From positions 995,436-1,059,435 of the forward strand of contig NC_008701.1 of NCBI RefSeq assembly GCF_000015205.1: 64,000 nucleotides of DNA, in the 5' to 3' direction. This stretch comes from Pyrobaculum islandicum DSM 4184 (GTDB taxonomy: Archaea > Thermoproteota > Thermoprotei > Thermoproteales > Thermoproteaceae). Below, in pieces: positions 1 to 64,000 of this stretch. The notes beneath the pieces are model-generated. The model worked only from the letters and a program-made list of their open reading frames with translations. It made no database searches and was not told the DNA's origin. The translations under genes were made by a program, and so were the position numbers. How positions within the stretch are numbered: position 1 is the first letter of the stretch; every line of letters begins with the position of its first letter.

Positions 1-1185
1 CACGGCCTCAGCCACGTGTTTAGCCAAGGCGTTCTCAGCCTCAACCCTAGGCGGTTGCACGTCATCTCTACCGCCGTAGGTAGACTCCATTATGAGCATT
101 TCGACCCTCTTGAACTTAGACACAGCGCGGTTCAAAAGTCTCGTCTTGCCGTATTTGAAATCCCCAGTATACAAGATGTTATACCTCCCGTTGCCTATAT
201 GTAGATGTGCCATGGCCGACCCAATCTCGTGGCCCGCGTCGTAGAAAGTGAGTTTGACGTCTGGCGCTATGTCTGTGACCTCTTCATAGTCCAGCGTTAT
301 AGTGTGGTATATGACGGACTCCACGTCGGCCCTAGAGAAAGCCGGCTCCAGCCCCTCCCTCTCCTTCAGCTCTATGTAATCCATGAGGAGTATAAACGTT
401 TGATACTTAGTAGGGTCGGTCATGTAGACAGGCCCTCTATAGCCGTACTTGTAGAGAAACGGGAGACAGCCCACGTGGTCCATATGGGCGTGGGTTAATA
501 CAACGGCGTCTAGCCTATCGATATCTACGGCGTCGAGCAGGGGGAAGTCCTCGTCGTATTGGCCGGGCTTCAGCCCGCAGTCGAGCAGTATGTTGCTCTC
601 GGTGGTGCTGACCAGTATTGCGCTACGGCCTACTTCCATCGCGGCTCCGAGAAAAGTCACAGTTATAGCCCCCTCTTTAACCACCGGCTCTTGGTGTATA
701 TACCTCGCCAAGTGCTCCATAAGCTCCCTCCTCTGGGCGTAGGCCCCGTGGAAAATCTGACGCACTCCCACGATCTCGTGGGCGGGGAGCTTAACCTTAT
801 CCCGAGGCACCCCGCTCTCTACCACAGCCCTCCAGCCGGTCCTTACAAAAACCTCTCGCGCGATAGCTCTTATCTCCTTCTCCCGCATCGGCTTAGCGAG
901 GTAGATATAGACGTCGCCGCTTTCTTCAAAAACAATGTCGTCAACTTCGCCGACGATTTCCCTAATTATCTGGGAGGCCTTTTTCTCCGGCAGTCTGCTG
1001 GAGGCCTCAGTCCTCAAAACTACGCGCTTCTTAAGGGTCTTGGCCACCTCGCCGACCATATCTAGGAGAGCCTCGGAGGGCCTCTTCACGTAGATACAGA
1101 GGTTTGGCCCCTCGTAGCTAACTCTAGAGACCTCGGCGCCAGATAGAATAGACCTCACCCTACTTTCAATTTCTGAAAAAGACAC
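1..1185 (-). CDS. aCPSF1, archaeal CPSF/beta-CASP KH-domain ribonuclease (3' end outside window)
   Basis: Reading from the right, the protein begins with two KH-type RNA-binding segments (about residues 1-135) followed by a metallo-beta-lactamase domain. The zinc motif HAHMDH is encoded near 477-494 and is followed by DAGHEIGSA. This is the aCPSF1 family, the endo/5'-exonuclease that processes transcript 3' ends and terminates archaeal transcription. The rest of the beta-CASP domain lies left of position 1. I choose the GTG at 1185 (VSFSEIESRV) over the ATG at 1203, because a TATA box at 1205-1212 is about 23 nt from the GTG, the leaderless spacing used elsewhere in the window. It is divergent from cysS. 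Family assignment is firm; the start is inferred. Confidence 0.9.
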   Translation of the reverse strand, partial: MSFSEIESRVRSILSGAEVSRVSYEGPNLCIYVKRPSEALLDMVGEVAKTLKKRVVLRTEASSRLPEKKASQIIREIVGEVDDIVFEESGDVYIYLAKPMREKEIRAIAREVFVRTGWRAVVESGVPRDKVKLPAHEIVGVRQIFHGAYAQRRELMEHLARYIHQEPVVKEGAITVTFLGAAMEVGRSAILVSTTESNILLDCGLKPGQYDEDFPLLDAVDIDRLDAVVLTHAHMDHVGCLPFLYKYGYRGPVYMTDPTKYQTFILLMDYIELKEREGLEPAFSRADVESVIYHTITLDYEEVTDIAPDVKLTFYDAGHEIGSAMAHLHIGNGRYNILYTGDFKYGKTRLLNRAVSKFKRVEMLIMESTYGGRDDVQPPRVEAENALAKHVAEAV

Positions 1186-1204
1186 GCGCCACAAAATACA
1201 CATG

Positions 1205-1212
1205 TATATAAA
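1205..1212. promoter_or_regulatory. Single TATA box shared by aCPSF1 (-) and cysS (+)
   Basis: The near-palindromic TATATAAA lies 23 nt from the aCPSF1 GTG at 1185 and 25 nt from the cysS GTG at 1234. No second AT-rich box is visible, so one TBP site probably serves both directions. It is one of several such arrangements in the window. Confidence 0.6.
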
Positions 1213-1233
1213 CTATTGTGGTTTAAATCGCAT

Positions 1234-2655
1234 GTGAGAATCTACAACACCGCCACTAGACAGGTGGAGGAGTTCACAACGTACGTCCCCCGCCTGGCCA
1301 GGGGGTACGTCTGTGGCATAACCCCCTACGACCACATGCACGTGGGACACGGCAGAGTGTATGTCTTCTTCGACATATTCAGGAGGTATCTAGAGAGACT
1401 TGGCTATGAGGTTAGGCTCGTTATAAACTTTACAGACATAGACGACAAGATTATAAACAGAGCAAAAGAGGAGTTCGGCCACGAGGCGTACAAAAGGTGG
1501 AGGGAGATCCCCGAGCGCTACATAGCCGAGTACTTCGAGATGACGAAAAAACTCTACATAAAGCCGGCGTATGCATACCCCAGGGTGACAGAAAACGTAG
1601 AAGACATGGTGAAGTGGATATCGACTCTCGTGGAGAAGGGATACGCCTACGTCGCCCCCGACGGCTCTGTCTACTTCGAAGTGGCGAAGGTGCCTAACTA
1701 CGGCGTGTTGTCGAGACAGAAGATAGAGGAGCTCGTGGCGGGGGCCCGCGTCGAGCCAGAGCCCGGCAAGAGAAACCCCCTCGACTTCGCCCTCTGGAAG
1801 AGCTGGACCCCCGGCGAGCCTTGGTGGGACTCGCCGTGGTGCCCCGGGAGGCCCGGGTGGCACCTCGAATGTGTCGTCATGTCGACAAAACACCTGGGGG
1901 CGCCCTTCGATTTCCACGGCGGCGGCGCCGACCTCATATTTCCACACCACGAAAACGAGATAGCGATAGCGAGGGCCTACTTCGGCGTAGACAACTTCGC
2001 GAGGTATTGGATACACGTGGGCTACCTCACTGTTAGAGGCGAGAAGATGTCTAAATCCCTCGGCAACATAATAACGCTGAGGGAGGTCCTCTCTAAACAC
2101 AGCGGCGAGGCCCTAAGGCTTGCATACGCCATGAGCCACTACAGAAAGCCGATGGAGTTCACCTACGAGCTGTTGCAACAGGCGGAGGACATGGCGAAGA
2201 CCCTCTACACCGCCTACGACGAGTTGAGCCAAGCCCTCCGAGACGCCGGGGAGAAAGACCAAGAACCCCTCGCCCAAGAGGCGTTGAAATACGCCGAGGC
2301 CTTCTACGGCGCGTTAGACGACGATATGTCGACGCCGGAGGCCGTACAACAGCTATACGGCATGGCTAGGTACATAATCTCCACGGTTTTACACAAGATC
2401 GAGAAGATTTCGCGCGAGACGGCGCTAACCATATTGAACAAATACGTAGAGATGGCGGACGTCCTAGGCGTGCTGGAAAGACGCCAGATCCCAAAGGAGC
2501 TGGAGGAGGTCGTAAAAACGCTGGTAGAGGTTAGGGCAAAACTACGCCAAGAGCGGCAGTACCAGCTGGCGGACTATATCAGGCAGAGGCTGGCTGAGCT
2601 CGGCGTAGAACTACACGACTTCGGCCCAAGGACTTATTACACATATAGGCGATAG
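1234..2655 (+). CDS. cysS: Cysteinyl-tRNA synthetase
   Basis: Class I aminoacyl-tRNA synthetase charging tRNA-Cys. The HIGH signature appears as HVGH (about residues 36-39), preceded by the zinc ligand Cys in CGIT (about 27). A second zinc Cys is in HLECVV (about 213), followed by FPHHENE. The KMSKS loop is intact as GEKMSKSLGN (about 270). The length of about 473 residues is normal for the family. The start is GTG at 1234, 25 nt from the shared TATA box; an upstream in-frame TTG at 1216 lies too close to the promoter. It stands alone and ends just before a convergent gene. Confidence 0.95.
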   Translation: MRIYNTATRQVEEFTTYVPRLARGYVCGITPYDHMHVGHGRVYVFFDIFRRYLERLGYEVRLVINFTDIDDKIINRAKEEFGHEAYKRWREIPERYIAEYFEMTKKLYIKPAYAYPRVTENVEDMVKWISTLVEKGYAYVAPDGSVYFEVAKVPNYGVLSRQKIEELVAGARVEPEPGKRNPLDFALWKSWTPGEPWWDSPWCPGRPGWHLECVVMSTKHLGAPFDFHGGGADLIFPHHENEIAIARAYFGVDNFARYWIHVGYLTVRGEKMSKSLGNIITLREVLSKHSGEALRLAYAMSHYRKPMEFTYELLQQAEDMAKTLYTAYDELSQALRDAGEKDQEPLAQEALKYAEAFYGALDDDMSTPEAVQQLYGMARYIISTVLHKIEKISRETALTILNKYVEMADVLGVLERRQIPKELEEVVKTLVEVRAKLRQERQYQLADYIRQRLAELGVELHDFGPRTYYTYRR

Positions 2656-2666
2656 TATGGCTGACA

Positions 2667-5600
2667 CTAAAGCACTCTCCTTAACATAGCTAAAAACACT
2701 CCGCCAACTATGCCTAGTAAAACCGGCTCTATCTTTCTTAAACTCTCAATTACATAGATGTTAGGCTCTCTTCCATCTTCTAGCGCTTTTTCTACCAAGA
2801 ACCTAGCTACTATAGTGAACGGCGTAGGGATGTCTGAATATAACTTAGAAATTCCATCTACCAGAGACCAGTCTCCAGTGGTTACAGCCTTCTCTATCAG
2901 GTATATGAAATAAGGCCTTGCCTTAGGCGAAAGAAGTGCAACTGTTTTATTAGCAGCAATATAACTATTTATAGGCACAGCGAATCCGACAAAAGAAGTC
3001 CTATTCACCATACCCATGTACTCCACGTATATAGTATAGTTAACAAACCCCAATTTATCAAAATCTCCCACCACCCTTACATGTCCATCTACGGGAGTGT
3101 CGCCTAAAAGGACGGTTACGGAAAAGTTATGTATAGGAAAAATCGGTATATTTCTCAAGACGCCTAACTTATAATACCTAAGTTCGGCAGTTAGAGACGC
3201 CCACTCTATCTTAACAACAGCCTTTGTGGTATTTGAAGACACTGTAGCATTAATGGCGCAAGGTCTATCTATTTTTAGAACTAGAGAGCTGTTAAGTCGA
3301 ACCAGTGACATGTTGCGGATACATCCGTTTAACGTAAGAGACACTCTTACTACACCTGGAGGATTCGTATATCCTTTCACATCTAAGCGAACTGGGTACC
3401 CCACGGGTACTTTTGGCAGTGCTATGATAGATATATTAGAAATTTGATAAACTGTTACTTCTGTGTAGTTTACATAGGGGCCTATGGCTATTGACAAGTT
3501 ATAAACCCCTGGCTTAGATACTTTAGGCACCTCCAGCTTGAACTTGGAAATTCCAGGGTGTAAACTCACTTGTTTTATAAGCCCGAAGTTTGTTGTTAAA
3601 CTGGCGTTGATATAGAGCTCTGGAGATGTAGGAACTTTCACTTCAACATCTAATGTCGCAGATGTATTAACTTCAAGAAGAATAGGCTTTGTGATTATTT
3701 GAAGAGGAGGTCTTGGAATATGTATAGTTCCAAAACCGTACTTCACAACAGCTACACCCCCCGTGGCCTCAACCTCTATACTAAGGCTATCTCTGCCACT
3801 GATTTCACGCCCCATCACTACATATGTGTAATTCTTTGCCGCCTCCACTAAGAGATCTACTAATGCTGTCTCCTTATTACCTTGAATAACCCATCGTCTC
3901 AACCGATATTCAACCGCGGGCGGCGGAATAAAGAGACGTTGGGAAAATGAGCCAAAAAACGTAGTTAAGTTAAACACCAGCATGGGGCTATAGCTAGACT
4001 CAAACTCTACAATCGCGTAGTTAGATGCGCATGTCCCATTTTTCACATGTAAGACAACACGCTTGGAGTCCAGATCGATCTCATACCTGGAATCAACAGA
4101 GGGGTTACAGACCTCTACTGTTATATTAAACAAGCCGTTGAACTTCTCTGGAGAAACTACTCCATGTAGAAATGTAATAGAAACACGGGGCTTTGGCAGA
4201 TACACCTCTCTATATCTCTCCCTGTGGAACGATGTATAACTTACAACTAAAGTATCATTATACTTGCAATTTAATACTACGGCATCTTGTTCTAATAAGT
4301 TTAAACGTTTACACATTCCATGAAATTCCACATCGGCATTACCCTCTATGTTATGTTTTATTTCTGCCAGCAGAATTACGTTGTCGTTCCTTACTACGGC
4401 GTATTTAGGAATAATCTCAGTCTCCACATTCGGTACATTTATTGTGACCCTAGTTTCTAGTTTGCCTATGGCCACGCCGATATCTCTGGTCACGCCGGGC
4501 TGAAGTTGAATGTCTAAACTAAATACGCCGCCAGAGTAACTACCCCTTTCCTCGTTATTTAATCTCACAGTTCCTCTAAATTTCGCCCAGGGAGGCCCCT
4601 CCACTTTAAGACGCAGTGTATAGCCGATAGAGTTTCCTACCAGACGTGGAGATGATACATTGACCACCAGTTTTGGCATCGGAATCCTGAGTATTGTAAC
4701 TATGTAACTGTCGTAGCTAATGCTTATGTTAGCAGGCAATTTCGTAGAATAGTTAAGTATCGTAGAGCCAACTCTAACCGATAACACGCCGCTCCAAGTA
4801 TCTAAGTTAAAATCTAGGCTATATGTCGGTTTAAACACCGACACCTCAGTTGATGCGGGTCCACAGCGTATTTTTACACGCCCTTGTGGAATGTCAGTTA
4901 CCCAAAAGCCAAGTTTAAAAGTTGTCGTGTTTCCACTAGGGAGGAAGATATCAATAGGTACAAGTCTTAGACCTGTGCTGTCGAAACTACAACGAACTGC
5001 TATGGGATTGGGGTTTTTAAGCGTGACGTTTAACACGCCGTGTCCCCCCTCATCAAGGTATAATATGTTAGGCATAACTGACAGAAGGGGTTGAGATAAA
5101 TTGAGATATATATAGGCCCTTGAGTCGTTGTATTCAAGCTTAAGTACATAAGGCTTGAGGGGACCTGTGAAATTATATGTAGCTATGCCGTCTAGAAACT
5201 CCACAGGCGTGCCATTTACTTTCACCACGCCGTTGACTCTCTCGAGGTTATACGTGGCGTATAGTCTAACTGAAATTTTTCCATCTGCATATAGTCCATC
5301 AACTACCTTAGCTTGTAAACTACTTAAATAAAATACGAGAGTTGGACGAAGCGTCTCACTTGAATTATTCACTACCGCAAGGAGGAGAGTTCCGTTTGTG
5401 ACTAAGATATCTCTATTTAACGCGATGTTTGAAATCATATTATCAACGCCGTCTCCAAAAGCTGTAATTTTCAGCACGCCACTCTGCGGTACAACAACCT
5501 CGTAATAAGCCGCGGTAAACCCCGGGAGATCTGGATAAATACGCATGGAGCCTGGAGCTACTTCTACTCTCTCTCTATCGGGCACATACGTCTTTTGCCC

Positions 5601-6215
5601 CAGCGTAATTCCCTTGTTAAGTGCAAGTAGAAACCTGACATATAACGAGGCGGCGCCTTGTCGTGTTGAAAAGTTTCTCAATATGTCTGCCCACGATTGC
5701 GTATTTTGCAAATACCACGCCACTACAGCGCTGTATTTATACCAGTCGTAAATTCTATCTTCGCCAAGGCTAAATGGGTTTACCCTATAGAGCCTATCGC
5801 TAAAGTATTTATCTGGGAAATAATAAACGCCGGTGGCAACAGACGCCATAGCCTCCGGCGTAGCCTCGTCTACCCAAAAATAATCATTGCTCAAGTCGTA
5901 ACTTGCAAAAAATACATGCCCCACCTCATGATATACAAGTCTCATCGTATAAGACGGTTTAAAAACCACCTTGATAATACAGCCACCTCCAAATTCGGTA
6001 TAGCCATCGTAAGGAGACGACGGGTCAATATAAACCACATACTTGCTTCCCCCACAGGGAGGCGCTGGGCTAAGACCCCTGTCTCTGTAATAACTATAGG
6101 CATTCTCTAAGTACTTAGCCAACACGGGGTCGTCTGGGGTAACAATGAAGTGTTCAGTCTCTAGTGCATATAGCACAGCTGCTGTTAAGACAAGAAGCAG
6201 TAGAAACAAACGCAC
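2667..6215 (-). CDS. Large membrane-anchored HExxH metallopeptidase-like surface protein
   Basis: About 1182 residues. An N-terminal hydrophobic signal/anchor (VRLFLLLLVLTAAVLYAL) precedes a domain with HEVGH at about 96-100 and WVDEA with a Glu at about 117. This HExxH plus downstream Glu pattern is that of gluzincin-type zinc peptidases, so peptidase activity is inferred. The remaining roughly 1000 residues are tandem beta-rich, Asn/Ser/Thr-rich segments resembling archaeal Ig/CARDB-like modules, with many N-glycosylation sequons. A C-terminal hydrophobic stretch (LLGIVGGVFLAMLRRVL) is a likely membrane anchor. The start is GTG 6215, 23 nt from a TATA box shared with the divergent gene. The gene is more AT-rich than its neighbours. 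Confidence 0.75.
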   Translation of the reverse strand: MRLFLLLLVLTAAVLYALETEHFIVTPDDPVLAKYLENAYSYYRDRGLSPAPPCGGSKYVVYIDPSSPYDGYTEFGGGCIIKVVFKPSYTMRLVYHEVGHVFFASYDLSNDYFWVDEATPEAMASVATGVYYFPDKYFSDRLYRVNPFSLGEDRIYDWYKYSAVVAWYLQNTQSWADILRNFSTRQGAASLYVRFLLALNKGITLGQKTYVPDRERVEVAPGSMRIYPDLPGFTAAYYEVVVPQSGVLKITAFGDGVDNMISNIALNRDILVTNGTLLLAVVNNSSETLRPTLVFYLSSLQAKVVDGLYADGKISVRLYATYNLERVNGVVKVNGTPVEFLDGIATYNFTGPLKPYVLKLEYNDSRAYIYLNLSQPLLSVMPNILYLDEGGHGVLNVTLKNPNPIAVRCSFDSTGLRLVPIDIFLPSGNTTTFKLGFWVTDIPQGRVKIRCGPASTEVSVFKPTYSLDFNLDTWSGVLSVRVGSTILNYSTKLPANISISYDSYIVTILRIPMPKLVVNVSSPRLVGNSIGYTLRLKVEGPPWAKFRGTVRLNNEERGSYSGGVFSLDIQLQPGVTRDIGVAIGKLETRVTINVPNVETEIIPKYAVVRNDNVILLAEIKHNIEGNADVEFHGMCKRLNLLEQDAVVLNCKYNDTLVVSYTSFHRERYREVYLPKPRVSITFLHGVVSPEKFNGLFNITVEVCNPSVDSRYEIDLDSKRVVLHVKNGTCASNYAIVEFESSYSPMLVFNLTTFFGSFSQRLFIPPPAVEYRLRRWVIQGNKETALVDLLVEAAKNYTYVVMGREISGRDSLSIEVEATGGVAVVKYGFGTIHIPRPPLQIITKPILLEVNTSATLDVEVKVPTSPELYINASLTTNFGLIKQVSLHPGISKFKLEVPKVSKPGVYNLSIAIGPYVNYTEVTVYQISNISIIALPKVPVGYPVRLDVKGYTNPPGVVRVSLTLNGCIRNMSLVRLNSSLVLKIDRPCAINATVSSNTTKAVVKIEWASLTAELRYYKLGVLRNIPIFPIHNFSVTVLLGDTPVDGHVRVVGDFDKLGFVNYTIYVEYMGMVNRTSFVGFAVPINSYIAANKTVALLSPKARPYFIYLIEKAVTTGDWSLVDGISKLYSDIPTPFTIVARFLVEKALEDGREPNIYVIESLRKIEPVLLGIVGGVFLAMLRRVL

Positions 6216-6233
6216 GTACCCAACCAATGAGAA

Positions 6234-6242
6234 AAATATAAA
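6234..6242. promoter_or_regulatory. Shared TATA box between 6215 (-) and 6263 (+)
   Basis: The sequence AAATATAAA is centred 23 nt from the minus GTG (6215) and 25 nt from the plus ATG (6263). One box fits leaderless starts on both strands, suggesting coregulation of two surface-protein genes. Confidence 0.55.
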
Positions 6243-6262
6243 GGTATCAGGTGGGGAGTCTG

Positions 6263-8179
6263 ATGAAGAAAGAAATACTTCTACTCACCCTGGGGCTAAT
6301 CCTAGTAGCCGTATACTTCACGCCTCAACTCTACACGCCACCCGAAACAACTCACGAAACTACACGCTCTACAACTCTGATTACTCCAACGTCAACAACT
6401 ACTCCGACATCTCCAGCTCCCAAACCTATTGAAACTACCACTACGACTACGGAAAAACCGCAGATGACTAAGCCCAACGCTGTATATCTGCCGGACATAA
6501 GAGTAGAGGTATTGGTGCCGCAAACAATAAACACGACCACACTACCACTTCGGATAAATTACACTATAGTAATAAGAAATGTAGGGAATGGCACGGGGAC
6601 TGTAATCATATGGGATAAACCGTATAAAATAGCGCCTGGAGAGACGCTGAGGATAAACTCATCGCTATTAGCCAGATGGGCCGGAGACTATACCGTAGAG
6701 ACTGTGATAAACGGCAGTAAGCATATGAAAGTTATTAAAGTATACTATTACAGAGAAAGGCTAGAGGCCACGCCGCTTTATATCAATGTAACAAAGTTAC
6801 CCGCCGTGGTAACAACAGGCGTGAGAATTAAAAATGTCGGCAATCTCACGGCGTGGGTAGAGGGGGTTGAGATAAAGCCGGGGGAAGAAAAGGTAATAAA
6901 CAAAACGCTTAAAATCGACGCGGCGGGAGCCTACGTTGTAAATGTTGGCGGAGTGGCCGTGCCCGTAATGGTTAGTTACTACGCGGCAAACGTTCTATGG
7001 AAAATCGGAGGTCAAGGAGACGTAGAGGCAGTGCCAGGTGAGACCTATACAGCGTGGCTCTGGATAAAAAACGTGGGAAACGCCACAGCGAATTTAGACA
7101 TAGATGGCAGAGCCGTGACGCTAAAGCCACAAGAGGAGGCGAACATATCAAAAGCTGTTACTATATCGGCAGCAGGTTTATACACGGTGAAGTTTAGAAT
7201 AAGTGGAGACTTAAATACGACGCTATATTACGGAATAAGAGCCAGGGTTATAGCCCCCAGAGTTGAGATTGTTATATGGAGCCCAGAGCTGAGGAGAAGC
7301 TGGCCACTTCCAAATTCGACAGATGAGACATCTGTATCAAGCATTGGAAAGACTCTGGCTTTGACCTGGGGCTACGTAATTACCACAAACGCCACAAAGA
7401 GAACGGTCAACCTAGCTGTGGAAGATCCAGAGGGAGTTAAGTATTATAGCTTGTCGCCAGGTGAGACAATAGCAAAAAACTTTACAACTACTGTACAAGC
7501 TCCTGGCGAAACCACGCTAGAGGTTAAGGTAAATTCTACAAAATATAGCTTAAAAACAGCTGTTCAATTAATCCCTCCAAAAATAACGGTAAAAGACATC
7601 TTAAAAATAGAGTTTGAAGACGGTAGAAAACTCTTAGGCTTGAAAATAAGCTGTAGAGCAGGTAGTGTAGCCACTGACGTTGTACTAGATATGTTAAGAG
7701 TTTCAGGCGTGCTTACTTATACACAGACGGGCAGGGCTATATATGGGGATTTAACAGTAAATTCAGCACGTGGCATCTCTACGGGGGACTATAGAGGAAA
7801 AATCGAGGGAATAAGCGGCCAACTCACGCTAAATATAGCTGGGCATAATATATACCTGGAATTCACTACAGCTCCGTTATCATTAACCAGAGTTTTATTT
7901 GACGGTGCTCAATACAGTTGTAACGTACCCACGGAGCTCGTGCCGCCTATTCTGTACAAAGACAAACCAACCGCCGCCGACGAGTTTGCTACAGAGTATG
8001 TCTACCGACTACTTTCATCATTTGCAAGAACCGACAGTGATAGACCCCAGTCAATAGTTTGGAACGGAGATTACGTAGAGGTAATAGACAAGGGAGGAAA
8101 CCTCTTGAGAGTATACATAAGGAGAGGCGAAATACAGATAGAAGGAGCTCTCACAGCGACTATCGTAATATCACAATAG
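6263..8179 (+). CDS. N-terminally anchored, Thr-rich surface protein with CARDB-like repeats
   Basis: About 638 residues. The N-terminus is a single hydrophobic anchor (KKEILLLTLGLILVAVYF), followed by a Thr/Pro-rich, probably O-glycosylated stalk (about residues 25-75). Then come several copies of a beta-sandwich module whose signature is an IRNVGNGT-like turn followed by a PGE motif. This is the CARDB/alpha-galactosidase NEW3-like pattern used in archaeal extracellular proteins. The C-terminal roughly 200 residues form a different, unrecognised domain containing two Cys. The ATG at 6263 is chosen because the TATA box sits 25 nt upstream; the in-frame GTG at 6251 is too close. Function unknown; the block context suggests a cell-envelope role. 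Confidence 0.7.
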   Translation: MKKEILLLTLGLILVAVYFTPQLYTPPETTHETTRSTTLITPTSTTTPTSPAPKPIETTTTTTEKPQMTKPNAVYLPDIRVEVLVPQTINTTTLPLRINYTIVIRNVGNGTGTVIIWDKPYKIAPGETLRINSSLLARWAGDYTVETVINGSKHMKVIKVYYYRERLEATPLYINVTKLPAVVTTGVRIKNVGNLTAWVEGVEIKPGEEKVINKTLKIDAAGAYVVNVGGVAVPVMVSYYAANVLWKIGGQGDVEAVPGETYTAWLWIKNVGNATANLDIDGRAVTLKPQEEANISKAVTISAAGLYTVKFRISGDLNTTLYYGIRARVIAPRVEIVIWSPELRRSWPLPNSTDETSVSSIGKTLALTWGYVITTNATKRTVNLAVEDPEGVKYYSLSPGETIAKNFTTTVQAPGETTLEVKVNSTKYSLKTAVQLIPPKITVKDILKIEFEDGRKLLGLKISCRAGSVATDVVLDMLRVSGVLTYTQTGRAIYGDLTVNSARGISTGDYRGKIEGISGQLTLNIAGHNIYLEFTTAPLSLTRVLFDGAQYSCNVPTELVPPILYKDKPTAADEFATEYVYRLLSSFARTDSDRPQSIVWNGDYVEVIDKGGNLLRVYIRRGEIQIEGALTATIVISQ

Positions 8180-8190
8180 AGGGGAAAACT

Positions 8191-8199
8191 TTTTAAATA
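8191..8199 (+). promoter_or_regulatory. TATA box of the giant surface protein gene
   Basis: TTTTAAATA lies 23 nt before the ATG at 8218 and is preceded by a purine-rich stretch (GGGGAAAAC) that could be a BRE. The spacing implies a leaderless mRNA. Confidence 0.55.
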
Positions 8200-8217
8200 C
8201 TCTGCATTCAGTGAGTT

Positions 8218-11200
8218 ATGCATAACCAAACAAAGACAATACTGGCACTCCTACTACTGACAGTCCTAACAGCAATCGCCTACGCTCAATATGGCCCCGG
8301 CCAGGCCTTACCTTCGGCATTCAACGTAGTAATGCAGATAAACGACGCAAGAGCGGCGGCTGGGTTAGGCTATCCACTCTGCACGCCCTGGTCCAAGGGT
8401 CTGGCAAACTACCCGCCATATAGCTTTGCAGCAGGTAAAAATTTCACTCTAATCATACGTGAAACTGCTTCAAGCCCGGTCTACCCACCGGTATTCCAAG
8501 ACTACAGAGTATCTGCAGTGGCCAACTCTACAGGCTTTGTGACTTTCAACATCAACGTACCGGCTGGTGTAGATGTTACAAAGAGGACAAATTGGTACGT
8601 GGCGATTGTCGTCGAGTGGCCTAGGCCCGGTTACTATTTCTTAATCTACAACCAGACGTTCACAAACGCTACGTTTATAGACGTAATTGGCAACCTAAGC
8701 GGCAGACCCGACCTAACAGATACGAAGACATACACAGGCCCGTGGGGTGTAATAAAAGTGACAAACGGAGCAAATAGATTCGGCAACCTTTCTTCAAGCG
8801 TAATCCACACATACTACATAGGGATTAACACACTAGGCAAGCCCTTCACGTTAACTTTGACAAGAACTATCACAATAGCGGGCACTACAATTACACTTGA
8901 CGACAACGTCGGCCCCGCCAGAGGGCCGACTAACTATGTGGTGGGCTACGACCCTAATGTAAACGTTGTATTTGGGCCATTTGCATACCTCAGCACGTAT
9001 GTAATATCTCTGGGAGGCCCAGGCAAAACTGTAACTATAGACCCCACAAAGGTGTTCTTTAACCACTACGTATACATCACAATTGAAGGCTTGAGAGGCG
9101 TCGTTATCCAGAGCAAGAATGACCAATTTACTGCCTTCGGAGGCCTTAGGTATGTGGCTATTACATTAAACAAGACCGCAGGCCCTGGCACAAGCGTGAG
9201 TGCGCCAATGTCATGTGGTCTCATAATATGGAACATGACCATGTATACGGTAAAAATTACCGGACTCCTTGACCTAAAGGGCAATCCCATATTTAACCCA
9301 GAGAACTTTAGATACAAGATCCAGCTTAGAGTTGGAGACAGCTGGGTGACTTTAGATAGGGCACAAGCTTCTTGGAGATTAGATCTATCAGATGTAAAAG
9401 CTGTATTAAACCAAGTTTGTGGTACAATAAAAACATTCACAGATATAATGTACTGCTACAGAACTCTAGGCCCCAATGAGTTTAGACAGGCGGTGCTCAA
9501 GCTCTACGAACCTGTAACACTTGCGAGATTAGGCGGCCAGTTACAGTTAACAAATGACAATGCTAAAGTATCTACTGCGGACTTAACATCTAAACTTGTG
9601 GTTGAATACTCATATACGGCGGGCCAGGACTCTGTAAAGGCAGTTGTACTTGAAGTCGCACTCGCCGAGCTTGCCAACTTCCAGGGTGTATTAAATGTGT
9701 CTGTCTTGCCGGTTCAGATAAGGCTGTGGAGATGGAGTAATTACAGTCTGCCGCCGTCGGTGCCTACTCCAAGGGAGTACTTCTATACAGACCCACTTGA
9801 CTTGGCATCTCTAAGATTTGAAGTAACAGGCGATACGATGTATATTAATAGAATGGCCTACGACGGCGCTATCTCATACGACCCGTGGCTTGGCCAAGTC
9901 ATCTGGGTACTACCGCCCTACCAGCCGGTTCCCGGCCTTGTCGGGAATGTAAAGGCGTCGTTACTCTCTTTGTTTAACGCAAGTGGATACTTGCCAATGC
10001 CGCCTTTAGTCGCCAACCTCACAACTGGCGGTGTGATAAAGTACTTCAATTACTCGGACGTTGCCGCAAACGCGGACTTCTTCAAGCCTTTCCAGATAGG
10101 CCTTGTCGGTAGCTACGCATATAAGTTCAGAATCTACAGCGGAGATGCTCTAGTAGGCACAGCCAACGTAGTCGCCTACTATCCAGTTATTAATGCAAGC
10201 GGGTTATTATACCACTCTAAGGCTGGGGACGCCTTACAAGCTGTATATGATGATAATATGCATACAGATATGTACGCAGTGCAAATCGTCACGCCAGGCA
10301 GATTCTATGATAGGGAACATGTTATACACATAGCAATCGCGAGGATCTTCCAGAACATCTTAATGAAAGACGCATGTGGCAACCCAGTGATGGGCGTGAG
10401 CGCTGGGTTTGCAGGCGCCAGTATATCTCTAATAATGAAGATAGGCGGGAAGAACATAACTATTGCCAAACTGCCGGTGGGCAGTGAGGTGCCTGTCGAC
10501 ATAATGGTGCCGATTGATGAATGGGGCAACCCGCAGTTAGATCTCAAAGGTGGGTACATATCGGCCTATGTTGTGCTAAATTACTTCGGCTACACGCTGT
10601 ATCCAGTGGACGACTTAGCAAAGCTTCCGGCTTCAGCGCCCGTCTGGTTTAACATACCGATTAAGTTTGGCGTTGTTAAGAAGCCTGTGATATATCTACC
10701 TATTGCGCCGCTAAACTTCAGAGTTTGGAGCCAAGCTGTATCTGTCGAATACGACCCACTGAAGGAGCCTCTAATGGGCTTTGTAGTAAGGATATTTAGC
10801 ACTGGAAATGTGGAGATCGCCAGGAGTATTTCTAACAAGGACGGGTACGCCTATATGCCAAATGTACCCATAGGAGTGCCCTTCAAAGTACAGGTAAGGA
10901 CAATAGTGCCAACTTCTGACAAGAGGTGGTCGTACACCTATGAGCAGATTATCAATAAGAACGACTACAGCTCCTACGCTAAGGCATTGGGCTTCTCGCC
11001 TGGAGACAACGTCTATACGCTTGGCACAAGAGGAGTTTTTGACAGCGGCTTGGTAGTTTACAGCAAGACTATGTTACTTGATGCCTCTAATGCTACTAAA
11101 TATATATGTGCAAAGAGTGCAATAGATCTGCCAGTAGAAGTTTATGACATCGTTGTTAGAGTCTTTGACAAGACTGGGAAGTATCTATTAAGAAGCCAGC

Positions 11201-14200
11201 CAGTGTTCCTCGGCCCGTACCCACAAGCCACAAGGCCGTTCTTGTTAAATGTAACACTAGTATTAGCAGATGAATACAGTCCATATGACTATGCCTCAAT
11301 ATGGAGAGATTACTCCATCGGCGACTTCAAGATCTTGACAGACTTCCGCGCCATCGGCATCACTGGGATGCGTAGTATCTACCTCAGCTTGGCGTCTAAG
11401 TACCTAGATGAGACAAAGAAGGCGCTCGGATGTCCACAGTATACAACAGCTAACTACTCCAGAGCTATAAACGCCTATGCCCTGGCCGCAATGGCGGGCT
11501 ATATTGCCAATGCGTCGACAGATAGATATGCCGCGGTTTACCTCCTCACTTCGCAACAGCCCAAGGATATAATCGATATATGCCAGATGAAGCCTTCGCA
11601 AGCCGGCGCTGTCGAGATCGCCAGGCTATTTATGAAAGGCCAGAGACTGAGGTTTGTCGTATGGTACCTAGGCCAGAAGGTATTTGACGACTACGTCACA
11701 ATTACAGGACCGTTAGTCGATATAAAGACAGACGTCTACCCGATTAACGTAACGACTTATACAAAGAGTATGAGACTGCCGGTCGACACCTTTGTAGGAT
11801 TTACAATTACAGATGTATACCTTGGCCTCGCGCTTAATAAGACAGATGGAATGTTTGTAAACAAGTCTCTAGTGCCACAACTAATAGCGCCGTTCAATAC
11901 AACGTACACCACATACTCGCTTGCTTATTTATTAAACAACGAATTAGTCAAAGGCACGGCTCAGCAATTTAATGACAACGTCACTGCATGGGCTGGCGGG
12001 GCTTTGAAAGACAAAGCGCCATATGGAAGTTATGTGCCCGCCCAGTTTGGCGGCGACTTTGTATATCTGCCGAACCTAGTCGTCATCCGCAACGCGACTA
12101 CGCCCAAGTACCAATTTACCATATTAAACAGATATTCAACAACGACTTACACCTACAGATCATACAGCGATACAACTGCTAGCGGCTCGCTACAAGTGCC
12201 GGCGGGCCAGACTCTATCAATTACACTAGTAGGCGCCAAGATAGAGGCGGATCCCTCAAACAACGCGACATATGTAAAGTTAACTTCATATAATGGAGCT
12301 GAGAATGTCCAGCCGCAGTTAGTTATCAACGGTAGTCTTGTAGTTATCAACAACGTCTATGTGACGAATTACACGACAACTATAAACGCCAACTATACAA
12401 TTGTATTGACAATAAATGCTAAATGCGGCAGCATACAGATAGCGCCAGGCACAAATGGCCTAAAAATTACTGTAAATGCCGGAACGTGTCCTGCGGCTGT
12501 TAGCTATGTTGCAACTAATAGGACTTATACCACTCAGACTATTACTGTAACTGCTGTGCCTAGCACAGAATATGCTGTGAGCTTTGATAGATGGTTCTTA
12601 GTGCCATATGACTGGCGTTTTGCGCAGTACAACGTCCTCTACCACGCTACAAACGTCGTTGAGAGAAACGATATACTAAGAGTCTTAGCTTACACTGGCT
12701 TGACACAGAAGTGTGCCACTGCGGCCGGAGTAACACAAGTAGGAGAGGATGACAAATACACCTATACGCTGACGTTGACAGGAGTCGAGGTTGTTAACTA
12801 CCGCACTTTGAGAGTAGAACTGCCTTGGAAGACGACAGGCGGCGGGAAGGCCTATGTAAACATAACTGCGTACTTTACCAACGGAACTTTAATTGACTAC
12901 AAGGTGTATAACCTCACTGAGATACTAGCTGGCGCAAGAGGTACGAGGGTGGTAGTAACATTGCCACTAAACTTTGGAAAAGTGGCTGAGAAGGCCTATG
13001 CAATTGCTACTAAGAACCTAGCTGTTAGATATGTAATCGACTTCTATATGTCTGACCCCACCGCCGGGCCTTACGACGTCTGTGCAACTAAGCTGGTACC
13101 TCTCGCAGCCAACTACAAGACTGTGTCTATGTATGAATGTGCAGTTCCCTCGGCGCCTGGCGCACTTGAGCGTATTGATCCAACGACAGTGGTATACGCA
13201 ATAGACAAGGATCTATCTAATGCCAGCGGATTCCAAGAGACATTCGACACATATGGTGGGTTTGGGACGCCTATCACCTATGTTGTAAAGGCTGGCGAAA
13301 TTGCCCTCTTGCCGTCTTGGTACGGCAAGACCTCTGTCGCTGGCTCTCGCATTGCCAGACTGTGGATTATTGCGGCTAATCCAGACTACGGCCAAGGCCC
13401 TGCATTAGGCACTAAGTATTATCAATACACTGTCAAAGATGACAAAGTCACGATTAACATATACAAATTCGAGAAGTATCTAGTAGTCAACTACATACCG
13501 AATGTATGTCCAGCCGGATGGACTACACAGACCTTCTTAGACGAGTTTGACGGCTTTGGCAGAATTATAGGTCTTGGCTTTGGCGCATCTGGCACAAGCG
13601 CATTAGTATTAAGCAACTACACAAAAGTCCCCATGTGGAACTCGACTGCTATGTGGCTTGCTGGTGGAGCCTTCAAACTGCCTACTGTTGCGCTTGATGC
13701 ATTAACTGTGCAGAACACAGCTGACTTCCCAATTGTCGTCAGCTCGCTAAATGTTAGATACGGCGACTACAAGTATCCGATACCCATGCCGTTGTTACGC
13801 GTAGACGCTGGGAAGACCAACAGAACTCTGTTAAGTGCCTATGGCTTTGGCAGAACCTACATGATAAGCGCACAGGATGTATGGAACTTCAGACTTATAC
13901 AGCCTAACTATGAATATGGCTTAAACGCTTACCACGCCGGACTCTTAGACGCGGCTAAATACTTCGGCCTAGGCGATGTAGATGTAGCTAAATACCTAAG
14001 GCCGTTGGAGTCTAAGTACTTCGTCCAGAACGTGCTATATGCGAGCCATGCCGAAACCTCAGAGTGGACTTACAATATACTCGGCAGGAAGATCGCCGAG
14101 TGGACTAGAGGCAGATGGGGCGATCTAACTGTGAGAAGCGACGACTTTGACTACAAGTATGTATTCGGATTCCCAACTTTACCGCTGAAAGAAATACGTG

Positions 14201-16188
14201 ATTGGAATGACAGACCGTTGGCTAACCAGACCGTGGCGCTGTTTGACAAATCCGGTAGACTCTACGCAGTGGTCTACAGCAACAGTCTTGGCAGATTGGT
14301 ATATCCGTTGCCAGATCTATCAAACATCGGGCTCTCCAACGTGGTGAGAGTGGCTTGGTACAATGGCTATCTGGTAGAGTTGTTAAGAGGCAAGCCTGAG
14401 TTCACCATATGGATTTACGACCAGTTGATACAGAGAGATGTTACCGAACTTGGCGATGCATCTACGAATAACAAGATTAGAACCTACGTCTATCCGTTGA
14501 CTGTCACTGTGAAAGATGACGCTGGGAGACCGTTGACGAACATGTACGTTAAAGTAGTTGATACTTCAACTGTCGGCCAGTTGGTAAATGCAGCTAATAA
14601 GACCGGCGCCGACGGTGGCGCACAGGTTGTGGATCTGAGGATTTCGAAGTACTCAACTGGCGTGCTGTCGCAGATTCCGCCTACCAGCTACTACTACTTC
14701 GTCTATGACCAATCTGGCGCCCTAGTGGCCGCCGGCAGATTTGAGATACAACGCGGCGCCTCGGTGCCGTCCACCGGCTGGAACGTGGTGGCTACTGTGA
14801 GGTACGCCACCGAGATACCTGTGAAGAACAGCGCTACTAGAGGCTATTTGTTGATTAAGGGCGTGGAGTTCCTCAACGGCACTAAGAAAGACATCAAGAT
14901 TCCGTTTACCATATCTGGCGGTGTGATGGTGCTCGGCGGCAAGGTGCCTGTGTCTGTTGAATACCCGGTTGAGATCTATGTGACTCATGTGACGTTGGGC
15001 GGCCAGGAGGTGCCTGTTAAGGGCGGCAAGGCGCTTGTGTTCAGCGGCAAGACCACTGACTTACTAGCTGGTCTTGACTTCGCCGAGCTTGGGCTGACCG
15101 GCGTAGTGACGATACAAGCTGTTGATGCCAGCGGCGCTCCGAGGAGCGACTGGACTGTGCAAGTGCTCTACGGCAATCTAACCGCCGCCCAAGGTGCCGG
15201 CCAGGTGCAAGTTGTATTGCCGAGGACTGATGTGTTAGACCAGCCGTATGTCGTGAGAGTGATTACAAACGCAATTGCGCCAAATGGCAAGGCGTTAGTC
15301 AAAGAACAGACGCTTGAGTTAAAACAGAAGGCGCTGTCTCTACAGATTCCTGTGTCTACTGTGAAGGTGGTTGTGCAAGTGATTGACGGCTTTGGTAATG
15401 TAAGAAGTGACTGGCCTGTGGTTGTAGAAAACGTCGCCACTGGCATGGGCCAGGTGGCTACTGAGTTGGTAGATGGTCAACAGTATGTAGCTCGTGCAAC
15501 AGGTCTCGGCTACACCAATACCACAACCTTTGTGGCCAAGGGCCCGCAGATGGTGGTGAGGATCAAGATACCCACTGCTAAGATCGTGGCCCAGGTGGTG
15601 GACGGCTTTGGCAACGTGAGGAGCGACTGGACTGTCCAAGTCGTCGGCGTAACAAGCGGTCAGGGTAGCATAGGGCCCGTAGAGGTGCTAGCCGGCACAT
15701 ACACAGTGAAGACTTCAGTCTTCGGCAAGGAGTTCAGCCAGACTGTCAACGTCCAGCCGGGCCAGACCGTGACTGCGGCTGTGCAAGTGCCCACCGCTAA
15801 GCTGAGCGTGACTGCCGTTGACGATGACAAAAAGCCTCTTGACCGCTACGTCTCTTCTGTAGAGCTGACTGGCCCACTGTCGTTGATGTTCTCCACGCCG
15901 CCGAAGGATGTAGAAGTGCTTGCCGGGACCTACAGTATAAAGGTGCAGGCGCTAGGCAAGGAGGCTTCTGCTCAGATCACGCTGAATCCAGGCGAGGTGA
16001 AGAACATACAGGTGGTGGTGCCTGGCACCGCCGGGCTTGACATTGGTGGTACTAGAATTCCGTTGCCGACGCTGGTGCTGTACGGCCTGTTGTTGCTGGT
16101 GGTCGTTGTGATACTGGCGATATTGATAATTGAGTACAACAACTGGAGGAGGAGACGTCTAATGCAGATATTAGCCCCGCCGAAGTAA
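8218..16188 (+). CDS. Giant (2656 aa) secreted, C-terminally anchored surface protein; S-layer candidate
   Basis: A cleavable signal peptide (TILALLLLTVLTAIAYA, then QYGPG) precedes about 2580 extracellular residues rich in Tyr, Asn, Thr and Val. The C-terminus is a 25-residue transmembrane helix followed by a basic tail (NNWRRRRLMQ). The last 350 residues contain at least three repeats with a DGFGNVRSDW-like core, resembling carboxypeptidase-regulatory or Ig-like stalk domains next to the membrane. Signal peptide, giant ectodomain, stalk repeats and a C-terminal anchor are what an S-layer or pseudoperiplasm-spanning protein would show. That role is inferred; no catalytic motif was recognised. 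The gene has its own strong-looking promoter. Confidence 0.75.
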   Translation: MHNQTKTILALLLLTVLTAIAYAQYGPGQALPSAFNVVMQINDARAAAGLGYPLCTPWSKGLANYPPYSFAAGKNFTLIIRETASSPVYPPVFQDYRVSAVANSTGFVTFNINVPAGVDVTKRTNWYVAIVVEWPRPGYYFLIYNQTFTNATFIDVIGNLSGRPDLTDTKTYTGPWGVIKVTNGANRFGNLSSSVIHTYYIGINTLGKPFTLTLTRTITIAGTTITLDDNVGPARGPTNYVVGYDPNVNVVFGPFAYLSTYVISLGGPGKTVTIDPTKVFFNHYVYITIEGLRGVVIQSKNDQFTAFGGLRYVAITLNKTAGPGTSVSAPMSCGLIIWNMTMYTVKITGLLDLKGNPIFNPENFRYKIQLRVGDSWVTLDRAQASWRLDLSDVKAVLNQVCGTIKTFTDIMYCYRTLGPNEFRQAVLKLYEPVTLARLGGQLQLTNDNAKVSTADLTSKLVVEYSYTAGQDSVKAVVLEVALAELANFQGVLNVSVLPVQIRLWRWSNYSLPPSVPTPREYFYTDPLDLASLRFEVTGDTMYINRMAYDGAISYDPWLGQVIWVLPPYQPVPGLVGNVKASLLSLFNASGYLPMPPLVANLTTGGVIKYFNYSDVAANADFFKPFQIGLVGSYAYKFRIYSGDALVGTANVVAYYPVINASGLLYHSKAGDALQAVYDDNMHTDMYAVQIVTPGRFYDREHVIHIAIARIFQNILMKDACGNPVMGVSAGFAGASISLIMKIGGKNITIAKLPVGSEVPVDIMVPIDEWGNPQLDLKGGYISAYVVLNYFGYTLYPVDDLAKLPASAPVWFNIPIKFGVVKKPVIYLPIAPLNFRVWSQAVSVEYDPLKEPLMGFVVRIFSTGNVEIARSISNKDGYAYMPNVPIGVPFKVQVRTIVPTSDKRWSYTYEQIINKNDYSSYAKALGFSPGDNVYTLGTRGVFDSGLVVYSKTMLLDASNATKYICAKSAIDLPVEVYDIVVRVFDKTGKYLLRSQPVFLGPYPQATRPFLLNVTLVLADEYSPYDYASIWRDYSIGDFKILTDFRAIGITGMRSIYLSLASKYLDETKKALGCPQYTTANYSRAINAYALAAMAGYIANASTDRYAAVYLLTSQQPKDIIDICQMKPSQAGAVEIARLFMKGQRLRFVVWYLGQKVFDDYVTITGPLVDIKTDVYPINVTTYTKSMRLPVDTFVGFTITDVYLGLALNKTDGMFVNKSLVPQLIAPFNTTYTTYSLAYLLNNELVKGTAQQFNDNVTAWAGGALKDKAPYGSYVPAQFGGDFVYLPNLVVIRNATTPKYQFTILNRYSTTTYTYRSYSDTTASGSLQVPAGQTLSITLVGAKIEADPSNNATYVKLTSYNGAENVQPQLVINGSLVVINNVYVTNYTTTINANYTIVLTINAKCGSIQIAPGTNGLKITVNAGTCPAAVSYVATNRTYTTQTITVTAVPSTEYAVSFDRWFLVPYDWRFAQYNVLYHATNVVERNDILRVLAYTGLTQKCATAAGVTQVGEDDKYTYTLTLTGVEVVNYRTLRVELPWKTTGGGKAYVNITAYFTNGTLIDYKVYNLTEILAGARGTRVVVTLPLNFGKVAEKAYAIATKNLAVRYVIDFYMSDPTAGPYDVCATKLVPLAANYKTVSMYECAVPSAPGALERIDPTTVVYAIDKDLSNASGFQETFDTYGGFGTPITYVVKAGEIALLPSWYGKTSVAGSRIARLWIIAANPDYGQGPALGTKYYQYTVKDDKVTINIYKFEKYLVVNYIPNVCPAGWTTQTFLDEFDGFGRIIGLGFGASGTSALVLSNYTKVPMWNSTAMWLAGGAFKLPTVALDALTVQNTADFPIVVSSLNVRYGDYKYPIPMPLLRVDAGKTNRTLLSAYGFGRTYMISAQDVWNFRLIQPNYEYGLNAYHAGLLDAAKYFGLGDVDVAKYLRPLESKYFVQNVLYASHAETSEWTYNILGRKIAEWTRGRWGDLTVRSDDFDYKYVFGFPTLPLKEIRDWNDRPLANQTVALFDKSGRLYAVVYSNSLGRLVYPLPDLSNIGLSNVVRVAWYNGYLVELLRGKPEFTIWIYDQLIQRDVTELGDASTNNKIRTYVYPLTVTVKDDAGRPLTNMYVKVVDTSTVGQLVNAANKTGADGGAQVVDLRISKYSTGVLSQIPPTSYYYFVYDQSGALVAAGRFEIQRGASVPSTGWNVVATVRYATEIPVKNSATRGYLLIKGVEFLNGTKKDIKIPFTISGGVMVLGGKVPVSVEYPVEIYVTHVTLGGQEVPVKGGKALVFSGKTTDLLAGLDFAELGLTGVVTIQAVDASGAPRSDWTVQVLYGNLTAAQGAGQVQVVLPRTDVLDQPYVVRVITNAIAPNGKALVKEQTLELKQKALSLQIPVSTVKVVVQVIDGFGNVRSDWPVVVENVATGMGQVATELVDGQQYVARATGLGYTNTTTFVAKGPQMVVRIKIPTAKIVAQVVDGFGNVRSDWTVQVVGVTSGQGSIGPVEVLAGTYTVKTSVFGKEFSQTVNVQPGQTVTAAVQVPTAKLSVTAVDDDKKPLDRYVSSVELTGPLSLMFSTPPKDVEVLAGTYSIKVQALGKEASAQITLNPGEVKNIQVVVPGTAGLDIGGTRIPLPTLVLYGLLLLVVVVILAILIIEYNNWRRRRLMQILAPPK
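15100..15650 (+). repeat. Tandem in-frame repeats coding for membrane-proximal stalk domains
   Basis: Three copies of a roughly 54-nt core begin near 15103, 15361 and 15577. They encode AVDASGAPRSDW, VIDGFGNVRSDW and VVDGFGNVRSDW, each followed by a short beta-rich module. A weaker fourth copy (AVDDDKKPLDRY) starts near 15798. The second and third copies are the closest, suggesting recent duplication of a domain of about 70 residues. Confidence 0.7.
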
Positions 16189-16250
16189 TAAACCCCGCTT
16201 TTTCTCGTATTACTCCCCAACTTTTTTAACTTCTCTCTCCTCATTTTTCT

Positions 16251-16847
16251 ATGTCTCTCGGTCAGGCGCTTGTCTCTCACGTACGTTCTGCCATGTTGGC
16301 TAAGCTCCGCGGCCAGCCCCTCCCCGAGTCTCACCCCCTTCTTTCTGGCATGAAGAGTGGGGTGTTTGTCACTGTGGAGGCTATTGTGAGGTCGGGTGGG
16401 TTTGAGAGGAGGGAGGTTAGGGGGTCGCTTGGGGTGGTAGAGCCGTTTAAAGACCTGGCGTATGACACGGCGAAGATTGCGGCTAAGCTTGTATATGCCA
16501 TCCCCCGGTTTACTGAGTTTGACCTTAGGAGGTCTGTCATAGAGGTCACTCTTGTGGAAGAGCTTAGGGAGTGGGACGGCGGGCTTGCCGGCTTTGAGTG
16601 GGGGAGGGAGGGGGTGTACGCAGTGGCTGGCCAGCGGAGGGTTGTCGTACTTCCACAGACTATGATAGAGAGGAAGATCCTTGGCGAGGCTCTCTTGAGG
16701 TATATTGAGTCTATGGCGGGGCCCCCCGAGAGGTTGTATAGATTTTCTACACGTATTTTCTACGAGCTACACCCCGAGGGGGAGGTTATTGAACGTGAGC
16801 TTTGGAAATCTCGTGTTATTAAACAATTTCTAGAAGTTGTACGTTAA
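16251..16847 (+). CDS. AMMECR1-like domain protein
   Basis: 198 residues. The segment from about 35 to 110 ([32 protein letters not shown]) follows the AMMECR1 fold, in which the conserved LRGCIG motif here reads VRGSLG. The family is widespread in archaea and has no settled biochemical role. The ATG lies 26 nt after a TTTTTTAAC box. It stands alone between the giant surface gene and the Pro-rich protein gene. The call is by motif pattern; the family is divergent here. Confidence 0.7.
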
Positions 16848-16876
16848 GCTTTTATACTACTGCGCCTTTTTTCCCA

Positions 16877-17656
16877 ATGTACATAGAGTTGTTTGTAGTA
16901 GCTGGGCAAAGCGCCGAGCTTGAAAACGCCCTTAAGAAAGTTGTCGAAGAGCTTAGGGCTCATGTCCAAAGGCCTGACAAGGTGAGGCTTGCCACTGTAA
17001 AGATAAGGCCCGACGCGGTGGAGCAAGTAATTAAATTAGTGGGAGAGCCGCCGGATAAAGTGCCGCCCCACTATAGATCTTTAGTCAATATGTTGAAGAA
17101 ATATGGCATTACGAAATTCCCCGCCGTGGTAGTAGACGGAGCTAAAGTGGGGGAGGGCGATTTATCTATAGACGCAGTCCTTAAGGCAGTGCAAGATAGA
17201 GCTAGGGCGGAGTTTCCAGAACTCTCTACAATTGAGCTCGTCCCGCCTAGGCCCACGCCGGCGCCTATACAGCCGGTAGAGGTGCGTCCGCTAGAGCCGG
17301 CGCCTGAGTCTCTTAAGCCTCCGGAGCCTCCGCGGCCGCCTCCAGTAGAGTTGCCAAAGCCGCCTGAGGCCCCCCGCCCAGTGGAGTTGCCACCCCCCGC
17401 TCCAGAGGCCGCGAGGCCGGAGCCCCCACGTCTCCCGGCGGCGGAGGCCCCGCCGGCTAGACCCCCCGAGCCGCCTCGGCTTGTGGAAGCCCCGAGGCCC
17501 CTCACTGCAGTTGTAAAACTTGTCCTCGGCCGCCCGGATAACTGCGCCGAGTGTGCGTACTACGGCCAGTTGACCTCGCGGTGTTTCCTCTTTGGATTTA
17601 CTATTTCTAACCCCGCCTCGCCGCCTTGTAAACAATATGTTAGAAGTGGAGGTTAA
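16877..17656 (+). CDS. Thioredoxin-fold-like protein with Pro-rich linker and C-terminal Cys4 module
   Basis: 259 residues in three parts. Residues 1-115 look like a thioredoxin-type alpha/beta domain (ends TKFPAVVVDG) without a CXXC active site. Residues 120-215 are a Pro/Ala/Glu-rich linker (repeats of RPPEPPRL type). The last 35 residues hold four Cys in a CAECAYYG...RCF...PPCKQY arrangement that could bind metal. Similar small Cys modules occur in the proteins at 21387 and 22433. The TATA box (CTTTTATAC) is about 26 nt upstream of the ATG. It overlaps the next gene by 20 nt. Function unknown. Confidence 0.7.
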   Translation: MYIELFVVAGQSAELENALKKVVEELRAHVQRPDKVRLATVKIRPDAVEQVIKLVGEPPDKVPPHYRSLVNMLKKYGITKFPAVVVDGAKVGEGDLSIDAVLKAVQDRARAEFPELSTIELVPPRPTPAPIQPVEVRPLEPAPESLKPPEPPRPPPVELPKPPEAPRPVELPPPAPEAARPEPPRLPAAEAPPARPPEPPRLVEAPRPLTAVVKLVLGRPDNCAECAYYGQLTSRCFLFGFTISNPASPPCKQYVRSGG

Positions 17657-18167
17657 ATACAGGGCGGATCTAGGCTCTGTTAGAGAGCGTCTAAAGTCGC
17701 TTGGTTTTTCTCTCGTGGCGGCTGGGTGGGAGGAGGATATATATTTCCAACACCCCTGTAGAGATTTCGCTTCGACAGACGAGGCGTTGAGAGTGAGAAT
17801 TTCGGGGGGGCGTGTCGGAGTTACTTATAAAGGTCCCCGCATGGGTTTCGGCGGCAAGACTAGGGTTGAGCTTTCAGCCGCCGCCGACGTTTCAATAGTC
17901 GAGATTTTTGAAAAACTGGGGTTTGTGGCTGTGGCTAGGATAAAGAAGAGGCGTGAGTATTACAGAGGCGGGGGTTTTACCATATCTCTTGACCAAGTAG
18001 AGGGCCTTGGCGAGTTTGTCGAGATTGAGAAGGTGGTAGAGGGGGAGGGGGAGGTTGCAGAGGCTGTGGCAGAGATTAGGAGACTGGCGGCGAGGCTGGG
18101 GGTGGGCGAGGAGGTTAGAGAGACATATCTCGAGCTTTTTCTCAACACTTTTAAATCTGGGAGGTAG
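17637..18167 (+). CDS. CYTH-domain (CyaB/ThTPase-like) protein
   Basis: 176 residues beginning MLEVEVKYR. The EXEXK signature (EVEVK) defines CYTH enzymes, which act on triphosphorylated substrates: class IV adenylyl cyclase, thiamine triphosphatase or inorganic triphosphatase. Basic and acidic residues of the tunnel fold recur ([28 protein letters not shown]). The substrate cannot be told from sequence; archaeal members are often tripolyphosphatases or uncharacterised. The ATG at 17637 lies inside the end of the preceding gene, so the two may be cotranscribed. Confidence 0.85.
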
Positions 18168-18174
18168 GTTATAC

Positions 18175-19929
18175 GTGCAGTTTGGAGAACTTGTCAAAAC
18201 TCTAGCCGCCGTAGAGTCTACCACCCAGAGGACCACTATGGTTAAGCTTTTAACTTCTCTTTTTAAGAAGGCGCGGCCTGAGGAAATAGATAAAATAATC
18301 TACTTTGTCTTAGGCGATTTAAGACCCCCGTGGGAGGGGGTGGAGCTGGGGGTTGCGGAGAAGTTGTGTCTTAGGGCGGTTTCTAAAGCGACGGGAGTTT
18401 CTATATCTGAACTCGAGGCGCTTTATAAAAAGACGGGCGACGTAGGAGAGGCGGCTAGAAAAGCGCTGTCAACAGCCAAGCGCCCTGGTCTCTTGGCCTT
18501 TGGCCAACAAAAGCCGCTGGAGGTGTCTGAAGTATATGACACACTTCTTAAAGTTGCGCAAGCGTCTGGAGAGGGGGCGCAGGACATGAAGATCTCTCTA
18601 TTGGCGTCGCTTTTTGCAAAAGCCTCGCCAGAGGAGGCTAAATATATCGCTAGATTTGTCGTAGGCAAACTAAGGCTGGGTGTTGCAGATATGACGTTGA
18701 TAGAGGCGTTGTCTGACGCCTTTGGCGTAGATAAAGAGGCTCTAGAGAGGGCTTACCACATTTATCCAGACTTGGGCAAACTGGCGCGCCACGTGGCAGA
18801 AGGGAGGCCGCTTGAGGAGATTAAAATTACGCCGGGCGTGCCCGTCCTCCCAATGTTGGCGCAGAGACTTTCCTCCTCTTCTGAGATTTTAGCTAAACTG
18901 GGGGGCTCTGCCATATGTGAATATAAATACGATGGGGAGAGGGCGCAGATCCATCTAAAAGAGGGCGTTGTGAAGATATTCAGTAGGAGACTTGAAGATA
19001 TTACACACGCCTACCCAGACGTAGTTAAAGCTGTGAGAGAGGCTGTCTCAGCTAGAGAGGCTATCTTAGAGGGGGAGATTGTAGCTATAGACCCCGACAC
19101 AGGCGATATGCTGCCGTTTCAAGAACTTATGCATAGAAAGAGAAAACACGAGGTGGCTGTTGCAGTGGAGATGTACCCAGTGGTTCTCAACCTCTTTGAC
19201 CTACTGTATATAGATGGCGAGGATTTAACAAACGAGCCTCTTATATATCGTAGAGTGAGACTGTCGGAGGTTGTACAAGAGACGGAGAAGGTGTCGATAG
19301 CTAAGTGGAGGGTTTTTGACGACGCAGAGGAGATAGATGTGTTTTTCCACGAGGCCGTCTCTCTAGGCATGGAGGGCCTCGTTTGTAAATCGCCTACGTC
19401 GGTATATGAAATGGGGGCCAGGGGGTGGAACTGGATTAAATACAAGAGAGATTACAAAAGCGAGATGATAGACACAGTAGATTTAGTAGTAGTAGGCGCT
19501 TTCTATGGCAGAGGAAAACGCGCCGGGCTCTACGGCGCTTTTCTCCTCGCGGCGTATGACCCAGCCACAGACATGTTTTACACAGTCTGTAAAGTGGGGA
19601 GCGGATTTACAGACGCCGACCTTAAAAAAATGTACGAGATGTTGCAGCCGTATAAAATACCACATAGACATCCGAGAGTTGTCTCTAAGATGGAGCCCGA
19701 CGTTTGGTTTACGCCTCAGGTTGTAATTGAAGTCATCGGCGCGGAGATTACGCTGTCGCCTCTCCACACTTGTTGTCTAGGGGCTGTAAAGCCGGGGGTC
19801 GGCCTGGCCATTAGATTCCCAAGATTTACAGGCCGCTATAGGACAGATAAATCGCCTGAACAAGCCACGACTGTGTCTGAGATGATAGAGCTCTATAAGA
19901 GACAGAAAAAGGTAGCTCAGCCCGAGTAG
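18175..19929 (+). CDS. lig: ATP-dependent DNA ligase
   Basis: 584 residues from the GTG at 18175, which is about 24 nt after a TTTTAAATC box; this is the usual length of crenarchaeal DNA ligase. An N-terminal DNA-binding domain is followed by the adenylation domain with the catalytic Lys in [10 protein letters not shown] (about 251), then motifs III ([12 protein letters not shown]) and IV (EGLVCKSP). Motif V (WIKYKRDY) and the OB domain complete it. It seals nicks in replication and repair. Its 3' end overlaps the convergent gene at 19917 by 13 nt. Confidence 0.95.
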
Positions 19930-20408
19930 ACTTTCTCAAGCGTCCATCTCAAAACCCTAAGTATTTCCCGCCTCCTCTCTTCAGTTCTATAGTTATATAT
20001 CTTCATCGCTGTTGTCTCAGTCTCGCCGCCCTCTAGCTCATACCTAAGCACCTCCTCTTGTTTTAGCGACCCCTGTCTGACCTCTTTTGCGTCTTCCTCT
20101 CTATACTTCTGTAGGAATTTGTCAAGGAAAAACCTCTTGAAGAGGCCGTCTAATTTCACCGGCTCCTTGAACTTAATATAGAGATAGTCTCTATACACCT
20201 CTACAGTTGCATATATCTCGCCGCCTCTACCTTTTACCTCTTCCACAGCCTCTGGCTTTGCCACTTGCGCCGCCGTGGAGAAAGACTTCTCTCCAATAGA
20301 CTTGTCTAAAATCTCCAATAGGGCGGTGTAGAGCTTGAGCTCTTGCTGTAGCTGGGCGATCTTCTCCTCTAGTATCTTCCTAATTTCTAACATCTTTTGG
20401 ACATCCAC
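19917..20408 (-). CDS. Coiled-coil protein of unknown function
   Basis: About 163 residues. The first 40 are a heptad-rich coiled coil ([16 protein letters not shown]). A charged linker and a beta-rich C-terminal region ([16 protein letters not shown]) follow. The GTG at 20408 is chosen because the TATA element at 20425-20436 is about 22 nt away; a second in-frame GTG at 20420 is too close. Divergent from the PfkB gene with a shared promoter. It resembles conserved Thermoproteales hypotheticals; I recognise no function. Confidence 0.65.
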
Positions 20409-20424
20409 ATTTAACCCCACAGTA

Positions 20425-20436
20425 TTTATATTTAAA
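20425..20436. promoter_or_regulatory. Shared TATA element between 20408 (-) and 20450 (+)
   Basis: TTTATATTTAAA is centred 22 nt from the minus start and 20 nt from the plus start. The two GTG codons are only 42 nt apart, and both transcripts are probably leaderless. Confidence 0.5.
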
Positions 20437-20449
20437 ATTTAGAAGAGGT

Positions 20450-21367
20450 GTGGACGTAGTATCAGTTGGAAATTTAAACTTCGACATATATCTCAAAGTT
20501 TCTGAACTGCCAGGGCCTGACGAAAATGTAGAAGTCCTCGATTTATACACAGGCGGGGGAGGCTCGGCGGCTAATTTCTCTGTCGCGGCGGCTAGGCTGG
20601 GGCTTGGCGTTAGATTTATAGGCGCAGTCGGCGAAGACCCGCTAGGTGAGCTATCGCTAAGAGAGCTGAGGTCTGAGGGCGTTGATGTCTCCTATGTGAA
20701 AAGAGTGGCTGGCGTAAGATCTGGCGTAGTTATTGTGTTAGTACACCCCGACGGGGTAAAAAGAATGTTGTCGTATAGAGGCGCAAACCTAGGCCTATCT
20801 CCAGCCGATTTGACAATAGAAAAATTCCGCGGCTTCCGACATATACATTTAGCTACAGGAAGGACAGAGCTTATTCTAAAGGCGAAGGAAATTGCTAAAG
20901 AAATAGGAGCCACAGTGTCATTAGATGGGGGGACTGCTCTTGCGAAAAAAGGCCTTGATATAGTTAAAGCTGTTGTAAATGGCATAGATATAGTCTTTAT
21001 GAATCAGGTAGAGGCTAAGTTACTTGCTAATTCACATGACCACAAGACGGCAGTTGAAAAACTTGCAAAGGAGCTTTCTGTAAGAGAGCTTGTAGTGACC
21101 CTGGGGCCTAGGGGCGCGGTGGCTTTTGACGGCAGGAGACTACTACATGTAGACGCCTTTAAGTTAGACGCTGTGGATACAACAGGGGCGGGGGACTGTT
21201 TCGCCGCCGCTTATGTAGCCATGTATCTAAGGGGGAGAGATCTATATGAAAAACTGCTCTTTGCTAACGCAGCCGCCGCTATAAAAGTAACTAGGCCGGG
21301 GGCGCGGTCTTCTCCCCGCTATAGCGAAGTTGTCGCTTTTCTAGAGTCGCTTGGCTACAAGATTTAA
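20450..21367 (+). CDS. PfkB-family sugar/nucleoside kinase
   Basis: 305 residues of the ribokinase fold. The first PfkB signature GGGGSAANFSVAAARLG is at about 36-52. The second, DTTGAGDCFAAAY, with the catalytic Asp and anion hole, is at about 243. The family phosphorylates sugars, nucleosides or sugar acids with ATP; substrate not determinable here. The GTG start at 20450 fits the shared TATA element. A short Cys-rich protein follows. Confidence 0.9.
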   Translation: MDVVSVGNLNFDIYLKVSELPGPDENVEVLDLYTGGGGSAANFSVAAARLGLGVRFIGAVGEDPLGELSLRELRSEGVDVSYVKRVAGVRSGVVIVLVHPDGVKRMLSYRGANLGLSPADLTIEKFRGFRHIHLATGRTELILKAKEIAKEIGATVSLDGGTALAKKGLDIVKAVVNGIDIVFMNQVEAKLLANSHDHKTAVEKLAKELSVRELVVTLGPRGAVAFDGRRLLHVDAFKLDAVDTTGAGDCFAAAYVAMYLRGRDLYEKLLFANAAAAIKVTRPGARSSPRYSEVVAFLESLGYKI

Positions 21368-21386
21368 ATATATGGTTGTATTATAG

Positions 21387-21728
21387 ATGGTGGCTCAACA
21401 AAAAACTTTATGTCTAGGCCCTAGATGCGCCTTCGGCCCAAACGGCACCTCCTTGTTTAGATGTGGAAAGAAGGCCCTCAAGCCTATGATTAAGGGAAAT
21501 AAAATAGTGTTTTGGTGCACATGGCTAAACGACGAATGTATAGGAGCTAAGTGTCAATACGCCTATTGCGAGGCGAGGGCTATGACGCCGGAGGGGTATT
21601 GTACATACAAACCCGCAGGGGGGGAGGAGACGAAAAGAGATATCTTGGCCGAGGTTAAAAAGATAGAGAAGGAGGTTGAGAAAATTAGAGTACATTTAAA
21701 AAGACAGGGACTTGGCGACTATTTGTGA
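21387..21728 (+). CDS. Small Cys-rich protein with C-terminal coiled coil
   Basis: 113 residues. About nine Cys lie in the first 75 residues (CLGPRC, FRCGKK, FWCTW, ECIGAKCQYAYCEAR, GYCTY), a pattern suggesting zinc or Fe-S binding. The last 35 residues are a short coiled coil (EVKKIEKEVEKIRVHL). A TTTAAATATA box lies about 24 nt upstream of the ATG. Its stop codon overlaps the GTG of the nucleotidyltransferase (GTGA), so the two are translationally linked. Function unknown. Confidence 0.7.
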   Translation: MVAQQKTLCLGPRCAFGPNGTSLFRCGKKALKPMIKGNKIVFWCTWLNDECIGAKCQYAYCEARAMTPEGYCTYKPAGGEETKRDILAEVKKIEKEVEKIRVHLKRQGLGDYL

Positions 21729-22402
21729 AAGCTGTAATTCTGGCGGCCGGCCTCGGCACTAGGTTAAGACCGTTGACTTTTCTAGTGCCTAAAGCTCTAG
21801 TTACAATTGGGACAAAGCCCCTCGTTGATTATGTTATCGAGTGGCTTAGGTTAAACGGCGTGAGAGATATAGCTGTCGTGGGGTACCATATGCAAGATGT
21901 GTTAGAGAGATATCTCTCGCAGTTTCACCCAGATGTAGTTTTCTTCAAGTCGCGGAAGTTGCTTGGGACCGCCGGCCAGTTGTATTATACAAAAGAGTGG
22001 GCCGACGGCGACGTCGTTGTTGTTAATACAGACGTGTTGACAAACCTAGATTTAAAAAAACCGGCTGAGCTTCACAAATCTAGGGGAGCTCTCCTAACTA
22101 TTGTCGGACAGATACACAAGGTCTCCCTACGCTTTGGGGTTTTGGAGGTAGACGGCGGGATGTTGAAGTCTTGGAGAGAAAAGCCGAGTTTTGAATATAT
22201 AACGTCAACAGGAGTTTACATAATCTCTGACAAAGTTATAAAAAAGTTGGGGGAGGAGTATTTAGATATGGACGCCCTTGCCAAATCGCTTATTCCAAAC
22301 GTAGCTGTTTATGTGGCTAAAGAGGCGTTTTTCTACGACGTGGGGACGTTAGAAGATTTGGCAAAAATACAGGAGGTAAGACTAGAGAGTTTGAAGCCGT
22401 AA
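21725..22402 (+). CDS. Sugar-phosphate nucleotidyltransferase
   Basis: 225 residues beginning with the nucleotide-binding signature KAVILAAGLGTRLRPLT and the substrate loop VPKALVTIGTKP. A metal-binding Asp occurs in VNTDVLTNL. This is the NTP_transferase family (GlmU/ManC/RfbA-like N-terminal domain) that makes NDP-sugars, likely for glycosylation of envelope proteins. No C-terminal left-handed beta-helix is present, so it is the short form. The GTG start overlaps the preceding stop by 4 nt (GTGA). Confidence 0.9.
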   Translation: MKAVILAAGLGTRLRPLTFLVPKALVTIGTKPLVDYVIEWLRLNGVRDIAVVGYHMQDVLERYLSQFHPDVVFFKSRKLLGTAGQLYYTKEWADGDVVVVNTDVLTNLDLKKPAELHKSRGALLTIVGQIHKVSLRFGVLEVDGGMLKSWREKPSFEYITSTGVYIISDKVIKKLGEEYLDMDALAKSLIPNVAVYVAKEAFFYDVGTLEDLAKIQEVRLESLKP

Positions 22403-22432
22403 CAAATATATATTTTCCACTATTTATATGCG

Positions 22433-23158
22433 ATGAGTGTATGCCCAGCTCTTAGGCGGGTAGAAAGCGGATTTATATGTAGCTACAGTAATAAGCCGAT
22501 AGACCCGTTTAGTTGGTATTGTATAGGCAACTATACGGAATGTCCTATCTTTATCAGATTTTCGCGAGAGGAGAAGAAGCCAGCGGCGCCCAAGCCTGAG
22601 GAGGCGCCGAAGCCTCTTACAGAGGTTATTCCTCTTGCGCCAGAGAAGGCAGAGACTGAGTTTGAAAAGGCGATTAAGCCCGCTGTCGATAATGTTGTTT
22701 TAAAATACGACGACTTAGTGAAAAAACTTGACGATATGTGGAAGGAGTATGAAAGCAGCGTGATTGGGGCGAGAAAACAGTGGGAGGTAGAAAAGATGAC
22801 GCTTGTGAGGGCGCAAGAGATTCTAAATAAAACAATCGGCGACTATGAAAAGATGCTGGCCGAGGTGGAGCTAAAGAAGGACTTTATGCCACAAGACGCC
22901 TATGAAAACATCAAGAGAGAGCTTGAGACAAAACTAGAGAGTCTAAAGGGGCTTTTAGACGAGGTTAGATCTAAATACGCCGCCTTGGAGGAAAACCTCG
23001 GCGCGCATTTCAAAAGAGTGCTCTCTACTTCTACAAACGCAGAGGTAATCTCACTAAAACTCTCTCTTTCTAAACTCGACGAATTGCTGAAAGAGGGGAA
23101 GATATCGCAAGAGACATACGAAAAACTTAAGAAAGAGCTAGAGGAGTTGTTAAAATGA
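22433..23158 (+). CDS. Cys-module plus coiled-coil protein with SHOCT-like tail
   Basis: 241 residues. Residues 1-45 hold five Cys in a CPALRR...GFICSYS...WYCIGNYTECPIF arrangement, likely a metal-binding module. A Pro/Glu-rich linker and a long coiled coil (about 75-205) follow. The C-terminal 30 residues (LDELLKEGKISQETYEKLKK) match the SHOCT pattern seen in oligomerising proteins. The ATG overlaps nothing upstream, and a TATA-like AAATATATA lies 22-26 nt before it. Its stop overlaps the next gene's ATG (ATGA). Function unknown. Confidence 0.7.
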   Translation: MSVCPALRRVESGFICSYSNKPIDPFSWYCIGNYTECPIFIRFSREEKKPAAPKPEEAPKPLTEVIPLAPEKAETEFEKAIKPAVDNVVLKYDDLVKKLDDMWKEYESSVIGARKQWEVEKMTLVRAQEILNKTIGDYEKMLAEVELKKDFMPQDAYENIKRELETKLESLKGLLDEVRSKYAALEENLGAHFKRVLSTSTNAEVISLKLSLSKLDELLKEGKISQETYEKLKKELEELLK

Positions 23159-23709
23159 GCTTAGACGTCGCATATTTAGCCCTTGGCGAATTGGAAAAAT
23201 TACTTTCGCAATATGACGAGAGACTTAAGGGTATTGAAGACACTTGGAGAGCTTTTGTAGAATCTGCCTCAAGAGCCAAGGCCGGGTGGGATGCAGATTT
23301 GCCAAAGATAAAAGTTAGAATCGACCAGCTGAAAAACGTCGTAGAGAGCCTAAAGAGAGAGCTTGAGTTATTGTTGGCTAAGAGAGAGCTTGGCTTGATA
23401 CCGGAAAAAGACTATCTCGACCTTTCTACAGAGCTACAGAAGAAAATTGAGGAGTACCAAGAAAAGCTCAATGCGCTTACACAAAAAGTTTCTGAGATAG
23501 AGGGCAGAGTGCTCTACTTCTGGTCCAGGGCGCTTACTAAAGAGTATCTAGCTAAGTTTGACCTTGTCGAGCTTGAGAAAAAAATTGAGGAGGCTAAAGC
23601 GGCTGGGAAAATAGATGACGAGACTTATACAAAAATTAAACACGAAATCTCTATAATGAAACATACATGGGAGTTGCTAAACCTCATCACATATCCTGGC
23701 AAGGCCTGA
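23155..23709 (+). CDS. Coiled-coil protein with SHOCT-like motifs, partner of the preceding gene
   Basis: 184 residues, almost entirely helical. Two SHOCT-like motifs are visible: RELGLIPEKDYLDLSTELQK (about 80-100) and KKIEEAKAAGKIDDETYTKI (about 141-160). The gene overlaps the previous one by 4 nt (ATGA), so the two proteins are probably made together and may form a hetero-oligomer. The last 23 nt overlap the convergent NfeD-like gene. Function unknown. Confidence 0.7.
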   Translation: MSLDVAYLALGELEKLLSQYDERLKGIEDTWRAFVESASRAKAGWDADLPKIKVRIDQLKNVVESLKRELELLLAKRELGLIPEKDYLDLSTELQKKIEEYQEKLNALTQKVSEIEGRVLYFWSRALTKEYLAKFDLVELEKKIEEAKAAGKIDDETYTKIKHEISIMKHTWELLNLITYPGKA

Positions 23710-24058
23710 CATAGGCACGTCCGTTTTTTACGTCAAGAAGTTCAACACATGTGCCGACAGCCGCCTCACAACTGAGACATACGGCTCTCCAATAAACGCC
23801 CTCTATTTTCACCACGCCCTCTGGCTTGAGGTCTTCTACCACCACGCCCCTCCCGCCCAGATAGCTGTACTCTCTTGGCGTTTCTTTAAATACCTTAATC
23901 CCTATATATGCCGTAATGACTAAAAAAGGCGCCGATAGTACAACGACAATCCAAAGCGGGATTACGCCAAATATATAGAGGAGAAATGCTATAATTACAG
24001 GGGCTGAAAAAAGCAATAGTTCGTCAAGCAACGCCACTATTGTGACGAGACGAGACAT
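23687..24058 (-). CDS. NfeD-like membrane protein
   Basis: 123 residues. Two transmembrane segments (VIIAFLLYIFGVIPLWIVVV and FLVITAYIGIKVF) are followed by a small beta-barrel (about 65-120) with the NfeD OB-fold pattern GVVVEDLKPEGVVKIEGVYW. NfeD proteins usually act with stomatin-like membrane scaffolds or serine proteases, which are not found nearby. Two Cys pairs in the barrel (CLSCEAAVGTC) are unusual and could form disulfides. The ATG at 24058 has a TATA box (ATTAAT, 24077-24083) that overlaps the start of the divergent gene. Confidence 0.7.
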   Translation of the reverse strand: MSRLVTIVALLDELLLFSAPVIIAFLLYIFGVIPLWIVVVLSAPFLVITAYIGIKVFKETPREYSYLGGRGVVVEDLKPEGVVKIEGVYWRAVCLSCEAAVGTCVELLDVKNGRAYVRPCQDM

Positions 24059-24083
24059 ATATTGCCCCCACCCATAGATTAAT

Positions 24084-25145
24084 ATGTCTACAGTAGTAGT
24101 ACCACAGGGCTATACGGCTCTTCTAAGAGGCCCCGCCACAGTGGAATGTCGAGAGCCATGTAGAGTATTCGGCGGCGTCTTCCACAGATTTGAAATCCCC
24201 CCTCACAAACAATATCCCGTCGAAGGCCCTGCGGTTTTTACAATAGAAAGCGGCGTAGTGGCTATTGTAAACGGATCTGCCATACCGCAAGATTGGCATT
24301 TAGAACTCAGCGGCGTAGTCGCACTAGTCGGGCCGACAGACGCGGGGAAGAGTAGCCTATCTACATACTTAGTAAATATACACACTTCCCAAGGCAAAAA
24401 GGTATGTATAGTCGATGCAGACGTAGGCCAGTCAGACATAGGGCCGCCTGGTTTTGTATCCTATAGTTGTACCACATCCCCCATCCCACATATCTCGGAG
24501 CTAGAGCCATACGACGCATATTTCGTCGGTACGACAAATCTCCAGGGAGTCGAGGAGTTACTTGTGGCAGGGGTTGTCTGGGGAGTCAGAAGATCTATTG
24601 CGCAATACCCCCACCTAGTTGTAATAAACACCCCCGGGTGGACCACAGGCAGAGGTCTCCAACTACTTAGGGCTGTAGTCGACGCAGTAGAGCCAACAGT
24701 GATAAACATTGGAGAGGCCGCCCTTCCCGGCCGCCTCATATCTAAACCACGCCATGTCCTCCCCCGCGGCCCACAAGAGAGGAGAGAATTGCGAAATTTA
24801 TCATACAGAAGACATGTAAAACTCATAGAAAAGACTCAGATAGATCTAGAAAAAATGGCTGTTTGTAAGTGGGAGAAGGGGCTCGTCTGTCCTTGGGGGA
24901 GATACACCCCCGCCGACGTTAGCGAGCCTCAGAAAAAAGGCCGTGAGTTTATAGTGCCGCACCACTATTTAAGACATATATTCGCCGCTTTGTATAAAAA
25001 CGGGAAGTTGGTTGGATACGCCATAGTGGAAAAATTCGAGCCTAAGATAGTCGCATATGTAACAACAACAGACTTTGACGAGATACGTATTGGAAAAATC
25101 AGGTTAGACCCCCAGACTCTAGAAGAGCTAGAGCCGTTACCCTAG
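24084..25145 (+). CDS. Clp1/Nol9-type polynucleotide 5'-hydroxyl kinase
   Basis: 353 residues. An N-terminal beta-domain leads to Walker A GPTDAGKSS (about 83-91), then VDADVGQSDIGPPG, the Clp1_P signature for RNA 5'-OH kinases. Archaeal homologues phosphorylate RNA 5' ends and may act in tRNA exon ligation or rRNA processing. Its position directly before two intron-containing tRNA genes is suggestive only. The ATG at 24084 is 26 nt after the TATA (CATATATTG, 24056-24064) that overlaps the start codon of the divergent NfeD-like gene. Confidence 0.85.
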   Translation: MSTVVVPQGYTALLRGPATVECREPCRVFGGVFHRFEIPPHKQYPVEGPAVFTIESGVVAIVNGSAIPQDWHLELSGVVALVGPTDAGKSSLSTYLVNIHTSQGKKVCIVDADVGQSDIGPPGFVSYSCTTSPIPHISELEPYDAYFVGTTNLQGVEELLVAGVVWGVRRSIAQYPHLVVINTPGWTTGRGLQLLRAVVDAVEPTVINIGEAALPGRLISKPRHVLPRGPQERRELRNLSYRRHVKLIEKTQIDLEKMAVCKWEKGLVCPWGRYTPADVSEPQKKGREFIVPHHYLRHIFAALYKNGKLVGYAIVEKFEPKIVAYVTTTDFDEIRIGKIRLDPQTLEELEPLP

Positions 25146-25240
25146 CGGGCCCGGTGGGATTTGAACCCACGACCTACGGCTCCGCAGGCTCGGCGGACCA
25201 CAAGTCCTCCGCCGCTCCATCCAGGCTGAGCTACGGGCCC
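25146..25240 (-). tRNA. tRNA-Arg (anticodon GCG) with a non-canonical intron
   Basis: Acceptor arms GGGCCCG/CGGGCCC, D-stem GCTC/GAGC, T-arm GTGGG-TTCAAAT-CCCAC. Removing 20 nt (25189-25208) gives anticodon stem GCGGC/GCCGT and loop CTGCGGA, so the anticodon is GCG (Arg, codon CGC). The pre-tRNA forms a bulge-helix-bulge: exon CGGC pairs with intron GCCG, with three-base bulges GGA and AGC, placing the intron between positions 30 and 31. No CCA is encoded. Without this splice no 7-nt anticodon loop can be formed. Confidence 0.85.
25189..25208 (-). other. tRNA-Arg intron at position 30/31
   Basis: A 20-nt intron inside the anticodon stem. An internal hairpin GGAC-TTGTG-GTCC is flanked by the 4-bp central helix and two 3-nt bulges of a BHB splice motif. 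Boundaries follow the cleavage rule (after the second bulge base). Confidence 0.75.
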
Positions 25241-25372
25241 TCCCAATTACATTTCCCGCCTTTAAAAAACTTTAACATAGCTAACGTGCTGTTAGAAGGA
25301 TCTACATACAGAGTCGGCACAAAATTAATGGTGCCCCGGCCGGGATTTGAACCCGGGTCACGGGCTCGAAAG

Positions 25373-25397
25373 TTATGGGGTAGCCTCTCAGCCACCT
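25373..25397 (-). other. tRNA-Glu intron 2, between positions 31 and 32
   Basis: 25 nt. Exon GTGG pairs with intron CCAT (one G-U pair), flanked by three-base bulges GCA and AAC; an internal GGT/ACC helix follows. This BHB puts the cut exactly at the base of the anticodon loop and leaves CTTTCGA. Confidence 0.7.
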
Positions 25398-25424
25398 GCC
25401 CACATCCTTGACCGGGCTAGACTA

Positions 25425-25462
25425 CCGGCTGGGGTAGCCGGCTGGCTACGGCCCCCGTCTAG
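25425..25462 (-). other. tRNA-Glu intron 1, in the 5' acceptor strand (position 7/8 or up to four bases earlier)
   Basis: 38 nt separate the 5' acceptor strand GCCCCGG from TAGTC. Because CCGG occurs at both junctions the cut could be anywhere from 3/4 to 7/8. The intron contains a strong hairpin (GTAGCC-AGCC-GGCTAC). I could not find a strict BHB, so the motif is relaxed or the boundary is slightly different. Confidence 0.6.
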
Positions 25463-25507
25463 CCGGGGCGTTTTCTAATAAGTCTCTGGGATAAATACTT
25501 TTCTTCG

Positions 25508-25786
25508 TTACTCGCATATAAACTTCAGCAGTCCCTCTGTAAGCGCTCGGTATACTAGACACCTCTCTTCCTCCCCCGTGCACTTGGCCTTACATATAAT
25601 GTTATATCCATCAACTTCACATTTAATCTCGTAGGGCTTGCCTGTTTTATCGACATGGCGAATGCCAACTCCATATGCCAACGCGGCGAGTAGTAGCTCT
25701 ATGGGCTTTAGGTCTAGGCCTATTTCTTTCTCATTTATAACTACTTTATCTCTGTCTACCCTTAGTGTATAGCTCCTCTTGTACAT
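25508..25786 (-). CDS. Small OsmC-like protein
   Basis: 92 residues from ATG 25786. It follows the OsmC/Ohr half-domain pattern: a beta-strand RSYTLRVDRDKVVI, then LDLKPIELLLAALAYGVG in place of the usual GxxPxELLLAALxxC, then EIKCEVDGYNIICKAKC. The peroxidatic Cys of OsmC is replaced by Gly, so it is probably not a classical peroxidase. The first 25 nt overlap the end of the ferredoxin-domain gene, so both are likely on one transcript. Confidence 0.6.
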   Translation of the reverse strand: MYKRSYTLRVDRDKVVINEKEIGLDLKPIELLLAALAYGVGIRHVDKTGKPYEIKCEVDGYNIICKAKCTGEEERCLVYRALTEGLLKFICE

Positions 25787-26658
25787 AATAACGCACATGC
25801 GCCACATCCTGTGCACGTCTGGAGTATTTGTGGCACGCCGAGGGGAGAGGGCGTGATGGCGGGACACGACGTCTTTAGACATTCGCCACATTTATCACAG
25901 AGTGAGGGGTCTACGACATATTGTCTCCTCTTGTAACTATAGCCGACGATGCGTCTGGAGAACAACTGGCAGGGATCGCTTGCTTCGTCAAGTATTACGA
26001 CGTAGCCGCCCATTTCAACAACTTTAGGCGCGAGGTAATCCCGCGTTTTTGCTATAGCAATTACAGGCCCGGCGTTGTATCCGCCGGTTAATATTCCGAG
26101 GGCAATTGCCGTAGCTTTAAGCGGGGGCATATATACATCAACGACTTCTGCAACTTCGTTTGGAATGTGCCACGTGGGTATCACCATATAGTCAGGTTGT
26201 GAGACGCCGCTGGGCTGTAGTCTTACGTCAGATACGACTATGGGCACGGCGTCTAATAGCTTAAGCTGTCTATATAAACATGCCATAAGCGGTAGAAGAT
26301 AGTGGCCCACCTCCATTTTCTCTCCACCTCGCGCCCACCTCCATGGCTTGAGATAGTGTTTGTTAAATGTGGAAGTTCTACGCCTCGCGACTTTGGGCAG
26401 AGGCCCCTCGTATCCCACAGGTGTGGAATAGACCTCGGAGTAGTTGACGGCGTCTTCAACATCTTTAAAACAGGGAAGATCGCTGGGACATGGCGTTATC
26501 AAAAGCGCGCCCCATACGCCGTTTTTTATAGCTTCTAAAGCCTCGGCGCTTGGCCTCGCCTCTACTAACACTTGTCTAAACGTCATAGACAAGCCTACTG
26601 CTATAGCTAGTTTATCATCTTCGCTATATCCACTGTAGTTTATTATAAACTCTACCAT
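25762..26658 (-). CDS. Protein with C-terminal 2x[4Fe-4S] ferredoxin domain
   Basis: 298 residues. The C-terminal roughly 60 residues have CDKCGECLKTSCPAI and CTGCGACALLC, two [4Fe-4S] motifs of the kind ending indolepyruvate ferredoxin oxidoreductase alpha subunits. The N-terminal 230 residues have CPSDLPCF and beta/alpha segments (AGPVIAIAKT, GGYVVILDEASDPC) but no ThDP-binding motif. It is therefore an electron-transfer or Fe-S protein of unknown substrate, perhaps a detached domain. It sits between a YkgJ-type and an OsmC-like gene, overlapping both. Confidence 0.65.
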   Translation of the reverse strand: MVEFIINYSGYSEDDKLAIAVGLSMTFRQVLVEARPSAEALEAIKNGVWGALLITPCPSDLPCFKDVEDAVNYSEVYSTPVGYEGPLPKVARRRTSTFNKHYLKPWRWARGGEKMEVGHYLLPLMACLYRQLKLLDAVPIVVSDVRLQPSGVSQPDYMVIPTWHIPNEVAEVVDVYMPPLKATAIALGILTGGYNAGPVIAIAKTRDYLAPKVVEMGGYVVILDEASDPCQLFSRRIVGYSYKRRQYVVDPSLCDKCGECLKTSCPAITPSPLGVPQILQTCTGCGACALLCTRGAIH

Positions 26659-27053
26659 ATCTTTAGCCTAATTGCCAATCTTTTCAACGCCTCTTTTTCA
26701 CTTGGAAAATATTCGAGGGGTTTTGGCCCGTTTATTTTAACCCATGTACATTTTTCCGATAAATATATCTCGCCAGTTTTTAGATTTAAGACTAGTGGAA
26801 ACATCCTACAGGAGAGAGGCTTTTTCGTGTGTATTATACACCTCCCCCTATAGAATGGACACCAGCCGTTTATTACCCACTTGTAGAGCTTTACCCCGTT
26901 GTATTCGCCATAGGGAATAAAGGTGAGTTTTACGCCTAGTTTTTCAGCTTCTTTTTGAAGCGTTGGAATTTCGTCTTCAAGTACCACGGGCATATCTTCG
27001 AGATTTTCAAATTTACAACACTCAGAGGGACAGCTAATGGGGCATGTAAACAC
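26652..27053 (-). CDS. YkgJ-type zinc/iron-chelating Cys-cluster protein
   Basis: 133 residues. It has the family's Cys cluster CPISCPSECC at the N-terminus, then WCPFYRGRCIIHTKKPLSCR, the hallmark C-x-IH-x-KP-x-C-R-x-F/YP motif. The family is thought to bind a metal or Fe-S cluster; biochemical role unsettled. It is the first gene of a three-gene overlapping minus-strand cluster, with TTAAAAG in the upstream region. Confidence 0.8.
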   Translation of the reverse strand: MFTCPISCPSECCKFENLEDMPVVLEDEIPTLQKEAEKLGVKLTFIPYGEYNGVKLYKWVINGWCPFYRGRCIIHTKKPLSCRMFPLVLNLKTGEIYLSEKCTWVKINGPKPLEYFPSEKEALKRLAIRLKIW

Positions 27054-27286
27054 ACATCTTTACGACATCCCCCTTTTAAGTCATCCGCCTTAGATGTAGA
27101 TAAAAAGTATTTTCTATCTTCTTAGATTTACTTTAGGATAATGTCCCTAGGATAATTGTAAATATGCTAACTTTTAACATCTCTTGTACATATGTACTAT
27201 ATGTCCTTTGCCCTCATTGAATTCCTAAAGCCCAATTTATATATTTTTAAAGTAACACTTAAATATATTTCACTTGGCGAAAACAC

Positions 27287-27334
27287 ATGAAGAAAGAGAA
27301 GAAAGAGGAAAAGAAAGAGGAGAAAAAGAAATAA
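27287..27334 (+). CDS. Possible 15-residue Lys/Glu microprotein
   Basis: ATG followed by 14 codons, all AAA/AAG or GAA/GAG, then TAA: the peptide is MKKEKKEEKKEEKKK. A good TATA box (CTTAAATATA, 27258-27267) stands about 24 nt upstream, the leaderless spacing used by real genes here. The region upstream is AT-rich and otherwise empty. It could be a genuine small charged protein, a leader peptide for rpl14e, or simply a purine-rich tract. Only expression data could decide. Confidence 0.4.
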   Translation: MKKEKKEEKKEEKKK

Positions 27335-27378
27335 GTGCGTTGCATTAAGACTTTTAAAACCCCCATCTTTTTCCCCCT

Positions 27379-27690
27379 ATGGTTAAGGTTATTGACATAG
27401 GTAGAGTAGTTGTAAAAGTTTTAGGTAGAGAGGCTGGGAGAAAGGCTGTTGTGGTAGATATAGTAGATGAAAACTATGTCGTAATTACAGGCCCTAAGCA
27501 ACTTACAGGCGTGAGACGGAGACGCGTAAATATTAACCATATAGAACCCACAGATAAAAAGATAGATATCAAGAGGGGGGCGTCGGACGAAGAGGTATTA
27601 AAGGCTGTCGAAGCCGCAGGCCTTGTGGAGTACATGCGCGAGAAAGTAAAGCCGAAGTTCTTCGGTATAACTAGCGCAGAGGTTAAGTGA
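27379..27690 (+). CDS. rpl14e: Large-subunit ribosomal protein L14e
   Basis: 103 residues with the KOW-type start [26 protein letters not shown] and [20 protein letters not shown], typical of archaeal/eukaryotic L14e. TATA CTTTTAAAAC is about 26 nt upstream of the ATG. The stop overlaps the GTG of cbf5 (GTGA), the usual archaeal pairing of L14e with the pseudouridine synthase. Confidence 0.95.
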
Positions 27691-28673
27691 AGTGCGGAAA
27701 TAGAGAGATCTTTGTAAAAACCCAGGAGTCTACAAACCCTGAGTGGGGCAAGCCGCCTTCTAAACGTACGACAGAGGAATATATAAGATACTCGCTGGTT
27801 TTAATAGACAAGCCGAGGGGGCCTAGTAGTCATGAAGTTGCCGCGTGGGTTAAGAAAATTCTCGGCGTAGAGCGGGCTGGGCACGCCGGCACGCTGGATC
27901 CCAAAGTCTCTGGGGTTTTGCCTATTGCCGTCGCTGAGGGGACTAAGGCCCTGCTTGCTTTATCGCGTTCTGACAAGGTGTATGTAGCCGTGGCGAAATT
28001 CCACGGCGATGTAGATGAGGAGAAGCTCAAAGCTGTTTTAAACGAGTTTCAGGGCGTTATATATCAAAAGCCTCCTTTACGTTCCTCTGTAAAAAGACAG
28101 CTTAGAACTCGCCACGTGTATTCTCTAGAGCTTCTGGAATTAGACGGCAGATATGCCGTTATAAAAATGCATGTAGAAGCGGGGACATATGCGAGAAAGT
28201 TGATTCACGACATAGGCGAGGTGTTGGGCGTGGGAGCTAACATGAGGGAGCTACGCCGTATAGCTGTATCTTGCTATACTGAAGACGAGACTGTGGCTTT
28301 ACAAGATGTGGCAGATGCGTATTACATATGGAGGAGGTATGGAGATGACACATATTTGAGGAGGGTTCTACTTCCAATTGAAGAAATTGCGCGTCACCTC
28401 CCTAAGATATGGGTTAGAGACAGCGCAGTTGACGCATTGTGTAACGGAGCGCCTTTGGCAGCTCCTGGTGTTGTTAAATTTGAAACGCCGTTTTCGAAAG
28501 GCGAGCTTGTGGCGTTTTTTACATTAAAAGACGAACTTATAGGGTTTGGCAGAGCGTTGGTTGAAAGTGAGGAGGCTAAAAAAATGGAGAGGGGGCTTGT
28601 CGCGCGTGTAGATAGAGTTATTATGCGGCGGGGGACGTACCCCCCTATGTGGAAGAGAAAACAGCAGACGTAG
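27687..28673 (+). CDS. cbf5: Cbf5/TruB-type rRNA/tRNA pseudouridine synthase
   Basis: 328 residues. The catalytic motif is [15 protein letters not shown] (about 69-83) with the essential Asp. RPPLRSSV appears as [10 protein letters not shown], and a C-terminal PUA domain spans about 243-320 ([20 protein letters not shown]). Cbf5 is the catalytic subunit of H/ACA sRNPs and can also modify tRNA U55. It follows rpl14e with a 4-nt overlap. Confidence 0.93.
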
Positions 28674-28713
28674 AGCTCAAAAGCTTAAAAAGTAGAAATG
28701 TATATAGACAAAT

Positions 28714-29007
28714 GTGGGGGATCGTCCGCCAATACGTCGTATTGTAATAGACGCCGCCATACCTACTAAAGGCGTCACTATAGTAGATGTGGCAAAAGAG
28801 CTTTACAAAGTAGAAGGCGTTAAAGCTGTACGTGTTACAGTAGACGACGTAGACGTCGACGTGTTAGGTCTCGCCATTGTAGTAGAGGGCGTAAACGTTG
28901 ACTACGACGAACTAGAGAAGGCTCTGGAGAAAGTCGGGGGTGTCGTACATTCAATAGATGAAGTTGTTGTAGGCGAGTATATACCGGAGGCCGGGACGAC
29001 GACGTGA
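28714..29007 (+). CDS. DUF211 family protein
   Basis: 97 residues, ferredoxin-like beta-alpha-beta fold (RRIVIDAAIPTKGVTIVDVA, GVKAVRVTVDDVDVDVLGLA, VDYDELEKALEKVGGVVHSI). DUF211 is an archaeal family of unknown function. GTG start at 28714 after GCTTAAAAAG. It overlaps the downstream membrane protein gene by 4 nt; the same pairing suggests a regulatory or sensory role for the transporter. Confidence 0.85.
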   Translation: MGDRPPIRRIVIDAAIPTKGVTIVDVAKELYKVEGVKAVRVTVDDVDVDVLGLAIVVEGVNVDYDELEKALEKVGGVVHSIDEVVVGEYIPEAGTTT

Positions 29008-29504
29008 GATATCTAGTCCTCGGCGTGATAGATGGAATGATAAGCGCAGGTACTCTCTCAGCCTCCCTAGTGTTTAAAGGCGGTACGCTAGATCTAGGAT
29101 TTGCACTCTCTCTTGCAATGGTTGTGGCATCTATAAATGCGCTTACTGTATTTGTGGCAGAGTTTTCACACCAAATGCGCGAGGTGCGTGAGCTCTCTTA
29201 CAAAGTCTCGCTAAGAGAAGAGACGCGCGGGTGGACGCTTATACATAGCCGCGCTCTCTACTACACATCTAAATCAGCCGTATATAACTTCGTCGCATCA
29301 TTTCTAGGCGCAACTATTGTGTTAATACCAGCTTGTTTCACAACACATGCGGCTCTATACGCGATCATAGTCGCCGTTTTAACTTCAAGTTACCTACTTG
29401 CCGGCGGCTCCTGGAGGGAATTTATAGAATTTGCACTAATGTCTGCTGTCGCAGTTGGAGTGGGCATAGTTATTGGTCTGACATTTCCCGTATTTACAGC
29501 TTAA
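29004..29504 (+). CDS. VIT1/CCC1-like membrane protein
   Basis: 166 residues with five hydrophobic segments. The N-terminal helix VLGVIDGMISAGTLSASLV resembles the first helix of VIT1/CCC1 iron/manganese transporters (GxxDGxxS). The metal-binding cytoplasmic Glu-rich loop of plant VIT1 is reduced to a short charged stretch (REVRELSYKVSLREE). Metal transport is an inference from the fold. Translation is coupled to the DUF211 gene (GTGA overlap). Confidence 0.65.
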   Translation: MRYLVLGVIDGMISAGTLSASLVFKGGTLDLGFALSLAMVVASINALTVFVAEFSHQMREVRELSYKVSLREETRGWTLIHSRALYYTSKSAVYNFVASFLGATIVLIPACFTTHAALYAIIVAVLTSSYLLAGGSWREFIEFALMSAVAVGVGIVIGLTFPVFTA

Positions 29505-29863
29505 AGTCTCTAACGTCGGCAATATATATTGTCTCTGCCGTGTACGACCGCTTTCCCCGCTTAGGGTTTCTCATTGACTGCACTTTCACTAACAACTAAG
29601 CTACCTCTGGCACGGGCGACACGGCCCCCTGCGAGGGGCAGAGCCCCCTTCGTTTCGCAGAACCCATTTCTCTTATATGCCATATAGGCCGTCAGGATGT
29701 GGACGTTCCCAAAGGACGAGGCTTTTTGTTGTAAATAGCGGAGGTTATGAAAGAGAGGACAGGTCTACACGGCGGATTCCTAGAGACAGCCAGAACCCCC
29801 CGTCGGTGGTTGCCGCCGCATAGGGGCTCATAGGTTTAAATACTAGTCTCTAGATAAAATCAC
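29505..29863. other. 359-nt intergenic region with IS605-like end remnant
   Basis: No credible ORF. It contains a GC-rich patch (CACGGCCCCCTGCGAGGGGC, 29620-29640), a TATA-like CTTATATGCC near 29673, and a decayed right-end hairpin at 29704-29740. The promoter TTTAAATAC of the next gene lies at 29836-29844. Confidence 0.5.
29704..29740 (+). mobile_element. Solo IS200/IS605-type right-end remnant
   Basis: GTTCCCAAAGGACGAGGCTT followed by TTTGTTGTAAATAG matches the right end of the tnpB unit at 50.1 kb (CCGCCCTAAAGGGCGAGGCT then TTCGGCTGTAAAG) with mismatches in the left arm of the hairpin. No tnpB is adjacent, so it is a relic or a solo end. Confidence 0.5.
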
Positions 29864-30325
29864 GTGGCTACTTTACCTATTGAGTATTTAAGAACCACGA
29901 GACTTTTCAAAGAGAGAATAGGAGACCTAGAGATAATATCTTTTGAGGTCCCCACTCATAAGTACTTTTCTAGAAATGAGATCCCATATTTAGCTACGGC
30001 GTTAGATGTAGACCTTAGGAAGTTGGAGAATATGCTATCTGACATGAGATATGGGAGGGTGGCGGTGGAGAAGCTCTGGGCTTATAGACTAGACGGAGAT
30101 TTAATACGCGAGAGTAAGAAGGTGCTTCTCCCAGACCTAGTGGCTAATAAAGACGTAGATGGAGAGGTAGAGGAGCTAGAAGATACCAAGATTCTAAAGA
30201 TACATGTGGCTAAGTTAAAAGAGTTTGTGAGAATTTTTGTAAAAAAACGGCAGGGCTTCCGCGAAGTCATCATATATAGAAAGCCCCCACATCCTGCGTT
30301 AATTAGATACGTGGCATATCTTTAG
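29864..30325 (+). CDS. Conserved hypothetical protein
   Basis: 153 residues, alpha/beta, with no motif I recognise. Charged and soluble, with no signal peptide. The C-terminal half is basic (KLKEFVRIFVKKRQGFREV), which could suit nucleic-acid binding. The GTG start at 29864 is 24 nt from a clear TTTAAATAC box. Monocistronic by context. Confidence 0.6.
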   Translation: MATLPIEYLRTTRLFKERIGDLEIISFEVPTHKYFSRNEIPYLATALDVDLRKLENMLSDMRYGRVAVEKLWAYRLDGDLIRESKKVLLPDLVANKDVDGEVEELEDTKILKIHVAKLKEFVRIFVKKRQGFREVIIYRKPPHPALIRYVAYL

Positions 30326-30380
30326 ACTCGGCGATATATCAATATCTTGTCCCCGCTTACATAAGGTTTCTTCCCATCCA

Positions 30381-30403
30381 GATCTCGTAATTCATGACGT
30401 AGA
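30381..30403 (+). repeat. 23-nt copy of an internal segment of the downstream gene
   Basis: Positions 30381-30403 are identical to 30930-30952 inside the oxidoreductase gene, and similarity continues imperfectly for about 8 nt (CTTACTTG versus TCTACTTG). The upstream copy ends just before the TATA box (TTATTAAT) of the same gene. Confidence 0.8.
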
Positions 30404-30443
30404 CTTACTTGTAATAGTTATTAATCAGTGGACGTTTTGTGGC

Positions 30444-31379
30444 GTGAAGGTGGCGGTCGTTGGCATAGGCGGGTGGGGGAAAAACCACCTTCGTGTAGTT
30501 TCTCAACTACGAGGCGAGGATCTTGTCGATGAGGTCTACGCCGTTGATATAGACGAGGCAAAGCTCAAGTGGGCTGAGAAAGTATATAAGGCGAGGTCTG
30601 TAAAGGGCATAGAGAAAGCATCAGACTTAGATGTAGATGCAACTATAGTGGCAACGCCTACGACGTTACACGCCGCCCACGCCGCTGTCTTTCTCTCGAG
30701 AGGAATACCCACGTTAGTTGAGAAGCCATTTGCCGCAAGTTTACGTGAGACGTATGAGTTGTTGGATATTGCTAGGAGAACTCTAGTTACCACTGGGTAT
30801 TTACTGCGTTTTCACCAAGGCGTTAGATATGTGAAAAACAACTTGGGCAAGCTGGGCCGTTTTTTGACGGCTTATAGCAAGAGGACTTCTAGATGGCCTG
30901 TGAGACCTGGCGACGTCGGCGTCGTCAAAGATCTCGTAATTCATGACGTAGATCTACTTGCATATATCACTGGTAGACGGGCGCTTACAGTATACGCCCT
31001 GGGCGGCTCAACCAGAGGGACTTACGAAGACCATGTACAAGTTTTTGCAAAATTTGACGAAGCCGCTGCAGTTTTTGAAGCAAATTGGCTCACGCCGTAT
31101 AAATTTAGAAAACTAGAAATAACAGGCGACCATGGGATATTTGCCATAGACTTCGCCACTGACGAAGTATATTTCTACGGCGAAGATGGAGTATATCGCC
31201 CAAGACTGGAAATAGTAGAGCCTCTCGTGGCTCAGGATAGGGAGTTTTTAAAAGCTGCCTCAGGCAGAGGCGGCGAAATTGTAGATAGAGAAGACATAAT
31301 CTATACAATGAAGTTTTGTGAAGCCGCGGTGTTATCTCTAAAGACAGGCCGCCTTGTGCACCTAGACGAAGTTACGTGA
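30444..31379 (+). CDS. GFO/IDH/MocA-family oxidoreductase
   Basis: 311 residues. An N-terminal Rossmann fold begins KVAVVGIGGWGKNHLRV with the GXGXXG-type dinucleotide loop. The family EKP motif is in VEKPFAASLRE (about 92), and the catalytic His region is VIHDVDLLAYI (about 167). The family interconverts sugar alcohols and ketoses using NAD(P); substrate unknown. GTG start about 22 nt after TTATTAAT. A 23-nt segment at 30930-30952 is repeated upstream of the promoter. Confidence 0.88.
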   Translation: MKVAVVGIGGWGKNHLRVVSQLRGEDLVDEVYAVDIDEAKLKWAEKVYKARSVKGIEKASDLDVDATIVATPTTLHAAHAAVFLSRGIPTLVEKPFAASLRETYELLDIARRTLVTTGYLLRFHQGVRYVKNNLGKLGRFLTAYSKRTSRWPVRPGDVGVVKDLVIHDVDLLAYITGRRALTVYALGGSTRGTYEDHVQVFAKFDEAAAVFEANWLTPYKFRKLEITGDHGIFAIDFATDEVYFYGEDGVYRPRLEIVEPLVAQDREFLKAASGRGGEIVDREDIIYTMKFCEAAVLSLKTGRLVHLDEVT

Positions 31380-31392
31380 TCGCCCCCGTCTA

Positions 31393-31416
31393 GTGGACAA
31401 AGGAGGCCTTGTCCAC
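31393..31416. terminator. Hairpin after the oxidoreductase gene
   Basis: GTGGACAA-AGGAGGCC-TTGTCCAC is a perfect 8-bp inverted repeat with an 8-nt loop, 14 nt after the stop codon. It could be a transcript-end structure or the edge of a decayed insertion element. Confidence 0.45.
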
Positions 31417-31508
31417 TAATTAAGTTACCTAAGGCGTGGACTCATGAGGGGATCCTCTGCCGAGGTTGTCTGCGGAGTTGTGCCCTCTTAATAACTGTCT
31501 GGCGGAGA

Positions 31509-31545
31509 CCCCCACTCCGAAGGGCGGGGTCTTCAGTTGTAACGC
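31509..31545 (+). mobile_element. Solo IS200/IS605-type right-end remnant
   Basis: CCCCCACTCCGAAGGGCGGG followed by GTCTTCAGTTGTAACG has the same layout as the tnpB right end at 50.1 kb: GC-rich arms around a short loop, then a CTTC/CTTTC step and TGTAA. It lies in the 253-nt gap before the P-loop gene. No transposase is nearby. Confidence 0.5.
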
Positions 31546-31632
31546 TATTGCATCTCTTTTTAAACGCATAAGGCAAAGTAAACTTGTCCAATTCTACACG
31601 CTGTAGTTTTTAAAACGGGGGGTAAGACATGT

Positions 31633-32169
31633 ATGAAGCTGGGCGAAGAGCTGTCGATACATGAGCTAGAGAAACTTGACTTTGGCGAGGACTTCAAGCT
31701 GGCCCTCTCTAGAGCTATAAACGGGGCTAACGTCTATATCGTAGGCCCCTCTGGAAGTGGAAAAACTGCCATGTTGAGAAAACTAGGCCTTTATCTCACT
31801 AGGTTAGGCAGAGAAGCTCTCTATGTAAAACTCGAGTGGGTGAAATACGGCTGGGGGCTCTCAGACTATTTAAAGAGGTATGGGGATAAAAGCAGAGAGC
31901 TTGTCGGAGGCGCCGCAGGCGATATAATACTGTTAGACGACGGAGAGTTGCTCTGGAGCTACAGCTCGGTGTATAGAAATCTAGTCAGAGACTTGAGAGG
32001 TAGACAAATAGCGGCGGCTTTTAGAGAATTTGACATAGATACAGCAACTATCTTACTTGGAGATGGATTTACGATATATCTTCAGACTCGACAAACCTCA
32101 GCCCATACGGCAAAGATACCACTTGGCTTAAGTTTCTTAGGTAAAACTGCAGAAATTACTGTATTATAG
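31633..32169 (+). CDS. Small P-loop ATPase
   Basis: 178 residues. Walker A is GPSGSGKTAMLRKLG (about 38-52) and Walker B-like GDIILLDDGE (about 95-104). The rest resembles a minimal AAA/STAND-type domain without obvious sensor or HTH regions. A TTTTTAAAAC box is about 22 nt before the ATG. The last 14 nt overlap the convergent CPBP gene. No specific role recognised. Confidence 0.65.
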   Translation: MKLGEELSIHELEKLDFGEDFKLALSRAINGANVYIVGPSGSGKTAMLRKLGLYLTRLGREALYVKLEWVKYGWGLSDYLKRYGDKSRELVGGAAGDIILLDDGELLWSYSSVYRNLVRDLRGRQIAAAFREFDIDTATILLGDGFTIYLQTRQTSAHTAKIPLGLSFLGKTAEITVL

Positions 32170-32737
32170 GAGCCAGGGCGAGGAGATTGTTTAAACTATG
32201 TAACACCACGGCAGAGACAATCCCACCTCTTTTAAATGCGTACGTGAGGACGACTCCTAGGGCAAAATACAGCGGGATTAACATAGAAGCGCCGTGCGCC
32301 ATTGCAAAAGCGAGAGAACTTCCAGCGTATCCCGCCACTGCGCCAGCTCTCTTTTCCAACTCCACATAGAGGAGAGCTCTAAACAAAGTCTCTTCTACAA
32401 GTGGCGCCAGAACCAGCGCGGTGGTTATAAAATAGGCCTTCCACTGTGGACAGACTGACATAGCTTGTATAAATATCTGAATCGCGCGGCTATACTCTCT
32501 AAGATAAGGCTCTGCCGCCGCCTCTAGCGCCCAAATTACGACCATCATAAGCAACGAGACTATGAAGTACCTCAGCCTAAACATAGGGTACCCTCTTGTG
32601 TAATATACTACGGGGGTCAACACTAAATATGCCGTGGCAATAGCTATAGGAGCTCCGCAAATTGGCACAACAAAAGCGGCGATTCCCATAGCTATAAACA
32701 TAATGGGCATAGAAAGCGCTAGTATAACGAGACGCAC
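32156..32737 (-). CDS. CPBP-family intramembrane protease-like protein
   Basis: About 193 residues with five to six transmembrane helices. The CPBP (Abi/Rce1) motifs are present: EETLFRALLY (the EExxxR motif), FAMAHG (FxxxH) and HSLNN (HxxxN). These residues form the metal-independent Rce1-type active site. Substrate unknown. I prefer GTG 32737, because a TATA box (CTTATAAAAA, 32755-32764) is about 23 nt away; GTG 32749 is an alternative. Confidence 0.8.
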   Translation of the reverse strand: MRLVILALSMPIMFIAMGIAAFVVPICGAPIAIATAYLVLTPVVYYTRGYPMFRLRYFIVSLLMMVVIWALEAAAEPYLREYSRAIQIFIQAMSVCPQWKAYFITTALVLAPLVEETLFRALLYVELEKRAGAVAGYAGSSLAFAMAHGASMLIPLYFALGVVLTYAFKRGGIVSAVVLHSLNNLLALAPIIQ

Positions 32738-32766
32738 GAATTTATACACATGTCTTATAAAAATCT

Positions 32767-33249
32767 GTGGAAGTGTATATAGCGGCCTCTACAGTGGGGA
32801 AGAGGAGGTTTTTTATAGACTTGTCAAATTGGGATCGCGTAGGGAGGCTACACAAGCCTTTTCTCATAAACTCAGGCTGGCCCCAGGGCCTTACCCCCAG
32901 CGCGGTGGATATTGGGAAGTATATAGGCGAAGTAGAAGAGATATATAGAGAGGCGTCGGGAGCTGTGAGAGCAGCTGAAAAAGACTTTGTTAAAGCCGTT
33001 TCTAAACTCTGGCCGTTACGATTTATATTGCCTATGCGGCTTGAAAACGTGGATTTTTTTAGAGACGCTAGAGTCTACTGGGAAGTGAAGACCCACCTAG
33101 AAAATGTGTTGGGAAAGAGATTCGACATGTGGGGTGAGGTATATGCCGGCTGGGCGGCTGTAGAAGTGAAAAACGGCGCGGTGTATATAGGGGGCGTGCC
33201 TTCTATAGGCCACACGTATCTCAAGATGATTAACGCCCTGTCTCTATAG
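32767..33249 (+). CDS. Conserved hypothetical protein
   Basis: 160 residues, alpha/beta, rich in aromatic residues (WPLRFILPMRLENVDFF, VYWEVKTHLENVLG), no recognised motif. GTG start at 32767, 22 nt from an AATTTATAC box at 32739-32747 that sits beside the divergent CPBP start. The last 20 nt overlap the convergent CinA-like gene. Function unknown. Confidence 0.6.
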   Translation: MEVYIAASTVGKRRFFIDLSNWDRVGRLHKPFLINSGWPQGLTPSAVDIGKYIGEVEEIYREASGAVRAAEKDFVKAVSKLWPLRFILPMRLENVDFFRDARVYWEVKTHLENVLGKRFDMWGEVYAGWAAVEVKNGAVYIGGVPSIGHTYLKMINALSL

Positions 33250-34042
33250 ATATTTGGATTTTTTCACCAAATCTAGTCTTTAATAGTTGTATAAGTTTAT
33301 CTAAGGCTATATTTACTAAGTTTTCTGCATCTTGCAGCTTAGTTGCACTGGCGTATATATGTATGTACAAGAAGGGGGCTTCTACTTCATAGCCCTTTGG
33401 GTGGGATTTTACATAAACCCTGGGGTCTAATTTTAAGACCTCTCGTATGATAGGCGCGACGTCTGCCTCTGGCGCGCCTTTGACTACTAGAGCTTTTTCT
33501 GCGAAATATATAGGAGGCCCCCGCGATTTTAGTAGAGGCTCGACATAACTCTCAAATATGGCCTCCATCTCTCTGGGGACTCCCGGCAGTAAAACGGCGA
33601 TTTTGTCCTCTGCTTCATATAAAATACCTGGCGCCGTGCCCACTGGGTTTGGCAAAGGCCTTGCGCCCGGAGGCATCTTGGCCATTTTAACCCGCTCGGG
33701 GGTGAGGGGGTAGCCACGCGTCTCATATTTCTCTTTCACCATTTTTAACGCCTCTTCGTTTACCACAGGCTCAACACCTAGGGCTTTACAAAAGGCTAGG
33801 TTTGTAATGTCGTCTGGCGTTGGGCCGAGACCCCCGGTAGATATTACAACGTCTGCCCTCTTTAAGCCATCTCTAAAACTTTCAACTATGTCATCTTCAT
33901 CATCTGGCACGACCAAAATTCGTTTTACTAAATAGCCTAGAAATGTGAGTTTTCCAGCAAGCCACGCGGCATTTGTATTAACAACTCTGCCAATGAGAAG
34001 TTCGTTCCCCACTGTGATAATCCACACAACGCCCTTGTGCAT
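33230..34042 (-). CDS. CinA N-terminal (MoCF/MoaB-like) domain protein
   Basis: About 270 residues. ITVGNELLIGRVVNTNAAWL at the start and STGGLGPTPDD (about 75) are diagnostic of the competence/damage-inducible CinA family, related to molybdopterin-binding MoaB/MogA. PGVPREME is also typical. The C-terminal amidohydrolase domain of bacterial CinA is absent, as usual in archaea. ATG 34042 lies about 22 nt from an ATAAAAGA box; an in-frame ATG at 34078 is the alternative. Biochemical role uncertain. Confidence 0.8.
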   Translation of the reverse strand: MHKGVVWIITVGNELLIGRVVNTNAAWLAGKLTFLGYLVKRILVVPDDEDDIVESFRDGLKRADVVISTGGLGPTPDDITNLAFCKALGVEPVVNEEALKMVKEKYETRGYPLTPERVKMAKMPPGARPLPNPVGTAPGILYEAEDKIAVLLPGVPREMEAIFESYVEPLLKSRGPPIYFAEKALVVKGAPEADVAPIIREVLKLDPRVYVKSHPKGYEVEAPFLYIHIYASATKLQDAENLVNIALDKLIQLLKTRFGEKIQISIETGR

Positions 34043-34081
34043 ACATAGGTCTATATCTCTCTCTTTTATGTTATACACGGC

Positions 34082-34137
34082 GTGCCCGGGGCGGGCCCCC
34101 GAGTCCCCCGGGGAGGGGCCAAGAGAGGTAGGGGGAC
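34082..34137 (-). repeat. GC-rich intergenic element, copy A
   Basis: On the minus strand, GTCCCCCTACCTCTCTTGGC leads into CCCTCCCCGGGGGACTCGGG and then GGCCCGCCCCGGG. It aligns end to end with 37000-37058 on the plus strand, with about a dozen differences or indels. Both copies can fold: GGCCCC pairs with GGGGCC around TCCCC/GGGGA. Confidence 0.7.
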
Positions 34138-34159
34138 GCTGTACAGACGGGGAGTGTGG

Positions 34160-35017
34160 TCAAGTTTTTAACTCTTCTCTTATCACAAGCAGTAGGCCTA
34201 TAAGCGTTGTTGTTATCCCAATGGCTTGTAGCGGTATCTCAAAGCCACGCAAGGCCACTGAGCTAGTCGGCATCTCGCCCAAGATCAATATTGCAAGAAG
34301 CGTTGCGCCTACGGGTTCGCCGAGAGTACTCGCCGCGATTGTCACAGCGCGATATCTGCCTAAGAGGTAGTTAAATACGGTGTGTCCAGCCATCATGGGG
34401 ATAGAGGCTATGAGGAGAAACATGACAAAGGTGTAGAAGTCGTAATGTATGAGGTCGACCCCAAGTGCAAGGCCTACGGCTAGAGAGATAAGCGCCGCAG
34501 TGCTATAAGACACGGCGACATAGCCTAAAGTCCCTACAGAAGATCTAACTACGCGTCCGGCAGCGAGATATCCTGCAAAAGACAACGCCCCCGCTAACGC
34601 AAGGAGATTTCCCAATAGCCCGCCTGGCGATAGAGTAATCAATACGCTGCCAACTACAGCCATTACAACGCCAACGACAGTGTCTTTACTCACACTTTCT
34701 CCCAGCTTCTTCGAGAGGAGGAGCATAACTACGGGGTGTATATTGACCAACGTTGTACTCGCCGCAACTGTCGTTAGAAAGAGGGAGGGAATCCAGCTGA
34801 GGAAATGCGCCGCTAGAAAGACTCCCGACAGCGTTGAATAAATCAAGGCCCGCCCCCTGGGAAGCTCTAGCTTACGCATCGCGCCGAGAAGAAAGACAAT
34901 CGCTGTCGCAAAAGCTAGTCTCCAAAAGGTTATTGCCACAGGATGCGCAGGCGTAAGTCTAATTAAAATCGAGGCACTTGATATAGCAAAAATACCCACC
35001 GGCAAAAGCCAGAGCAT
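34160..35017 (-). CDS. EamA/DMT-family membrane transporter
   Basis: About 285 residues with ten transmembrane helices in two EamA repeats (first ISSASILIRLTPAHPVAITF, second AGALSFAGYLAAGRVV). The family exports metabolites or amino acids; substrate unknown. ATG 35017 is chosen, as the TATA (TTAAATATAC, 35039-35048) is about 25 nt away; ATG 35029 is too near. The TATA box overlaps the end of the upstream RHH gene. Confidence 0.85.
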   Translation of the reverse strand: MLWLLPVGIFAISSASILIRLTPAHPVAITFWRLAFATAIVFLLGAMRKLELPRGRALIYSTLSGVFLAAHFLSWIPSLFLTTVAASTTLVNIHPVVMLLLSKKLGESVSKDTVVGVVMAVVGSVLITLSPGGLLGNLLALAGALSFAGYLAAGRVVRSSVGTLGYVAVSYSTAALISLAVGLALGVDLIHYDFYTFVMFLLIASIPMMAGHTVFNYLLGRYRAVTIAASTLGEPVGATLLAILILGEMPTSSVALRGFEIPLQAIGITTTLIGLLLVIREELKT

Positions 35018-35037
35018 ACTACACACCATTAGATAGC

Positions 35038-35280
35038 TTAAATATACAAAGACGCCCCTCTACTTATGGAGTTCCCAGATTTAGCATATGTGAGGAGAGA
35101 GGAGTTCTGCTCTATTGCCCTTTTCACGACGGAGAAATTCTTCGTGTTGAAGAGCCAGAGGAAGATCTTGAGCGCTTCCCTAACTATTTGGGAGATGTTG
35201 GCATTGAGCTCCTCCGCGACCTTCTTAAGCTCGTAGAACATCGCAAGAGGGATCCGCACAAAGATCCTCGCCGACCTCAT
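35038..35280 (-). CDS. Ribbon-helix-helix (CopG-like) protein
   Basis: 80 residues. The N-terminal RIFVRIPLAMFYELKKVAEE and NISQIVREALKIFL follow the beta-alpha-alpha pattern of RHH DNA-binding proteins. The C-terminal half is variable. It overlaps the preceding gene by 4 nt (ATGA). Paired small genes of this type are often toxin-antitoxin modules, but the partner has no recognised toxin fold. Confidence 0.65.
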   Translation of the reverse strand: MRSARIFVRIPLAMFYELKKVAEELNANISQIVREALKIFLWLFNTKNFSVVKRAIEQNSSLLTYAKSGNSISRGASLYI

Positions 35281-35552
35281 AGCTTCGGCCCCAGAACCAA
35301 CTCCCTCCGGACTGTGCCGTCCTCTCTAATGACAGTTGCGACTTCAAGCTTCCTCTTCTCCCTCATTGCGCATCTCACTATCGGCAAGTAGTCGTTCTTA
35401 ACGAGGAGGATCATAAGCTCGGCCGCCTCGCGTACGAGCTCTTCCAACGGCTTCCCAGACCACAGGGACAACATTCCGCTACTCTGGGCCAAGAGGAGGT
35501 ATTGGGAAATCTTCCAAAAACAACCTTTTCCCCCCGTCCCGGCACCCATCAC
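35277..35552 (-). CDS. Hypothetical protein translationally coupled to the RHH gene
   Basis: Up to 91 residues. The segment LEELVREAAELMILLVKNDY is amphipathic helix; the rest (REKRKLEVATVIREDGTVRR) is beta-like. The start is uncertain: GTG 35552 is the first, but the conserved-looking part begins near MLSLWSGKPL (about 35477). It precedes and overlaps the RHH gene. It has no PIN, RelE or HEPN signature. Confidence 0.45.
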   Translation of the reverse strand: MMGAGTGGKGCFWKISQYLLLAQSSGMLSLWSGKPLEELVREAAELMILLVKNDYLPIVRCAMREKRKLEVATVIREDGTVRRELVLGPKL

Positions 35553-35582
35553 ACTTTTAACCTCGTAAACTTCTTGTATTCA

Positions 35583-35722
35583 TGAGCCGCATCCCCGGCC
35601 CTGGGGCCCGGCGACTAGGGGGCAAAGCCAGCCCCCAACGACCCGAGCCCCCTCGCCCGCGGCCGCCGAAAGGCGTATCTGCGAGCGGGCCCCGCGCCCT
35701 CCCGGAGAGGGCGGGGAGCCGC
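35583..35722 (-). ncRNA. Candidate structured RNA in a very GC-rich island
   Basis: About 140 nt far richer in G+C than the flanking genes, with no ORF. On the minus strand it forms successive strong hairpins: CCCCGCCCTC...GAGGGCGCGGGG, CGCC-TTTC-GGCG within CTCGC/GCGAG, and GGGGGC-TGGCTTT-GCCCCC. A TATA-like GATATTTATG (35738-35747) precedes it at about 24 nt. In hyperthermophiles, GC islands of this kind typically mark structured RNAs. I could not match it to SRP, RNase P, 5S or tRNA, so identity is open. Confidence 0.5.
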
Positions 35723-35793
35723 AAAGGGGGGGCTTAGGCATAAATATCTGTAGATTATTCTACAAATAGATGACGAGCCAATGCAGGCGGCGA

Positions 35794-36462
35794 TTATATG
35801 ACCGGTGACCTGCCGGCTGATTTATAAGAGGGGCACCTCTGGCCAATTGGACAGACGTCGCACTTGGGGTTACGCGCCTTGCATATCTCCCGGCCAAACT
35901 GTATCAGCTTGAGGTGAAGCTCGAGGTATTTATGTTGGGGCAACCTCTCTATAAACCAGCGGCTGATTTCGTCATAGCTCTTTCCAATGCCCCACCGTCT
36001 TGCGATACGGGTTATATGAGTGTCTACTGGAAACGCCGGGAGGCCTAGGTTTACTAATATCACGTCAGCAGTCTTCTTGCCAACTCCTGGGAGAGTTAGG
36101 AGGAAGGCTCTAGCTCTCTCGGCGCCCATTTCTAATAGCCTCTGTGGAGTTATATCATATTTCAAAAATGTCTCGGCGAGGTTCTTTAGAACTCTCGCCC
36201 TCTGTCTATACATGCCGGCAGGTTTTATCAACTCGGCGAGTTCCCCCTCGGACATTTTATTGAGACTCTCGGGAGTTATAGTCCCTAGCCTCATTTTGAG
36301 ATTTTCAAATGCTCTAAAAGCGTTTTTATCAGAGGTGTTCTGGCTAAGGATAACTGCGACAAAAAGCTCAAATAAGTTTTTCTCTCTTTGCCAAACAACA
36401 GGCGCTATAAATTCGTCAATTCTAAGCTGTATATATTTATCAACCAGCTCGACAAACTCCAT
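35794..36462 (-). CDS. nth: Endonuclease III-type DNA glycosylase/AP lyase
   Basis: 222 residues. A helix-hairpin-helix LPGVGKKTADVIL (catalytic Lys about 120) is followed by the catalytic Asp in PVDTHITRIARR. The C-terminal CKARNPKCDVCPIGQRC gives the C-x6-C-x2-C-x5-C [4Fe-4S] cluster. The Lys makes it a bifunctional Nth-type enzyme rather than a monofunctional MIG/MutY-type mismatch glycosylase. It removes oxidised pyrimidines. Divergent from 36507 with a shared TATA box. Confidence 0.92.
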   Translation of the reverse strand: MEFVELVDKYIQLRIDEFIAPVVWQREKNLFELFVAVILSQNTSDKNAFRAFENLKMRLGTITPESLNKMSEGELAELIKPAGMYRQRARVLKNLAETFLKYDITPQRLLEMGAERARAFLLTLPGVGKKTADVILVNLGLPAFPVDTHITRIARRWGIGKSYDEISRWFIERLPQHKYLELHLKLIQFGREICKARNPKCDVCPIGQRCPSYKSAGRSPVI

Positions 36463-36478
36463 GTTTGATAAATCCTGT

Positions 36479-36490
36479 CCTTATATATCT
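36479..36490. promoter_or_regulatory. Shared TATA box between nth (-) and 36507 (+)
   Basis: CCTTATATATCT is centred about 23 nt from the nth ATG (36462) and 22 nt from the GTG at 36507; start codons are 45 nt apart. Confidence 0.55.
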
Positions 36491-36506
36491 CTACTGCTGT
36501 GTAAGT

Positions 36507-36998
36507 GTGGAGGAGCTAAGATTTAGCCTCCGTAAGTCAGACTTTGAGAAATTTGCCGAGAGACTTGGGGTCAATCCAGAGGAGCTACTTACGGCGTTGA
36601 AGGCGGAGGTGGTAAAAATAGGCCCCGGCTTTCGCTACGTTATCGATATGGAGAATTTCTTCTATTTTGTAGTCTCTAAGCTATATGCACAAAGAAAGAC
36701 TGAAAAAACTAGCAATGTAACATTAGAGAGTTTTGAAAATGCCATTAACAAAGCTATAGATAGATTTGCAGGAATAAGCGGATATGCAAAACTTTTTGAT
36801 GTAAAAAACGCAGTTATGCAAGAATTGGGAATAGGCGAGGAAGAATTTGTAAAAAAGCTGACAGAGTTGCTTCAAGTGAAGAAGGGCCACTACGTCTTAT
36901 TAGAGGGCGGCGACTTAAAAATACAGATAGGGGGAAAGAAATACGGCTTTATAAAGAGGGTCGAGAAGAGGTCTGTTGCAGAGGTGGTATACTATTAA
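36507..36998 (+). CDS. Conserved hypothetical protein
   Basis: 163 residues from GTG 36507 (VEELRFSLRKSDF). Mostly helical with two regions resembling winged-helix folds (FEKFAERLGVNPEELLTALK and LFDVKNAVMQELGIGEEEFV), the second followed by a beta-hairpin (HYVLLEGGDLKIQIGGKKYG). A tandem wHTH role in DNA or RNA binding is possible. The first in-frame codon upstream (ATG 36465) overlaps the promoter, so the later start is preferred. Confidence 0.6.
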   Translation: MEELRFSLRKSDFEKFAERLGVNPEELLTALKAEVVKIGPGFRYVIDMENFFYFVVSKLYAQRKTEKTSNVTLESFENAINKAIDRFAGISGYAKLFDVKNAVMQELGIGEEEFVKKLTELLQVKKGHYVLLEGGDLKIQIGGKKYGFIKRVEKRSVAEVVYY

Positions 36999-36999
36999 T

Positions 37000-37058
37000 G
37001 TCCCCTATCTCTTTCCCGGCCCCTCCCCAGGGGACTTGGGGGCCCGCCTCGGGTACAC
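37000..37058 (+). repeat. GC-rich intergenic element, copy B
   Basis: Begins directly after the stop of the 36507 gene. GTCCCCTATCTCTTTCCCGG then CCCCTCCCCAGGGGACTTGG and GGGCCCGCCTCGGGTACAC aligns with copy A at 34082-34137 (opposite strand). Further GC-rich sequence without a match to copy A (GGGGCGAGGGGGCGGGTC...) continues to about 37100. Confidence 0.7.
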
Positions 37059-37139
37059 CGGGGCGAGGGGGCGGGTCACACGGGGGCCGGCCGCGAGTCG
37101 CTTGTTTTGTAACAGTTTGGCGCACCTGTCTGCCGCCCA

Positions 37140-37210
37140 AGTTAACTGGCTCGAGAACCGTAATTGTATTAGACGAGCTTCTCCCCTCTGCGGAGGATCC
37201 AAAATTTTTC
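37140..37210 (+). repeat. 71-nt exact upstream duplicate of an internal ATPase segment
   Basis: Positions 37140-37210 are identical to 37650-37720. The segment encodes the Walker B region (TVIVLDELLPSAEDPKFF), is in the same reading frame as the downstream gene, and stays open into it. A tandem 12-nt repeat (TTTTCAGTGATA twice) follows at the 3' edge. Confidence 0.9.
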
Positions 37211-37267
37211 AGTGATATTTTCAGTGATATACCGATACTAGATTTATTATTGGCAAGCTTAATTCAC

Positions 37268-38044
37268 GTGAATTGTGACATACCCAAGTGGCCTGTGGCC
37301 AAGGACGGCCTTAGACTAGGCGGCAGATCTTGGATTAAGGCTGCAGAGGCCTTAGTTAAGTTAACTTCTACATTTCCAATGGCTATACTCTTGGGTAGAG
37401 CTGGCATGGGCAAGTCCCAAGTGGCCTACGAGGTGTGTAGAAGGACAAACTGTATATATGTCGATTTGACAGAAGTCGGCGAGAGAAATATAGCTAACGT
37501 AGCGGCTATTGTGGCATGGAGGATATTGGCTAGATTTGGGACTAGAGACTCAAAAAACAGGGTGGCGGAGGTCTATAAGAAGTTTGGGTACGAGGGCATT
37601 CTTTCGTTAGCTAAAGGCGACCCGGCGTGGACGTTAAAAACTGCGCTTGAGTTAACTGGCTCGAGAACCGTAATTGTATTAGACGAGCTTCTCCCCTCTG
37701 CGGAGGATCCAAAATTTTTCGAAGTTGCGTATATACTCCACAGGATTAGAAATATGCACCTCTCTAATGCGGCTTTTCTAGTCACCATGTTGCCAGAGGT
37801 CTATGAGAAAATTGTAGAAAGAATACCCCCGCTGGGCAACTTCTTTATACATATCACTGTGCAGTTGCCAGATGTAATACCTGAAGACGAAGTTGAAGAA
37901 ATAGTGTCTGTATATTGCCCAGAGAAGGCGGATCTCGCCAGGAAAATCCTAGCTGAGAGACCAGACGTCACAGTTAGAGAGCTGTTGCTCGAGCTAAACA
38001 ATATACCATCTAGGAGATATGTAGAGCTTATCCCCGCAGATTAA
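37268..38044 (+). CDS. AAA-type ATPase (ORC/STAND-like)
   Basis: 258 residues from GTG 37268. Walker A LLGRAGMGKSQVAYE (about 41-55) and Walker B TVIVLDELLP (about 131-140) are followed by a helical region. It resembles the ATPase core of archaeal STAND or AAA_16 proteins; it lacks a clear C-terminal winged helix. A TTTATTATT box about 24 nt upstream supports GTG 37268. The reading frame is open back to about 36998 through the duplicated Walker B copy, so a longer product cannot be excluded but is unlikely. Confidence 0.7.
   Translation: MNCDIPKWPVAKDGLRLGGRSWIKAAEALVKLTSTFPMAILLGRAGMGKSQVAYEVCRRTNCIYVDLTEVGERNIANVAAIVAWRILARFGTRDSKNRVAEVYKKFGYEGILSLAKGDPAWTLKTALELTGSRTVIVLDELLPSAEDPKFFEVAYILHRIRNMHLSNAAFLVTMLPEVYEKIVERIPPLGNFFIHITVQLPDVIPEDEVEEIVSVYCPEKADLARKILAERPDVTVRELLLELNNIPSRRYVELIPAD
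37650..37720 (+). repeat. Internal (parent) copy of the 71-nt duplication
   Basis: This lies within the ATPase gene and encodes its own Walker B motif. It is presumably the source of the upstream copy at 37140-37210, because here the sequence is embedded in a continuous protein fold. Confidence 0.9.
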
Positions 38045-38072
38045 ACATATAATTACATTTTTTGTCTCCCAT

Positions 38073-39548
38073 GTGATTAGATCAGACACCGTTAAGCAGA
38101 TACTAGAGCATTACAGAGTCATATGGGCTCTTAGCCATGCCCAGGGACTAATGGGCTGGGATTCAGAGACTTATATGCCTGAGGAGGGCATCAAGGGTCG
38201 TGCCGTCGCTAGGGCGGAGATTGCCCAGTTGATACAGAAATTTATGCTTGACGAGAAGTTTGTAAAGTTGGTAGAAAAGGCGGAAGAGGAAAAAGATTTA
38301 ACAGATGTAGAGAGAGGAATTATAAGAGTCTTAAAGAGAGATTTAAAATTCTACCAGAGGGTGCCGCCGGAGGTTGTAAAAGAGTTTGTCAAAGTTACGT
38401 CAGAGGCTTTTATAGTTTGGAAAAATGCGAAAGAAAAGGCGAAATTTGAAATTTTTGCGCCGTATTTAGAAAAAATCGTCGACCTTTCTAGAGTAATAGC
38501 TGACAAATTGGGCTATGAACAACATCCATATGACGCATTGCTAGATTTATACGAAGAGGGGCTTACGTCGCGAGATGTAGAATCTATCTTTTCAACACTA
38601 GAGCCGGGTATTAAGACGTTGCTCTACAAGTTAGAAAGCCGCGGCTGGCCTAAGAAACATCCGTTGGAGGAGGTTCCCTACGAGAGACAAGCGGTTGAGG
38701 CGGCAGTTATAGATGTTTTAAATCTACTGGGGTACCCCAGGGGGAGGTTCAGAGTGGATGTTTCGCCACATCCATTTACGATAGGTATTACATCTCCATA
38801 CGACGTAAGAATAACTGTGAGGTATAGAGGGGTTGATTTTAAAGAGCCGCTTTTCTCTGCGTTACACGAATACGGCCACGCGCTGTATGAGTTAAATATT
38901 GACGAGTCTATCGCCATGACGCCTGTAGGCACGGGGGTGTCGCTTGGAGTTCATGAGAGTCAGTCTAGGTTTATTGAAAACATCGTGGGTAGAAGCCGCG
39001 AGTTTGTCTACAAAATTTCGCCAATTCTCCGCAAACATCTCGCCTTTTTGTCAAAATACAGCGACGAGGACTTGTTCTACTATTTCAACGTAGTTAGGCC
39101 AAGTCTCATACGTACAGAGGCAGACGAGGTTACCTACAACCTACATATACTTCTGCGTTATAAATTAGAGCGTCTCATGATAACAGGCGAGGTAAAGATT
39201 TCTCAACTACCAGAGTTGTGGAATAGCGAAATGGAACGCCTCCTCGGCGTTAGACCTAAAAACGACGCAGAGGGTATATTACAAGATGTACATTGGTCAC
39301 ATGGCTCAATCGGCTACTTCCCGACTTACACACTGGGAAATGTAATAGCTGCGATGATATATTACAAACATGGAAATATACGCGGCCTTATCTCAGAGGG
39401 GGACTTTGCCGCAGTGAAGGAGTACCTCCGCGAGAAAATACATAGATGGGGCAGCATCTATCCGCCAAAGGAGCTTCTTATGAAAAACTTCGGCGAGGTA
39501 TATAACGCCAGCTATTTAGTCAAATACCTAGAGGAGAAATACGTCTAG
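38073..39548 (+). CDS. Thermostable carboxypeptidase 1 (M32, Taq type)
   Basis: 491 residues, normal for the family. The zinc motif HEYGHALYEL is at about 266, with HESQSRFIEN supplying the third ligand Glu about 30 residues on; GMGWDSET-like LMGWDSETYMPEEG is at the N-terminus. M32 enzymes are cytosolic metallo-carboxypeptidases that trim peptides. GTG start. Its 3' end overlaps the convergent Thg1 gene by 4 nt. Confidence 0.93.
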   Translation: MIRSDTVKQILEHYRVIWALSHAQGLMGWDSETYMPEEGIKGRAVARAEIAQLIQKFMLDEKFVKLVEKAEEEKDLTDVERGIIRVLKRDLKFYQRVPPEVVKEFVKVTSEAFIVWKNAKEKAKFEIFAPYLEKIVDLSRVIADKLGYEQHPYDALLDLYEEGLTSRDVESIFSTLEPGIKTLLYKLESRGWPKKHPLEEVPYERQAVEAAVIDVLNLLGYPRGRFRVDVSPHPFTIGITSPYDVRITVRYRGVDFKEPLFSALHEYGHALYELNIDESIAMTPVGTGVSLGVHESQSRFIENIVGRSREFVYKISPILRKHLAFLSKYSDEDLFYYFNVVRPSLIRTEADEVTYNLHILLRYKLERLMITGEVKISQLPELWNSEMERLLGVRPKNDAEGILQDVHWSHGSIGYFPTYTLGNVIAAMIYYKHGNIRGLISEGDFAAVKEYLREKIHRWGSIYPPKELLMKNFGEVYNASYLVKYLEEKYV

Positions 39549-40183
39549 CATATCTCGCAGAGTGTAGACACCGCGCGGCAGAGGTCTGAGTTTTTTAAAT
39601 AGCCGTCTTCCTTACTCATAAAACTCCCCCACGCCAGTTCGAAATCGCCTATCTCCACCTTTGGCAACAATTCTTCGATATGCGGCGTCTGCGTCTTTAT
39701 AAGCCCCGTGGCTCGTGCGAGTTGGACGACGTAGTTATTTAGCCCCACTCTAGCTCTGTATAGTATATATTTTGCAGCATCGCAAGAGCTGTCTAGTTTG
39801 ATAACTCTCCCGTCGAAATACAGCGGGCGCCCTAATTTTGCCGTAAGTTCCGCGGCGGCTTGAGCTGCCAACACGCTTATGATTTTAAAAGTCCTCCCTC
39901 CATACGGCACTACGTTGAGAAACACTAGGTTTATCTCGTCGCTTACAACATGTACAAAACTGGCGCCGTGTTGCATTGCGAGATTTTTCGCAACTTCAAC
40001 TAAGGCGGCGTGCACAAGTTTGCTCCTAGGCGCGGGGAAGTCTTTCAGTCTCTTCCCAAACCCCACACCGTCTAGTCTCACGGCGATAGGCGGCGAAGAG
40101 GGCTCGCATACCGCCTCCCTCTCTCTATAACGCATTTCGAGAAGACGCGGGTTTTCAGAAAGCAGTCTCTTGAGCGAATCCAC
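39545..40183 (-). CDS. Thg1-like tRNA 3'-5' polymerase / tRNA-His guanylyltransferase
   Basis: 212 residues. AVRLDGVGFGKRLKDF and HVVSDEINLVFL carry the two metal-binding Asp/Glu sites of the Thg1 catalytic core (reverse-polymerising, polymerase-like palm). Archaeal Thg1 enzymes add or repair nucleotides at the tRNA 5' end in the 3'-5' direction. GTG start at 40183, promoter shared with coaD. Relevant in a genome with tRNA introns placed near the 5' end. Confidence 0.85.
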   Translation of the reverse strand: MDSLKRLLSENPRLLEMRYREREAVCEPSSPPIAVRLDGVGFGKRLKDFPAPRSKLVHAALVEVAKNLAMQHGASFVHVVSDEINLVFLNVVPYGGRTFKIISVLAAQAAAELTAKLGRPLYFDGRVIKLDSSCDAAKYILYRARVGLNNYVVQLARATGLIKTQTPHIEELLPKVEIGDFELAWGSFMSKEDGYLKNSDLCRAVSTLCEIC

Positions 40184-40197
40184 ATGTCACATTAGTC

Positions 40198-40206
40198 TTT
40201 AAAATA
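40198..40206. promoter_or_regulatory. Shared TATA box between thg1 (-) and coaD (+)
   Basis: TTTAAAATA is centred about 19 nt from the thg1 GTG (40183) and 22 nt from the coaD GTG (40224); the two start codons are 41 nt apart. Confidence 0.55.
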
Positions 40207-40223
40207 AGGATTTGCGAAGAGTT

Positions 40224-40691
40224 GTGAAGTTAAGATTTCGCAACGTAGTGCTAGGCGGCACGTTTGACACTCTACATTCTGGGCATGTGAAGTTGTTGGC
40301 TACAGCCACATTAATAGGAGATAGAATATTAATAGGTTTAACAAGCGACACATTTGCCTCTACGTATAAACAGTACAAGGTGAGGCCATTGTCTATTAGA
40401 CTTACAAATGTAAAAAACTTAATGAGCCTAATCGCTCCCGATAAAGAGGTTGTTTATGTAGAGATAAACGACCCATATGGACCTGCTGTAATTGATCCAA
40501 ACCTAGAGGCGATTGTGGCAAGTATAGAAACAGCCCCCCGCGCCCTGGAGATAAACGACCAGAGAGTAAAGGGGGGGTTGAGACCTATGGAGGTGGTCGT
40601 AATTTCTACAGTTAGAGACGGATTTGGCCACATACTATCGTCCACATACATCAGGAGGGTACTTGAGAAGCTAGAGCCTGAGCAACGCTAG
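40224..40691 (+). CDS. coaD: Phosphopantetheine adenylyltransferase, archaeal type
   Basis: 155 residues. The nucleotidyltransferase signature VVLGGTFDTLHSGHVKLL includes the HxGH-like TLHSGH; SSTYIRR near the C-terminus is the ISSTxIR motif. The enzyme makes dephospho-CoA from 4'-phosphopantetheine and ATP. GTG 40224 is chosen over an upstream TTG on promoter spacing. The end overlaps the convergent M28 gene by 21 nt. Confidence 0.92.
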   Translation: MKLRFRNVVLGGTFDTLHSGHVKLLATATLIGDRILIGLTSDTFASTYKQYKVRPLSIRLTNVKNLMSLIAPDKEVVYVEINDPYGPAVIDPNLEAIVASIETAPRALEINDQRVKGGLRPMEVVVISTVRDGFGHILSSTYIRRVLEKLEPEQR

Positions 40692-41981
40692 CTCGCGGTA
40701 TGTCTCAAAAGCGTTTTCGCAATTGTTTATACATAGCGTGGGGCCTCCCATTAAGTCTATACGTCGGTAACTCCTACTGTCTCTCTTTAGAAATCTAAAG
40801 ACATTAGTATATATAATGTCAGAATGTGTAAAATCTTTAAAGATAACGAGATAGTTATATATCAATGACCAAGCTATATAATGGTTATTAATTGGCGGGA
40901 GGCCATACTCCTCAAGGCTAATCGACGGAATCTGCGGCTTTATTTTGGCCAACCGTTTTGCCAACTCGGCGACGTATAGAATATTGTCGGCGTCGACATT
41001 TATATCAAGGGGGCTGTGGTAAATGTCCCAAGTGTCTTTTAGCGATGAGATAGTTATAGAGGGGAGACCCCACCTCTCGTAGTGAACGCTGTCGAAATAA
41101 GCCTCTGGCATTTCAACAGGGCCCAGCCCCTTGAGCGTCTCGTGTAGATATGGCATTGCGTACATACGAGGAGTTCCTAGACCTATGGCGTCGATATTAA
41201 TCAATAGAGTAGGCCTCCATCGTTTTAAATAATTGAGAGAGCCCCACGCCCAGTAAAAAGACGGCACATGTGGCGCCACGCCCTCCTCGGCGGTGAAAAG
41301 GCCGAGAGCTATTGGGAACTCTTCAGCCACGAGCTCGCTAAAGGCGAGAACTGCGGCTTCTACGCCGGCGCAGTTATCTGTAGAGCCGACAAGCCAGTGG
41401 TCCCAATGTGCCGAGATCATAGGCGTATCTTCAAAACTATTGAAGGCTATGAGACTATAGCTATATGTAATTCTGCTCTTTACCTCTATCTCAAGCCTAA
41501 CTCTCTTATTTATATATGAGTCTATATTTTCAAAGCTGGCGGCAGGAATTGGGGGAGGCGCCGCGTCGAATTTATAGCCATATTCCCCAGTTATTACAAT
41601 ACGCCGGGGGGGTCTGCCTGTGAAAACCACGGCAGAAGCGCCGCGACGTGCGGCGTCGATAACTATATATTTAGCGTCGTCGACATCCTCGGGGAATTTA
41701 GCAACAGCAATATTCCCCTCTACATCTCCGTCAATGGGCACAAGTCTCCCCTCTACATCTATAGAGCTGGAATATGGCAACGCCAAACCTTTGACAGCTG
41801 TCTCACCCACCTCCAGTCTCGTCCCCGAGTCTTCCCAGTAGAGAACCTCCACGGGAGATAAGTGAAACCATACAGTTGGCGTATCTAAAAACGTCAAGAG
41901 CCACTGTAGAAACTCCCTCTCTAGCGGAGAACCTGCTACTAAATCTCTATATGAGACGCATTTTGTATAAACCTCAGTCAC
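40671..41981 (-). CDS. M28-type zinc peptidase-like protein
   Basis: 436 residues. The metal ligands of M28 aminopeptidases appear in order: SAHWDHW (HxD), STDNCAGVEAA (bridging Asp), GLFTAEEGVAP (Glu-Glu), and NIDAIG. An inserted apical/PA-like region of about 120 residues precedes the catalytic domain (AVVFTGRPP). There is no signal peptide, so it is intracellular. GTG start at 41981, 23 nt from a TATA box that also fits the RNA at 42027. Confidence 0.85.
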   Translation of the reverse strand: MTEVYTKCVSYRDLVAGSPLEREFLQWLLTFLDTPTVWFHLSPVEVLYWEDSGTRLEVGETAVKGLALPYSSSIDVEGRLVPIDGDVEGNIAVAKFPEDVDDAKYIVIDAARRGASAVVFTGRPPRRIVITGEYGYKFDAAPPPIPAASFENIDSYINKRVRLEIEVKSRITYSYSLIAFNSFEDTPMISAHWDHWLVGSTDNCAGVEAAVLAFSELVAEEFPIALGLFTAEEGVAPHVPSFYWAWGSLNYLKRWRPTLLINIDAIGLGTPRMYAMPYLHETLKGLGPVEMPEAYFDSVHYERWGLPSITISSLKDTWDIYHSPLDINVDADNILYVAELAKRLAKIKPQIPSISLEEYGLPPINNHYIAWSLIYNYLVIFKDFTHSDIIYTNVFRFLKRDSRSYRRIDLMGGPTLCINNCENAFETYRELALLRL

Positions 41982-41999
41982 AGCTCGTAGGAGAGAAGA

Positions 42000-42008
42000 T
42001 TTTAAATC
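42000..42008. promoter_or_regulatory. Shared TATA box between the M28 gene (-) and a small RNA (+)
   Basis: TTTTAAATC is about 23 nt from the M28 GTG (41981) and 23 nt from the first base of the RNA candidate (42027). This symmetric geometry matches the divergent protein-gene pairs in the window. Confidence 0.55.
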
Positions 42009-42026
42009 TGTAGCTATGTATAAAAT

Positions 42027-42086
42027 GGCGGAGTTAGCTGATGTATGTTGAGTTGAACCCGGCCTGACATGTGATGGCGCTCCGCC
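42027..42086 (+). ncRNA. Candidate small RNA with C/D-like motifs and tRNA T-arm complementarity
   Basis: 60 nt bounded by a 7-bp terminal stem, GGCGGAG (42027-42033) with CTCCGCC (42080-42086). Inside are a box C-like GCTGATGT, a box D/D'-like CTGA (42064-42067) and a C'-like TGATGG. The sequence just before CTGA, TTGAACCCGG, is exactly complementary to CCGGGTTCAA of the tRNA-Glu T-arm in this window. In P. aerophilum, tRNA Cm56 is known to be made by a C/D sRNP rather than aTrm56. The expected N+5 position would be near G52, not C56, so the target is unproven. A canonical terminal box D is missing. Confidence 0.45.
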
Positions 42087-42433
42087 TAAACCTCCTCTAT
42101 AGAAAACGCCCCCAGCTTTTCAAGAATCTGGTCAAGTTTTGTATTTACCTCCTTCAACAGCCGCGTGGCCTCGCCTGTCTGTCCCTCCTCAAGGCGGTTG
42201 AGAGCTACTTTAAGCTCTTTAACGACTTCAACTAACGCGTCAAGACGCTGGAAGGCTCGCATTATATTGTCTACCTCTTCTCTCAACTCGTCTAGTTTCC
42301 TCATATTCAAATACGTGGCCAAGACAACGAGGTCTTGGATATTGTTTATCTTCTTCTTTTTCTCAAACTTATTTAAAATCTCTGTAGCCAACGCCCTCAC
42401 AACGCCCTCTATTTTCTTTGTCGTCTCTTCCAC
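42086..42433 (-). CDS. Small coiled-coil protein
   Basis: 115 residues from GTG 42433 (VEETTKKIEGVVRAL). Nearly all amphipathic helix, with coiled-coil heptads in the C-terminal 60 residues (LKVALNRLEEGQTGEATRLL). No recognised domain. The GTG is about 22 nt from TTTTATTT on the minus strand. Its first 13 nt are repeated in inverted orientation inside the RNA candidate at 42472-42523. Function unknown. Confidence 0.6.
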   Translation of the reverse strand: MEETTKKIEGVVRALATEILNKFEKKKKINNIQDLVVLATYLNMRKLDELREEVDNIMRAFQRLDALVEVVKELKVALNRLEEGQTGEATRLLKEVNTKLDQILEKLGAFSIEEV

Positions 42434-42471
42434 TGCAATATTTATACCCACAAATAAAAGACTATTGCTGA

Positions 42472-42523
42472 GTGATGAGGGGATCGATGGAGAGATCTTA
42501 TGACGATGGAAGAGACGACCTGA
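42472..42523 (+). ncRNA. Candidate C/D box small RNA
   Basis: A canonical box C GTGATGA (42472-42478) and a box D CTGA (42520-42523) are 52 nt apart end to end, the usual size of crenarchaeal C/D sRNAs. An internal CTTATGACGATGGA could be a degenerate D'/C' pair. The D guide would be AAGAGACGAC. A TATA-like element (42438-42457) lies about 22-30 nt upstream, divergent from the coiled-coil gene. No target was identified. Confidence 0.5.
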
Positions 42524-42640
42524 CACCCGCCACGTGTACCACTCTTTGTGTTTCACAGATTGTAGATATCGAAGGGTCTTACATAGCGCTGAGACTAGCG
42601 ATAGAGGCCATATTTAAATAATCCAAACCCACCTACATAA

Positions 42641-42913
42641 GTGAAACGTGTTGTTGTAAGAGCTAGAGGCGATATAGATCTCCCCGGCGTGCCTATTTTA
42701 AGAATCCTAAAGAGCGAGGCTATGAAAAATGGGGTCTTTGGCGAAGCTTATGTCAGAGGCGACGTCTTATACGCCGTTTTTGAGGGCCCAGACGAGTCGG
42801 TAGATAGACTTGTGAAATTTCTACCAATGGCGTCGCCGGCTATAAAAATTAGGGAGATAGAGATTAGAGAGGAGAAATATCGTGGAGACTATAAAGAGTT
42901 TAAACTCTCTTAG
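42641..42913 (+). CDS. Small acylphosphatase-fold-like protein
   Basis: 90 residues with a beta-alpha-beta-beta-alpha-beta pattern (VVVRARGDIDLPGV, FGEAYVRGDVLYAVFEG, IKIREIEIRE) reminiscent of acylphosphatases. The catalytic Arg loop and Asn of true acylphosphatases are not clear, so activity is doubtful. GTG start. It overlaps the convergent HDAC-like gene by 14 nt. Confidence 0.5.
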   Translation: MKRVVVRARGDIDLPGVPILRILKSEAMKNGVFGEAYVRGDVLYAVFEGPDESVDRLVKFLPMASPAIKIREIEIREEKYRGDYKEFKLS

Positions 42914-43703
42914 CTCGCTTGATTAACATAGCTACTTCTTTCATAACCTCTGTACTTTCTCTATAGATCTCTATTTTGGGAGGCTCTGCGCCTCTAATGC
43001 CGTTTAAAAGACTCGCCAAGGCTGAGACAAACACCCTCTGGGTAGAGGGGCATTCGATAGATATGTAGAAGTCGCGTGTGGCAAGCGCCCTCCCCAAGGC
43101 GTAGTAGAAATATTCTGAGGCGAAGAAATAGCCTGTCGGATCGTCTCTATGTATATCAAAGCCGAGTTGTAAAACGAGGGGGCCTTCGGCCGCTCTTAGG
43201 ATAAAACTAACCACTTTTTCAAAACCACGATCTCCAACTCCCGGAGGTAGTGGAAAGACAACTACATTATATCCACGCCTCTTTACATAGCCGTAGGATG
43301 GCCCGTCGGCGCCGCCATAGACTAAATAAAGCGGAAATTTATACTCTAGATGGAGCTCCCAAGTCCCAACTGGGAAATGTCTATCTATTGATATAACCGC
43401 GGCGTTGAGTTTCTTTGCTATATATACAGCGGCGTTAAATACATTGTTTCTCCTCGGCGTATGTAATCCCGCCATCGCCGTGCCGCCGGCATAAAATATG
43501 GCCTGTCTTTTCGTTAACGCAACTTCGGCGACTGCGACTGCGGCTAAGGTCTCCAACTCGCGTTTTGCAACTGCCTTTACAAAATTTTCACTATGTATAA
43601 AACGCACGGCGTCCCAAGAGCCTAGGCCTTCTACAACCTCTGCCCCGGCTTCTCTCAAGGCTTTAGACACCCAGTCTGAAAAACTTGTGTGTACTAGTAA
43701 CAC
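42900..43703 (-). CDS. Histone deacetylase/AcuC-superfamily protein
   Basis: 267 residues from GTG 43703 (VLLVHTSFSDWVSKAL). Family motifs: GGTAMAGLHTPRRNN, SIDRHFPVGTWE (in place of the IDxHxGNGT zinc motif) and LGFDIHRDDPTGYF. Both Asp/His zinc-ligand positions are kept. It is likely a zinc amide hydrolase (protein or small-molecule deacetylase). Start chosen by TATA spacing (43724-43733); GTG 43724 would overlap the TATA box. Confidence 0.75.
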   Translation of the reverse strand: MLLVHTSFSDWVSKALREAGAEVVEGLGSWDAVRFIHSENFVKAVAKRELETLAAVAVAEVALTKRQAIFYAGGTAMAGLHTPRRNNVFNAAVYIAKKLNAAVISIDRHFPVGTWELHLEYKFPLYLVYGGADGPSYGYVKRRGYNVVVFPLPPGVGDRGFEKVVSFILRAAEGPLVLQLGFDIHRDDPTGYFFASEYFYYALGRALATRDFYISIECPSTQRVFVSALASLLNGIRGAEPPKIEIYRESTEVMKEVAMLIKRAKRV

Positions 43704-43723
43704 ATATATACTTACTATTTCCA

Positions 43724-43733
43724 CTTTATTAAT
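43724..43733. promoter_or_regulatory. Shared TATA box between the HDAC-like gene (-) and pheA (+)
   Basis: CTTTATTAAT is centred about 25 nt from GTG 43703 (minus) and 21 nt from CTG 43749 (plus). The only ATG downstream at a similar distance (43764) is out of frame with pheA. Confidence 0.5.
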
Positions 43734-43748
43734 GCAGGGGTTTACAGA

Positions 43749-44657
43749 CTGGAGGAAGAGCTTTATGCCTTACTAAGAGAAAGAGCCAAGTATAAAGTCC
43801 CCCCTCTTATTGACGGCCCCCTTGCCCCCATAATTGCGGCAGTAGTATCTAGAACACATAAGCCTGTCGTGGCATATCTAGGGCCAGAACGCTCGTTTAC
43901 TTGGGAAGCCGCCACGTCTCTATACCCAAATGGAGCGCATGTCGCATATAGAACTGTAACAGAGGTTTTCAAAGCTGTAGAAAGCGGCGTTGTAGACTAC
44001 GGGGTGGTCCCCTTTATAAACAGCCTCGAGGGGCCTGTGGGAGAGACTGTAGACGCCTTGGCGACACATGAGGTTAAAATCTTGGCCATGGGCGAGATGA
44101 GGATAACTCTCTGTCTAGCCAAGAGGGGCAACCCCCGTGTGGTATATACACACCCCCACGCCGCGGCGCAGGCGAGAAAAATTCTCTCTGCATTAGGCGC
44201 CGACGTGGTTTATACATCATCTACATCGGAGGCAGTTAGAGAGTTTGAAAGATGTAGAGATTGCGCCGTGATAGCGTCGCCAAGAGCGCTTGAGCAGTAC
44301 AGTGAAAAAATATGCGGAGTTGAAGACTGGGAGAGCTATACCCGTTTCGCAGTTTTATCTAAAGAGAGTAGCCAAGCTGGAGCTAGGGCGGCGCTTATAT
44401 TCGCCGTCCCCAACGTGGCCGGGGCTCTCTACAAAGCGCTTGGCCCCATAGCTAAGAGAGGCATAAATATGACTTTGATATATTCAAGGCCGACGAAGCT
44501 CTCTCCCTGGGACTACTTCTTTCTTGTAGAAGTGGAGTCTAACGCTGAGCTAAACGCCGCACTTGACGAAATGAGACAACACACCACAATGTTAAAGTTG
44601 GCAGGCCGCTATAATATAATCAACTTGTCTCAACCAATTGCCGAGCTTGTTCAATAA
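43749..44657 (+). CDS. pheA: Prephenate dehydratase with a truncated chorismate-mutase-like N-terminus (probable CTG start)
   Basis: From GTG 43869 the protein is a 262-residue prephenate dehydratase (AYLGPERSFTWEAA, GVVPFINSLEGPVGET, then an ACT domain with GINMTLIYSRP). The reading frame is open for 120 nt further upstream and encodes LEEELYALLRERAKYK, IDGPLAPIIAAVVSRTHKP. This looks like the end of an AroQ chorismate mutase joined to the dehydratase, as in bacterial P-proteins (GPL...IIS...VAYLGP). In this stretch no ATG, GTG or TTG is in frame; CTG 43749 is, and the TATA box fits it. Phenylalanine synthesis. Confidence 0.75.
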   Translation: MEEELYALLRERAKYKVPPLIDGPLAPIIAAVVSRTHKPVVAYLGPERSFTWEAATSLYPNGAHVAYRTVTEVFKAVESGVVDYGVVPFINSLEGPVGETVDALATHEVKILAMGEMRITLCLAKRGNPRVVYTHPHAAAQARKILSALGADVVYTSSTSEAVREFERCRDCAVIASPRALEQYSEKICGVEDWESYTRFAVLSKESSQAGARAALIFAVPNVAGALYKALGPIAKRGINMTLIYSRPTKLSPWDYFFLVEVESNAELNAALDEMRQHTTMLKLAGRYNIINLSQPIAELVQ

Positions 44658-46740
44658 TAGACTTGGCGAGTTTTTCGCCGAAGCCTGGCAAAGAGGCTAT
44701 CTCACGTATGGAGGCTCTTGCTATATCTCTAACTGTCCTATAGCCGAAGTTATAAAGCGTCCTGGCTCTCACACGGCCGACTCCCCTCAACGTAGTCACC
44801 AATTCCAACAGCTCTTCTCTCACGCCATATATCACACGTGCAGTCACTACCTCCAGCCGCCGTCTGTGTTCCTCCTCGCCTATTATACCCGCCAACTTCG
44901 CGGCTGCGTTCCCAAGCCAGTCAAATAAGTCTATATAGACGCGTAAATCGCCGGGGGCGACTTCAAATTTTTCAAAAATTACGTCTTCATCTGCCTCCTC
45001 AATCCACGCCATTAACATAGCGACAGTTTTTACAACATCTTCAAACTCCTCATCTTCTTCCACATCTAAAGCCTTAAGTACCTCCTCTACAACACGTTTA
45101 TCTACTCTGCCACGCCGGACTCTTGGAAAGTCAGGCGCCGTGAGAACTATATAGAGATATGCAGCTGTATTGCCCTCCTTCAGAGATTTTATAAAGTCGA
45201 TATATCTAGCGGCGGTTTCTGGATCTAGGTACAGTCTGGCCACTTGTCTGCCGAGCTCTGTAGCGTAGACATAGTCGCCGTCTCGCTCTAAAAACCCCCA
45301 CTCGGCCAATTTCTCAACTGCCGCTGCAATTTTAGACCGCAAGACGGCAGATTTCACAGCTATTTTGCTCTGGAAGTACCCCAGGGTGTTTGAGAAAAAC
45401 TCCACAAGTTCGTCTATCGACCCTGCGTAGCCCCCGCCGACGGCTCCCAACACATGTGTCCTCAAGTTAGGCTCTAGGAGTATATGTGATTTTATATTCT
45501 CAACCTGCCCCTTTATGTACCTCTCCATTAGGTATCCAACTTCGTTTTTACTCCGCGCCACAATCACGGCCTCGCCCACGGCGTCAAGACCAGGCCTCCC
45601 CGCGCGGCCGGCCATTTGTTTATACTCAAGCACTGGGATCTCCTCTCTTCCCACCACTGGGTCAAACCGCTCGTAATCCGCTATTACAACTCTCCTCGCG
45701 GGTAAATTTACGCCTGCGGCTAAAGTCGTCGTAGAGACAACAACTTTAATAACCCCCCTCCTAAACCCATCTTCGACAAGTCTCCTCACCTCAAGCTCAA
45801 GCCCGGCGTTGTGAAAAGCCACCCCCCTCGCCACAACTTCTGCCAACTCTCTCCCAATGATTTTACTAGAGGACACCCTCAAGATCTCCTCAGCCAACGC
45901 CTCCGTCTCAGCCACATTGATAAGTTTTGTGGGATACGCCGCAATAGCTCTGGCGATAGCTTTTGCAAGTCTCGCTGTAGAAGATCTGCTATTTGTAAAG
46001 ACAAGGGCCTGTCCCCCCTCAGCCACTACATCTACTGCGAGGGCAACTTCTGCATCTCCAGACGCCGATACTGCCCTATGGGATCCATCTGAGAAATATA
46101 TTCTACCTCCATAATAAACACCCTCGCGTAGGGGGACAGGCCTCCAGCTAGAGACCACTAGCCTTGCCCCCAGCCAATCCGCCACCTCAGTTGCGTTGCC
46201 GACGGTGGCGCTCAAGCCAATAAACTGAGCGCGTAGGCCTAGGTGTTTAATTTTGGCAATTATAGACTCTAAGACAGCCCCCCTCTTGGGGTCGCCTAGG
46301 TAATGTATTTCGTCTATTACCACAGTCTTAACAGAGCTAAGCCACCCCGGCCTATGTCTTAGCAGACTGTCTAGTTTTTCATACGTCACCACAACCACGT
46401 CGTATTCATATAGTCTTCTATCGTCAGAATCGAAATCGCCCGTAGAGACGCCGACTTTAACCAAATTACCATAGTGAGAAAAATGTACAAGTTTTTCATA
46501 GGCAAGAGCCTTGAGAGGCACGGCGTATAACGCCATGCCCCCCTCCAACGCTGTTTTTACAGAAGCCACCTCTGCCAAGAGAGATTTGCCAGAGGCTGTT
46601 GCAGTACATAACAAGACGTGTCTCCCCTCGAAAATCCCGGCTCTCACCGCCTCTGCCTGAGGAGGGAAAAGCCTCCTAACCCCCCTCTCTTTCAACACAG
46701 AGATAAGCCTCTCGTCGAGAGAAAGCTCGGAAATTTCCAC
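44620..46740 (-). CDS. hel308: Hel308 DNA helicase
   Basis: 706 residues, normal for Hel308. Superfamily 2 motifs: Walker A CTATASGKSLLAE (about 45), DEIH box VIDEIHYLGDP (about 138), SATVGN, and QMAGRAGRPG. Winged-helix and ratchet domains follow, with a C-terminal HhH region (LRGVGRVRARTLYNFG, LPGFGEKLAKSI). It unwinds lagging-strand duplex at stalled forks. GTG start; TTTTTATTT lies about 26 nt upstream inside the end of mcm. The last 38 nt overlap pheA. Confidence 0.93.
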   Translation of the reverse strand: MEISELSLDERLISVLKERGVRRLFPPQAEAVRAGIFEGRHVLLCTATASGKSLLAEVASVKTALEGGMALYAVPLKALAYEKLVHFSHYGNLVKVGVSTGDFDSDDRRLYEYDVVVVTYEKLDSLLRHRPGWLSSVKTVVIDEIHYLGDPKRGAVLESIIAKIKHLGLRAQFIGLSATVGNATEVADWLGARLVVSSWRPVPLREGVYYGGRIYFSDGSHRAVSASGDAEVALAVDVVAEGGQALVFTNSRSSTARLAKAIARAIAAYPTKLINVAETEALAEEILRVSSSKIIGRELAEVVARGVAFHNAGLELEVRRLVEDGFRRGVIKVVVSTTTLAAGVNLPARRVVIADYERFDPVVGREEIPVLEYKQMAGRAGRPGLDAVGEAVIVARSKNEVGYLMERYIKGQVENIKSHILLEPNLRTHVLGAVGGGYAGSIDELVEFFSNTLGYFQSKIAVKSAVLRSKIAAAVEKLAEWGFLERDGDYVYATELGRQVARLYLDPETAARYIDFIKSLKEGNTAAYLYIVLTAPDFPRVRRGRVDKRVVEEVLKALDVEEDEEFEDVVKTVAMLMAWIEEADEDVIFEKFEVAPGDLRVYIDLFDWLGNAAAKLAGIIGEEEHRRRLEVVTARVIYGVREELLELVTTLRGVGRVRARTLYNFGYRTVRDIARASIREIASLPGFGEKLAKSIIEQARQLVETS

Positions 46741-46767
46741 GGCAAAGGTTGGGGAATGAAATAAAAA

Positions 46768-48810
46768 CTATACAACGCGCTTTATATAGCCAGGCCTCGG
46801 CGTATAAGCCTCGCCGTTGCGAATAAGCAAATCGACAACTCTCTGCACCTCTGACGCGGGAATGCCCAATTTCTCCGCCTCGGCTTTTAGCAAATCGATT
46901 TTGACAGGCCCCCTCTCCACCTCCTCCAGCTTTTTCAGAAGCTCAACGATTTTTATATATGCCTCTCTCCTCGACGCGGGGACGCCTGTGATAACTGCAT
47001 CAATATCTATAGCCCCAGATTCCACGTCTATACCTACGGATTTGAGAAAGGCGAGATATAGCTTGATAGCTCTCTCAGCATCTTCGCCAGTGGCGACGGG
47101 AGAGAGCCTCATCTTAGCCTCCGCTATTGTGAGACGTATAAGGGCCTCCAGCTGGCGGGCCGTAATGGCAATGGCAGTCCCAGGCCCCTGGTACCTACGG
47201 CGCATTTCTAGATAAAACCTCTTGATCTTCTCCTTGGCCTCCTCACTCAAGATAGGTCTTATATACCTCCTGGCGTATATTATATACTTGCGGAGGAAGT
47301 CGGGCCTTAGAACATCGCGAAAAGCCTCGGGAGTTCTGCCAGAGTGGAGATCTAGGATATGCCCGGCGACAGAGGCGTCGAAGTCCTCCCTAGGCTCGTC
47401 TCTAATTACGAAAATTAAGTCGAAGCGGCTTAGCAAAGACACCGGGAGGTCGATGTTCTCTGCTACAGTTCGGTTGGGGAGGTACCGGCCGAAGGCGGGG
47501 TTGGCGGCGGCTAACACGGCAGCCCGCGCGTTGAGAGTAGCCACTATGCCGGCTTTGCTAATCGAGACGGTGTTCTGCTCCATAGCCTCGTGGAGCGCCA
47601 CTCTGTCTTTGGCATCCATCTTGTCGATCTCGTCTATAACTGCCACCCCCCTGTCGGCCAACACGAGGGCCCCCGCCTCTAGGTAGAACTCGCCTGTCAG
47701 CTTATCCCTCACGACAGCCGCCGTGAGGCCAGCCGCCGACGACCCCTTGCCCGTCGTGTAGACAGCCCTCGGCGCTATCTTAGCCACAAACTTGAGCAAT
47801 TGCGACTTCGCCGTGCCAGGGTCGCCGATTAACAAGATATTTATCTCGCCCCTCACTCTAACGCCATCGGGGTAGACAATCTCATTCCCCCCAAAGAGAA
47901 GACAAGCAATGGCCTCCTTTATCTCCTCATAGCCATATATAGAGGGGGCGATGGAGCGGACTATGAGCTCTCTCACGTCGGGTCTACGCGAGATCTCTAA
48001 AATCCGTTGCTCGTCCTCCTTTGTGATTTCTTCTACAAGCTCTTTGTTAGAAGTCTCCACGTGGGTCCCCAGGATATAAGATGTCACAATAGGCGGCCTC
48101 CCTTTCTTAAGCTCGCTGAGAGTTAAATCGACGATACCTGTCAGAGAGACTATGTCGCCAGGTTTTACAGTATCTACGAGGTCGTCTAGAAGCACCACTT
48201 CAACACTCCTCGGCAACTGGCCAGGCGGGAGGTCCTCCGGCCTCTCCTGTATGATAATTTTCTGCCAGTCTATGTACTGGCTCAGCTCAGTCACAAGGGT
48301 AAAGCTTTTCGAGGCCCCACAGCGGGGGCACTTGGCGGGGGGCTCCACATGTCTCTCCAGCTCTTGAAGAAGCTCGATCTCGTAGCCACACTGCGTACAC
48401 CGGTAGAGCGCTCTGTGGAGGAAGTGCTTAGGCGGAGTCTGTCTAGTCACAATCCCCTCGATGCGGATCAGCCGGCCGATGTACTCAGACCTCAGCTTCC
48501 TAAGCGGAACAACCAACGGCGACCCCCTAACCCTGAAGTGAAACCGCCTAAGCGCCCTCGCAGTCTCCGGATCCTTCTCCTCCACAATCTCCTGCACCAC
48601 CTTGTCAGCCTCAGGCAACACAAGCCGAGGCCTCTCGACGAAGAGATCTGCAAGAGACTTGTCAAACAGAAGAATGTCGTGGAAATCCACCTCAAGAGAC
48701 CTCTTCCGCTGGATAATCATATTGATAACCTCGTCCGACACCTTCTCACTAGACGTAATAAACTCCCTAATCTTATCCCTCACAAGATCAAGCTCCAACT
48801 CAACAGTCAC
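46768..48810 (-). CDS. mcm: Minichromosome maintenance (MCM) replicative helicase
   Basis: 680 residues. The N-terminal domain includes a zinc finger (YRCTQCGYEIE...KCPRCG). The AAA+ core has Walker A GDPGTAKSQLL, Walker B VAVIDEIDKM, and the arginine finger in SLLSRFDL. A C-terminal winged helix completes it. The hexamer unwinds origin DNA. GTG 48810 (VTVELELDLV) is about 25 nt after TTTTTATTG; a TTG at 48831 is the alternative. No replication origin was recognised nearby. Confidence 0.95.
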   Translation of the reverse strand: MTVELELDLVRDKIREFITSSEKVSDEVINMIIQRKRSLEVDFHDILLFDKSLADLFVERPRLVLPEADKVVQEIVEEKDPETARALRRFHFRVRGSPLVVPLRKLRSEYIGRLIRIEGIVTRQTPPKHFLHRALYRCTQCGYEIELLQELERHVEPPAKCPRCGASKSFTLVTELSQYIDWQKIIIQERPEDLPPGQLPRSVEVVLLDDLVDTVKPGDIVSLTGIVDLTLSELKKGRPPIVTSYILGTHVETSNKELVEEITKEDEQRILEISRRPDVRELIVRSIAPSIYGYEEIKEAIACLLFGGNEIVYPDGVRVRGEINILLIGDPGTAKSQLLKFVAKIAPRAVYTTGKGSSAAGLTAAVVRDKLTGEFYLEAGALVLADRGVAVIDEIDKMDAKDRVALHEAMEQNTVSISKAGIVATLNARAAVLAAANPAFGRYLPNRTVAENIDLPVSLLSRFDLIFVIRDEPREDFDASVAGHILDLHSGRTPEAFRDVLRPDFLRKYIIYARRYIRPILSEEAKEKIKRFYLEMRRRYQGPGTAIAITARQLEALIRLTIAEAKMRLSPVATGEDAERAIKLYLAFLKSVGIDVESGAIDIDAVITGVPASRREAYIKIVELLKKLEEVERGPVKIDLLKAEAEKLGIPASEVQRVVDLLIRNGEAYTPRPGYIKRVV

Positions 48811-49012
48811 ACCTACAAGACAGCCCAACAATAAAAAACAAAACAGGTGATATCCAAAGCGACGGAGTTAGCCAAAGGAACAGGCGGCTACCCCTCAACG
48901 CCACGCTCTCCCGCCCACTTCCCAACGACGCGCGGCGGCACTGCCGCAAGGATTTCGGCCATCTTGGAGAAGCCGCGCCGCATGTCCCTACGCCTAGGGA
49001 CTCTGCCAAACC

Positions 49013-49055
49013 CATCCCCGTCCTAAAGGGCGAGGCTTTCGATGTACAATGTAAA
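49013..49055 (+). mobile_element. Solo IS200/IS605-type right end
   Basis: CATCCCCGTCCTAAAGGGCG then AGGCTTTCGATGTACAATGT is nearly identical to the right end of the tnpB unit at 50.1 kb but on the other strand, with a complete hairpin (CCCCGTCC/GGGCGAGG). No tnpB reading frame leads into it. Confidence 0.65.
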
Positions 49056-49194
49056 ACGCCTTCCCCCGCCGCCATGAGAAGGTCTGGACACAAGCCGTCG
49101 ACGGGAGAAGAGACGTAGGTTAAGCCGTCACAGACGCAGCCCTCCGGCTCAAGCAGCCGCGACTCAACCCCCAGCGATCCCCAGGCGCCGCCAG

Positions 49195-49440
49195 GACATG
49201 TCTATTAGTCCTCTCCTACACCTCCTCCCGTAGTCCTCCAAAAACTTTTCCCAAGCCTCGTACCAAGCCCCCTCCTCTATCTCTAGAAGCTCCCCCACTC
49301 TCTGTACCACCTACGCCACCCCTCTCGCTAAGCTCTACGTACTGGGCCGTCTGGCTTCTTAGGTCTCTCAGTCTTCTCAAAACCCCGCCCAGCCCCAGCA
49401 AGCCGGCAACCGCCAGCCTAAACTCCTTGCAGAAGGCGGA
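49195..49440 (-). pseudogene. Decayed coding remnant
   Basis: Two minus-strand frames carry protein-like sequence that would join across a G-run near 49310. The first reads KEFRLAVAGLLGLGGVLRRL through QTAQYVELSERG; the second reads VVQRVGELLEIEEGAWYEAW then EKFLEDYGRRC. The family is not recognised. No start codon or promoter of its own is evident. Confidence 0.35.
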
Positions 49441-49566
49441 GGATCCCCTGACTCTAAAACTCCATACTCTAATTTAAATACTGCGCCGAGATGTTACATA
49501 CTTACGCCGATAGAATATATATCGATAATTTTTTACGTCTGAATAATTCTCTATAATTCTCTACAT

Positions 49567-49885
49567 GTGTTTGAAGACGTCGTGGGGGAGGAGATCTTGG
49601 CAGCCGCAGTCTTGCACAAAAGCGGCTTCGTCGTGAAATACGTGGGCTTAGACAGAGAGGTCTGGACTAGGCTGACGGCTGTGTTAAACAAGGCGAGAGA
49701 GCTGGCCTCCGCCTTCCAGGGGGAACCTCCTGGGCATAGACCTAGTCATGGATAGATACAGGGCGGCGGTTAGGGCGGGAAACAGCGTAGTCGCCGCCGT
49801 GTTGGCCAAGGCAGAGGTAGACCCCCAGTACCTAGACTACGTCGCCTTCCGGATCGTGGAGAAGTTCGAGGCGGAGCTCAAGTAG
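49567..49885 (+). pseudogene. Frameshifted small gene of unknown family
   Basis: The first frame (GTG 49567, VFEDVVGEEILAAAVLHKSG through ARELASAFQG) runs into a stop after 62 codons. At a GGGGG run (49719-49723) the reading continues sensibly in another frame as GNLLGIDLVMDRYRAAVRAG and ends with EKFEAELK at 49885. One extra G would explain it. The intact product would be about 105 residues, somewhat like a roadblock/LC7 domain, but that is weak. Confidence 0.5.
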
Positions 49886-50095
49886 GCCTCCAGGAGCTCC
49901 CCAGCCCTCAACAGAGCCACCCCCCTGGGCTCCCCGCCCACCTTCACCGCCACGGCGGCGCCGCCCCTAGCCCTCCCCACGTACTCCACCCCCTCGACGG
50001 AGATATAGAACTCCTCCACGGCCTCTAGATACTTCTCCGCCGCCTTCAACATAGAGGCGATGAGCTCTGCGTGCCTCTCCTCGACGCCTTCAGCC
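49837..50095 (-). pseudogene. 3' part of a gene cut off by the IS605-type element
   Basis: The frame AVKAEGVEERHAELIASM then LKAAEKYLEAVEEFYISVEG, VEYVGRARGGAAVAVKV is open from the right end of the tnpB unit (50096) to a stop at 49837. It has no start of its own before the element except an internal ATG at 50052. I infer that the element inserted into or just upstream of the original gene. The 3' end overlaps the convergent gene at 49567-49885. Confidence 0.4.
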
Positions 50096-50134
50096 TTTAC
50101 AGCCGAAAGCCTCGCCCTTTAGGGCGGGGATGTG
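50096..50134 (-). ncRNA. Right-end hairpin of the tnpB unit, possible omega-RNA scaffold
   Basis: The tnpB stop codon (TAA at 50119-50121) lies in the loop of the hairpin CCCCGCCC-TAAA-GGGCGAGG, so the 3' end of the gene and the right-end RNA overlap. This is the arrangement from which guide (omega/re) RNAs are made in studied TnpB systems; production here is inferred. Confidence 0.5.
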
Positions 50135-51186
50135 TACTTCAGTGCCCACCTAATCGGCACTAGGTCTCTCTTTTCTCTGAATCCACATTGACATACCATT
50201 GTTCTGTCGGGCAGTTGTGTCAGCTCGGAACCGCATACTGGACACACGGTGGACGGCAGACGCTTAAATCTGTACGGAATGCCGTACCACGCCAATTGGT
50301 TCGTCAACAAGTTGATAAAGCGACGGAGGTAGAGCATGTAGAGCTTGACAAGGTCGCTGGGCAGTTTCTCCTCAATCAGCTCCCTCCTGGACTCCTCCAA
50401 CATGTCGTCGATCCAAACCTCCGCTCGGCGCTTCACGGCCTTCAGTGCCAATCTGTGCGCCGCCTTTTGCGCAAAGTCTCTGAGGTATGCGTAAAGCCGT
50501 CTCCTCTTCTGCTTTATCTGTCTCCACAGCTTCTTGCTGTCTCTGCCCTCGTGGAGACCAAGTCTCTCCAGCTTTCCGTATTTGTGCTCAAGTCTGACGA
50601 CCTCGCTGTATAGCCGCTCTATGTATCCCAAGTCCGGTCTCACTCGCGCCCACTTTGTTGTTTTTCCGTCTCTGATCAGAGCCCACACAACGCCGTGTCT
50701 CCACGAATTGACGTCTACCACTAGGACGCTATTCGTCTGTATCAGCTCGACCTCACGCTCCGCCACCAGCGCTAGGTGCGGCTTCCCCCTCTTGAGACCA
50801 AGGAGGGCGAACTTCACGTCGCCGCCCTCGGAGACCCTGTCGTAGGCCCACTTCGGCATGGGCACCTCGGCGTGGCAGATAAACCTCAGCTTCACAACTC
50901 CTCTGTCGAAGTCCAACACGACGGGGGCCCCACCGTCGCCGATTTTTTGACCGTTCCCAATCCTAAGGGTTGTGAGAGGAAACCACGTTCTGGCAAGCCA
51001 CCTCTTCGGCTCTGTGCCAAACGCGAGCTCATGCCTTCTTCTGTACAGCATTATTGACACCGTCTTGGGCAGATCCGGCGGCTCAACGCGGTATCCGCGG
51101 TGCGCCAGATTCGCCAACGCCATAAGCCGCTCCACGCCACAGTCCAGCTCCGGCAGTTTAAGCGCAATCGCTCTATAGCTCTTCAT
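50119..51186 (-). CDS. tnpB: TnpB, RNA-guided nuclease-family protein of IS605 type
   Basis: 355 residues from ATG 51186. RuvC-like motifs: VLVVDVNSWRHGVVWALI (first Asp), RRAEVWIDDMLEESRR (where the Glu is expected; here a DD...EE sequence), and the final Asp in REKRDLVPIRWALKY. The zinc ribbon is CPVCGSEL...CQCG. The replacement of the usual ED motif by WIDDM makes nuclease activity uncertain. Start overlaps the small gene upstream by 14 nt. Family call firm. Confidence 0.88.
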   Translation of the reverse strand: MKSYRAIALKLPELDCGVERLMALANLAHRGYRVEPPDLPKTVSIMLYRRRHELAFGTEPKRWLARTWFPLTTLRIGNGQKIGDGGAPVVLDFDRGVVKLRFICHAEVPMPKWAYDRVSEGGDVKFALLGLKRGKPHLALVAEREVELIQTNSVLVVDVNSWRHGVVWALIRDGKTTKWARVRPDLGYIERLYSEVVRLEHKYGKLERLGLHEGRDSKKLWRQIKQKRRRLYAYLRDFAQKAAHRLALKAVKRRAEVWIDDMLEESRRELIEEKLPSDLVKLYMLYLRRFINLLTNQLAWYGIPYRFKRLPSTVCPVCGSELTQLPDRTMVCQCGFREKRDLVPIRWALKYTSPP

Positions 51187-51340
51187 CCGGCACCAAGATG
51201 ACGACAACGACCCTCTTTCCCAAGAGGGGTCTCAGCTCCGGCCTGTTGCCGATCCACACCTTGTAGTACTCGTACTTGTCCTTTCTATCCACTTGAACAG
51301 ACCCGGTGTAGATGTATATCTTGTCCACAGAGAAGTTCAC
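51173..51340 (-). CDS. Small protein encoded upstream of and overlapping tnpB
   Basis: 55 residues from GTG 51340 (VNFSVDKIYIYTGSVQVDRK, then EYYKVWIGNRPELRPLLGKR, ending PDEEL). Beta-rich and basic, with the look of a small beta-barrel nucleic-acid-binding protein. A TTTAAGTA box is about 30 nt upstream. It ends 14 nt inside tnpB, so translation is probably coupled. I know of no function; its placement implies a role with TnpB or its RNA. Confidence 0.65.
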   Translation of the reverse strand: MNFSVDKIYIYTGSVQVDRKDKYEYYKVWIGNRPELRPLLGKRVVVVILVPDEEL

Positions 51341-51430
51341 AGAAGCGATATATGTGCATTTCGCAGAAATACTTAAATTCTTCTGTGAACTGTATACAGA
51401 GCTACCGCGCGAGGGAACTGTGAGCGCGGT

Positions 51431-51600
51431 GGCCCCGCGGCCCCCCGGGGCCTGACGGTGATGCCCCAAGGATGGGGGCGTGGCTCGACAGCCCAGAGCC
51501 ATGAAGAGGGTCGCCGGGATGCGGGGAGAGGGGCCGAACGTCGAAGAGATAAGAGGAGAAGGCCACAGAGCAGAGGCAAAGGTAGCCCCACGGCCATGCC
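51431..51600 (+). other. GC-rich structured intergenic region before the pilin gene
   Basis: No convincing ORF. Strong inverted repeats occur: GCCCCGCGG/CCCCCGGGGC and GATGCCCC-AAGGA-TGGGGGC. It may be the outer left end of the IS605-type unit, a 5' regulatory RNA, or a separate RNA gene. I looked for RNase P and SRP signatures and found none convincing. Confidence 0.4.
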
Positions 51601-51631
51601 CCTGACATTACAGCATACAACCCACACAGCA

Positions 51632-51640
51632 AAATATTTA
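51632..51640 (+). promoter_or_regulatory. TATA box of the pilin gene
   Basis: AAATATTTA (51632-51640) is 26 nt before ATG 51662 and 20 nt before ATG 51656. It decides in favour of 51662, which gives a pre-pilin signal of six residues before the cleavage Gly. Confidence 0.5.
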
Positions 51641-51661
51641 AAGACAGACGTACACATGCCT

Positions 51662-52054
51662 ATGCCAACGAAACCAAGAGGAATGACATCCCTGGAGATA
51701 GCGATAATAGTGGCGATAGTGCTGATAATAGCGGTAGCAGTAGGCTGGTACCTATACACCACATTCGTAGCCTCCACCACAGGACAGCCAAGACTAAACG
51801 TTGTGACGGCCACGCTGTATAGCAATGGCACTCTGAAGATCTTTGTAGTGAACCCTGGACCTGTAGATGTACAAGTGTCGGCGATTGAGCTTGCGGGACA
51901 AGTCCAGTCAGTGAACCAGAAGATAACGGTGGGTGGAAACGCCACGCTAACTGCCAAGTTCACAGGCCAGTGGACGCCTGGCACTATGTTGCCTGGCCGC
52001 GTGATTCTGTCTGGCGGCCAGAGCTTCCCGTTCAACGCGATCGTAAAGCCGTAA
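51662..52054 (+). CDS. Type IV pilin (class III signal peptide)
   Basis: 130 residues. MPTKPRG precedes MTSLEIAIIVAIVLIIAVAV: the Arg-Gly cleavage site, the Glu at position 5 of the mature protein and the hydrophobic helix are those of archaeal type IV pilins processed by PibD/EppA-type peptidase. The rest is a beta-sandwich head (LKIFVVNPGPVDVQVSAIEL), Thr/Asn-rich and probably glycosylated. It resembles the single major pilin of Pyrobaculum pili in size and layout. Likely the main filament subunit. Confidence 0.85.
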   Translation: MPTKPRGMTSLEIAIIVAIVLIIAVAVGWYLYTTFVASTTGQPRLNVVTATLYSNGTLKIFVVNPGPVDVQVSAIELAGQVQSVNQKITVGGNATLTAKFTGQWTPGTMLPGRVILSGGQSFPFNAIVKP

Positions 52055-52071
52055 GTTCCCTCTTTTTTCCC

Positions 52072-52473
52072 ATGGATTCTCTTGGTTTTTTGGTTGTTTT
52101 AGTGGTTGTCCTCGTCATCGCTTTTGTTCTTGGGTTTTGGCTTATCTCTAGCTTTCTGGTGGCTAAGGAGGAGTTTTCGCGGGTGTATTCCATCGCGGCT
52201 TATGTAGATGCGGGGGGTGGCTTCCTTCTGTGTGTCTACAACGCGGGTCCTCACGACTTCTATGGGAGGTGGCTGGTGTCTACGAAGTCTGGGAAGTCTG
52301 TGGAGGTCTCTCTCGCCGTGCCGGTTGGGAGGACTGTCGCCGTGAGGGGGTCTCTCGGCGAGTCGTTTACGCCGGGGACGTCGCCTGCGCTTATCCTCGT
52401 GACGGGCAGTGGGAGGGGGTACGTGGTTAACCCCATCGTCGTGCCGGACATAAGCTCGGTGAGTTGTGGATAG
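52072..52473 (+). CDS. Pilin-like membrane protein
   Basis: 133 residues from ATG 52072. An N-terminal hydrophobic helix (LGFLVVLVVVLVIAFVLGFW) is followed by a small beta-rich domain (FLLCVYNAGPHDFYGRWLVS) laid out like the pilin head. It lacks an obvious Lys/Arg-Gly cleavage site, so it may be an anchor or minor subunit. It lies 17 nt after the pilin gene. Confidence 0.65.
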   Translation: MDSLGFLVVLVVVLVIAFVLGFWLISSFLVAKEEFSRVYSIAAYVDAGGGFLLCVYNAGPHDFYGRWLVSTKSGKSVEVSLAVPVGRTVAVRGSLGESFTPGTSPALILVTGSGRGYVVNPIVVPDISSVSCG

Positions 52474-52517
52474 GGGGCTTCACCGTAATACATATATTTA
52501 AGGCCTATCGTGGGCCT

Positions 52518-55058
52518 ATGAGGTGGCTTGTTCCTCTTCTGCTGGCGGCTCTGGCCTTCGCCTACGTGGTCCCCTCGGAGGGTCTCGACGTCTACTGGTG
52601 GGCCGCGCCCGACAGGGTGGCCGGCGTCGGCATAGATGGGAGAACTCTGTGGCAGATCGACGCGGTTTTTCCCCTGGCGGCGACGGACTCGGTGGGGAGG
52701 TGTGTGGCGGTGGTTAACAGGCCGTATCTCTACGTGGTGAGGCAACAGCCTATGGAGCTTAGGGTTTCTATTCCGGCTACTGTCCAGCTTTCTCCTGATC
52801 TCGTCAGCACTTTGAGCCAGTACGGCATCTCCTTCCCCAGCGCGGTTAACGTGGTGCTTAACTTCACAATCCCTCTTCCACCGCTTGTTTTGACGAGCGT
52901 CTACAAGACGTCGGTTGCCTCGCTTCACACGCCTTATGGCTACCCCCTGTGGGCCGTCTCGCTTGGGCCTAGGGTGAACGCCACCGCCGTAGCCACAAAC
53001 TGCCGGGATGTGGCCGTGGGGACGATTTCGGGGGAGGTCTACGTGCTTAGGGATGGGAAGGTGTACGCCGTGTATACATACGGCGAGCCGGTGACCGCGC
53101 TTGCCTACGGCCGGGACGTCTTGTACGTCGGCACCGCCGGGGGCAAGATCTACGCCGGGGGGAGCCTCGTCGGGTCGTGCTCCGGTTCTGTGTACTACCT
53201 CACAGTGAGGCCGGACGGGAGCCCCGTGGCGCTCTGCTTCTCCAAGGGGGCGGCCCCCACGGTCGAGTACTACCCCTACGGCGTTAGGCTGACCCCCTCC
53301 TCCTACGTGGACTACGGGATAGATACGCCGAAGGTGCCGGCGGCGCTGAGCCAAGACGGCTCTCTCTTCGTCGCGGCTACCCAGGGCTACGTGGTGGCGT
53401 TTAGCGGGGGGCGCGAGCTGTGGAGGGCGAAGGCCCCCTCTCTGCCCACGGCGGTGGCGGCCTCCAACAACGGGTCTATCGTCGTCGTGGGCACCCTAGG
53501 CGGCGACGTCTTGGTGTACTGGAACGGGAGGGAGGCGGCGAGGTTCCTCGGCTCGGCCCCCGTCACCTCCGTCGCCGTATCCGCCGACGGGAGGGCCCTG
53601 GCGGTGGAGCGGTGGGACACGGTCTCCGGCTTTAGGATCGCCTTCGCCGCGGTGCGCGTCTCGGCGCCTCCCGAGTGCCTCCCCGCCGAGGTGCAGGTGG
53701 TGGTGGGCGGCTCGGTGTATAGGTATCTGGTGTCCGGCTCCGGCGTGGTGCTCCTTCCTGTAGGCGACGTGACGGTGGCGCCCCAGTACAAATACCTAGG
53801 CGACTTCAGATGCCGCCCCCTCGGCAACGTGACGTTGGCGGTGAGGGGGGACCTGGAGAGCCCCATCGAGATAGGCTACGTCAAGGAGTATAGGGTGCAC
53901 CTCTCCCCTCCGAACATAACGAGGGGCCCCGCCTGGGCCGCGGGGCCAGCCACCTTCTTCGCAGAGCCCAGCGTAAACGTGCCGGTCTACAACTCGCCGG
54001 TTTCCTCCGGCCGTCTCGTCCTAGCGGGCTGGGAGGTAGACGGCAGGAGGATAGATCTGCCGACCCCCACCCTCTCCGTCAACGTGGCTGGGCCGACGAC
54101 GGTCAAGGCCATATACAGGGTGGAGCTGCCCCAGGCCGTGCCTATAGACGAGCAGAGGCGCTACTGGCTGAAGACCGTGCTGGTCTTCGACGCCTTTGGG
54201 AACCCTGTGGCCTCCGGCGTAGCCCCCGAGGTGTCCACCTACCCGGTGGTGGTGAGGGGGGTCTACGTCGAGCAGTACAGGGTGCGCACCTACTACCCCG
54301 CCACTGTCAACGGCTCCGACACGCTGTGGGCCGAGGCCGGGACTAAGGCGGTGTTTTACGCCCCCGACGTGGAGTTTAGAAACGGGACGAGGCTTGCCTT
54401 CGTCAGGTGGAGGGAGGCCGAGTCGAGGGAGCGGACTCTTGCCGTCACCGTTGAGAGGCCGGTTACGCTTACGCCCATATACGTCACTCAGTACAGGGTG
54501 TGGGTGAAGCCGCCGGCTCAGGTGGTGGAGCCGCCAAACGCCACTTGGGCAGACCGCGGCTCTGTGATAAAGGTGGCGGCGCCCCCCGTGTTGAACCAGA
54601 GCGGCAACGTCAGAACTGTGGTTGGGCAGTGGCTGGTTAACGGCCTTCCCAACGCCACGGGCGCCGCAGCGTCGTTTAGGGTGACGGCGCCGCTCAACAT
54701 AACCTACGTAACGAAGAGGCAGTACTTGGTGACCTTCGTCTCGGCCTACGGCACGCCGCCCCCGCCCATGTGGGTCGACGAGGGGTCCACGGCGTCTGCG
54801 GTGCCTACGCCGATGGACGTCTGGTCGCCCCCGCCGCTGCACTGGAAGTTCGCCGGCTGGAGAGACAAGGCGACGGGCACCGTCTACAGCTACCCCCAGA
54901 TGCCCTACGTCTACGGGCCCGCTACCTTCGAGGCCGTCTGGGCCCTAGACCCATTGCCTCTAGCCGCAATAGGCGGCGGGGCGGCCGCGGCAGCGCTCGC
55001 CGTGTGGTTCATGAAGAGGAGGCGCCTGGCGAAGCTGATGGCCGAGGTGGCGGAGTAG
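52518..55058 (+). CDS. Large secreted beta-propeller protein with four C-terminal repeats
   Basis: About 846 residues. A signal peptide (RWLVPLLLAALAFAYVV) precedes a WD40/PQQ-like beta-propeller (about 20-390; repeated units such as VTALAYGRDVLYVGTAGGKI, AALSQDGSLFVAATQGYVVA, VTSVAVSADGRALAVE). Then come four modules of about 75 residues, each starting YRVxxxxP and containing a WAEAG/WADRG/WVDEG turn. A C-terminal transmembrane helix (AAIGGGAAAAALAVWFMKRR) anchors it. The gene is markedly richer in G+C than the pilin genes on either side. A surface adhesin or pilus-associated role is inferred. Confidence 0.75.
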   Translation: MRWLVPLLLAALAFAYVVPSEGLDVYWWAAPDRVAGVGIDGRTLWQIDAVFPLAATDSVGRCVAVVNRPYLYVVRQQPMELRVSIPATVQLSPDLVSTLSQYGISFPSAVNVVLNFTIPLPPLVLTSVYKTSVASLHTPYGYPLWAVSLGPRVNATAVATNCRDVAVGTISGEVYVLRDGKVYAVYTYGEPVTALAYGRDVLYVGTAGGKIYAGGSLVGSCSGSVYYLTVRPDGSPVALCFSKGAAPTVEYYPYGVRLTPSSYVDYGIDTPKVPAALSQDGSLFVAATQGYVVAFSGGRELWRAKAPSLPTAVAASNNGSIVVVGTLGGDVLVYWNGREAARFLGSAPVTSVAVSADGRALAVERWDTVSGFRIAFAAVRVSAPPECLPAEVQVVVGGSVYRYLVSGSGVVLLPVGDVTVAPQYKYLGDFRCRPLGNVTLAVRGDLESPIEIGYVKEYRVHLSPPNITRGPAWAAGPATFFAEPSVNVPVYNSPVSSGRLVLAGWEVDGRRIDLPTPTLSVNVAGPTTVKAIYRVELPQAVPIDEQRRYWLKTVLVFDAFGNPVASGVAPEVSTYPVVVRGVYVEQYRVRTYYPATVNGSDTLWAEAGTKAVFYAPDVEFRNGTRLAFVRWREAESRERTLAVTVERPVTLTPIYVTQYRVWVKPPAQVVEPPNATWADRGSVIKVAAPPVLNQSGNVRTVVGQWLVNGLPNATGAAASFRVTAPLNITYVTKRQYLVTFVSAYGTPPPPMWVDEGSTASAVPTPMDVWSPPPLHWKFAGWRDKATGTVYSYPQMPYVYGPATFEAVWALDPLPLAAIGGGAAAAALAVWFMKRRRLAKLMAEVAE
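53870..54960 (+). repeat. Four tandem extracellular modules in the propeller protein
   Basis: Modules begin near YRVHLSPP, YRVRTYYP, YRVWVKPP and YLVTFVSA (nt about 53887, 54279, 54495 and 54721). Each has a Trp-x-Asp/Glu-x-Gly turn and ends in a strand with xxGWxxxG or equivalent. They resemble the Y-V...W-x-x-G repeats found in thermopsin-linked and other crenarchaeal surface proteins. Confidence 0.65.
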
Positions 55059-55110
55059 AGGTCGGCGGAGCCACCACAAAATATTTATCCTTTCTTCAAT
55101 CTTCTATACT

Positions 55111-56757
55111 GTGAGAGGTATGGAGTCTATCGACATGCTCATCGCCTTCGGCTTGGTGGCGGCGTTTATGTTGGGAGTATACCTGCTCTCCTACTATTTC
55201 ACAGATGTGACAAAGCAGACGGAGCTTCAAGCCGCGTCGAAGCTAGATGCCCAGGAGATATTGAAGAAGATAGTTTCGTCTCCCGGCTCGCCGCCGGGTT
55301 GGACTGATATAAACAGCGTACAATCTCTTGGGCTTGCAGATCCACAACTCCCTGGTCAGCTTGACTCTAGAAAGCTTCTCGCCCTCGCCGAGGTCTCCGG
55401 CGTAACCGCAGAGGCGAATTGTACAATAAATACAGCGGGCCAGGACTACCCCGTAACTAAGGTGGGCTACGGCGTGTATCTATGGGGCGTGCCTACGCCA
55501 CAGAGTGTAGACCCCGCTGTTTACGAGAGAATATTGAGGTCGCTCTTTGGCGACCAGTGGAATAAATACGACATTGAGATAGTTGCCAAGCCTGCGCTGA
55601 ACATAAGTATCATGTTGCAGAGTAGCCAGGTTTTCATTAACATAAAGCCCCCTGGCGTATATAGCTACGACGTATGTTACGTCTATTGGGGCGCCGGCTC
55701 GCCTGTGTTACAACAGCAGGGGCTTCAGATAATAGGGGCGTACGTGTGGAGTGAAACGAGTCAAACAGGGAAAGACGTCAAAACGACATGGTATCTAAGA
55801 ATAGATGTCCTGAATACGTATCCGTATGATGTAAACATAGTCGGCATTTCTCTCGGTAATGAGTTCAGCGACAGGCTCAATAAAGTCGTGAGGTCCTACT
55901 GCTCTGACTCTTTTAAATATACGCTTCCTGGCGCTCCCTCTTGTCTCCCGTCTTGTACGGTCACTGTGGCGTATACCCTAAACGGCGTAACTATTACTAC
56001 ATCTGCGCCTGTTGTTAACACACAGCCGTCTACCTTCAACCCAAGCTGTATCAAGCTAGAAAGTGCTGTTGCCCCACAGATCGACTGCACCTCTGGTGTT
56101 ACAGACGAAAACGGCTATGGCGTAGCTTCTGTTGCAGGTGTGCCTAAGTTTGCGTGGGTTAACGCAAGAGGCGTAATGATGAAGTCGGTAAACTACACAT
56201 ATGGAGGAGTGGGGACGGTTTCGCTAGTCGGCTTGGTGGCTAGACCAGATGCAGGTGTCTACCTCATACATAGTAAACTTATTCAAAACGCTGGAAGGGG
56301 CGCAAGCCTATGTGGCTGCTATGACCCCGGAGTCTCCGCTTTAGGCTTAAGAGGTCTGTGGACTTACCTCGGCGGGCAGACCGTGCCGTTGCTGAATAAT
56401 GTCGTGCTTAACCCTGCTTCTAGTATAAATCTCGCAGATTTGTGCCAAAGCGGGGATAAGGATAGAGGCGGTTGCCTTATCCCTTGGCAGTGGTTGGGCA
56501 GAGCCAAGTTTCTTATTGCGGCTGTGGAGCGGAATAGTAATGGCGACCCGCCTAAGTGCGGGGGCATCCCTCAGGAGGATGTGATTGTTATGCCACTCAC
56601 TGGTGGCCTCCCGCCTCTCTACGAAATCCGTTTTGCCACCTGGAGGAGGTGGGCTGAGAGACGCCCAGAGGCTCTTGCAGTGTCTTACGCAAGTGCTCTG
56701 GCTGACGCAGGCGAGGTGACGTATAAAGTCGACCTGTGGGTGTTTAGATACCCATGA
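55111..56757 (+). CDS. Large minor-pilin-like surface protein
   Basis: 548 residues. VRG precedes MESIDMLIAFGLVAAFMLGV, a class III-like signal with Arg-Gly and a Glu at position 2 of the mature protein. The long ectodomain contains 12 or more Cys (CTINTAGQ, CYVYWG, CSDSFKY, CLPSCTVT, CGCYDPG), suggesting disulfides. The size suggests a tip or adhesin subunit. The GTG is 27 nt after AAAATATTTA. It heads a run of four more genes coupled by 4-nt overlaps. Confidence 0.7.
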   Translation: MRGMESIDMLIAFGLVAAFMLGVYLLSYYFTDVTKQTELQAASKLDAQEILKKIVSSPGSPPGWTDINSVQSLGLADPQLPGQLDSRKLLALAEVSGVTAEANCTINTAGQDYPVTKVGYGVYLWGVPTPQSVDPAVYERILRSLFGDQWNKYDIEIVAKPALNISIMLQSSQVFINIKPPGVYSYDVCYVYWGAGSPVLQQQGLQIIGAYVWSETSQTGKDVKTTWYLRIDVLNTYPYDVNIVGISLGNEFSDRLNKVVRSYCSDSFKYTLPGAPSCLPSCTVTVAYTLNGVTITTSAPVVNTQPSTFNPSCIKLESAVAPQIDCTSGVTDENGYGVASVAGVPKFAWVNARGVMMKSVNYTYGGVGTVSLVGLVARPDAGVYLIHSKLIQNAGRGASLCGCYDPGVSALGLRGLWTYLGGQTVPLLNNVVLNPASSINLADLCQSGDKDRGGCLIPWQWLGRAKFLIAAVERNSNGDPPKCGGIPQEDVIVMPLTGGLPPLYEIRFATWRRWAERRPEALAVSYASALADAGEVTYKVDLWVFRYP

Positions 56758-57119
56758 GGTGGGTTGTGGAGCTTGTATTTGCGTCTTTTCTCCTCGTGTT
56801 GGTGTTGGCTCTCTACAACTACACGGCGCCTAGCTCAATCGTGGTGCAGGCGGGGGAGAGAGGCCGTTTTGCCGAGCTTTCGCTTTTTGCCGTGCGGCTG
56901 GCCTCCAGCCAGGAGTTCCTCTTCCGGCTGTGGAGAGACTGGGACGGCGCGGTAGAACAGGCAAATGTAGAGGCCAAATCGGTTGACCCCCTGGCGTCTG
57001 TAGATGTGGCTCTTCCCAGCGGTGGCGCATGTCCGGCGGCCTCTGCGCCGAGGTTTTCGATATCGCTCGCGACTGTGCTTCCAAACGGCACGACCGTCTG
57101 TATAGTTGTGAAGTCATGA
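56754..57119 (+). CDS. Small pilin-like protein
   Basis: 121 residues. N-terminal hydrophobic helix RWVVELVFASFLLVLVLALY with a Glu at residue 5, then a helical and short beta region with a Cys pair (GGACPAAS, TVCIVVKS). Pseudopilin layout. ATGA overlap with both neighbours, so translation is coupled through the operon. Confidence 0.65.
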   Translation: MRWVVELVFASFLLVLVLALYNYTAPSSIVVQAGERGRFAELSLFAVRLASSQEFLFRLWRDWDGAVEQANVEAKSVDPLASVDVALPSGGACPAASAPRFSISLATVLPNGTTVCIVVKS

Positions 57120-58339
57120 GGGGGCAGGTGATCCTCGTAACAGCTTTGGTAATCGCCTTGGCTATCTCCGCCGTATTGATCTTACAGTCGGCGGCGGTCT
57201 CTGCGCCAGGCTTCGGCGGCGTCAGAGCGGCGTATGGAGTATTTTCACGCGACGTGGCAAAAGCTGTAGACGCCGTAGCTTCCTACGTCGACTACGTCGG
57301 CACGATTTCTCTGCTCAATTTTACAGAAAACGCCGCCGCATATGGGCTACCTGCGGCAGGGCTTGACACATACTGTAGCTGGTTGCATATCAACAAGACT
57401 GCAGATATGGTAAACGCCTCGATGAAGTTTTTTGTAGCAAACAGAGCGGCCCTTGGCCTATCTGCAGAAATGCCCACGTGGTTGCGGAGGCCCAACTGCA
57501 GATCTATATTGTTCAAAAGCACGAACGGCCTCACCCTCGTGAACATAACTCTGTCTAAACCGCCTAACGGAACTGTGTTTAGAACCCCATTACCTCCGTA
57601 TGTTGTTGCCGCTTGGCATATAGACAGAGGCATCTTGAGACCTATCTCTTCTTTTGCCATAATTCTGCCAAATAGAACCTATATGGCTTCATATAGTCTA
57701 TCTATGGTTATGAACATCTCGCTTTTGGCTCTTGTAAATCTTAACATAACTAGGAGTCTTAGCGTAGGTGTCAGAGTACTCGGCGTCGATAGCCAATGTA
57801 CGCCAGATGTGGTATGTGTAAATATTACTGTATCAAGACCATACGCATGGTCGGCAAAGTTTATAGCCCTCAATAGAACTATGTATCTGCAAGACGGTTG
57901 GACTATAAACTATACAGTGGCATATCCGAGAGTGAATGTAGTAAACTACACAGAGCGAAGCGCCGTGTATAGCATAAATACCCAGGGGCTTAACGAATAC
58001 GTCTTAAAGGCGTACGTTGGCGGAATTCCGCTGTACGTTCTGCCAAGAGATTTCACATATATCTGCAAAAGCGGGGTGTTATCCAATGGTAAACCCTGGA
58101 GCTCTCTGAATAATCCTTCCCACATTCCAATTGTCCTCTATAATTTTACAAATAGTGCGGTAGTGAGCAAATTCAACACGATATATGCCAATGTAACAAT
58201 CGTAGATGTGAAGATAAGGGATGCATCTATCACCTATTGGGTTATACATAGAAACGGATACCTCAATTTTACGGAGAACATATGTAGTAATGTTAAGGGG
58301 ATTCTTCAAAGTTATGGTTTATACTGGCTGTACCCATGA
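57116..58339 (+). CDS. Pilin-like protein with large ectodomain
   Basis: 407 residues. MRG followed by QVILVTALVIALAISAVLIL again gives an Arg-Gly next to a hydrophobic helix. The ectodomain is Asn/Ser-rich with many N-glycosylation sequons and six or more Cys. The first 50 nt use a different frame of the previous gene's end, with ATGA overlap. Likely a minor pilin. Confidence 0.65.
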   Translation: MRGQVILVTALVIALAISAVLILQSAAVSAPGFGGVRAAYGVFSRDVAKAVDAVASYVDYVGTISLLNFTENAAAYGLPAAGLDTYCSWLHINKTADMVNASMKFFVANRAALGLSAEMPTWLRRPNCRSILFKSTNGLTLVNITLSKPPNGTVFRTPLPPYVVAAWHIDRGILRPISSFAIILPNRTYMASYSLSMVMNISLLALVNLNITRSLSVGVRVLGVDSQCTPDVVCVNITVSRPYAWSAKFIALNRTMYLQDGWTINYTVAYPRVNVVNYTERSAVYSINTQGLNEYVLKAYVGGIPLYVLPRDFTYICKSGVLSNGKPWSSLNNPSHIPIVLYNFTNSAVVSKFNTIYANVTIVDVKIRDASITYWVIHRNGYLNFTENICSNVKGILQSYGLYWLYP

Positions 58340-58932
58340 CGTCTCTTGAGTTGTTGATTATTACGGCTTTTGCGCTTCTGGCTATTTTTGCGGCTGTTCC
58401 GATTGTTCTTCAACAGATTTATCAATATCAGGCGTTGGTGGAGGCGCGTGCGGCTCTTGCCTTTCTTAACGTGTTGGCTGACGGTATAGAGTCGGATATG
58501 GGCGCGGCGTATGCGCAGAAGGTTTTGAATCTTCCGACGTTGCGCTTTGGTGGGTTGGACTACCGCGTTGCGGTTGTTGGTACGTGTGGAGGCGCGCCTG
58601 TGTATAACACCACGTTGATCTACCGCTCTCAGTATCTCTCTCTGTTTGGCCAGTTTAGAGGTACTGTGTGGGGGCGTGTTGTAGATGCTCCAGAGCCTCC
58701 GCTGGCGGTGTACGGCTGGGGAACTTCGGCGTCGTTGACGCCGCGTGTGGTTAGATATGGCAGAGTAGCGGTTGTGCTTAATATAACATATACGGCATCT
58801 CCTAGCGCCTCTGGGGCTGGGGTGTACTACGAGGTGAAGGCGCCGCGGGTCTACAGCGTGGATCAATGTACTATAGGAGTCCAAGGCGTCGACTCCGTCG
58901 TGGTTGTTCCGGTTAGGGTCGAATTGCGATGA
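58336..58932 (+). CDS. Pilin-like protein starting with a mature-type pilin sequence
   Basis: 198 residues. The start MTSLELLIITAFALLAIFAA matches the mature N-terminus of the major pilin (MTSLEIAIIVAI) including the Glu at position 5, but there is no preceding leader. It could be used without cleavage or be read with a cryptic upstream start. The ectodomain is beta-rich with a GTCGGAPVYN motif. ATGA overlaps on both sides. Confidence 0.65.
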   Translation: MTSLELLIITAFALLAIFAAVPIVLQQIYQYQALVEARAALAFLNVLADGIESDMGAAYAQKVLNLPTLRFGGLDYRVAVVGTCGGAPVYNTTLIYRSQYLSLFGQFRGTVWGRVVDAPEPPLAVYGWGTSASLTPRVVRYGRVAVVLNITYTASPSASGAGVYYEVKAPRVYSVDQCTIGVQGVDSVVVVPVRVELR

Positions 58933-59462
58933 ACGCCTTACAGACCGCCGTAGCTATGGCTTTTGCTGGTGTTTTGGCGGTTATAATTGCGTGGCTTGTC
59001 GACGTGCAGGCGCAGGCTGTGTTTGAGGAGGAGGTGCGCGCCGCGGCGCAAGCTCTTCTAGATTCTGTGGCTAACCAGGTGAGGGTAGGCGTCTCTACGG
59101 CGTTGCTTCCCGGCGTCTATGGCTTTAGGCAACAGATGTCTTTGCCTAGCTATGCTCCGCCGTTTGACGCGTTTTACTACTCTATAACTTTTCGTAACGT
59201 CGGCGGCGTTTTAGTGGTCACTGTAGACATGACGGCGTATAGAGGCAAAGCGAGCGCCAGAGTCTCTGTTTCAAGAGCGGTCTATTACCTGGGCGATCTA
59301 GTAAAGCCCGAGGGGGTTGTAAAAGTGTATGCCGAGAAGGGGCAGAACTACGACTGCGCAGTTGGAGACTGGGTTGATCTAACGCGGGACGGTTGCTACA
59401 CCAGTTGGGTTATGCCAAGTCCCTACTACGTGAGGTACTTCAACTACACTGTCGCACGGTGA
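58929..59462 (+). CDS. Pilin-like protein, last gene of the operon
   Basis: 177 residues. Hydrophobic N-terminal helix (LQTAVAMAFAGVLAVIIAWL), then a helical stalk and a beta-rich head with two Cys (YDCAVGDW, DGCYTSW). The 5' end overlaps the previous gene by 4 nt. The stop abuts the stop of the convergent gene at 59463 with no gap. Confidence 0.65.
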   Translation: MNALQTAVAMAFAGVLAVIIAWLVDVQAQAVFEEEVRAAAQALLDSVANQVRVGVSTALLPGVYGFRQQMSLPSYAPPFDAFYYSITFRNVGGVLVVTVDMTAYRGKASARVSVSRAVYYLGDLVKPEGVVKVYAEKGQNYDCAVGDWVDLTRDGCYTSWVMPSPYYVRYFNYTVAR

Positions 59463-59768
59463 CTACGTCCCCTCTATTATCACGCCGGCTGCAAACAGCA
59501 CGTTCCCCAGCTCCTCCGGGGTCGGCGGCATTCTGTAGGTGGCGGCGTGGCTGATTATCAAGGCCTTGAGGATCTCCCACTGTTGTGGATCCGCGCTGTA
59601 TCTCCCGTAGCTCGTCTCCACGTGCCCGCCGGCGTATCTGGCGTAGAAGTCCCCCATCCTCAGCTCGTTTGGCCCAGCTCTGAGGCCGGCACTCTCGGCG
59701 TTTTTCAGCGCCTCCGAGGTGGCGTCTTCCCCGAATCTGGCCTTGTCCGCCGGGTTTATGTACGCCAC
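59463..59768 (-). CDS. Small hypothetical protein
   Basis: 101 residues, soluble, mixed charge (INPADKARFGEDATSEALKN, QQWEILKALIISHAATY). No recognised domain. GTG start at 59768, about 20 nt from TTTTTTAAC. It is convergent with and touches the pilin operon. G+C-rich compared with the pilin genes. Confidence 0.5.
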   Translation of the reverse strand: MAYINPADKARFGEDATSEALKNAESAGLRAGPNELRMGDFYARYAGGHVETSYGRYSADPQQWEILKALIISHAATYRMPPTPEELGNVLFAAGVIIEGT

Positions 59769-59788
59769 GGCGCCTCTCCGTTTCGTAG

Positions 59789-60343
59789 TTAAAAAAGTAT
59801 GTAGTAGTTGGTCTGGCGCCTCCTCCTCGCCACGCCTGCCGAGAGCGGGGCGGCGGGGGCCATGGCTATTAGGTCCTCCAGCTCGTATCTGTAATATATG
59901 CGGGTGGCTCTGTCTCCCCAGGGCACCTCGTACACCCCCGGCGCGACCTCTCGGCCTCTGGCGGGAGCCCAGGCCGTCGCCACCACGAGGCGGGCGGCCC
60001 TCTTAGCCTCCGCCAGAGCCCTCCGGGCGGCCTCGGGGGGCATGTGGTGTATCACCGCCACTAGGTAGGCGGCGTCGAAGGCGCCGTCTCTGAAGGGGAG
60101 CATGGTGGCTTCGCACTCCACGAAGTCCCCGCCTGGGCTGAGCCTCCTGTCGAGGTCGCAGTGCACCACGTAGGGGTGCTCGTGCTCTAGGTACCTCGGC
60201 TGCGCGCCGGTGCCCGACCCCACGTCCAACGCCTTTGGCCCAGCCGTGGCGAAGTCGGCCACCGGAAGAGGCCTAGCCCTCGTCGCGCCGTACTCCCGGC
60301 CTATGGCGAGGTAAGCCTCCCTAGCCCGCCTAGCCCACTCCAT
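59789..60343 (-). CDS. Class I SAM-dependent methyltransferase
   Basis: 184 residues. Motif I ALDVGSGTGAQPRYLE and motif II-like VHCDLDRRLS show the Rossmann methyltransferase fold; LPFRDGAFDAAYLVAVIHHM is motif IV/post-I. The N-terminal IGREYGATRARPLPVADF resembles Trm9/ALKBH8-type tRNA wobble-uridine methyltransferases, but that is not conclusive. ATG 60343 is chosen; the frame is open to 60427. Small ORF-like sequence (VAVYYDEDLGGARSAADSIV) sits just upstream in another frame. Confidence 0.7.
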   Translation of the reverse strand: MEWARRAREAYLAIGREYGATRARPLPVADFATAGPKALDVGSGTGAQPRYLEHEHPYVVHCDLDRRLSPGGDFVECEATMLPFRDGAFDAAYLVAVIHHMPPEAARRALAEAKRAARLVVATAWAPARGREVAPGVYEVPWGDRATRIYYRYELEDLIAMAPAAPLSAGVARRRRQTNYYILF

Positions 60344-60427
60344 ACGCAGCAAGCCACACGAGGAGGACAATAGAGTCTGCCGCACTCCTGGCGCCTCCGA
60401 GATCTTCGTCGTAGTAAACCGCCACAT

Positions 60428-60583
60428 ACATATCTATGTTGAAGTTTAAAAGCTAAGTACGCTCCTCCGGCGGCGCAACCTCTCGGTGGAGGGCGCCCGC
60501 GCTCCTGCAGATATAAGTGGGCCATCTCCGAGACGGCCACACACCCGGTACAAATGTTACCAGCAGGGTGGAGGCAGCGAAGG
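60428..60583. other. Short intergenic region
   Basis: It contains TTTTAAACTTC (60443-60453, minus promoter) upstream of the methyltransferase. A 31-codon minus-strand ORF begins GTG at about 60424. Nothing else recognised. Confidence 0.4.
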
Positions 60584-61553
60584 TCAAAGCGCTTTGGCTA
60601 CCGCGTCTCTTAGCGCTGGCCAATGCCAGGCGTAGTATTCGCCGACACCGAGCGCGGGGTCTCTCGGCGGCCTCCCGCCTGCGATTGTCTCCGTCAGCTC
60701 CAACACTTTGTTGTACTTGTAGAGCAGTCTCTCCAGCCTCTCGGCTCCCGGCTTGTCGAGGACGTCTGGGTCTTCCACCGCCCGCTTGAGCAATTCAACA
60801 ACTCCGAGCTTGGCGACCTCTCTCGCCATCTTGTCTACCCCCTCCCTCTTGACGATGGCCTTTACGTACCTCTCCACGTCCCAGCCCACCCTCTTCAAGT
60901 CGCCTACGCACCTGGGGTTTCCTCCGCATGTCCGCCATAGCGTCTCGAAGTCTATAGGCGGGTTGAGGGCGTCGTAGAGCTCTCTCCTCCCGCGCCAGAT
61001 TCCAGACCATGTACGGATCGGCGTAGCCCTTAGGGAGTATCTTCTCGACAGCGGTGTACTCAGACGTAATGAGGACGACGTTGAGTGTTATGTTTCTGAG
61101 TTCTTCGTCCCTCAGGGAGGGGTGTTCCATTAGGTCCATGTAGTATTTGACCCAGCCGACTGGGTCGTCTCTGTAGGCTCGGTGGAATTCGTCCACAACG
61201 AGGAGTATGTCTTTAGAGGTCTTTTCTACGAAGTATAGGGCGATGTCTACCGCGGTTCTGGCCAGGAACTCGCCTACTTCGCCGGCCGCCGCCTTTGCGA
61301 ATTTTGAAAGCGCCTCCTTCAGCCACTGCACCGCGTTTGTGAAGAGGGCGTTTCTAGCTCTCTTTGCCCTCGCGTTTATGTAGAGAACCACCACGTCGCC
61401 AAAGAGCTCCTCCGCCCTCTCCGCGACCTTCTGCGCCAACGTCGTCTTACCACAGCCGAGAGGGCCGTAGAGGAGAAAGGGGTAGGTATGTTGCTCCCCC
61501 ATAACCTCCCTAAACCACCTAAGCTCCCGGACACGGCCGACGAAGATATCCAC
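60584..61553 (-). pseudogene. Frameshifted archaeal AAA ATPase (MJ1301-type)
   Basis: The start (GTG 61553, VDIFVGRVRELRWFREVM) leads through Walker A LLYGPLGCGKTTLA and Walker B ILLVVDEFHRAY to YADPYMVWNLARE. At a GAGGAGAGAG run near 60985 the frame breaks. The sequence continues correctly in another frame as ELYDALNPPIDFETLW through GGNPRCVGDLKRVGWDVERY to the stop at 60584. Loss of one GA unit would explain it. The intact protein would be about 323 residues. TATA CTATATAAAAC is 26 nt upstream, so the gene may still be transcribed. Confidence 0.75.
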
Positions 61554-61641
61554 GTCTCTCCCTGTGGCTTGTTTTATATAGATTTTGTGTAGCGTTTTAT
61601 CTGTGTCAAGTGTGGCGCGGGGGTATCGCGTTGTGGTGGGT

Positions 61642-62160
61642 CTACGGATCTCCCGGCGGTGGCTGTTGGATCTTTTTGGCCCATTCTTTGGTCTTCTGGG
61701 CGAGGTGTCGTATGTCTTTTTCGACGTTGCGTATGTCTGTGTAGCGGCTTGCGACCCCCTCTGAGTCTAGCCCGTTGTATTGGAACTCGTGGAGGTTTAT
61801 CGCCAAGTCTGTAAGATATACTATCTCCACGCCGTATATGTCTGCTAGGATAGACGCGACCTCTCTAGCCCTCGTTGTCGGTATATATGCGATGATTATA
61901 TCCGACTTTTGCCTGGCCTCTCCTGTTTTTATCTTTCACAACGCCGCCGAATCTGCTGGCGATTGCCTCTCTGTTTTGCGCCGCGGCGGCCGCCAGAAGC
62001 GCTTTCCAAGCCTGCCACGCCTTGCCTGCGGCGTTTCTCATAAGGCCCTGCTCTAGAAATCTAACGGCGAGCTCCGCCTCTAACACGGCCTCTTCTGTTC
62101 TCAGCTTGGCGTATTGTTTAGCACCGCGCCACGCATTGGAGGCGGCCAGGCGTCGAATGC
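61642..62160 (-). pseudogene. Frameshifted PaREP1/HEPN-like gene
   Basis: One frame reads TEEAVLEAELAVRFLEQGLM then RNAAGKAWQAWKALLAAAAA, the HEPN-like helix pair of the Pyrobaculum PaREP1 family. At an AAAAA run (61929-61933) the product changes frame and continues as GEARQKSDIIIAYIPTTRAR, VEIVYLTDLAINLHEFQYNG to the stop at 61642. One extra A would explain it. A further break near 62130 separates it from any good start, although an ATAAATAC box is present near 62183. Confidence 0.65.
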
Positions 62161-62266
62161 CACGAGATAGCCCGCGGTAATGTATTTATGTCTTGTCGTA
62201 GCCGTTTCGCAGACGGCGGCGCCGGGCTTGGCCGCGTTGGTTTTTTAATGGTTTGTCATTTGTCTT

Positions 62267-63676
62267 GTGGAAAAGCCTCTGCGGTTTATTAGGATGGCCA
62301 GTGGGGTTCACGTAGTTGCCGTGATGACGCATCCCTTTCCCTGCCCGGGGAGGTGTAGCTTTTGCCCCTCTGCGGCTGGGGTTCCCAAGTCGTATATGCC
62401 GGATAGTCCGGTGGTTTTGAGGGCTGGGCGTAGTGGTTTTGACCCCTACCGGCAGGTGGTGGGGCGGGTGAAGGTGTATCTCGACAACGGCCACATGCCC
62501 TCTAAGGTGGAGGTGGTGGTTATGGGCGGGACCTTCTCGGCTTTGCCTAGGTGGTATAGGGAGTGGTTTATTGGCAACGTGTTTAAGGCTCTCAACGACT
62601 ACCCCAGCTGGGCGGCTGGGGCCGACCCTTCGCCTGACCTCGAGCTTGAGCAGCGGCGTAACGAGGGGGCGCGGATCCGGCTGGTGGCTTTGACTGTGGA
62701 GACGCGCCCCGACTACGTCGACGTGGGAGAGGTGGACTTCCTCCTTAGGCTTGGGGTGACGCGGGTAGAGCTGGGAGTCCAGTCTATCTACGACGACGTG
62801 TTGGCCCGGGTCGATAGAGGCCACGGCGTTGCCGAGGTGGTGAGAGCCACGGCGCTTCTGAAGGACTCGGCGTATAAGGTGTGTTACCACCTAATGCCGG
62901 GGCTCCCCGGAAGCGACCCGGACCGCGACCTGGAGATGTTTAGGGAGGTTTTTTCAAATCCAGACTTCATGCCGGACTGCGTCAAGATATATCCCACGTA
63001 CGTCGTCCCCGGGACGAGGCTGTATGAGGAGTGGAGGCGGGGCGGCTATAGGAGCTACGGCGAGGATACGTGGCTCGATCTGTTGGCGAAAATCTACGCC
63101 TCTGTGCCGAGGTGGGCCAGGGTTATGAGGCTGGGGAGGGATATACCTCTGCACCATGTCGTCGACGGCCCGAGGTGGGGCAATATGAGACAGGTGGTGC
63201 TTAAGCGGATGGAGCAGCTAGGTCTTAAATGTGTCGAAATAAGGTGTAGAGAGGTTGGCATAAAGCTTGCCAACGGCGTTTACGTAGAGCCGGGGCCTGT
63301 GGAAATAAAGAGACATATCTATGAAGCTTCTCGCGGCGTGGAGGTCTTTTTAGAGGCTGTGGGGCCGGACGACACTCTATATGGCATACTTAGGCTGAGG
63401 ATGCCGTATAAGCCGCATAGGCCGGAGCTCGTTGGGCAGACGGCGTTGGTGAGAGAAATACATGTATATGGCCCAGAGGTGCCGGTGGGGGAGGAGGGGG
63501 TCTGGTGGCAGCACGTGGGCATAGGCAGATCTCTCATGGAGAGGGCTGAGGAAATTGCCGCGTTGGAGTTCTCAGCAAAGAAAGTCGCTGTGATAAGCGG
63601 CGTGGGGGCCAGGCCCTACTTCAGGAAGCTCGGCTATGAGAGATGTGGCCCCTACATGTGTAAAGAGCTTAGATAA
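62267..63676 (+). CDS. elp3: Elp3, radical-SAM/acetyltransferase (tRNA wobble uridine modification)
   Basis: 469 residues. The radical-SAM cluster motif CPGRCSFC (C26, C30, C33) and GGTFSALP belong to the Elp3 catalytic domain. RVELGVQSIYDDVL follows. The C-terminal GNAT domain is ALVREIHVYGPEVP, WQHVGIGRSLMERAEEIA. Archaeal Elp3 makes cm5U at position 34 of tRNAs. GTG start, 22 nt from TTTTTAAT. The promoter region adjoins the PaREP1-like relic. It lacks Elongator partners, as usual in archaea. Confidence 0.95.
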   Translation: MEKPLRFIRMASGVHVVAVMTHPFPCPGRCSFCPSAAGVPKSYMPDSPVVLRAGRSGFDPYRQVVGRVKVYLDNGHMPSKVEVVVMGGTFSALPRWYREWFIGNVFKALNDYPSWAAGADPSPDLELEQRRNEGARIRLVALTVETRPDYVDVGEVDFLLRLGVTRVELGVQSIYDDVLARVDRGHGVAEVVRATALLKDSAYKVCYHLMPGLPGSDPDRDLEMFREVFSNPDFMPDCVKIYPTYVVPGTRLYEEWRRGGYRSYGEDTWLDLLAKIYASVPRWARVMRLGRDIPLHHVVDGPRWGNMRQVVLKRMEQLGLKCVEIRCREVGIKLANGVYVEPGPVEIKRHIYEASRGVEVFLEAVGPDDTLYGILRLRMPYKPHRPELVGQTALVREIHVYGPEVPVGEEGVWWQHVGIGRSLMERAEEIAALEFSAKKVAVISGVGARPYFRKLGYERCGPYMCKELR

Positions 63677-63731
63677 GACGCCGGCGGCTTTGTCGTCTGC
63701 TGTTGTTTAATTTTGTAAATTTGTGTATCTC

Positions 63732-64000
63732 ATGCTTCCCCCTCCTGCCGGCGTGCTTAAGCTAGATCAAAACGAGGTGCCTATTCAACCGCCTGATTAT
63801 GTAGTAGAGGCGGCGTCTTATATGTCGCGTTTTGTCAATTGGTATCCGCCTAGAGAGCTTTATGACGAGGTGAAGACGCTTTATGCAGAATATGCGGGAG
63901 TAAAGCCTGAATATGTCGTGTTGTTTCCAGGGGTAGACGGCTTTTTCGAGCTATTTCTCCGCGGCGTAAAAAAGCTTGTAGCCCCCGCGCCTTGTTTCTA
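63732..64000 (+). CDS. HisC-like aminotransferase (partial, runs off the window)
   Basis: The first 89 residues are visible (MLPPPAGVLKLDQNEVPIQP, then YPPRELYDEVKTLYAEYAGV). The LxxNExP-type opening and spacing match the fold-type I PLP aminotransferases of the histidinol-phosphate/aspartate class. The catalytic Lys lies outside the window. The ATG is 26 nt from a TTTAATTTT box. Specificity unknown. Confidence 0.75.
   Translation, partial: MLPPPAGVLKLDQNEVPIQPPDYVVEAASYMSRFVNWYPPRELYDEVKTLYAEYAGVKPEYVVLFPGVDGFFELFLRGVKKLVAPAPCF

Follow-up and report, generated by a model that had tools for sequence, protein, structure and literature searches.

The 71-nt patch in front of a P-loop ATPase gene of Pyrobaculum islandicum is, by our reading, probably a repair or template-switch scar formed in this lineage on a truncated TnpB insertion, with DNA taken from the downstream gene. 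The patch was studied in a 64,000-nt stretch of P. islandicum DNA, analyzed as a whole and called the window here. The scar is genuine, rare and recent, and it is specific to P. islandicum. Both its donor and the empty site are clear, and it is ordinary in kind.

In the repeat search of the window, positions 37140–37210 and 37650–37720, both on the plus strand, were identical over 71 nt with zero mismatches. This confirmed the perfect identity reported in the initial annotation. The two copies start 510 bp (170 codons) apart. In self-BLAST the pair reached an E value of 5e-30 and was the top-ranking repeat in the 64 kb window, and the runner-up local pairs were 32 nt at 94%. The initial annotation had also proposed a search for other internal gene fragments copied nearby. 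This search was run on 454 kb, which is 25% of the P. islandicum genome (single contig, 1,826,402 bases), and it returned essentially no further local gene-fragment copy comparable to the 71-nt pair. The only other equally strong local pair was an inverted piece of a rearranged tnpB, with a CRISPR array (L082) and a duplicated protein domain (L086) left out of the tally. Thus, the 71-nt pair greatly exceeds what chance would give and is a rarity in this genome, and the scar is a one-off, since nothing comparable occurs in the 454 kb. When the own genome was searched with the 71 nt, the ATPase gene was the sole other match, and the idea that the 71 nt is a piece or the left end of the element was rejected on that basis. 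An exact-match scan of a genome contig collection, from which records of the own genome were possibly excluded, gave no match.

The two sequences set aside from the tally were observed in their own right. The array at L082:18866–19774 is CRISPR-like, with the repeat CCAGAAATCAAAAGATAGTAGAAA at a spacing of about 68 nt. L086:5532–7703 encodes a 723-aa protein with two tandem binding-protein-like domains, which share an identical 55-nt stretch and are otherwise about 73–83% alike. This identity is possibly a local gene-conversion tract. As an exact local repeat comparable to the 71-nt pair it was rejected, being part of a duplicated protein domain.

The donor stretch lies within the ATPase gene (37268–38044, plus strand, GTG start, 258 aa). 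Intact orthologues, each including the Walker B stretch, were found in 11/11 Pyrobaculum genomes, with 66–88% amino acid identity in the ten others. Walker A is at about 37388–37414 and Walker B is within 37650–37720. The copied piece encodes LTGSRTVIVLDELLPSAEDPKFF, in agreement with the earlier assignment to the Walker B region. In the profile search, the match to AAA_16 was weak and below the cut-off. The conserved GTG start at 37268 and the TATA-like TTTATTAT at 37243–37250 are both downstream of the insert, and the copy indeed has the GC-rich repeat on one side and the TATA box on the other, as first described. The ancestral upstream region (37223–37267, plus strand) is intact and aligns to relatives directly after the TACTATTA of the upstream gene. 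The ATPase promoter, start and gene are untouched by the insert. The preceding gene (36489–36998, plus strand) ends in SVAEVVYY with a TAA at 36996–36998, was found by tblastn beside the ATPase gene in eight relatives, and matched no Pfam or NCBIfam family above the cut-off. The initial annotation was right that the copy is in frame with the ATPase gene, and the ORF is open over 36998–38044. The frame follows from the spacing of 170 codons, and the long ORF is incidental because relatives carry stop codons immediately 5' of the ATPase start.

The comparison of the locus in other Pyrobaculum genomes, suggested in the initial annotation, was performed. Eight relatives keep the gene order cinA-like, DMT transporter, nth, upstream ORF, ATPase and carboxypeptidase. 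None of these eight carries the element or the 71-nt copy, and the 71-nt sequence was found only inside their ATPase gene. In seven of them only about 50 bp separate the upstream ORF from the ATPase start, so that the insert was gained at a site that was empty ancestrally; the eighth (L139, genome G005) has a different insertion in the same intergenic gap. The window flanks joined at 36997|37223 align with the relatives as GTATACTATTA(A)GTGATATACC versus GTGTACTATTAGTGAGATACAG. The joined form can also be read TACTATTA|(A)GTGATATACC, and no host base is missing, to within one or two bases. The inserted sequence copies nearby DNA with the donor retained in an intact ATPase gene.

The homologous 71 nt of the relatives share 66–76% nucleotide identity with the donor, with 17–24 differences per relative, 11–16 of them at third codon positions. 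Because the donor differs by 24–34% from the relatives, chiefly at third positions, the copying took place within the P. islandicum lineage. These alignments indicate that the ATPase gene is the donor and that copying went from the gene into the intergenic space. Since the donor sequence has diverged in every relative and the two copies are identical, the copying event is recent in Pyrobaculum terms. The initial annotation offered a recent event or continued gene conversion; the recent event is borne out by the identical copies and diverged donors, and ongoing conversion found no support.

The insertion in L139 (about 7622–7995, about 310 bp) is independent and lies in the gap before the ATPase gene. 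It is bracketed by a duplicated TATA-containing sequence (CTCCCTTATTTAAACACA / CCCCCTTATTTAAACACA), is unrelated to the window element, and its sole full-length match in the G005 genome is itself. The intergenic gap before the ATPase gene may tolerate or attract insertions.

The GC-rich stretch beside the copy (37000–37139, minus strand) has 44 matches in the own genome, and it matches more than 30 other sites at about 76–92% identity. The family comprises about 30–40 copies in P. islandicum, several with an intact tnpB. Nearly all copies begin at the same base as the window copy, which marks a fixed outer right end, and nearly all siblings extend past CTGCCGCCCC into AGGGGCC, where the window copy stops. 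Longer siblings run into tnpB on the opposite strand, with the tnpB C-terminus at about +180, so the repeat is located 3' of tnpB and ends at the fixed right end. In the L021 sibling, a 423-aa ORF matched Pfam PF07282 (E 2e-9) above the cut-off and NCBIfam guided_TnpB (NF040570, E 3e-15) below its curated cut-off. A TnpB with a Cas12f1-like TNB/zinc-finger domain therefore stands beside the repeat in siblings and not in the window copy. Because the longer copies run into a gene encoding TnpB, the GC-rich stretch is identified from sequence as the right end of a TnpB-type mobile element. By its position, it is the probable omega-RNA region.

The window copy is cut about 140 nt from the right end, and tnpB and the left end are missing. 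Strong stems are predicted, with folding energies of −59.5 kcal/mol for the window copy versus −68.5 kcal/mol for a sibling. The window copy is not expected to be functional, since its first predicted stem has decayed (GACGGGGGC to GACAGGTGC). A non-coding RNA of a known family was rejected as its identity, because the Rfam search matched no family to the element and its sole match was a tRNA elsewhere. The family is nearly confined to P. islandicum within the genus, with five matches in the relative G004. Comparison of the element copies gave no definable left end or target motif. A second, shorter right-end fragment of the same element (34078–34137, about 60 nt, minus strand) lies between the DMT-transporter and CinA-like genes; it is missing in relatives, which have only about 10–20 bp at this site. 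Right-end-anchored truncation was apparent as a family habit but was rejected, since the query was taken from the right end and is biased, and since many tnpB copies lacking this right end simply have another module in its place. In an empty-site comparison of the other truncated copies, the flanks were not syntenic or the insertion was also present in one relative.

Several features of the wider tnpB set were also observed. Many tnpB copies without this right end carry another right-end module from about position 140–160. The tnpB copies of L102–L121 mostly leave the family at this position, as if different right-end (omega-RNA) modules were placed on similar tnpB genes. At least two tnpB copies (L077 and L084:6292/6293) have seemingly the same internal deletion, with element positions of about 603–608 joined to about 1055, which suggests a spreading deletion derivative. 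In L084, a tnpB piece is present as a 73-nt inverted repeat (5924–5996 and 6293–6365, 69/73 identical), which starts at an internal deletion junction and is possibly another template-switch rearrangement.

At the junctions, the 71-nt copy begins exactly at the base where the window element stops, and its other end directly adjoins the host bases that follow the ancestral insertion point. The copy is thus tied physically to the element, because it starts at the truncation base. On the left, the typical element (CCCCAGGGG) and the donor (TTGAGTTAAC) overlap by the 2 nt AG. On the right, TTTTC is repeated and the sequence formerly there has been replaced. The first host sequence at the copy/host junction is AGTGATA, and the 12-mer TTTTCAGTGATA is tandemly duplicated across this junction (37206–37229), where relatives have a single AGTGA-ATAC. 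Two extra bases, AT, lie beside the element at 36998–36999. The insert totals 225 bp (2 + 140 + 71 + 12). Private changes were counted in 3 of 141 columns of the element versus 0 in the 71 nt of the copy. At the element's rate, 0 changes in 71 nt are expected with p of about 0.24, so private changes leave the relative timing of element and copy undecided. The element insertion may be older than the copy, because its nearest sibling is only about 88% identical.

These features would be explained by the following sequence of steps. A TnpB-type element would have occupied, or been inserting into, the gap that separates the upstream gene from the ATPase gene, with its right end facing the upstream gene. 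During break repair or the sealing of an incomplete insertion, a broken end within the right-end part at CTGCCGCCCA would have used the ATPase gene, at a distance of 440 bp, as its template and copied 71 nt. The extension may then have been released at AATTTTTC and connected to the flanking host sequence AGTGATATACC, with slippage at the join giving the 12-bp tandem duplication. The tnpB gene and the left end would have been lost. Microhomology joining by primase-type PriSL is candidate machinery, and the PriS family is encoded in the P. islandicum genome. We infer the break, the extended strand and the enzymes from the product. A templated insertion in one event is the most economical account. 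Counting against a repair scar, none of the roughly 29 remaining truncated copies of the element carries a templated patch, and the left junction offers no more than 2 nt of microhomology. An origin from reverse-transcribed mRNA was rejected on grounds of orientation, since the copy is sense on the strand that would be extended from the element and the ATPase mRNA would be no direct template.

It is speculative that the break came from the nuclease of TnpB itself. A fuller version, in which an RNA-guided TnpB cut at its own insertion site was followed by interrupted one-sided repair and left a right-end-only element with a host patch, is unlikely. If true, the scar would record, in a hyperthermophilic archaeon, how template switching naturally repairs breaks induced by TnpB. 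In TnpB elements, the guide side is the flank adjoining the right end. The 71 nt was rejected as an omega-RNA guide because the guide side is left of 37000 and the copy is on the other side.

The main rival leaves the same final sequence in two steps and is possible, though doubtful. A tandem duplication of about 510 bp, with a unit running from the host flank AGTGATA to 37720, would have been followed by a deletion sparing the last 71 nt of the first unit. This deletion would start at element position ~142, end at 37650 of the first unit, and remove tnpB and the left end. The 510 spacing of the copies would equal the unit length, the right junction would come out precisely as seen (TTTTTC followed by AGTGATATACC), and internal and end deletions are common in the element family. 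However, two events are required, the duplication breakpoint must coincide by chance with the element/host boundary, and no other such local partial-gene duplication occurs in the 454 kb. Misassembly is much less probable still, given that the genome is a single contig and the sequences flanking the two copies differ on either side. The junction also coincides with the element truncation and the ancestral host boundary, for which an artefact has no reason.

We give very little credence to a systematic activity by which the element captures or generates a copy of neighboring DNA on insertion. The copy abuts the element exactly, but none of about 29 other truncated copies had a piece of a neighboring gene copied at its broken end, which largely refutes it and argues that the association is not an element habit. 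The initial suggestion that the copy is the trace of an insertion by the element therefore holds for its place at the truncation and fails as a general activity. A functional arrangement is comparably remote. By geometry, a minus-strand RNA over 37210–37000 would include a 71-nt complement of the ATPase mRNA and regulate it as antisense, or the 71-bp direct repeats would serve as a recombination switch. Against this, the element copy is decayed in its first stem and the arrangement is conserved in no relative. The reversible recombination raised in the initial annotation was unsupported, with the gene intact in all 11 Pyrobaculum genomes. A crossover between the copies would delete 510 bp with the promoter, start and Walker A, and would mean loss rather than a switch.

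With donor, empty site and element all known, this clean natural example provides a concrete footprint to seek in the genomes of other archaea. It has little practical reach, as a single scar whose consequence for P. islandicum is probably neutral.

Templated insertions or filler DNA are known at repaired double-strand breaks, from theta-mediated end joining and from synthesis-dependent repair with template switching (PMC8654963, PMC5217109). The P. islandicum scar resembles them in its short exact nearby copy at the join, its intact donor within about 500 bp, the near-absent homology at the join and the small adjacent tandem duplication. In contrast, filler DNA is known mainly from eukaryotes, and here the host is an archaeon and the initiating break is inferred. 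Microhomology-mediated joining is known experimentally in Saccharolobus islandicus (PMC12019639, PMC8708640), where ends sharing microhomology are joined by PriSL, the replicative primase, which extends the strands (PMC12019639). A 2021 review named Haloferax volcanii and Sulfolobus islandicus as the only archaea in which alternative end joining had been seen (PMC8708640). PriSL joining is likewise archaeal, anneals ends sharing few bases and extends them across discontinuous templates (PMC12019639), and PriS is present here. However, its reported products are mostly 1–2 bp indels, not 71-nt copies, and the system is that of Saccharolobus, not Pyrobaculum (PMC12019639). Compared with TnpB-type elements (IS200/IS605, IS607, tnpB-only), the siblings agree in carrying tnpB with a GC-rich structured right end after its 3' end, whereas the window copy is without tnpB and left end, with omega-RNA status assigned by position. 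Abortive gap repair of P elements and similar transposons leaves internally deleted copies with filler at the junction. Although a single end remains here and the filler is host gene sequence, the scar is like these products in that the interior was lost and the filler was copied from nearby.

Follow-up and report, generated by a model that had tools for sequence, protein, structure and literature searches.

Among the closest described systems is the type IV pilus of Pyrobaculum arsenaticum, for which the 2020 paper (PMC7347861) covers the shaft pilin, Par_PilA (PDB 6w8u); in the available part of its text neither minor pilins nor operons occur. The Thermoproteales pili termed 'subclade 4E' by Makarova et al. 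2016 (PMC4858521) have, in the part of that text available, a conserved ATPase and TadC, PilA either linked or on its own, several putative minor pilins, and one membrane and one cytoplasmic extra protein. In bacteria, GspHIJK form tip complexes, and the signature of GspK as given in the available part of PMC5207764 is a larger size, the absence of Glu5 and its place as the first subunit. In the archaellum, ArlF and ArlG are archaellin-like proteins devoid of a class III signal peptide, and processing of ArlG is PibD-independent (PMC8978795, available in part).

The window analysed here is a stretch of 64,000 nucleotides from Pyrobaculum islandicum DSM 4184 (source genome, G000). Comparisons were carried out with 19 genomes of the family Thermoproteaceae, comprising the Pyrobaculum group (g1) and the Thermoproteus side (g2 and g3). 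The pilin locus holds eight genes (Table 1). An earlier note on this DNA had counted seven; it had described the classical pilin, the propeller gene and the five pilin-like genes p3-p7 correctly and had overlooked p2, the pilin-like gene between the pilin and propeller genes. The chain of ATGA overlaps that it placed from 56754 onwards is real and takes in the preceding gene as well, so that five genes, p3-p7, are joined by four overlaps (56754, 57116, 58336 and 58929). No match over the cut-off was obtained for the pilin-like genes in Pfam and NCBIfam searches. As p6 was found in 17 of the 19 family genomes, the locus is more than a chance arrangement, and p6 has p3 and p7 on its two sides in constant order in the neighbourhoods retrieved. 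The genes are conserved together across Pyrobaculum and Thermoproteus, the synteny check which the note had proposed, and its reading of a pilin-fibre locus is supported. We consider it probable that these genes specify the filament and surface components of a single archaeal type IV pilus specific to Thermoproteaceae, a known kind of system with two unusual features.

Table 1. Features of the pilin locus, in coordinates of the window
Feature	Position	Strand	Characteristics
pilA-like major pilin	51662..52054	+	7-aa leader, MPTKPRG|MTSLEI; phmmer E 6.1e-17 to PDB 6w8u
p2, pilin-like, leaderless	52072..52473	+	open reading frame; MDSLGFLVVL...
propeller protein, 846 aa	52518..55058	+	ATG start; profile matches to WD40/PQQ chains, hydropathy, alignment
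p3, minor pilin-like	55111..56757	+	GTG start, MRG|MESID, acidic residue at +5, 12 Cys
p4, small pilin-like	56754..57119	+	MRWxxEL start, no K/R-G leader, Glu at residue 6
p5, leader-bearing pilin-like	57116..58339	+	MRG|QVILV, hydrophobic at +5, 407 aa; candidate first (tip) subunit
p6, leaderless pilin	58336..58932	+	MTSLE, Glu5, Pro22, 198 aa
p7, leaderless pilin-like	58929..59462	+	MNALQ, Gln5, 177 aa
exchangeable cassette p3-p7	55128..59481	+	no nucleotide match to G004 (L037); both flanks 90-94% identical

The N-terminus of the pilA-like product is nearly identical to that of the P. arsenaticum shaft pilin (MTSLEIAIIVAIVL), and the leader length and the Gly|Met cut match those of Par_PilA as given in PMC7347861. 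By sequence it is a major pilin with a class III leader and predicted cleavage after Gly, and it would form the pilus shaft. A TATA-like AT stretch, read by eye, lies ~25 nt upstream of its start. In the search p2 was weakly similar to PilA (E 1.9e-7, 27%), and its orthologues at L037 (97%) and L028 (60%, MSSLE) likewise begin at the mature position.

No type IV pilus ATPase or platform gene lies within the locus, and the assembly machine was found elsewhere in the genome, both as the note had stated. ATPase and TadC genes lie upstream of the pilin at a distance of 80 kb (G000:C1:963829-966834), and both families occur in all 19 family genomes (ATPase, PF00437, 90.5 bits; TadC, UpsF-like, E 1.5e-11, below the cut-off). 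In the Thermoproteus genomes G013, G014 and G015, p3-p7 are followed ~1 kb on by TadC and the ATPase. At G007:C72 the order pilA-propeller-TadC-ATPase is seen, and at G017:C9 pilA, a p2-like gene, TadC, the ATPase and the propeller gene lie together. Since three genomes have the ATPase and TadC beside p3-p7 and two have them beside pilin and propeller genes, all of these are parts of one pilus; in P. islandicum its assembly would be driven by the distant TadA-type ATPase and the TadC platform. The ATPase at G000:C1:965353-966834 is ~76% identical to the Thermoproteus ATPase beside p3-p7. The best PF00437 match, at G000:C1:1271886-1272449, was considered as the motor and rejected, being ~31% identical to the same protein. 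A prepilin peptidase match (PF01478) at G000:C1:1492972-1493262 scored 22.4 bits, below the cut-off of 26.5. Matched by description only, the pilus is probably that of subclade 4E; missing leaders and cassette exchange, described below, are absent from the available text on that subclade (PMC4858521), in which the word propeller has 0 occurrences.

The propeller protein has an N-terminal signal-type segment, a WD40/PQQ-type propeller (~140-390), a repeat region and a C-terminal hydrophobic segment, after which alignment revealed a conserved tail, RRRRLxxLMAEVxE. A match to BamB/YfgL (2.2e-8) was below the cut-off. The AlphaFold2 model from a two-sequence input had a mean pLDDT of 41.7 and was not used for fold search. 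The earlier note had taken the locus as fibre plus adhesin, a reading in which this protein would be a pilus-tip adhesin carried on the fibre; indeed its gene sits between pilin genes, and propeller-plus-repeat architecture is common among surface binding proteins. However, a protein with its own signal segment and a C-terminal anchor followed by a basic tail, and with no pilin N-terminus, should stay membrane-bound, and carriage on the fibre appears unlikely. The signal segment and anchor argue against a place at the fibre tip and point to a putative membrane-anchored surface protein. Anchored by its C-terminal membrane segment, it probably encircles the pilus, or docks it, at the cell surface, and it could still be an adhesin.

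High G+C content of the propeller gene, also pointed out in the note, was confirmed: 65.7% with GC3 0.84, compared to 50.1% across the window and, in 21 upstream genes, a GC3 averaging 0.50 (SD 0.07). The proposal that the gene was inserted alone and recently did not hold, as the family is present in 19/19 family genomes, beside a pilin gene in several, and the high G+C belongs to a surrounding block recently shared with G004. The methyltransferase gene at 59789-60427 in this block has GC3 0.81, and a dip to 0.49-0.66 is seen at p3-p7. The high G+C of the propeller gene fits a recent import together with its flanks.

When the source genome and G004 were compared, the edges of the non-matching segment were found at the p3 start and ~20 nt past the p7 stop. 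In the trees, p6 and p3 of the source genome group with those of G001, G003 and G009 (support 100/99 and 100/100, respectively) and those of G004 with G006; the ATPase tree leaves the sister relation of the two genomes unsettled. Minor pilins evolve fast, and Makarova et al. 2016 stress the fast evolution of Thermoproteales type IV pili (PMC4858521, available in part), which would favour divergence in place over exchange. Against this stand the similarity of both flanks, the sharpness of the two edges, the separate tree groups and the length of p5, 407 aa in the source genome vs 1100 aa in G004; divergence in place is thus very hard to credit. By these sequence comparisons p3-p7 is a cassette exchangeable between genomes, a finding that is new here.

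The other departure from known pilins concerns the leader. The K/R-G that precedes the hydrophobic helix in class III prepilins is present in pilA, p3 and p5 and absent from p2, p4, p6 and p7, four of the seven pilin-like proteins. The earlier note had rightly described the 58336 product as starting MTSLEL without a leader but had treated this as peculiar to it. p6 starts at +1 in 11/11 Pyrobaculum-group genomes (reading MTSLE in six of them), whereas in 6/6 g2/g3 genomes it starts at MRG, and the Thermoproteus orthologues carry MRG| ahead of the same Glu5 register. Leu4, Glu5 and Pro22 are invariant in the 16/16 sequences aligned, G010 p6 (broken frame, 132 aa, internal stop) having been left out. 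Both states retain the four-base p5/p6 overlap (ATGA/GTGA), the leaderless one in G000, G001, G002, G005, G007 and G010 and the leadered one in G012, G015, G016 and G018. Among the orthologues of p3, p6 and p7 the leader state switches with the mature register kept, a minimum of two changes on each tree; left out of these counts were p7 of G005 and G018, which has a single Met ahead of +1, and p3 of G007, which has MA there. The leaderless pilin is a recurrent, in-register state across Thermoproteaceae.

Missed leaders have a precedent, as exactly such start misannotation was reported for database entries of Pyrobaculum orthologues of Par_PilA (PMC7347861, available in part), and a true leader could begin at a non-standard codon: an in-frame GTG lies two codons before the p6 start in G003 and G009, and ATA and CTG codons lie upstream in G000. 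The open frame 5' of p6 extends, however, for 2 codons in G002, 3 in G004, G006 and G008, 4 in G003 and G009 and 6 in G001 and G010; it has no ATG, GTG or TTG in 9/11 genomes, and K/R-G stands just before the Met in 0/11. In addition, six genomes have an exact overlap of the p6 ATG with the p5 stop, and the same junction starts the MRG leader in Thermoproteus. Mis-called starts are, on this evidence, quite improbable. The starts of p2, p6 and p7 have the initiator Met at mature position +1, and translation itself would yield the processed form, with no need of prepilin peptidase. Met aminopeptidase normally takes off a Met that precedes Thr; in p6 this would put Glu at position 4, which counts against this scheme. 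Position 5 is Gln in p7 and Asp in p3, with no acidic residue there in p5 and p2; in p4, Glu at 6 is out of register. As the p4 set was gathered by the motif MRWxxEL, conservation of this motif follows from the selection; five loci are independent of it.

The AlphaFold2 model of p6 (pLDDT 87.5) has a helix at 3-54 followed by an all-beta domain, the layout of a mature type IV pilin with Glu5 in the hydrophobic helix. Foldseek against the PDB gave 0 matches at E <= 0.001 (best E 0.19), and VIA-align gave two rows, Z 2.9 and 2.0, to unrelated proteins. In the absence of a clear PDB match the pilin fold assignment rests on the helix-plus-beta layout; the absent matches are no evidence of a new fold. 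The leaderless proteins might instead be fixed periplasmic stator or collar proteins like ArlF and ArlG (PMC8978795, available in part), and without leaders they would make poor PibD substrates. Yet p6 shares its Glu5/Pro22 register with leader-bearing Thermoproteus orthologues, and leader switching with the mature register kept in p3, p6 and p7 fits one unchanged mature role. A search of PDB chains with the p6 profile gave no match up to E 10, hence no sequence similarity to ArlF/ArlG, while the weak fold comparison leaves room for a relation in fold. A stator role is less likely, and filament subunits remain the preferred reading. No report of leaderless pilins in Pyrobaculum appeared in the literature searched, most subscription papers lying outside it; four leaderless proteins out of seven, with p6 so in every Pyrobaculum-group genome, are new here, and peptidase-free assembly is putative.

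p3-p7 would be minor pilins from a translationally coupled operon, and we infer that they probably form the initiating or tip complex. p5, its cleavable leader retained, would come first, with the Glu5, Gln5 and Asp5 subunits p6, p7 and p3 stacked beneath it. Like GspK, p5 is larger than the pilin and lacks Glu5: [RK]G|Q with a hydrophobic +5 is kept in 16/16 readable copies, and its length is 407 aa here vs 1068-1206 aa in the other cassette type. Four long p5 orthologues gave nothing over the Pfam cut-off. Coupled minor pilin genes and one larger subunit with hydrophobic +5 resemble the bacterial complexes, but no sequence relation was detected, p5 is not last in the cluster and the bacterial subunits keep their leaders. 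By analogy, p5 is a candidate GspK-like tip subunit.

We tentatively propose that several Pyrobaculum minor pilins are born mature, starting at +1 with a free Met amine and Glu5, bypass prepilin peptidase and can initiate the tip complex at a time when the major pilin still awaits processing; the p3-p7 tip set would pass between species as a unit, with pilus-binding viruses perhaps supplying the selective pressure. Through synteny, an ATPase and a platform are assigned to a pilus with a solved shaft structure, and the exchange of the cassette suggests that p3-p7 function as a single physical module. Maturation by prepilin peptidase counts as a hallmark of type IV pilins. Orthologues that switch between a cleavable MRG leader and none in the same mature register make the need for processing, in membrane topology, release or assembly, directly testable.

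Eight genes in one orientation lie at 51662-59462, and four ATGA overlaps connect p3 through p7. An ATGA-chained pilin-like locus had been recognized in the earlier note, which overlooked p2 and began the chain at p4 instead of p3. AT-rich, TATA-like stretches, read by eye, lie ~25-30 nt 5′ of pilA, the propeller gene and p3, which suggests three transcription units, one of them p3-p7. The gene upstream of pilA matched Pfam PF07282 over cut-off (29.2 bits) and the NCBIfam TnpB model below cut-off; no nucleotide match to this region was present at the corresponding place in G004, another Pyrobaculum-group genome. A lone open frame is also listed.

Features of the pilin-like locus and related regions (window coordinates, or contig C1 of the source genome G000 where prefixed)
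Feature	Coordinates	Strand	Remark
pilA	51662-52054	+	major pilin
p2	52072-52473	+	
propeller gene	52518-55058	+	ATG start
p3	55111-56757	+	GTG start
p4	56754-57119	+	
p5	57116-58339	+	
p6	58336-58932	+	
p7	58929-59462	+	
TnpB-like gene	50119-51207	-	just upstream of pilA
lone open frame	8218-16188	+	2656 aa
high-G+C island	46763-63700		from the MCM helicase gene to beyond 62.9 kb
ATPase	G000:C1:965353-966834		
TadC-like protein	G000:C1:963829-965346		
second T4P-type locus (L042)	G000:C1:1262000-1281000		mainly 8700-16398
open frame in L042 matching the propeller C-terminal end	G000:C1:1274211-1274495		

p6 is present in 17/19 family genomes (G011 and G017 gave none). In all 11 genomes of genus g1 (the Pyrobaculum group) having it, the protein starts at mature +1 (MTSLE or MQSLE); in 6/6 genomes of g2/g3, MRG stands ahead of the same register (LEALE/LESLE). 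Leu4, Glu5 and Pro22 are invariant in 16/16 aligned sequences. PilA orthologues had been misannotated as leaderless, according to PMC7347861. For most p6 genes a misannotated start is ruled out by upstream stops: ATG, GTG and TTG are absent between the Met and the upstream stop in 9 of the 11 genomes, G003 and G009 having a GTG two codons upstream, and the upstream open frame is just 2-4 codons in six. Distant order-level relatives carry leader-like N-termini (e.g. RHG/QSDVL and GKG/QSEV, / marking the leader cut), so from sequence the leader is probably ancestral. The p6 structure model (pLDDT 87.5) has a helix at 3-54 and a beta domain; comparison against the PDB found no informative match. 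A p6 of Pyrobaculum type, its upstream residues identical to those in G001, occurs on a contig assigned to a Calditenuaceae MAG; this is probably a binning error.

Leader state also varies at p7 and p3. Of 16 p7 sequences read, seven lack a leader, four of them starting MNALQ and three MRSLE; another seven have MRG/MRS and two a lone Met before +1. Among 14 p3 sequences, seven have a leader, six are leaderless, all with GTG starts, and one has MA. The p6, p7 and p3 trees each require a minimum of two leader changes. p5 keeps [RK]G/Q and lacks Glu5 in 16/16 readable copies.

The only PDB match of PilA was the P. arsenaticum pilin 6w8u (E 6.1e-17), with which it agrees in the 7-residue leader and Gly/Met cut described for Par_PilA in PMC7347861. 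Several PF00437-type ATPases are encoded in G000. One, at G000:C1:965353-966834, is ~76% identical to the ATPase 3′ of p3-p7 in a Thermoproteus locus, and the adjoining TadC-like protein ~62% identical to its counterpart there. ATPase, TadC and the propeller family are present in 19/19 family genomes and PilA-like proteins in 18/19, in varying linkage: TadC and ATPase lie ~1 kb beyond p3-p7 in G013, G014 and G015, ~13 kb separates p6 from TadC in G012 and G016, G007 contig C72 has the order pilA, propeller, TadC, ATPase, and G017 contig C9 holds pilA, a p2-like gene, TadC, ATPase and propeller inside 8.3 kb. In G012 and G015 the matching ATPase frames contain internal stops, and p5 of G013 is a short frame; these are perhaps sequencing errors or decay. 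The arrangement fits the description of Thermoproteales 'subclade 4E' in the relevant section of Makarova 2016 (PMC4858521); judged by eye, Thermoproteus loci likewise have two extra proteins, one that looks cytoplasmic and one that looks like a membrane protein. L042 encodes an ATPase, two TadC-like proteins and two MRG-leader pilin-like proteins (one of 1167 aa), and one of its open frames matches the C-terminal end of the propeller protein.

Besides a repeat region, the propeller protein has hydrophobic segments at its N-terminal and C-terminal ends, the latter starting at residue 813 and followed by a conserved tail, RRRRLxxLMAEVxE. Profile matches liken residues ~140-390 to WD40/PQQ-type propellers, and the protein is read as a membrane-anchored surface protein. 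Its gene is G+C-rich, as had been noted (65.7%; GC3 0.84 vs a background of 0.50, SD 0.07, n=21 upstream genes). The idea of a foreign insertion into the locus did not hold: the pilA-propeller block (51538-55127) is 94% identical between G000 and G004 (most 300-base bins 95-99%), vs 66-75% at 24.1-44 kb, two short 82-83% matches excluded, and 82-86% in the ATPase/TadC stretch, where ATPase GC3 is 0.79 in G004 and 0.57 in G000. The propeller DNA thus looks to have come recently, with its neighbours, from a high-G+C relative. The island as a whole is 86-94% identical to G004, except the p3-p7 cassette and TnpB region, vs 66-75% upstream, and is probably a recent transfer.

The G000-G004 nucleotide match ends in the first p3 codons (55127) and restarts 20 bases past the p7 stop (59482), with none within p3-p7 and flanks of 94% and 90% identity, a pattern read as exchange of p3-p7 as a cassette. 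The propeller proteins are 97% identical; p3, p5, p6 and p7 gave partial matches alone (27-38%), and no match between the two genomes was found for p4. In trees, G000 p3 and p6 cluster with G001, G003 and G009, those of G004 with G006. Full-length matches to all five genes occur in G001, G003 and G009; in the remaining genomes the genes match weakly or not at all. Intact p5 copies measure 393-407 or 1068-1206 aa by cassette type. p3-p7 G+C is 51.2% in G000 and 59.4% in G004, each close to its own surroundings, so either genome may be the one that changed.

Beside the genes, conservation, starts, register and boundaries observed, we infer a subunit order, ATPase drive and propeller position. 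Since p5 combines a leader with a hydrophobic +5 residue, the GspK signature as outlined in PMC5207764, it would by analogy be the first subunit. p6, p7 and p3 would dock beneath it and PilA would join after them, the distant ATPase powering assembly and the propeller protein lying around the pilus base. In p6, p7 and p2 the initiator Met may stand in for the processed N-terminus. Met preceding Thr is usually removed, so MTSLE-type p6 might end up with Glu at 4, which counts against this proposal, as does the missing topology signal that a basic leader usually provides. The main rival would make the leaderless proteins a stator, as archaellum ArlF/ArlG, which, in the account of them in PMC8978795, are likewise pilin-like and without signal peptide. 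The locus is, as far as searches show, a known kind of system with variation unreported in the literature searched.
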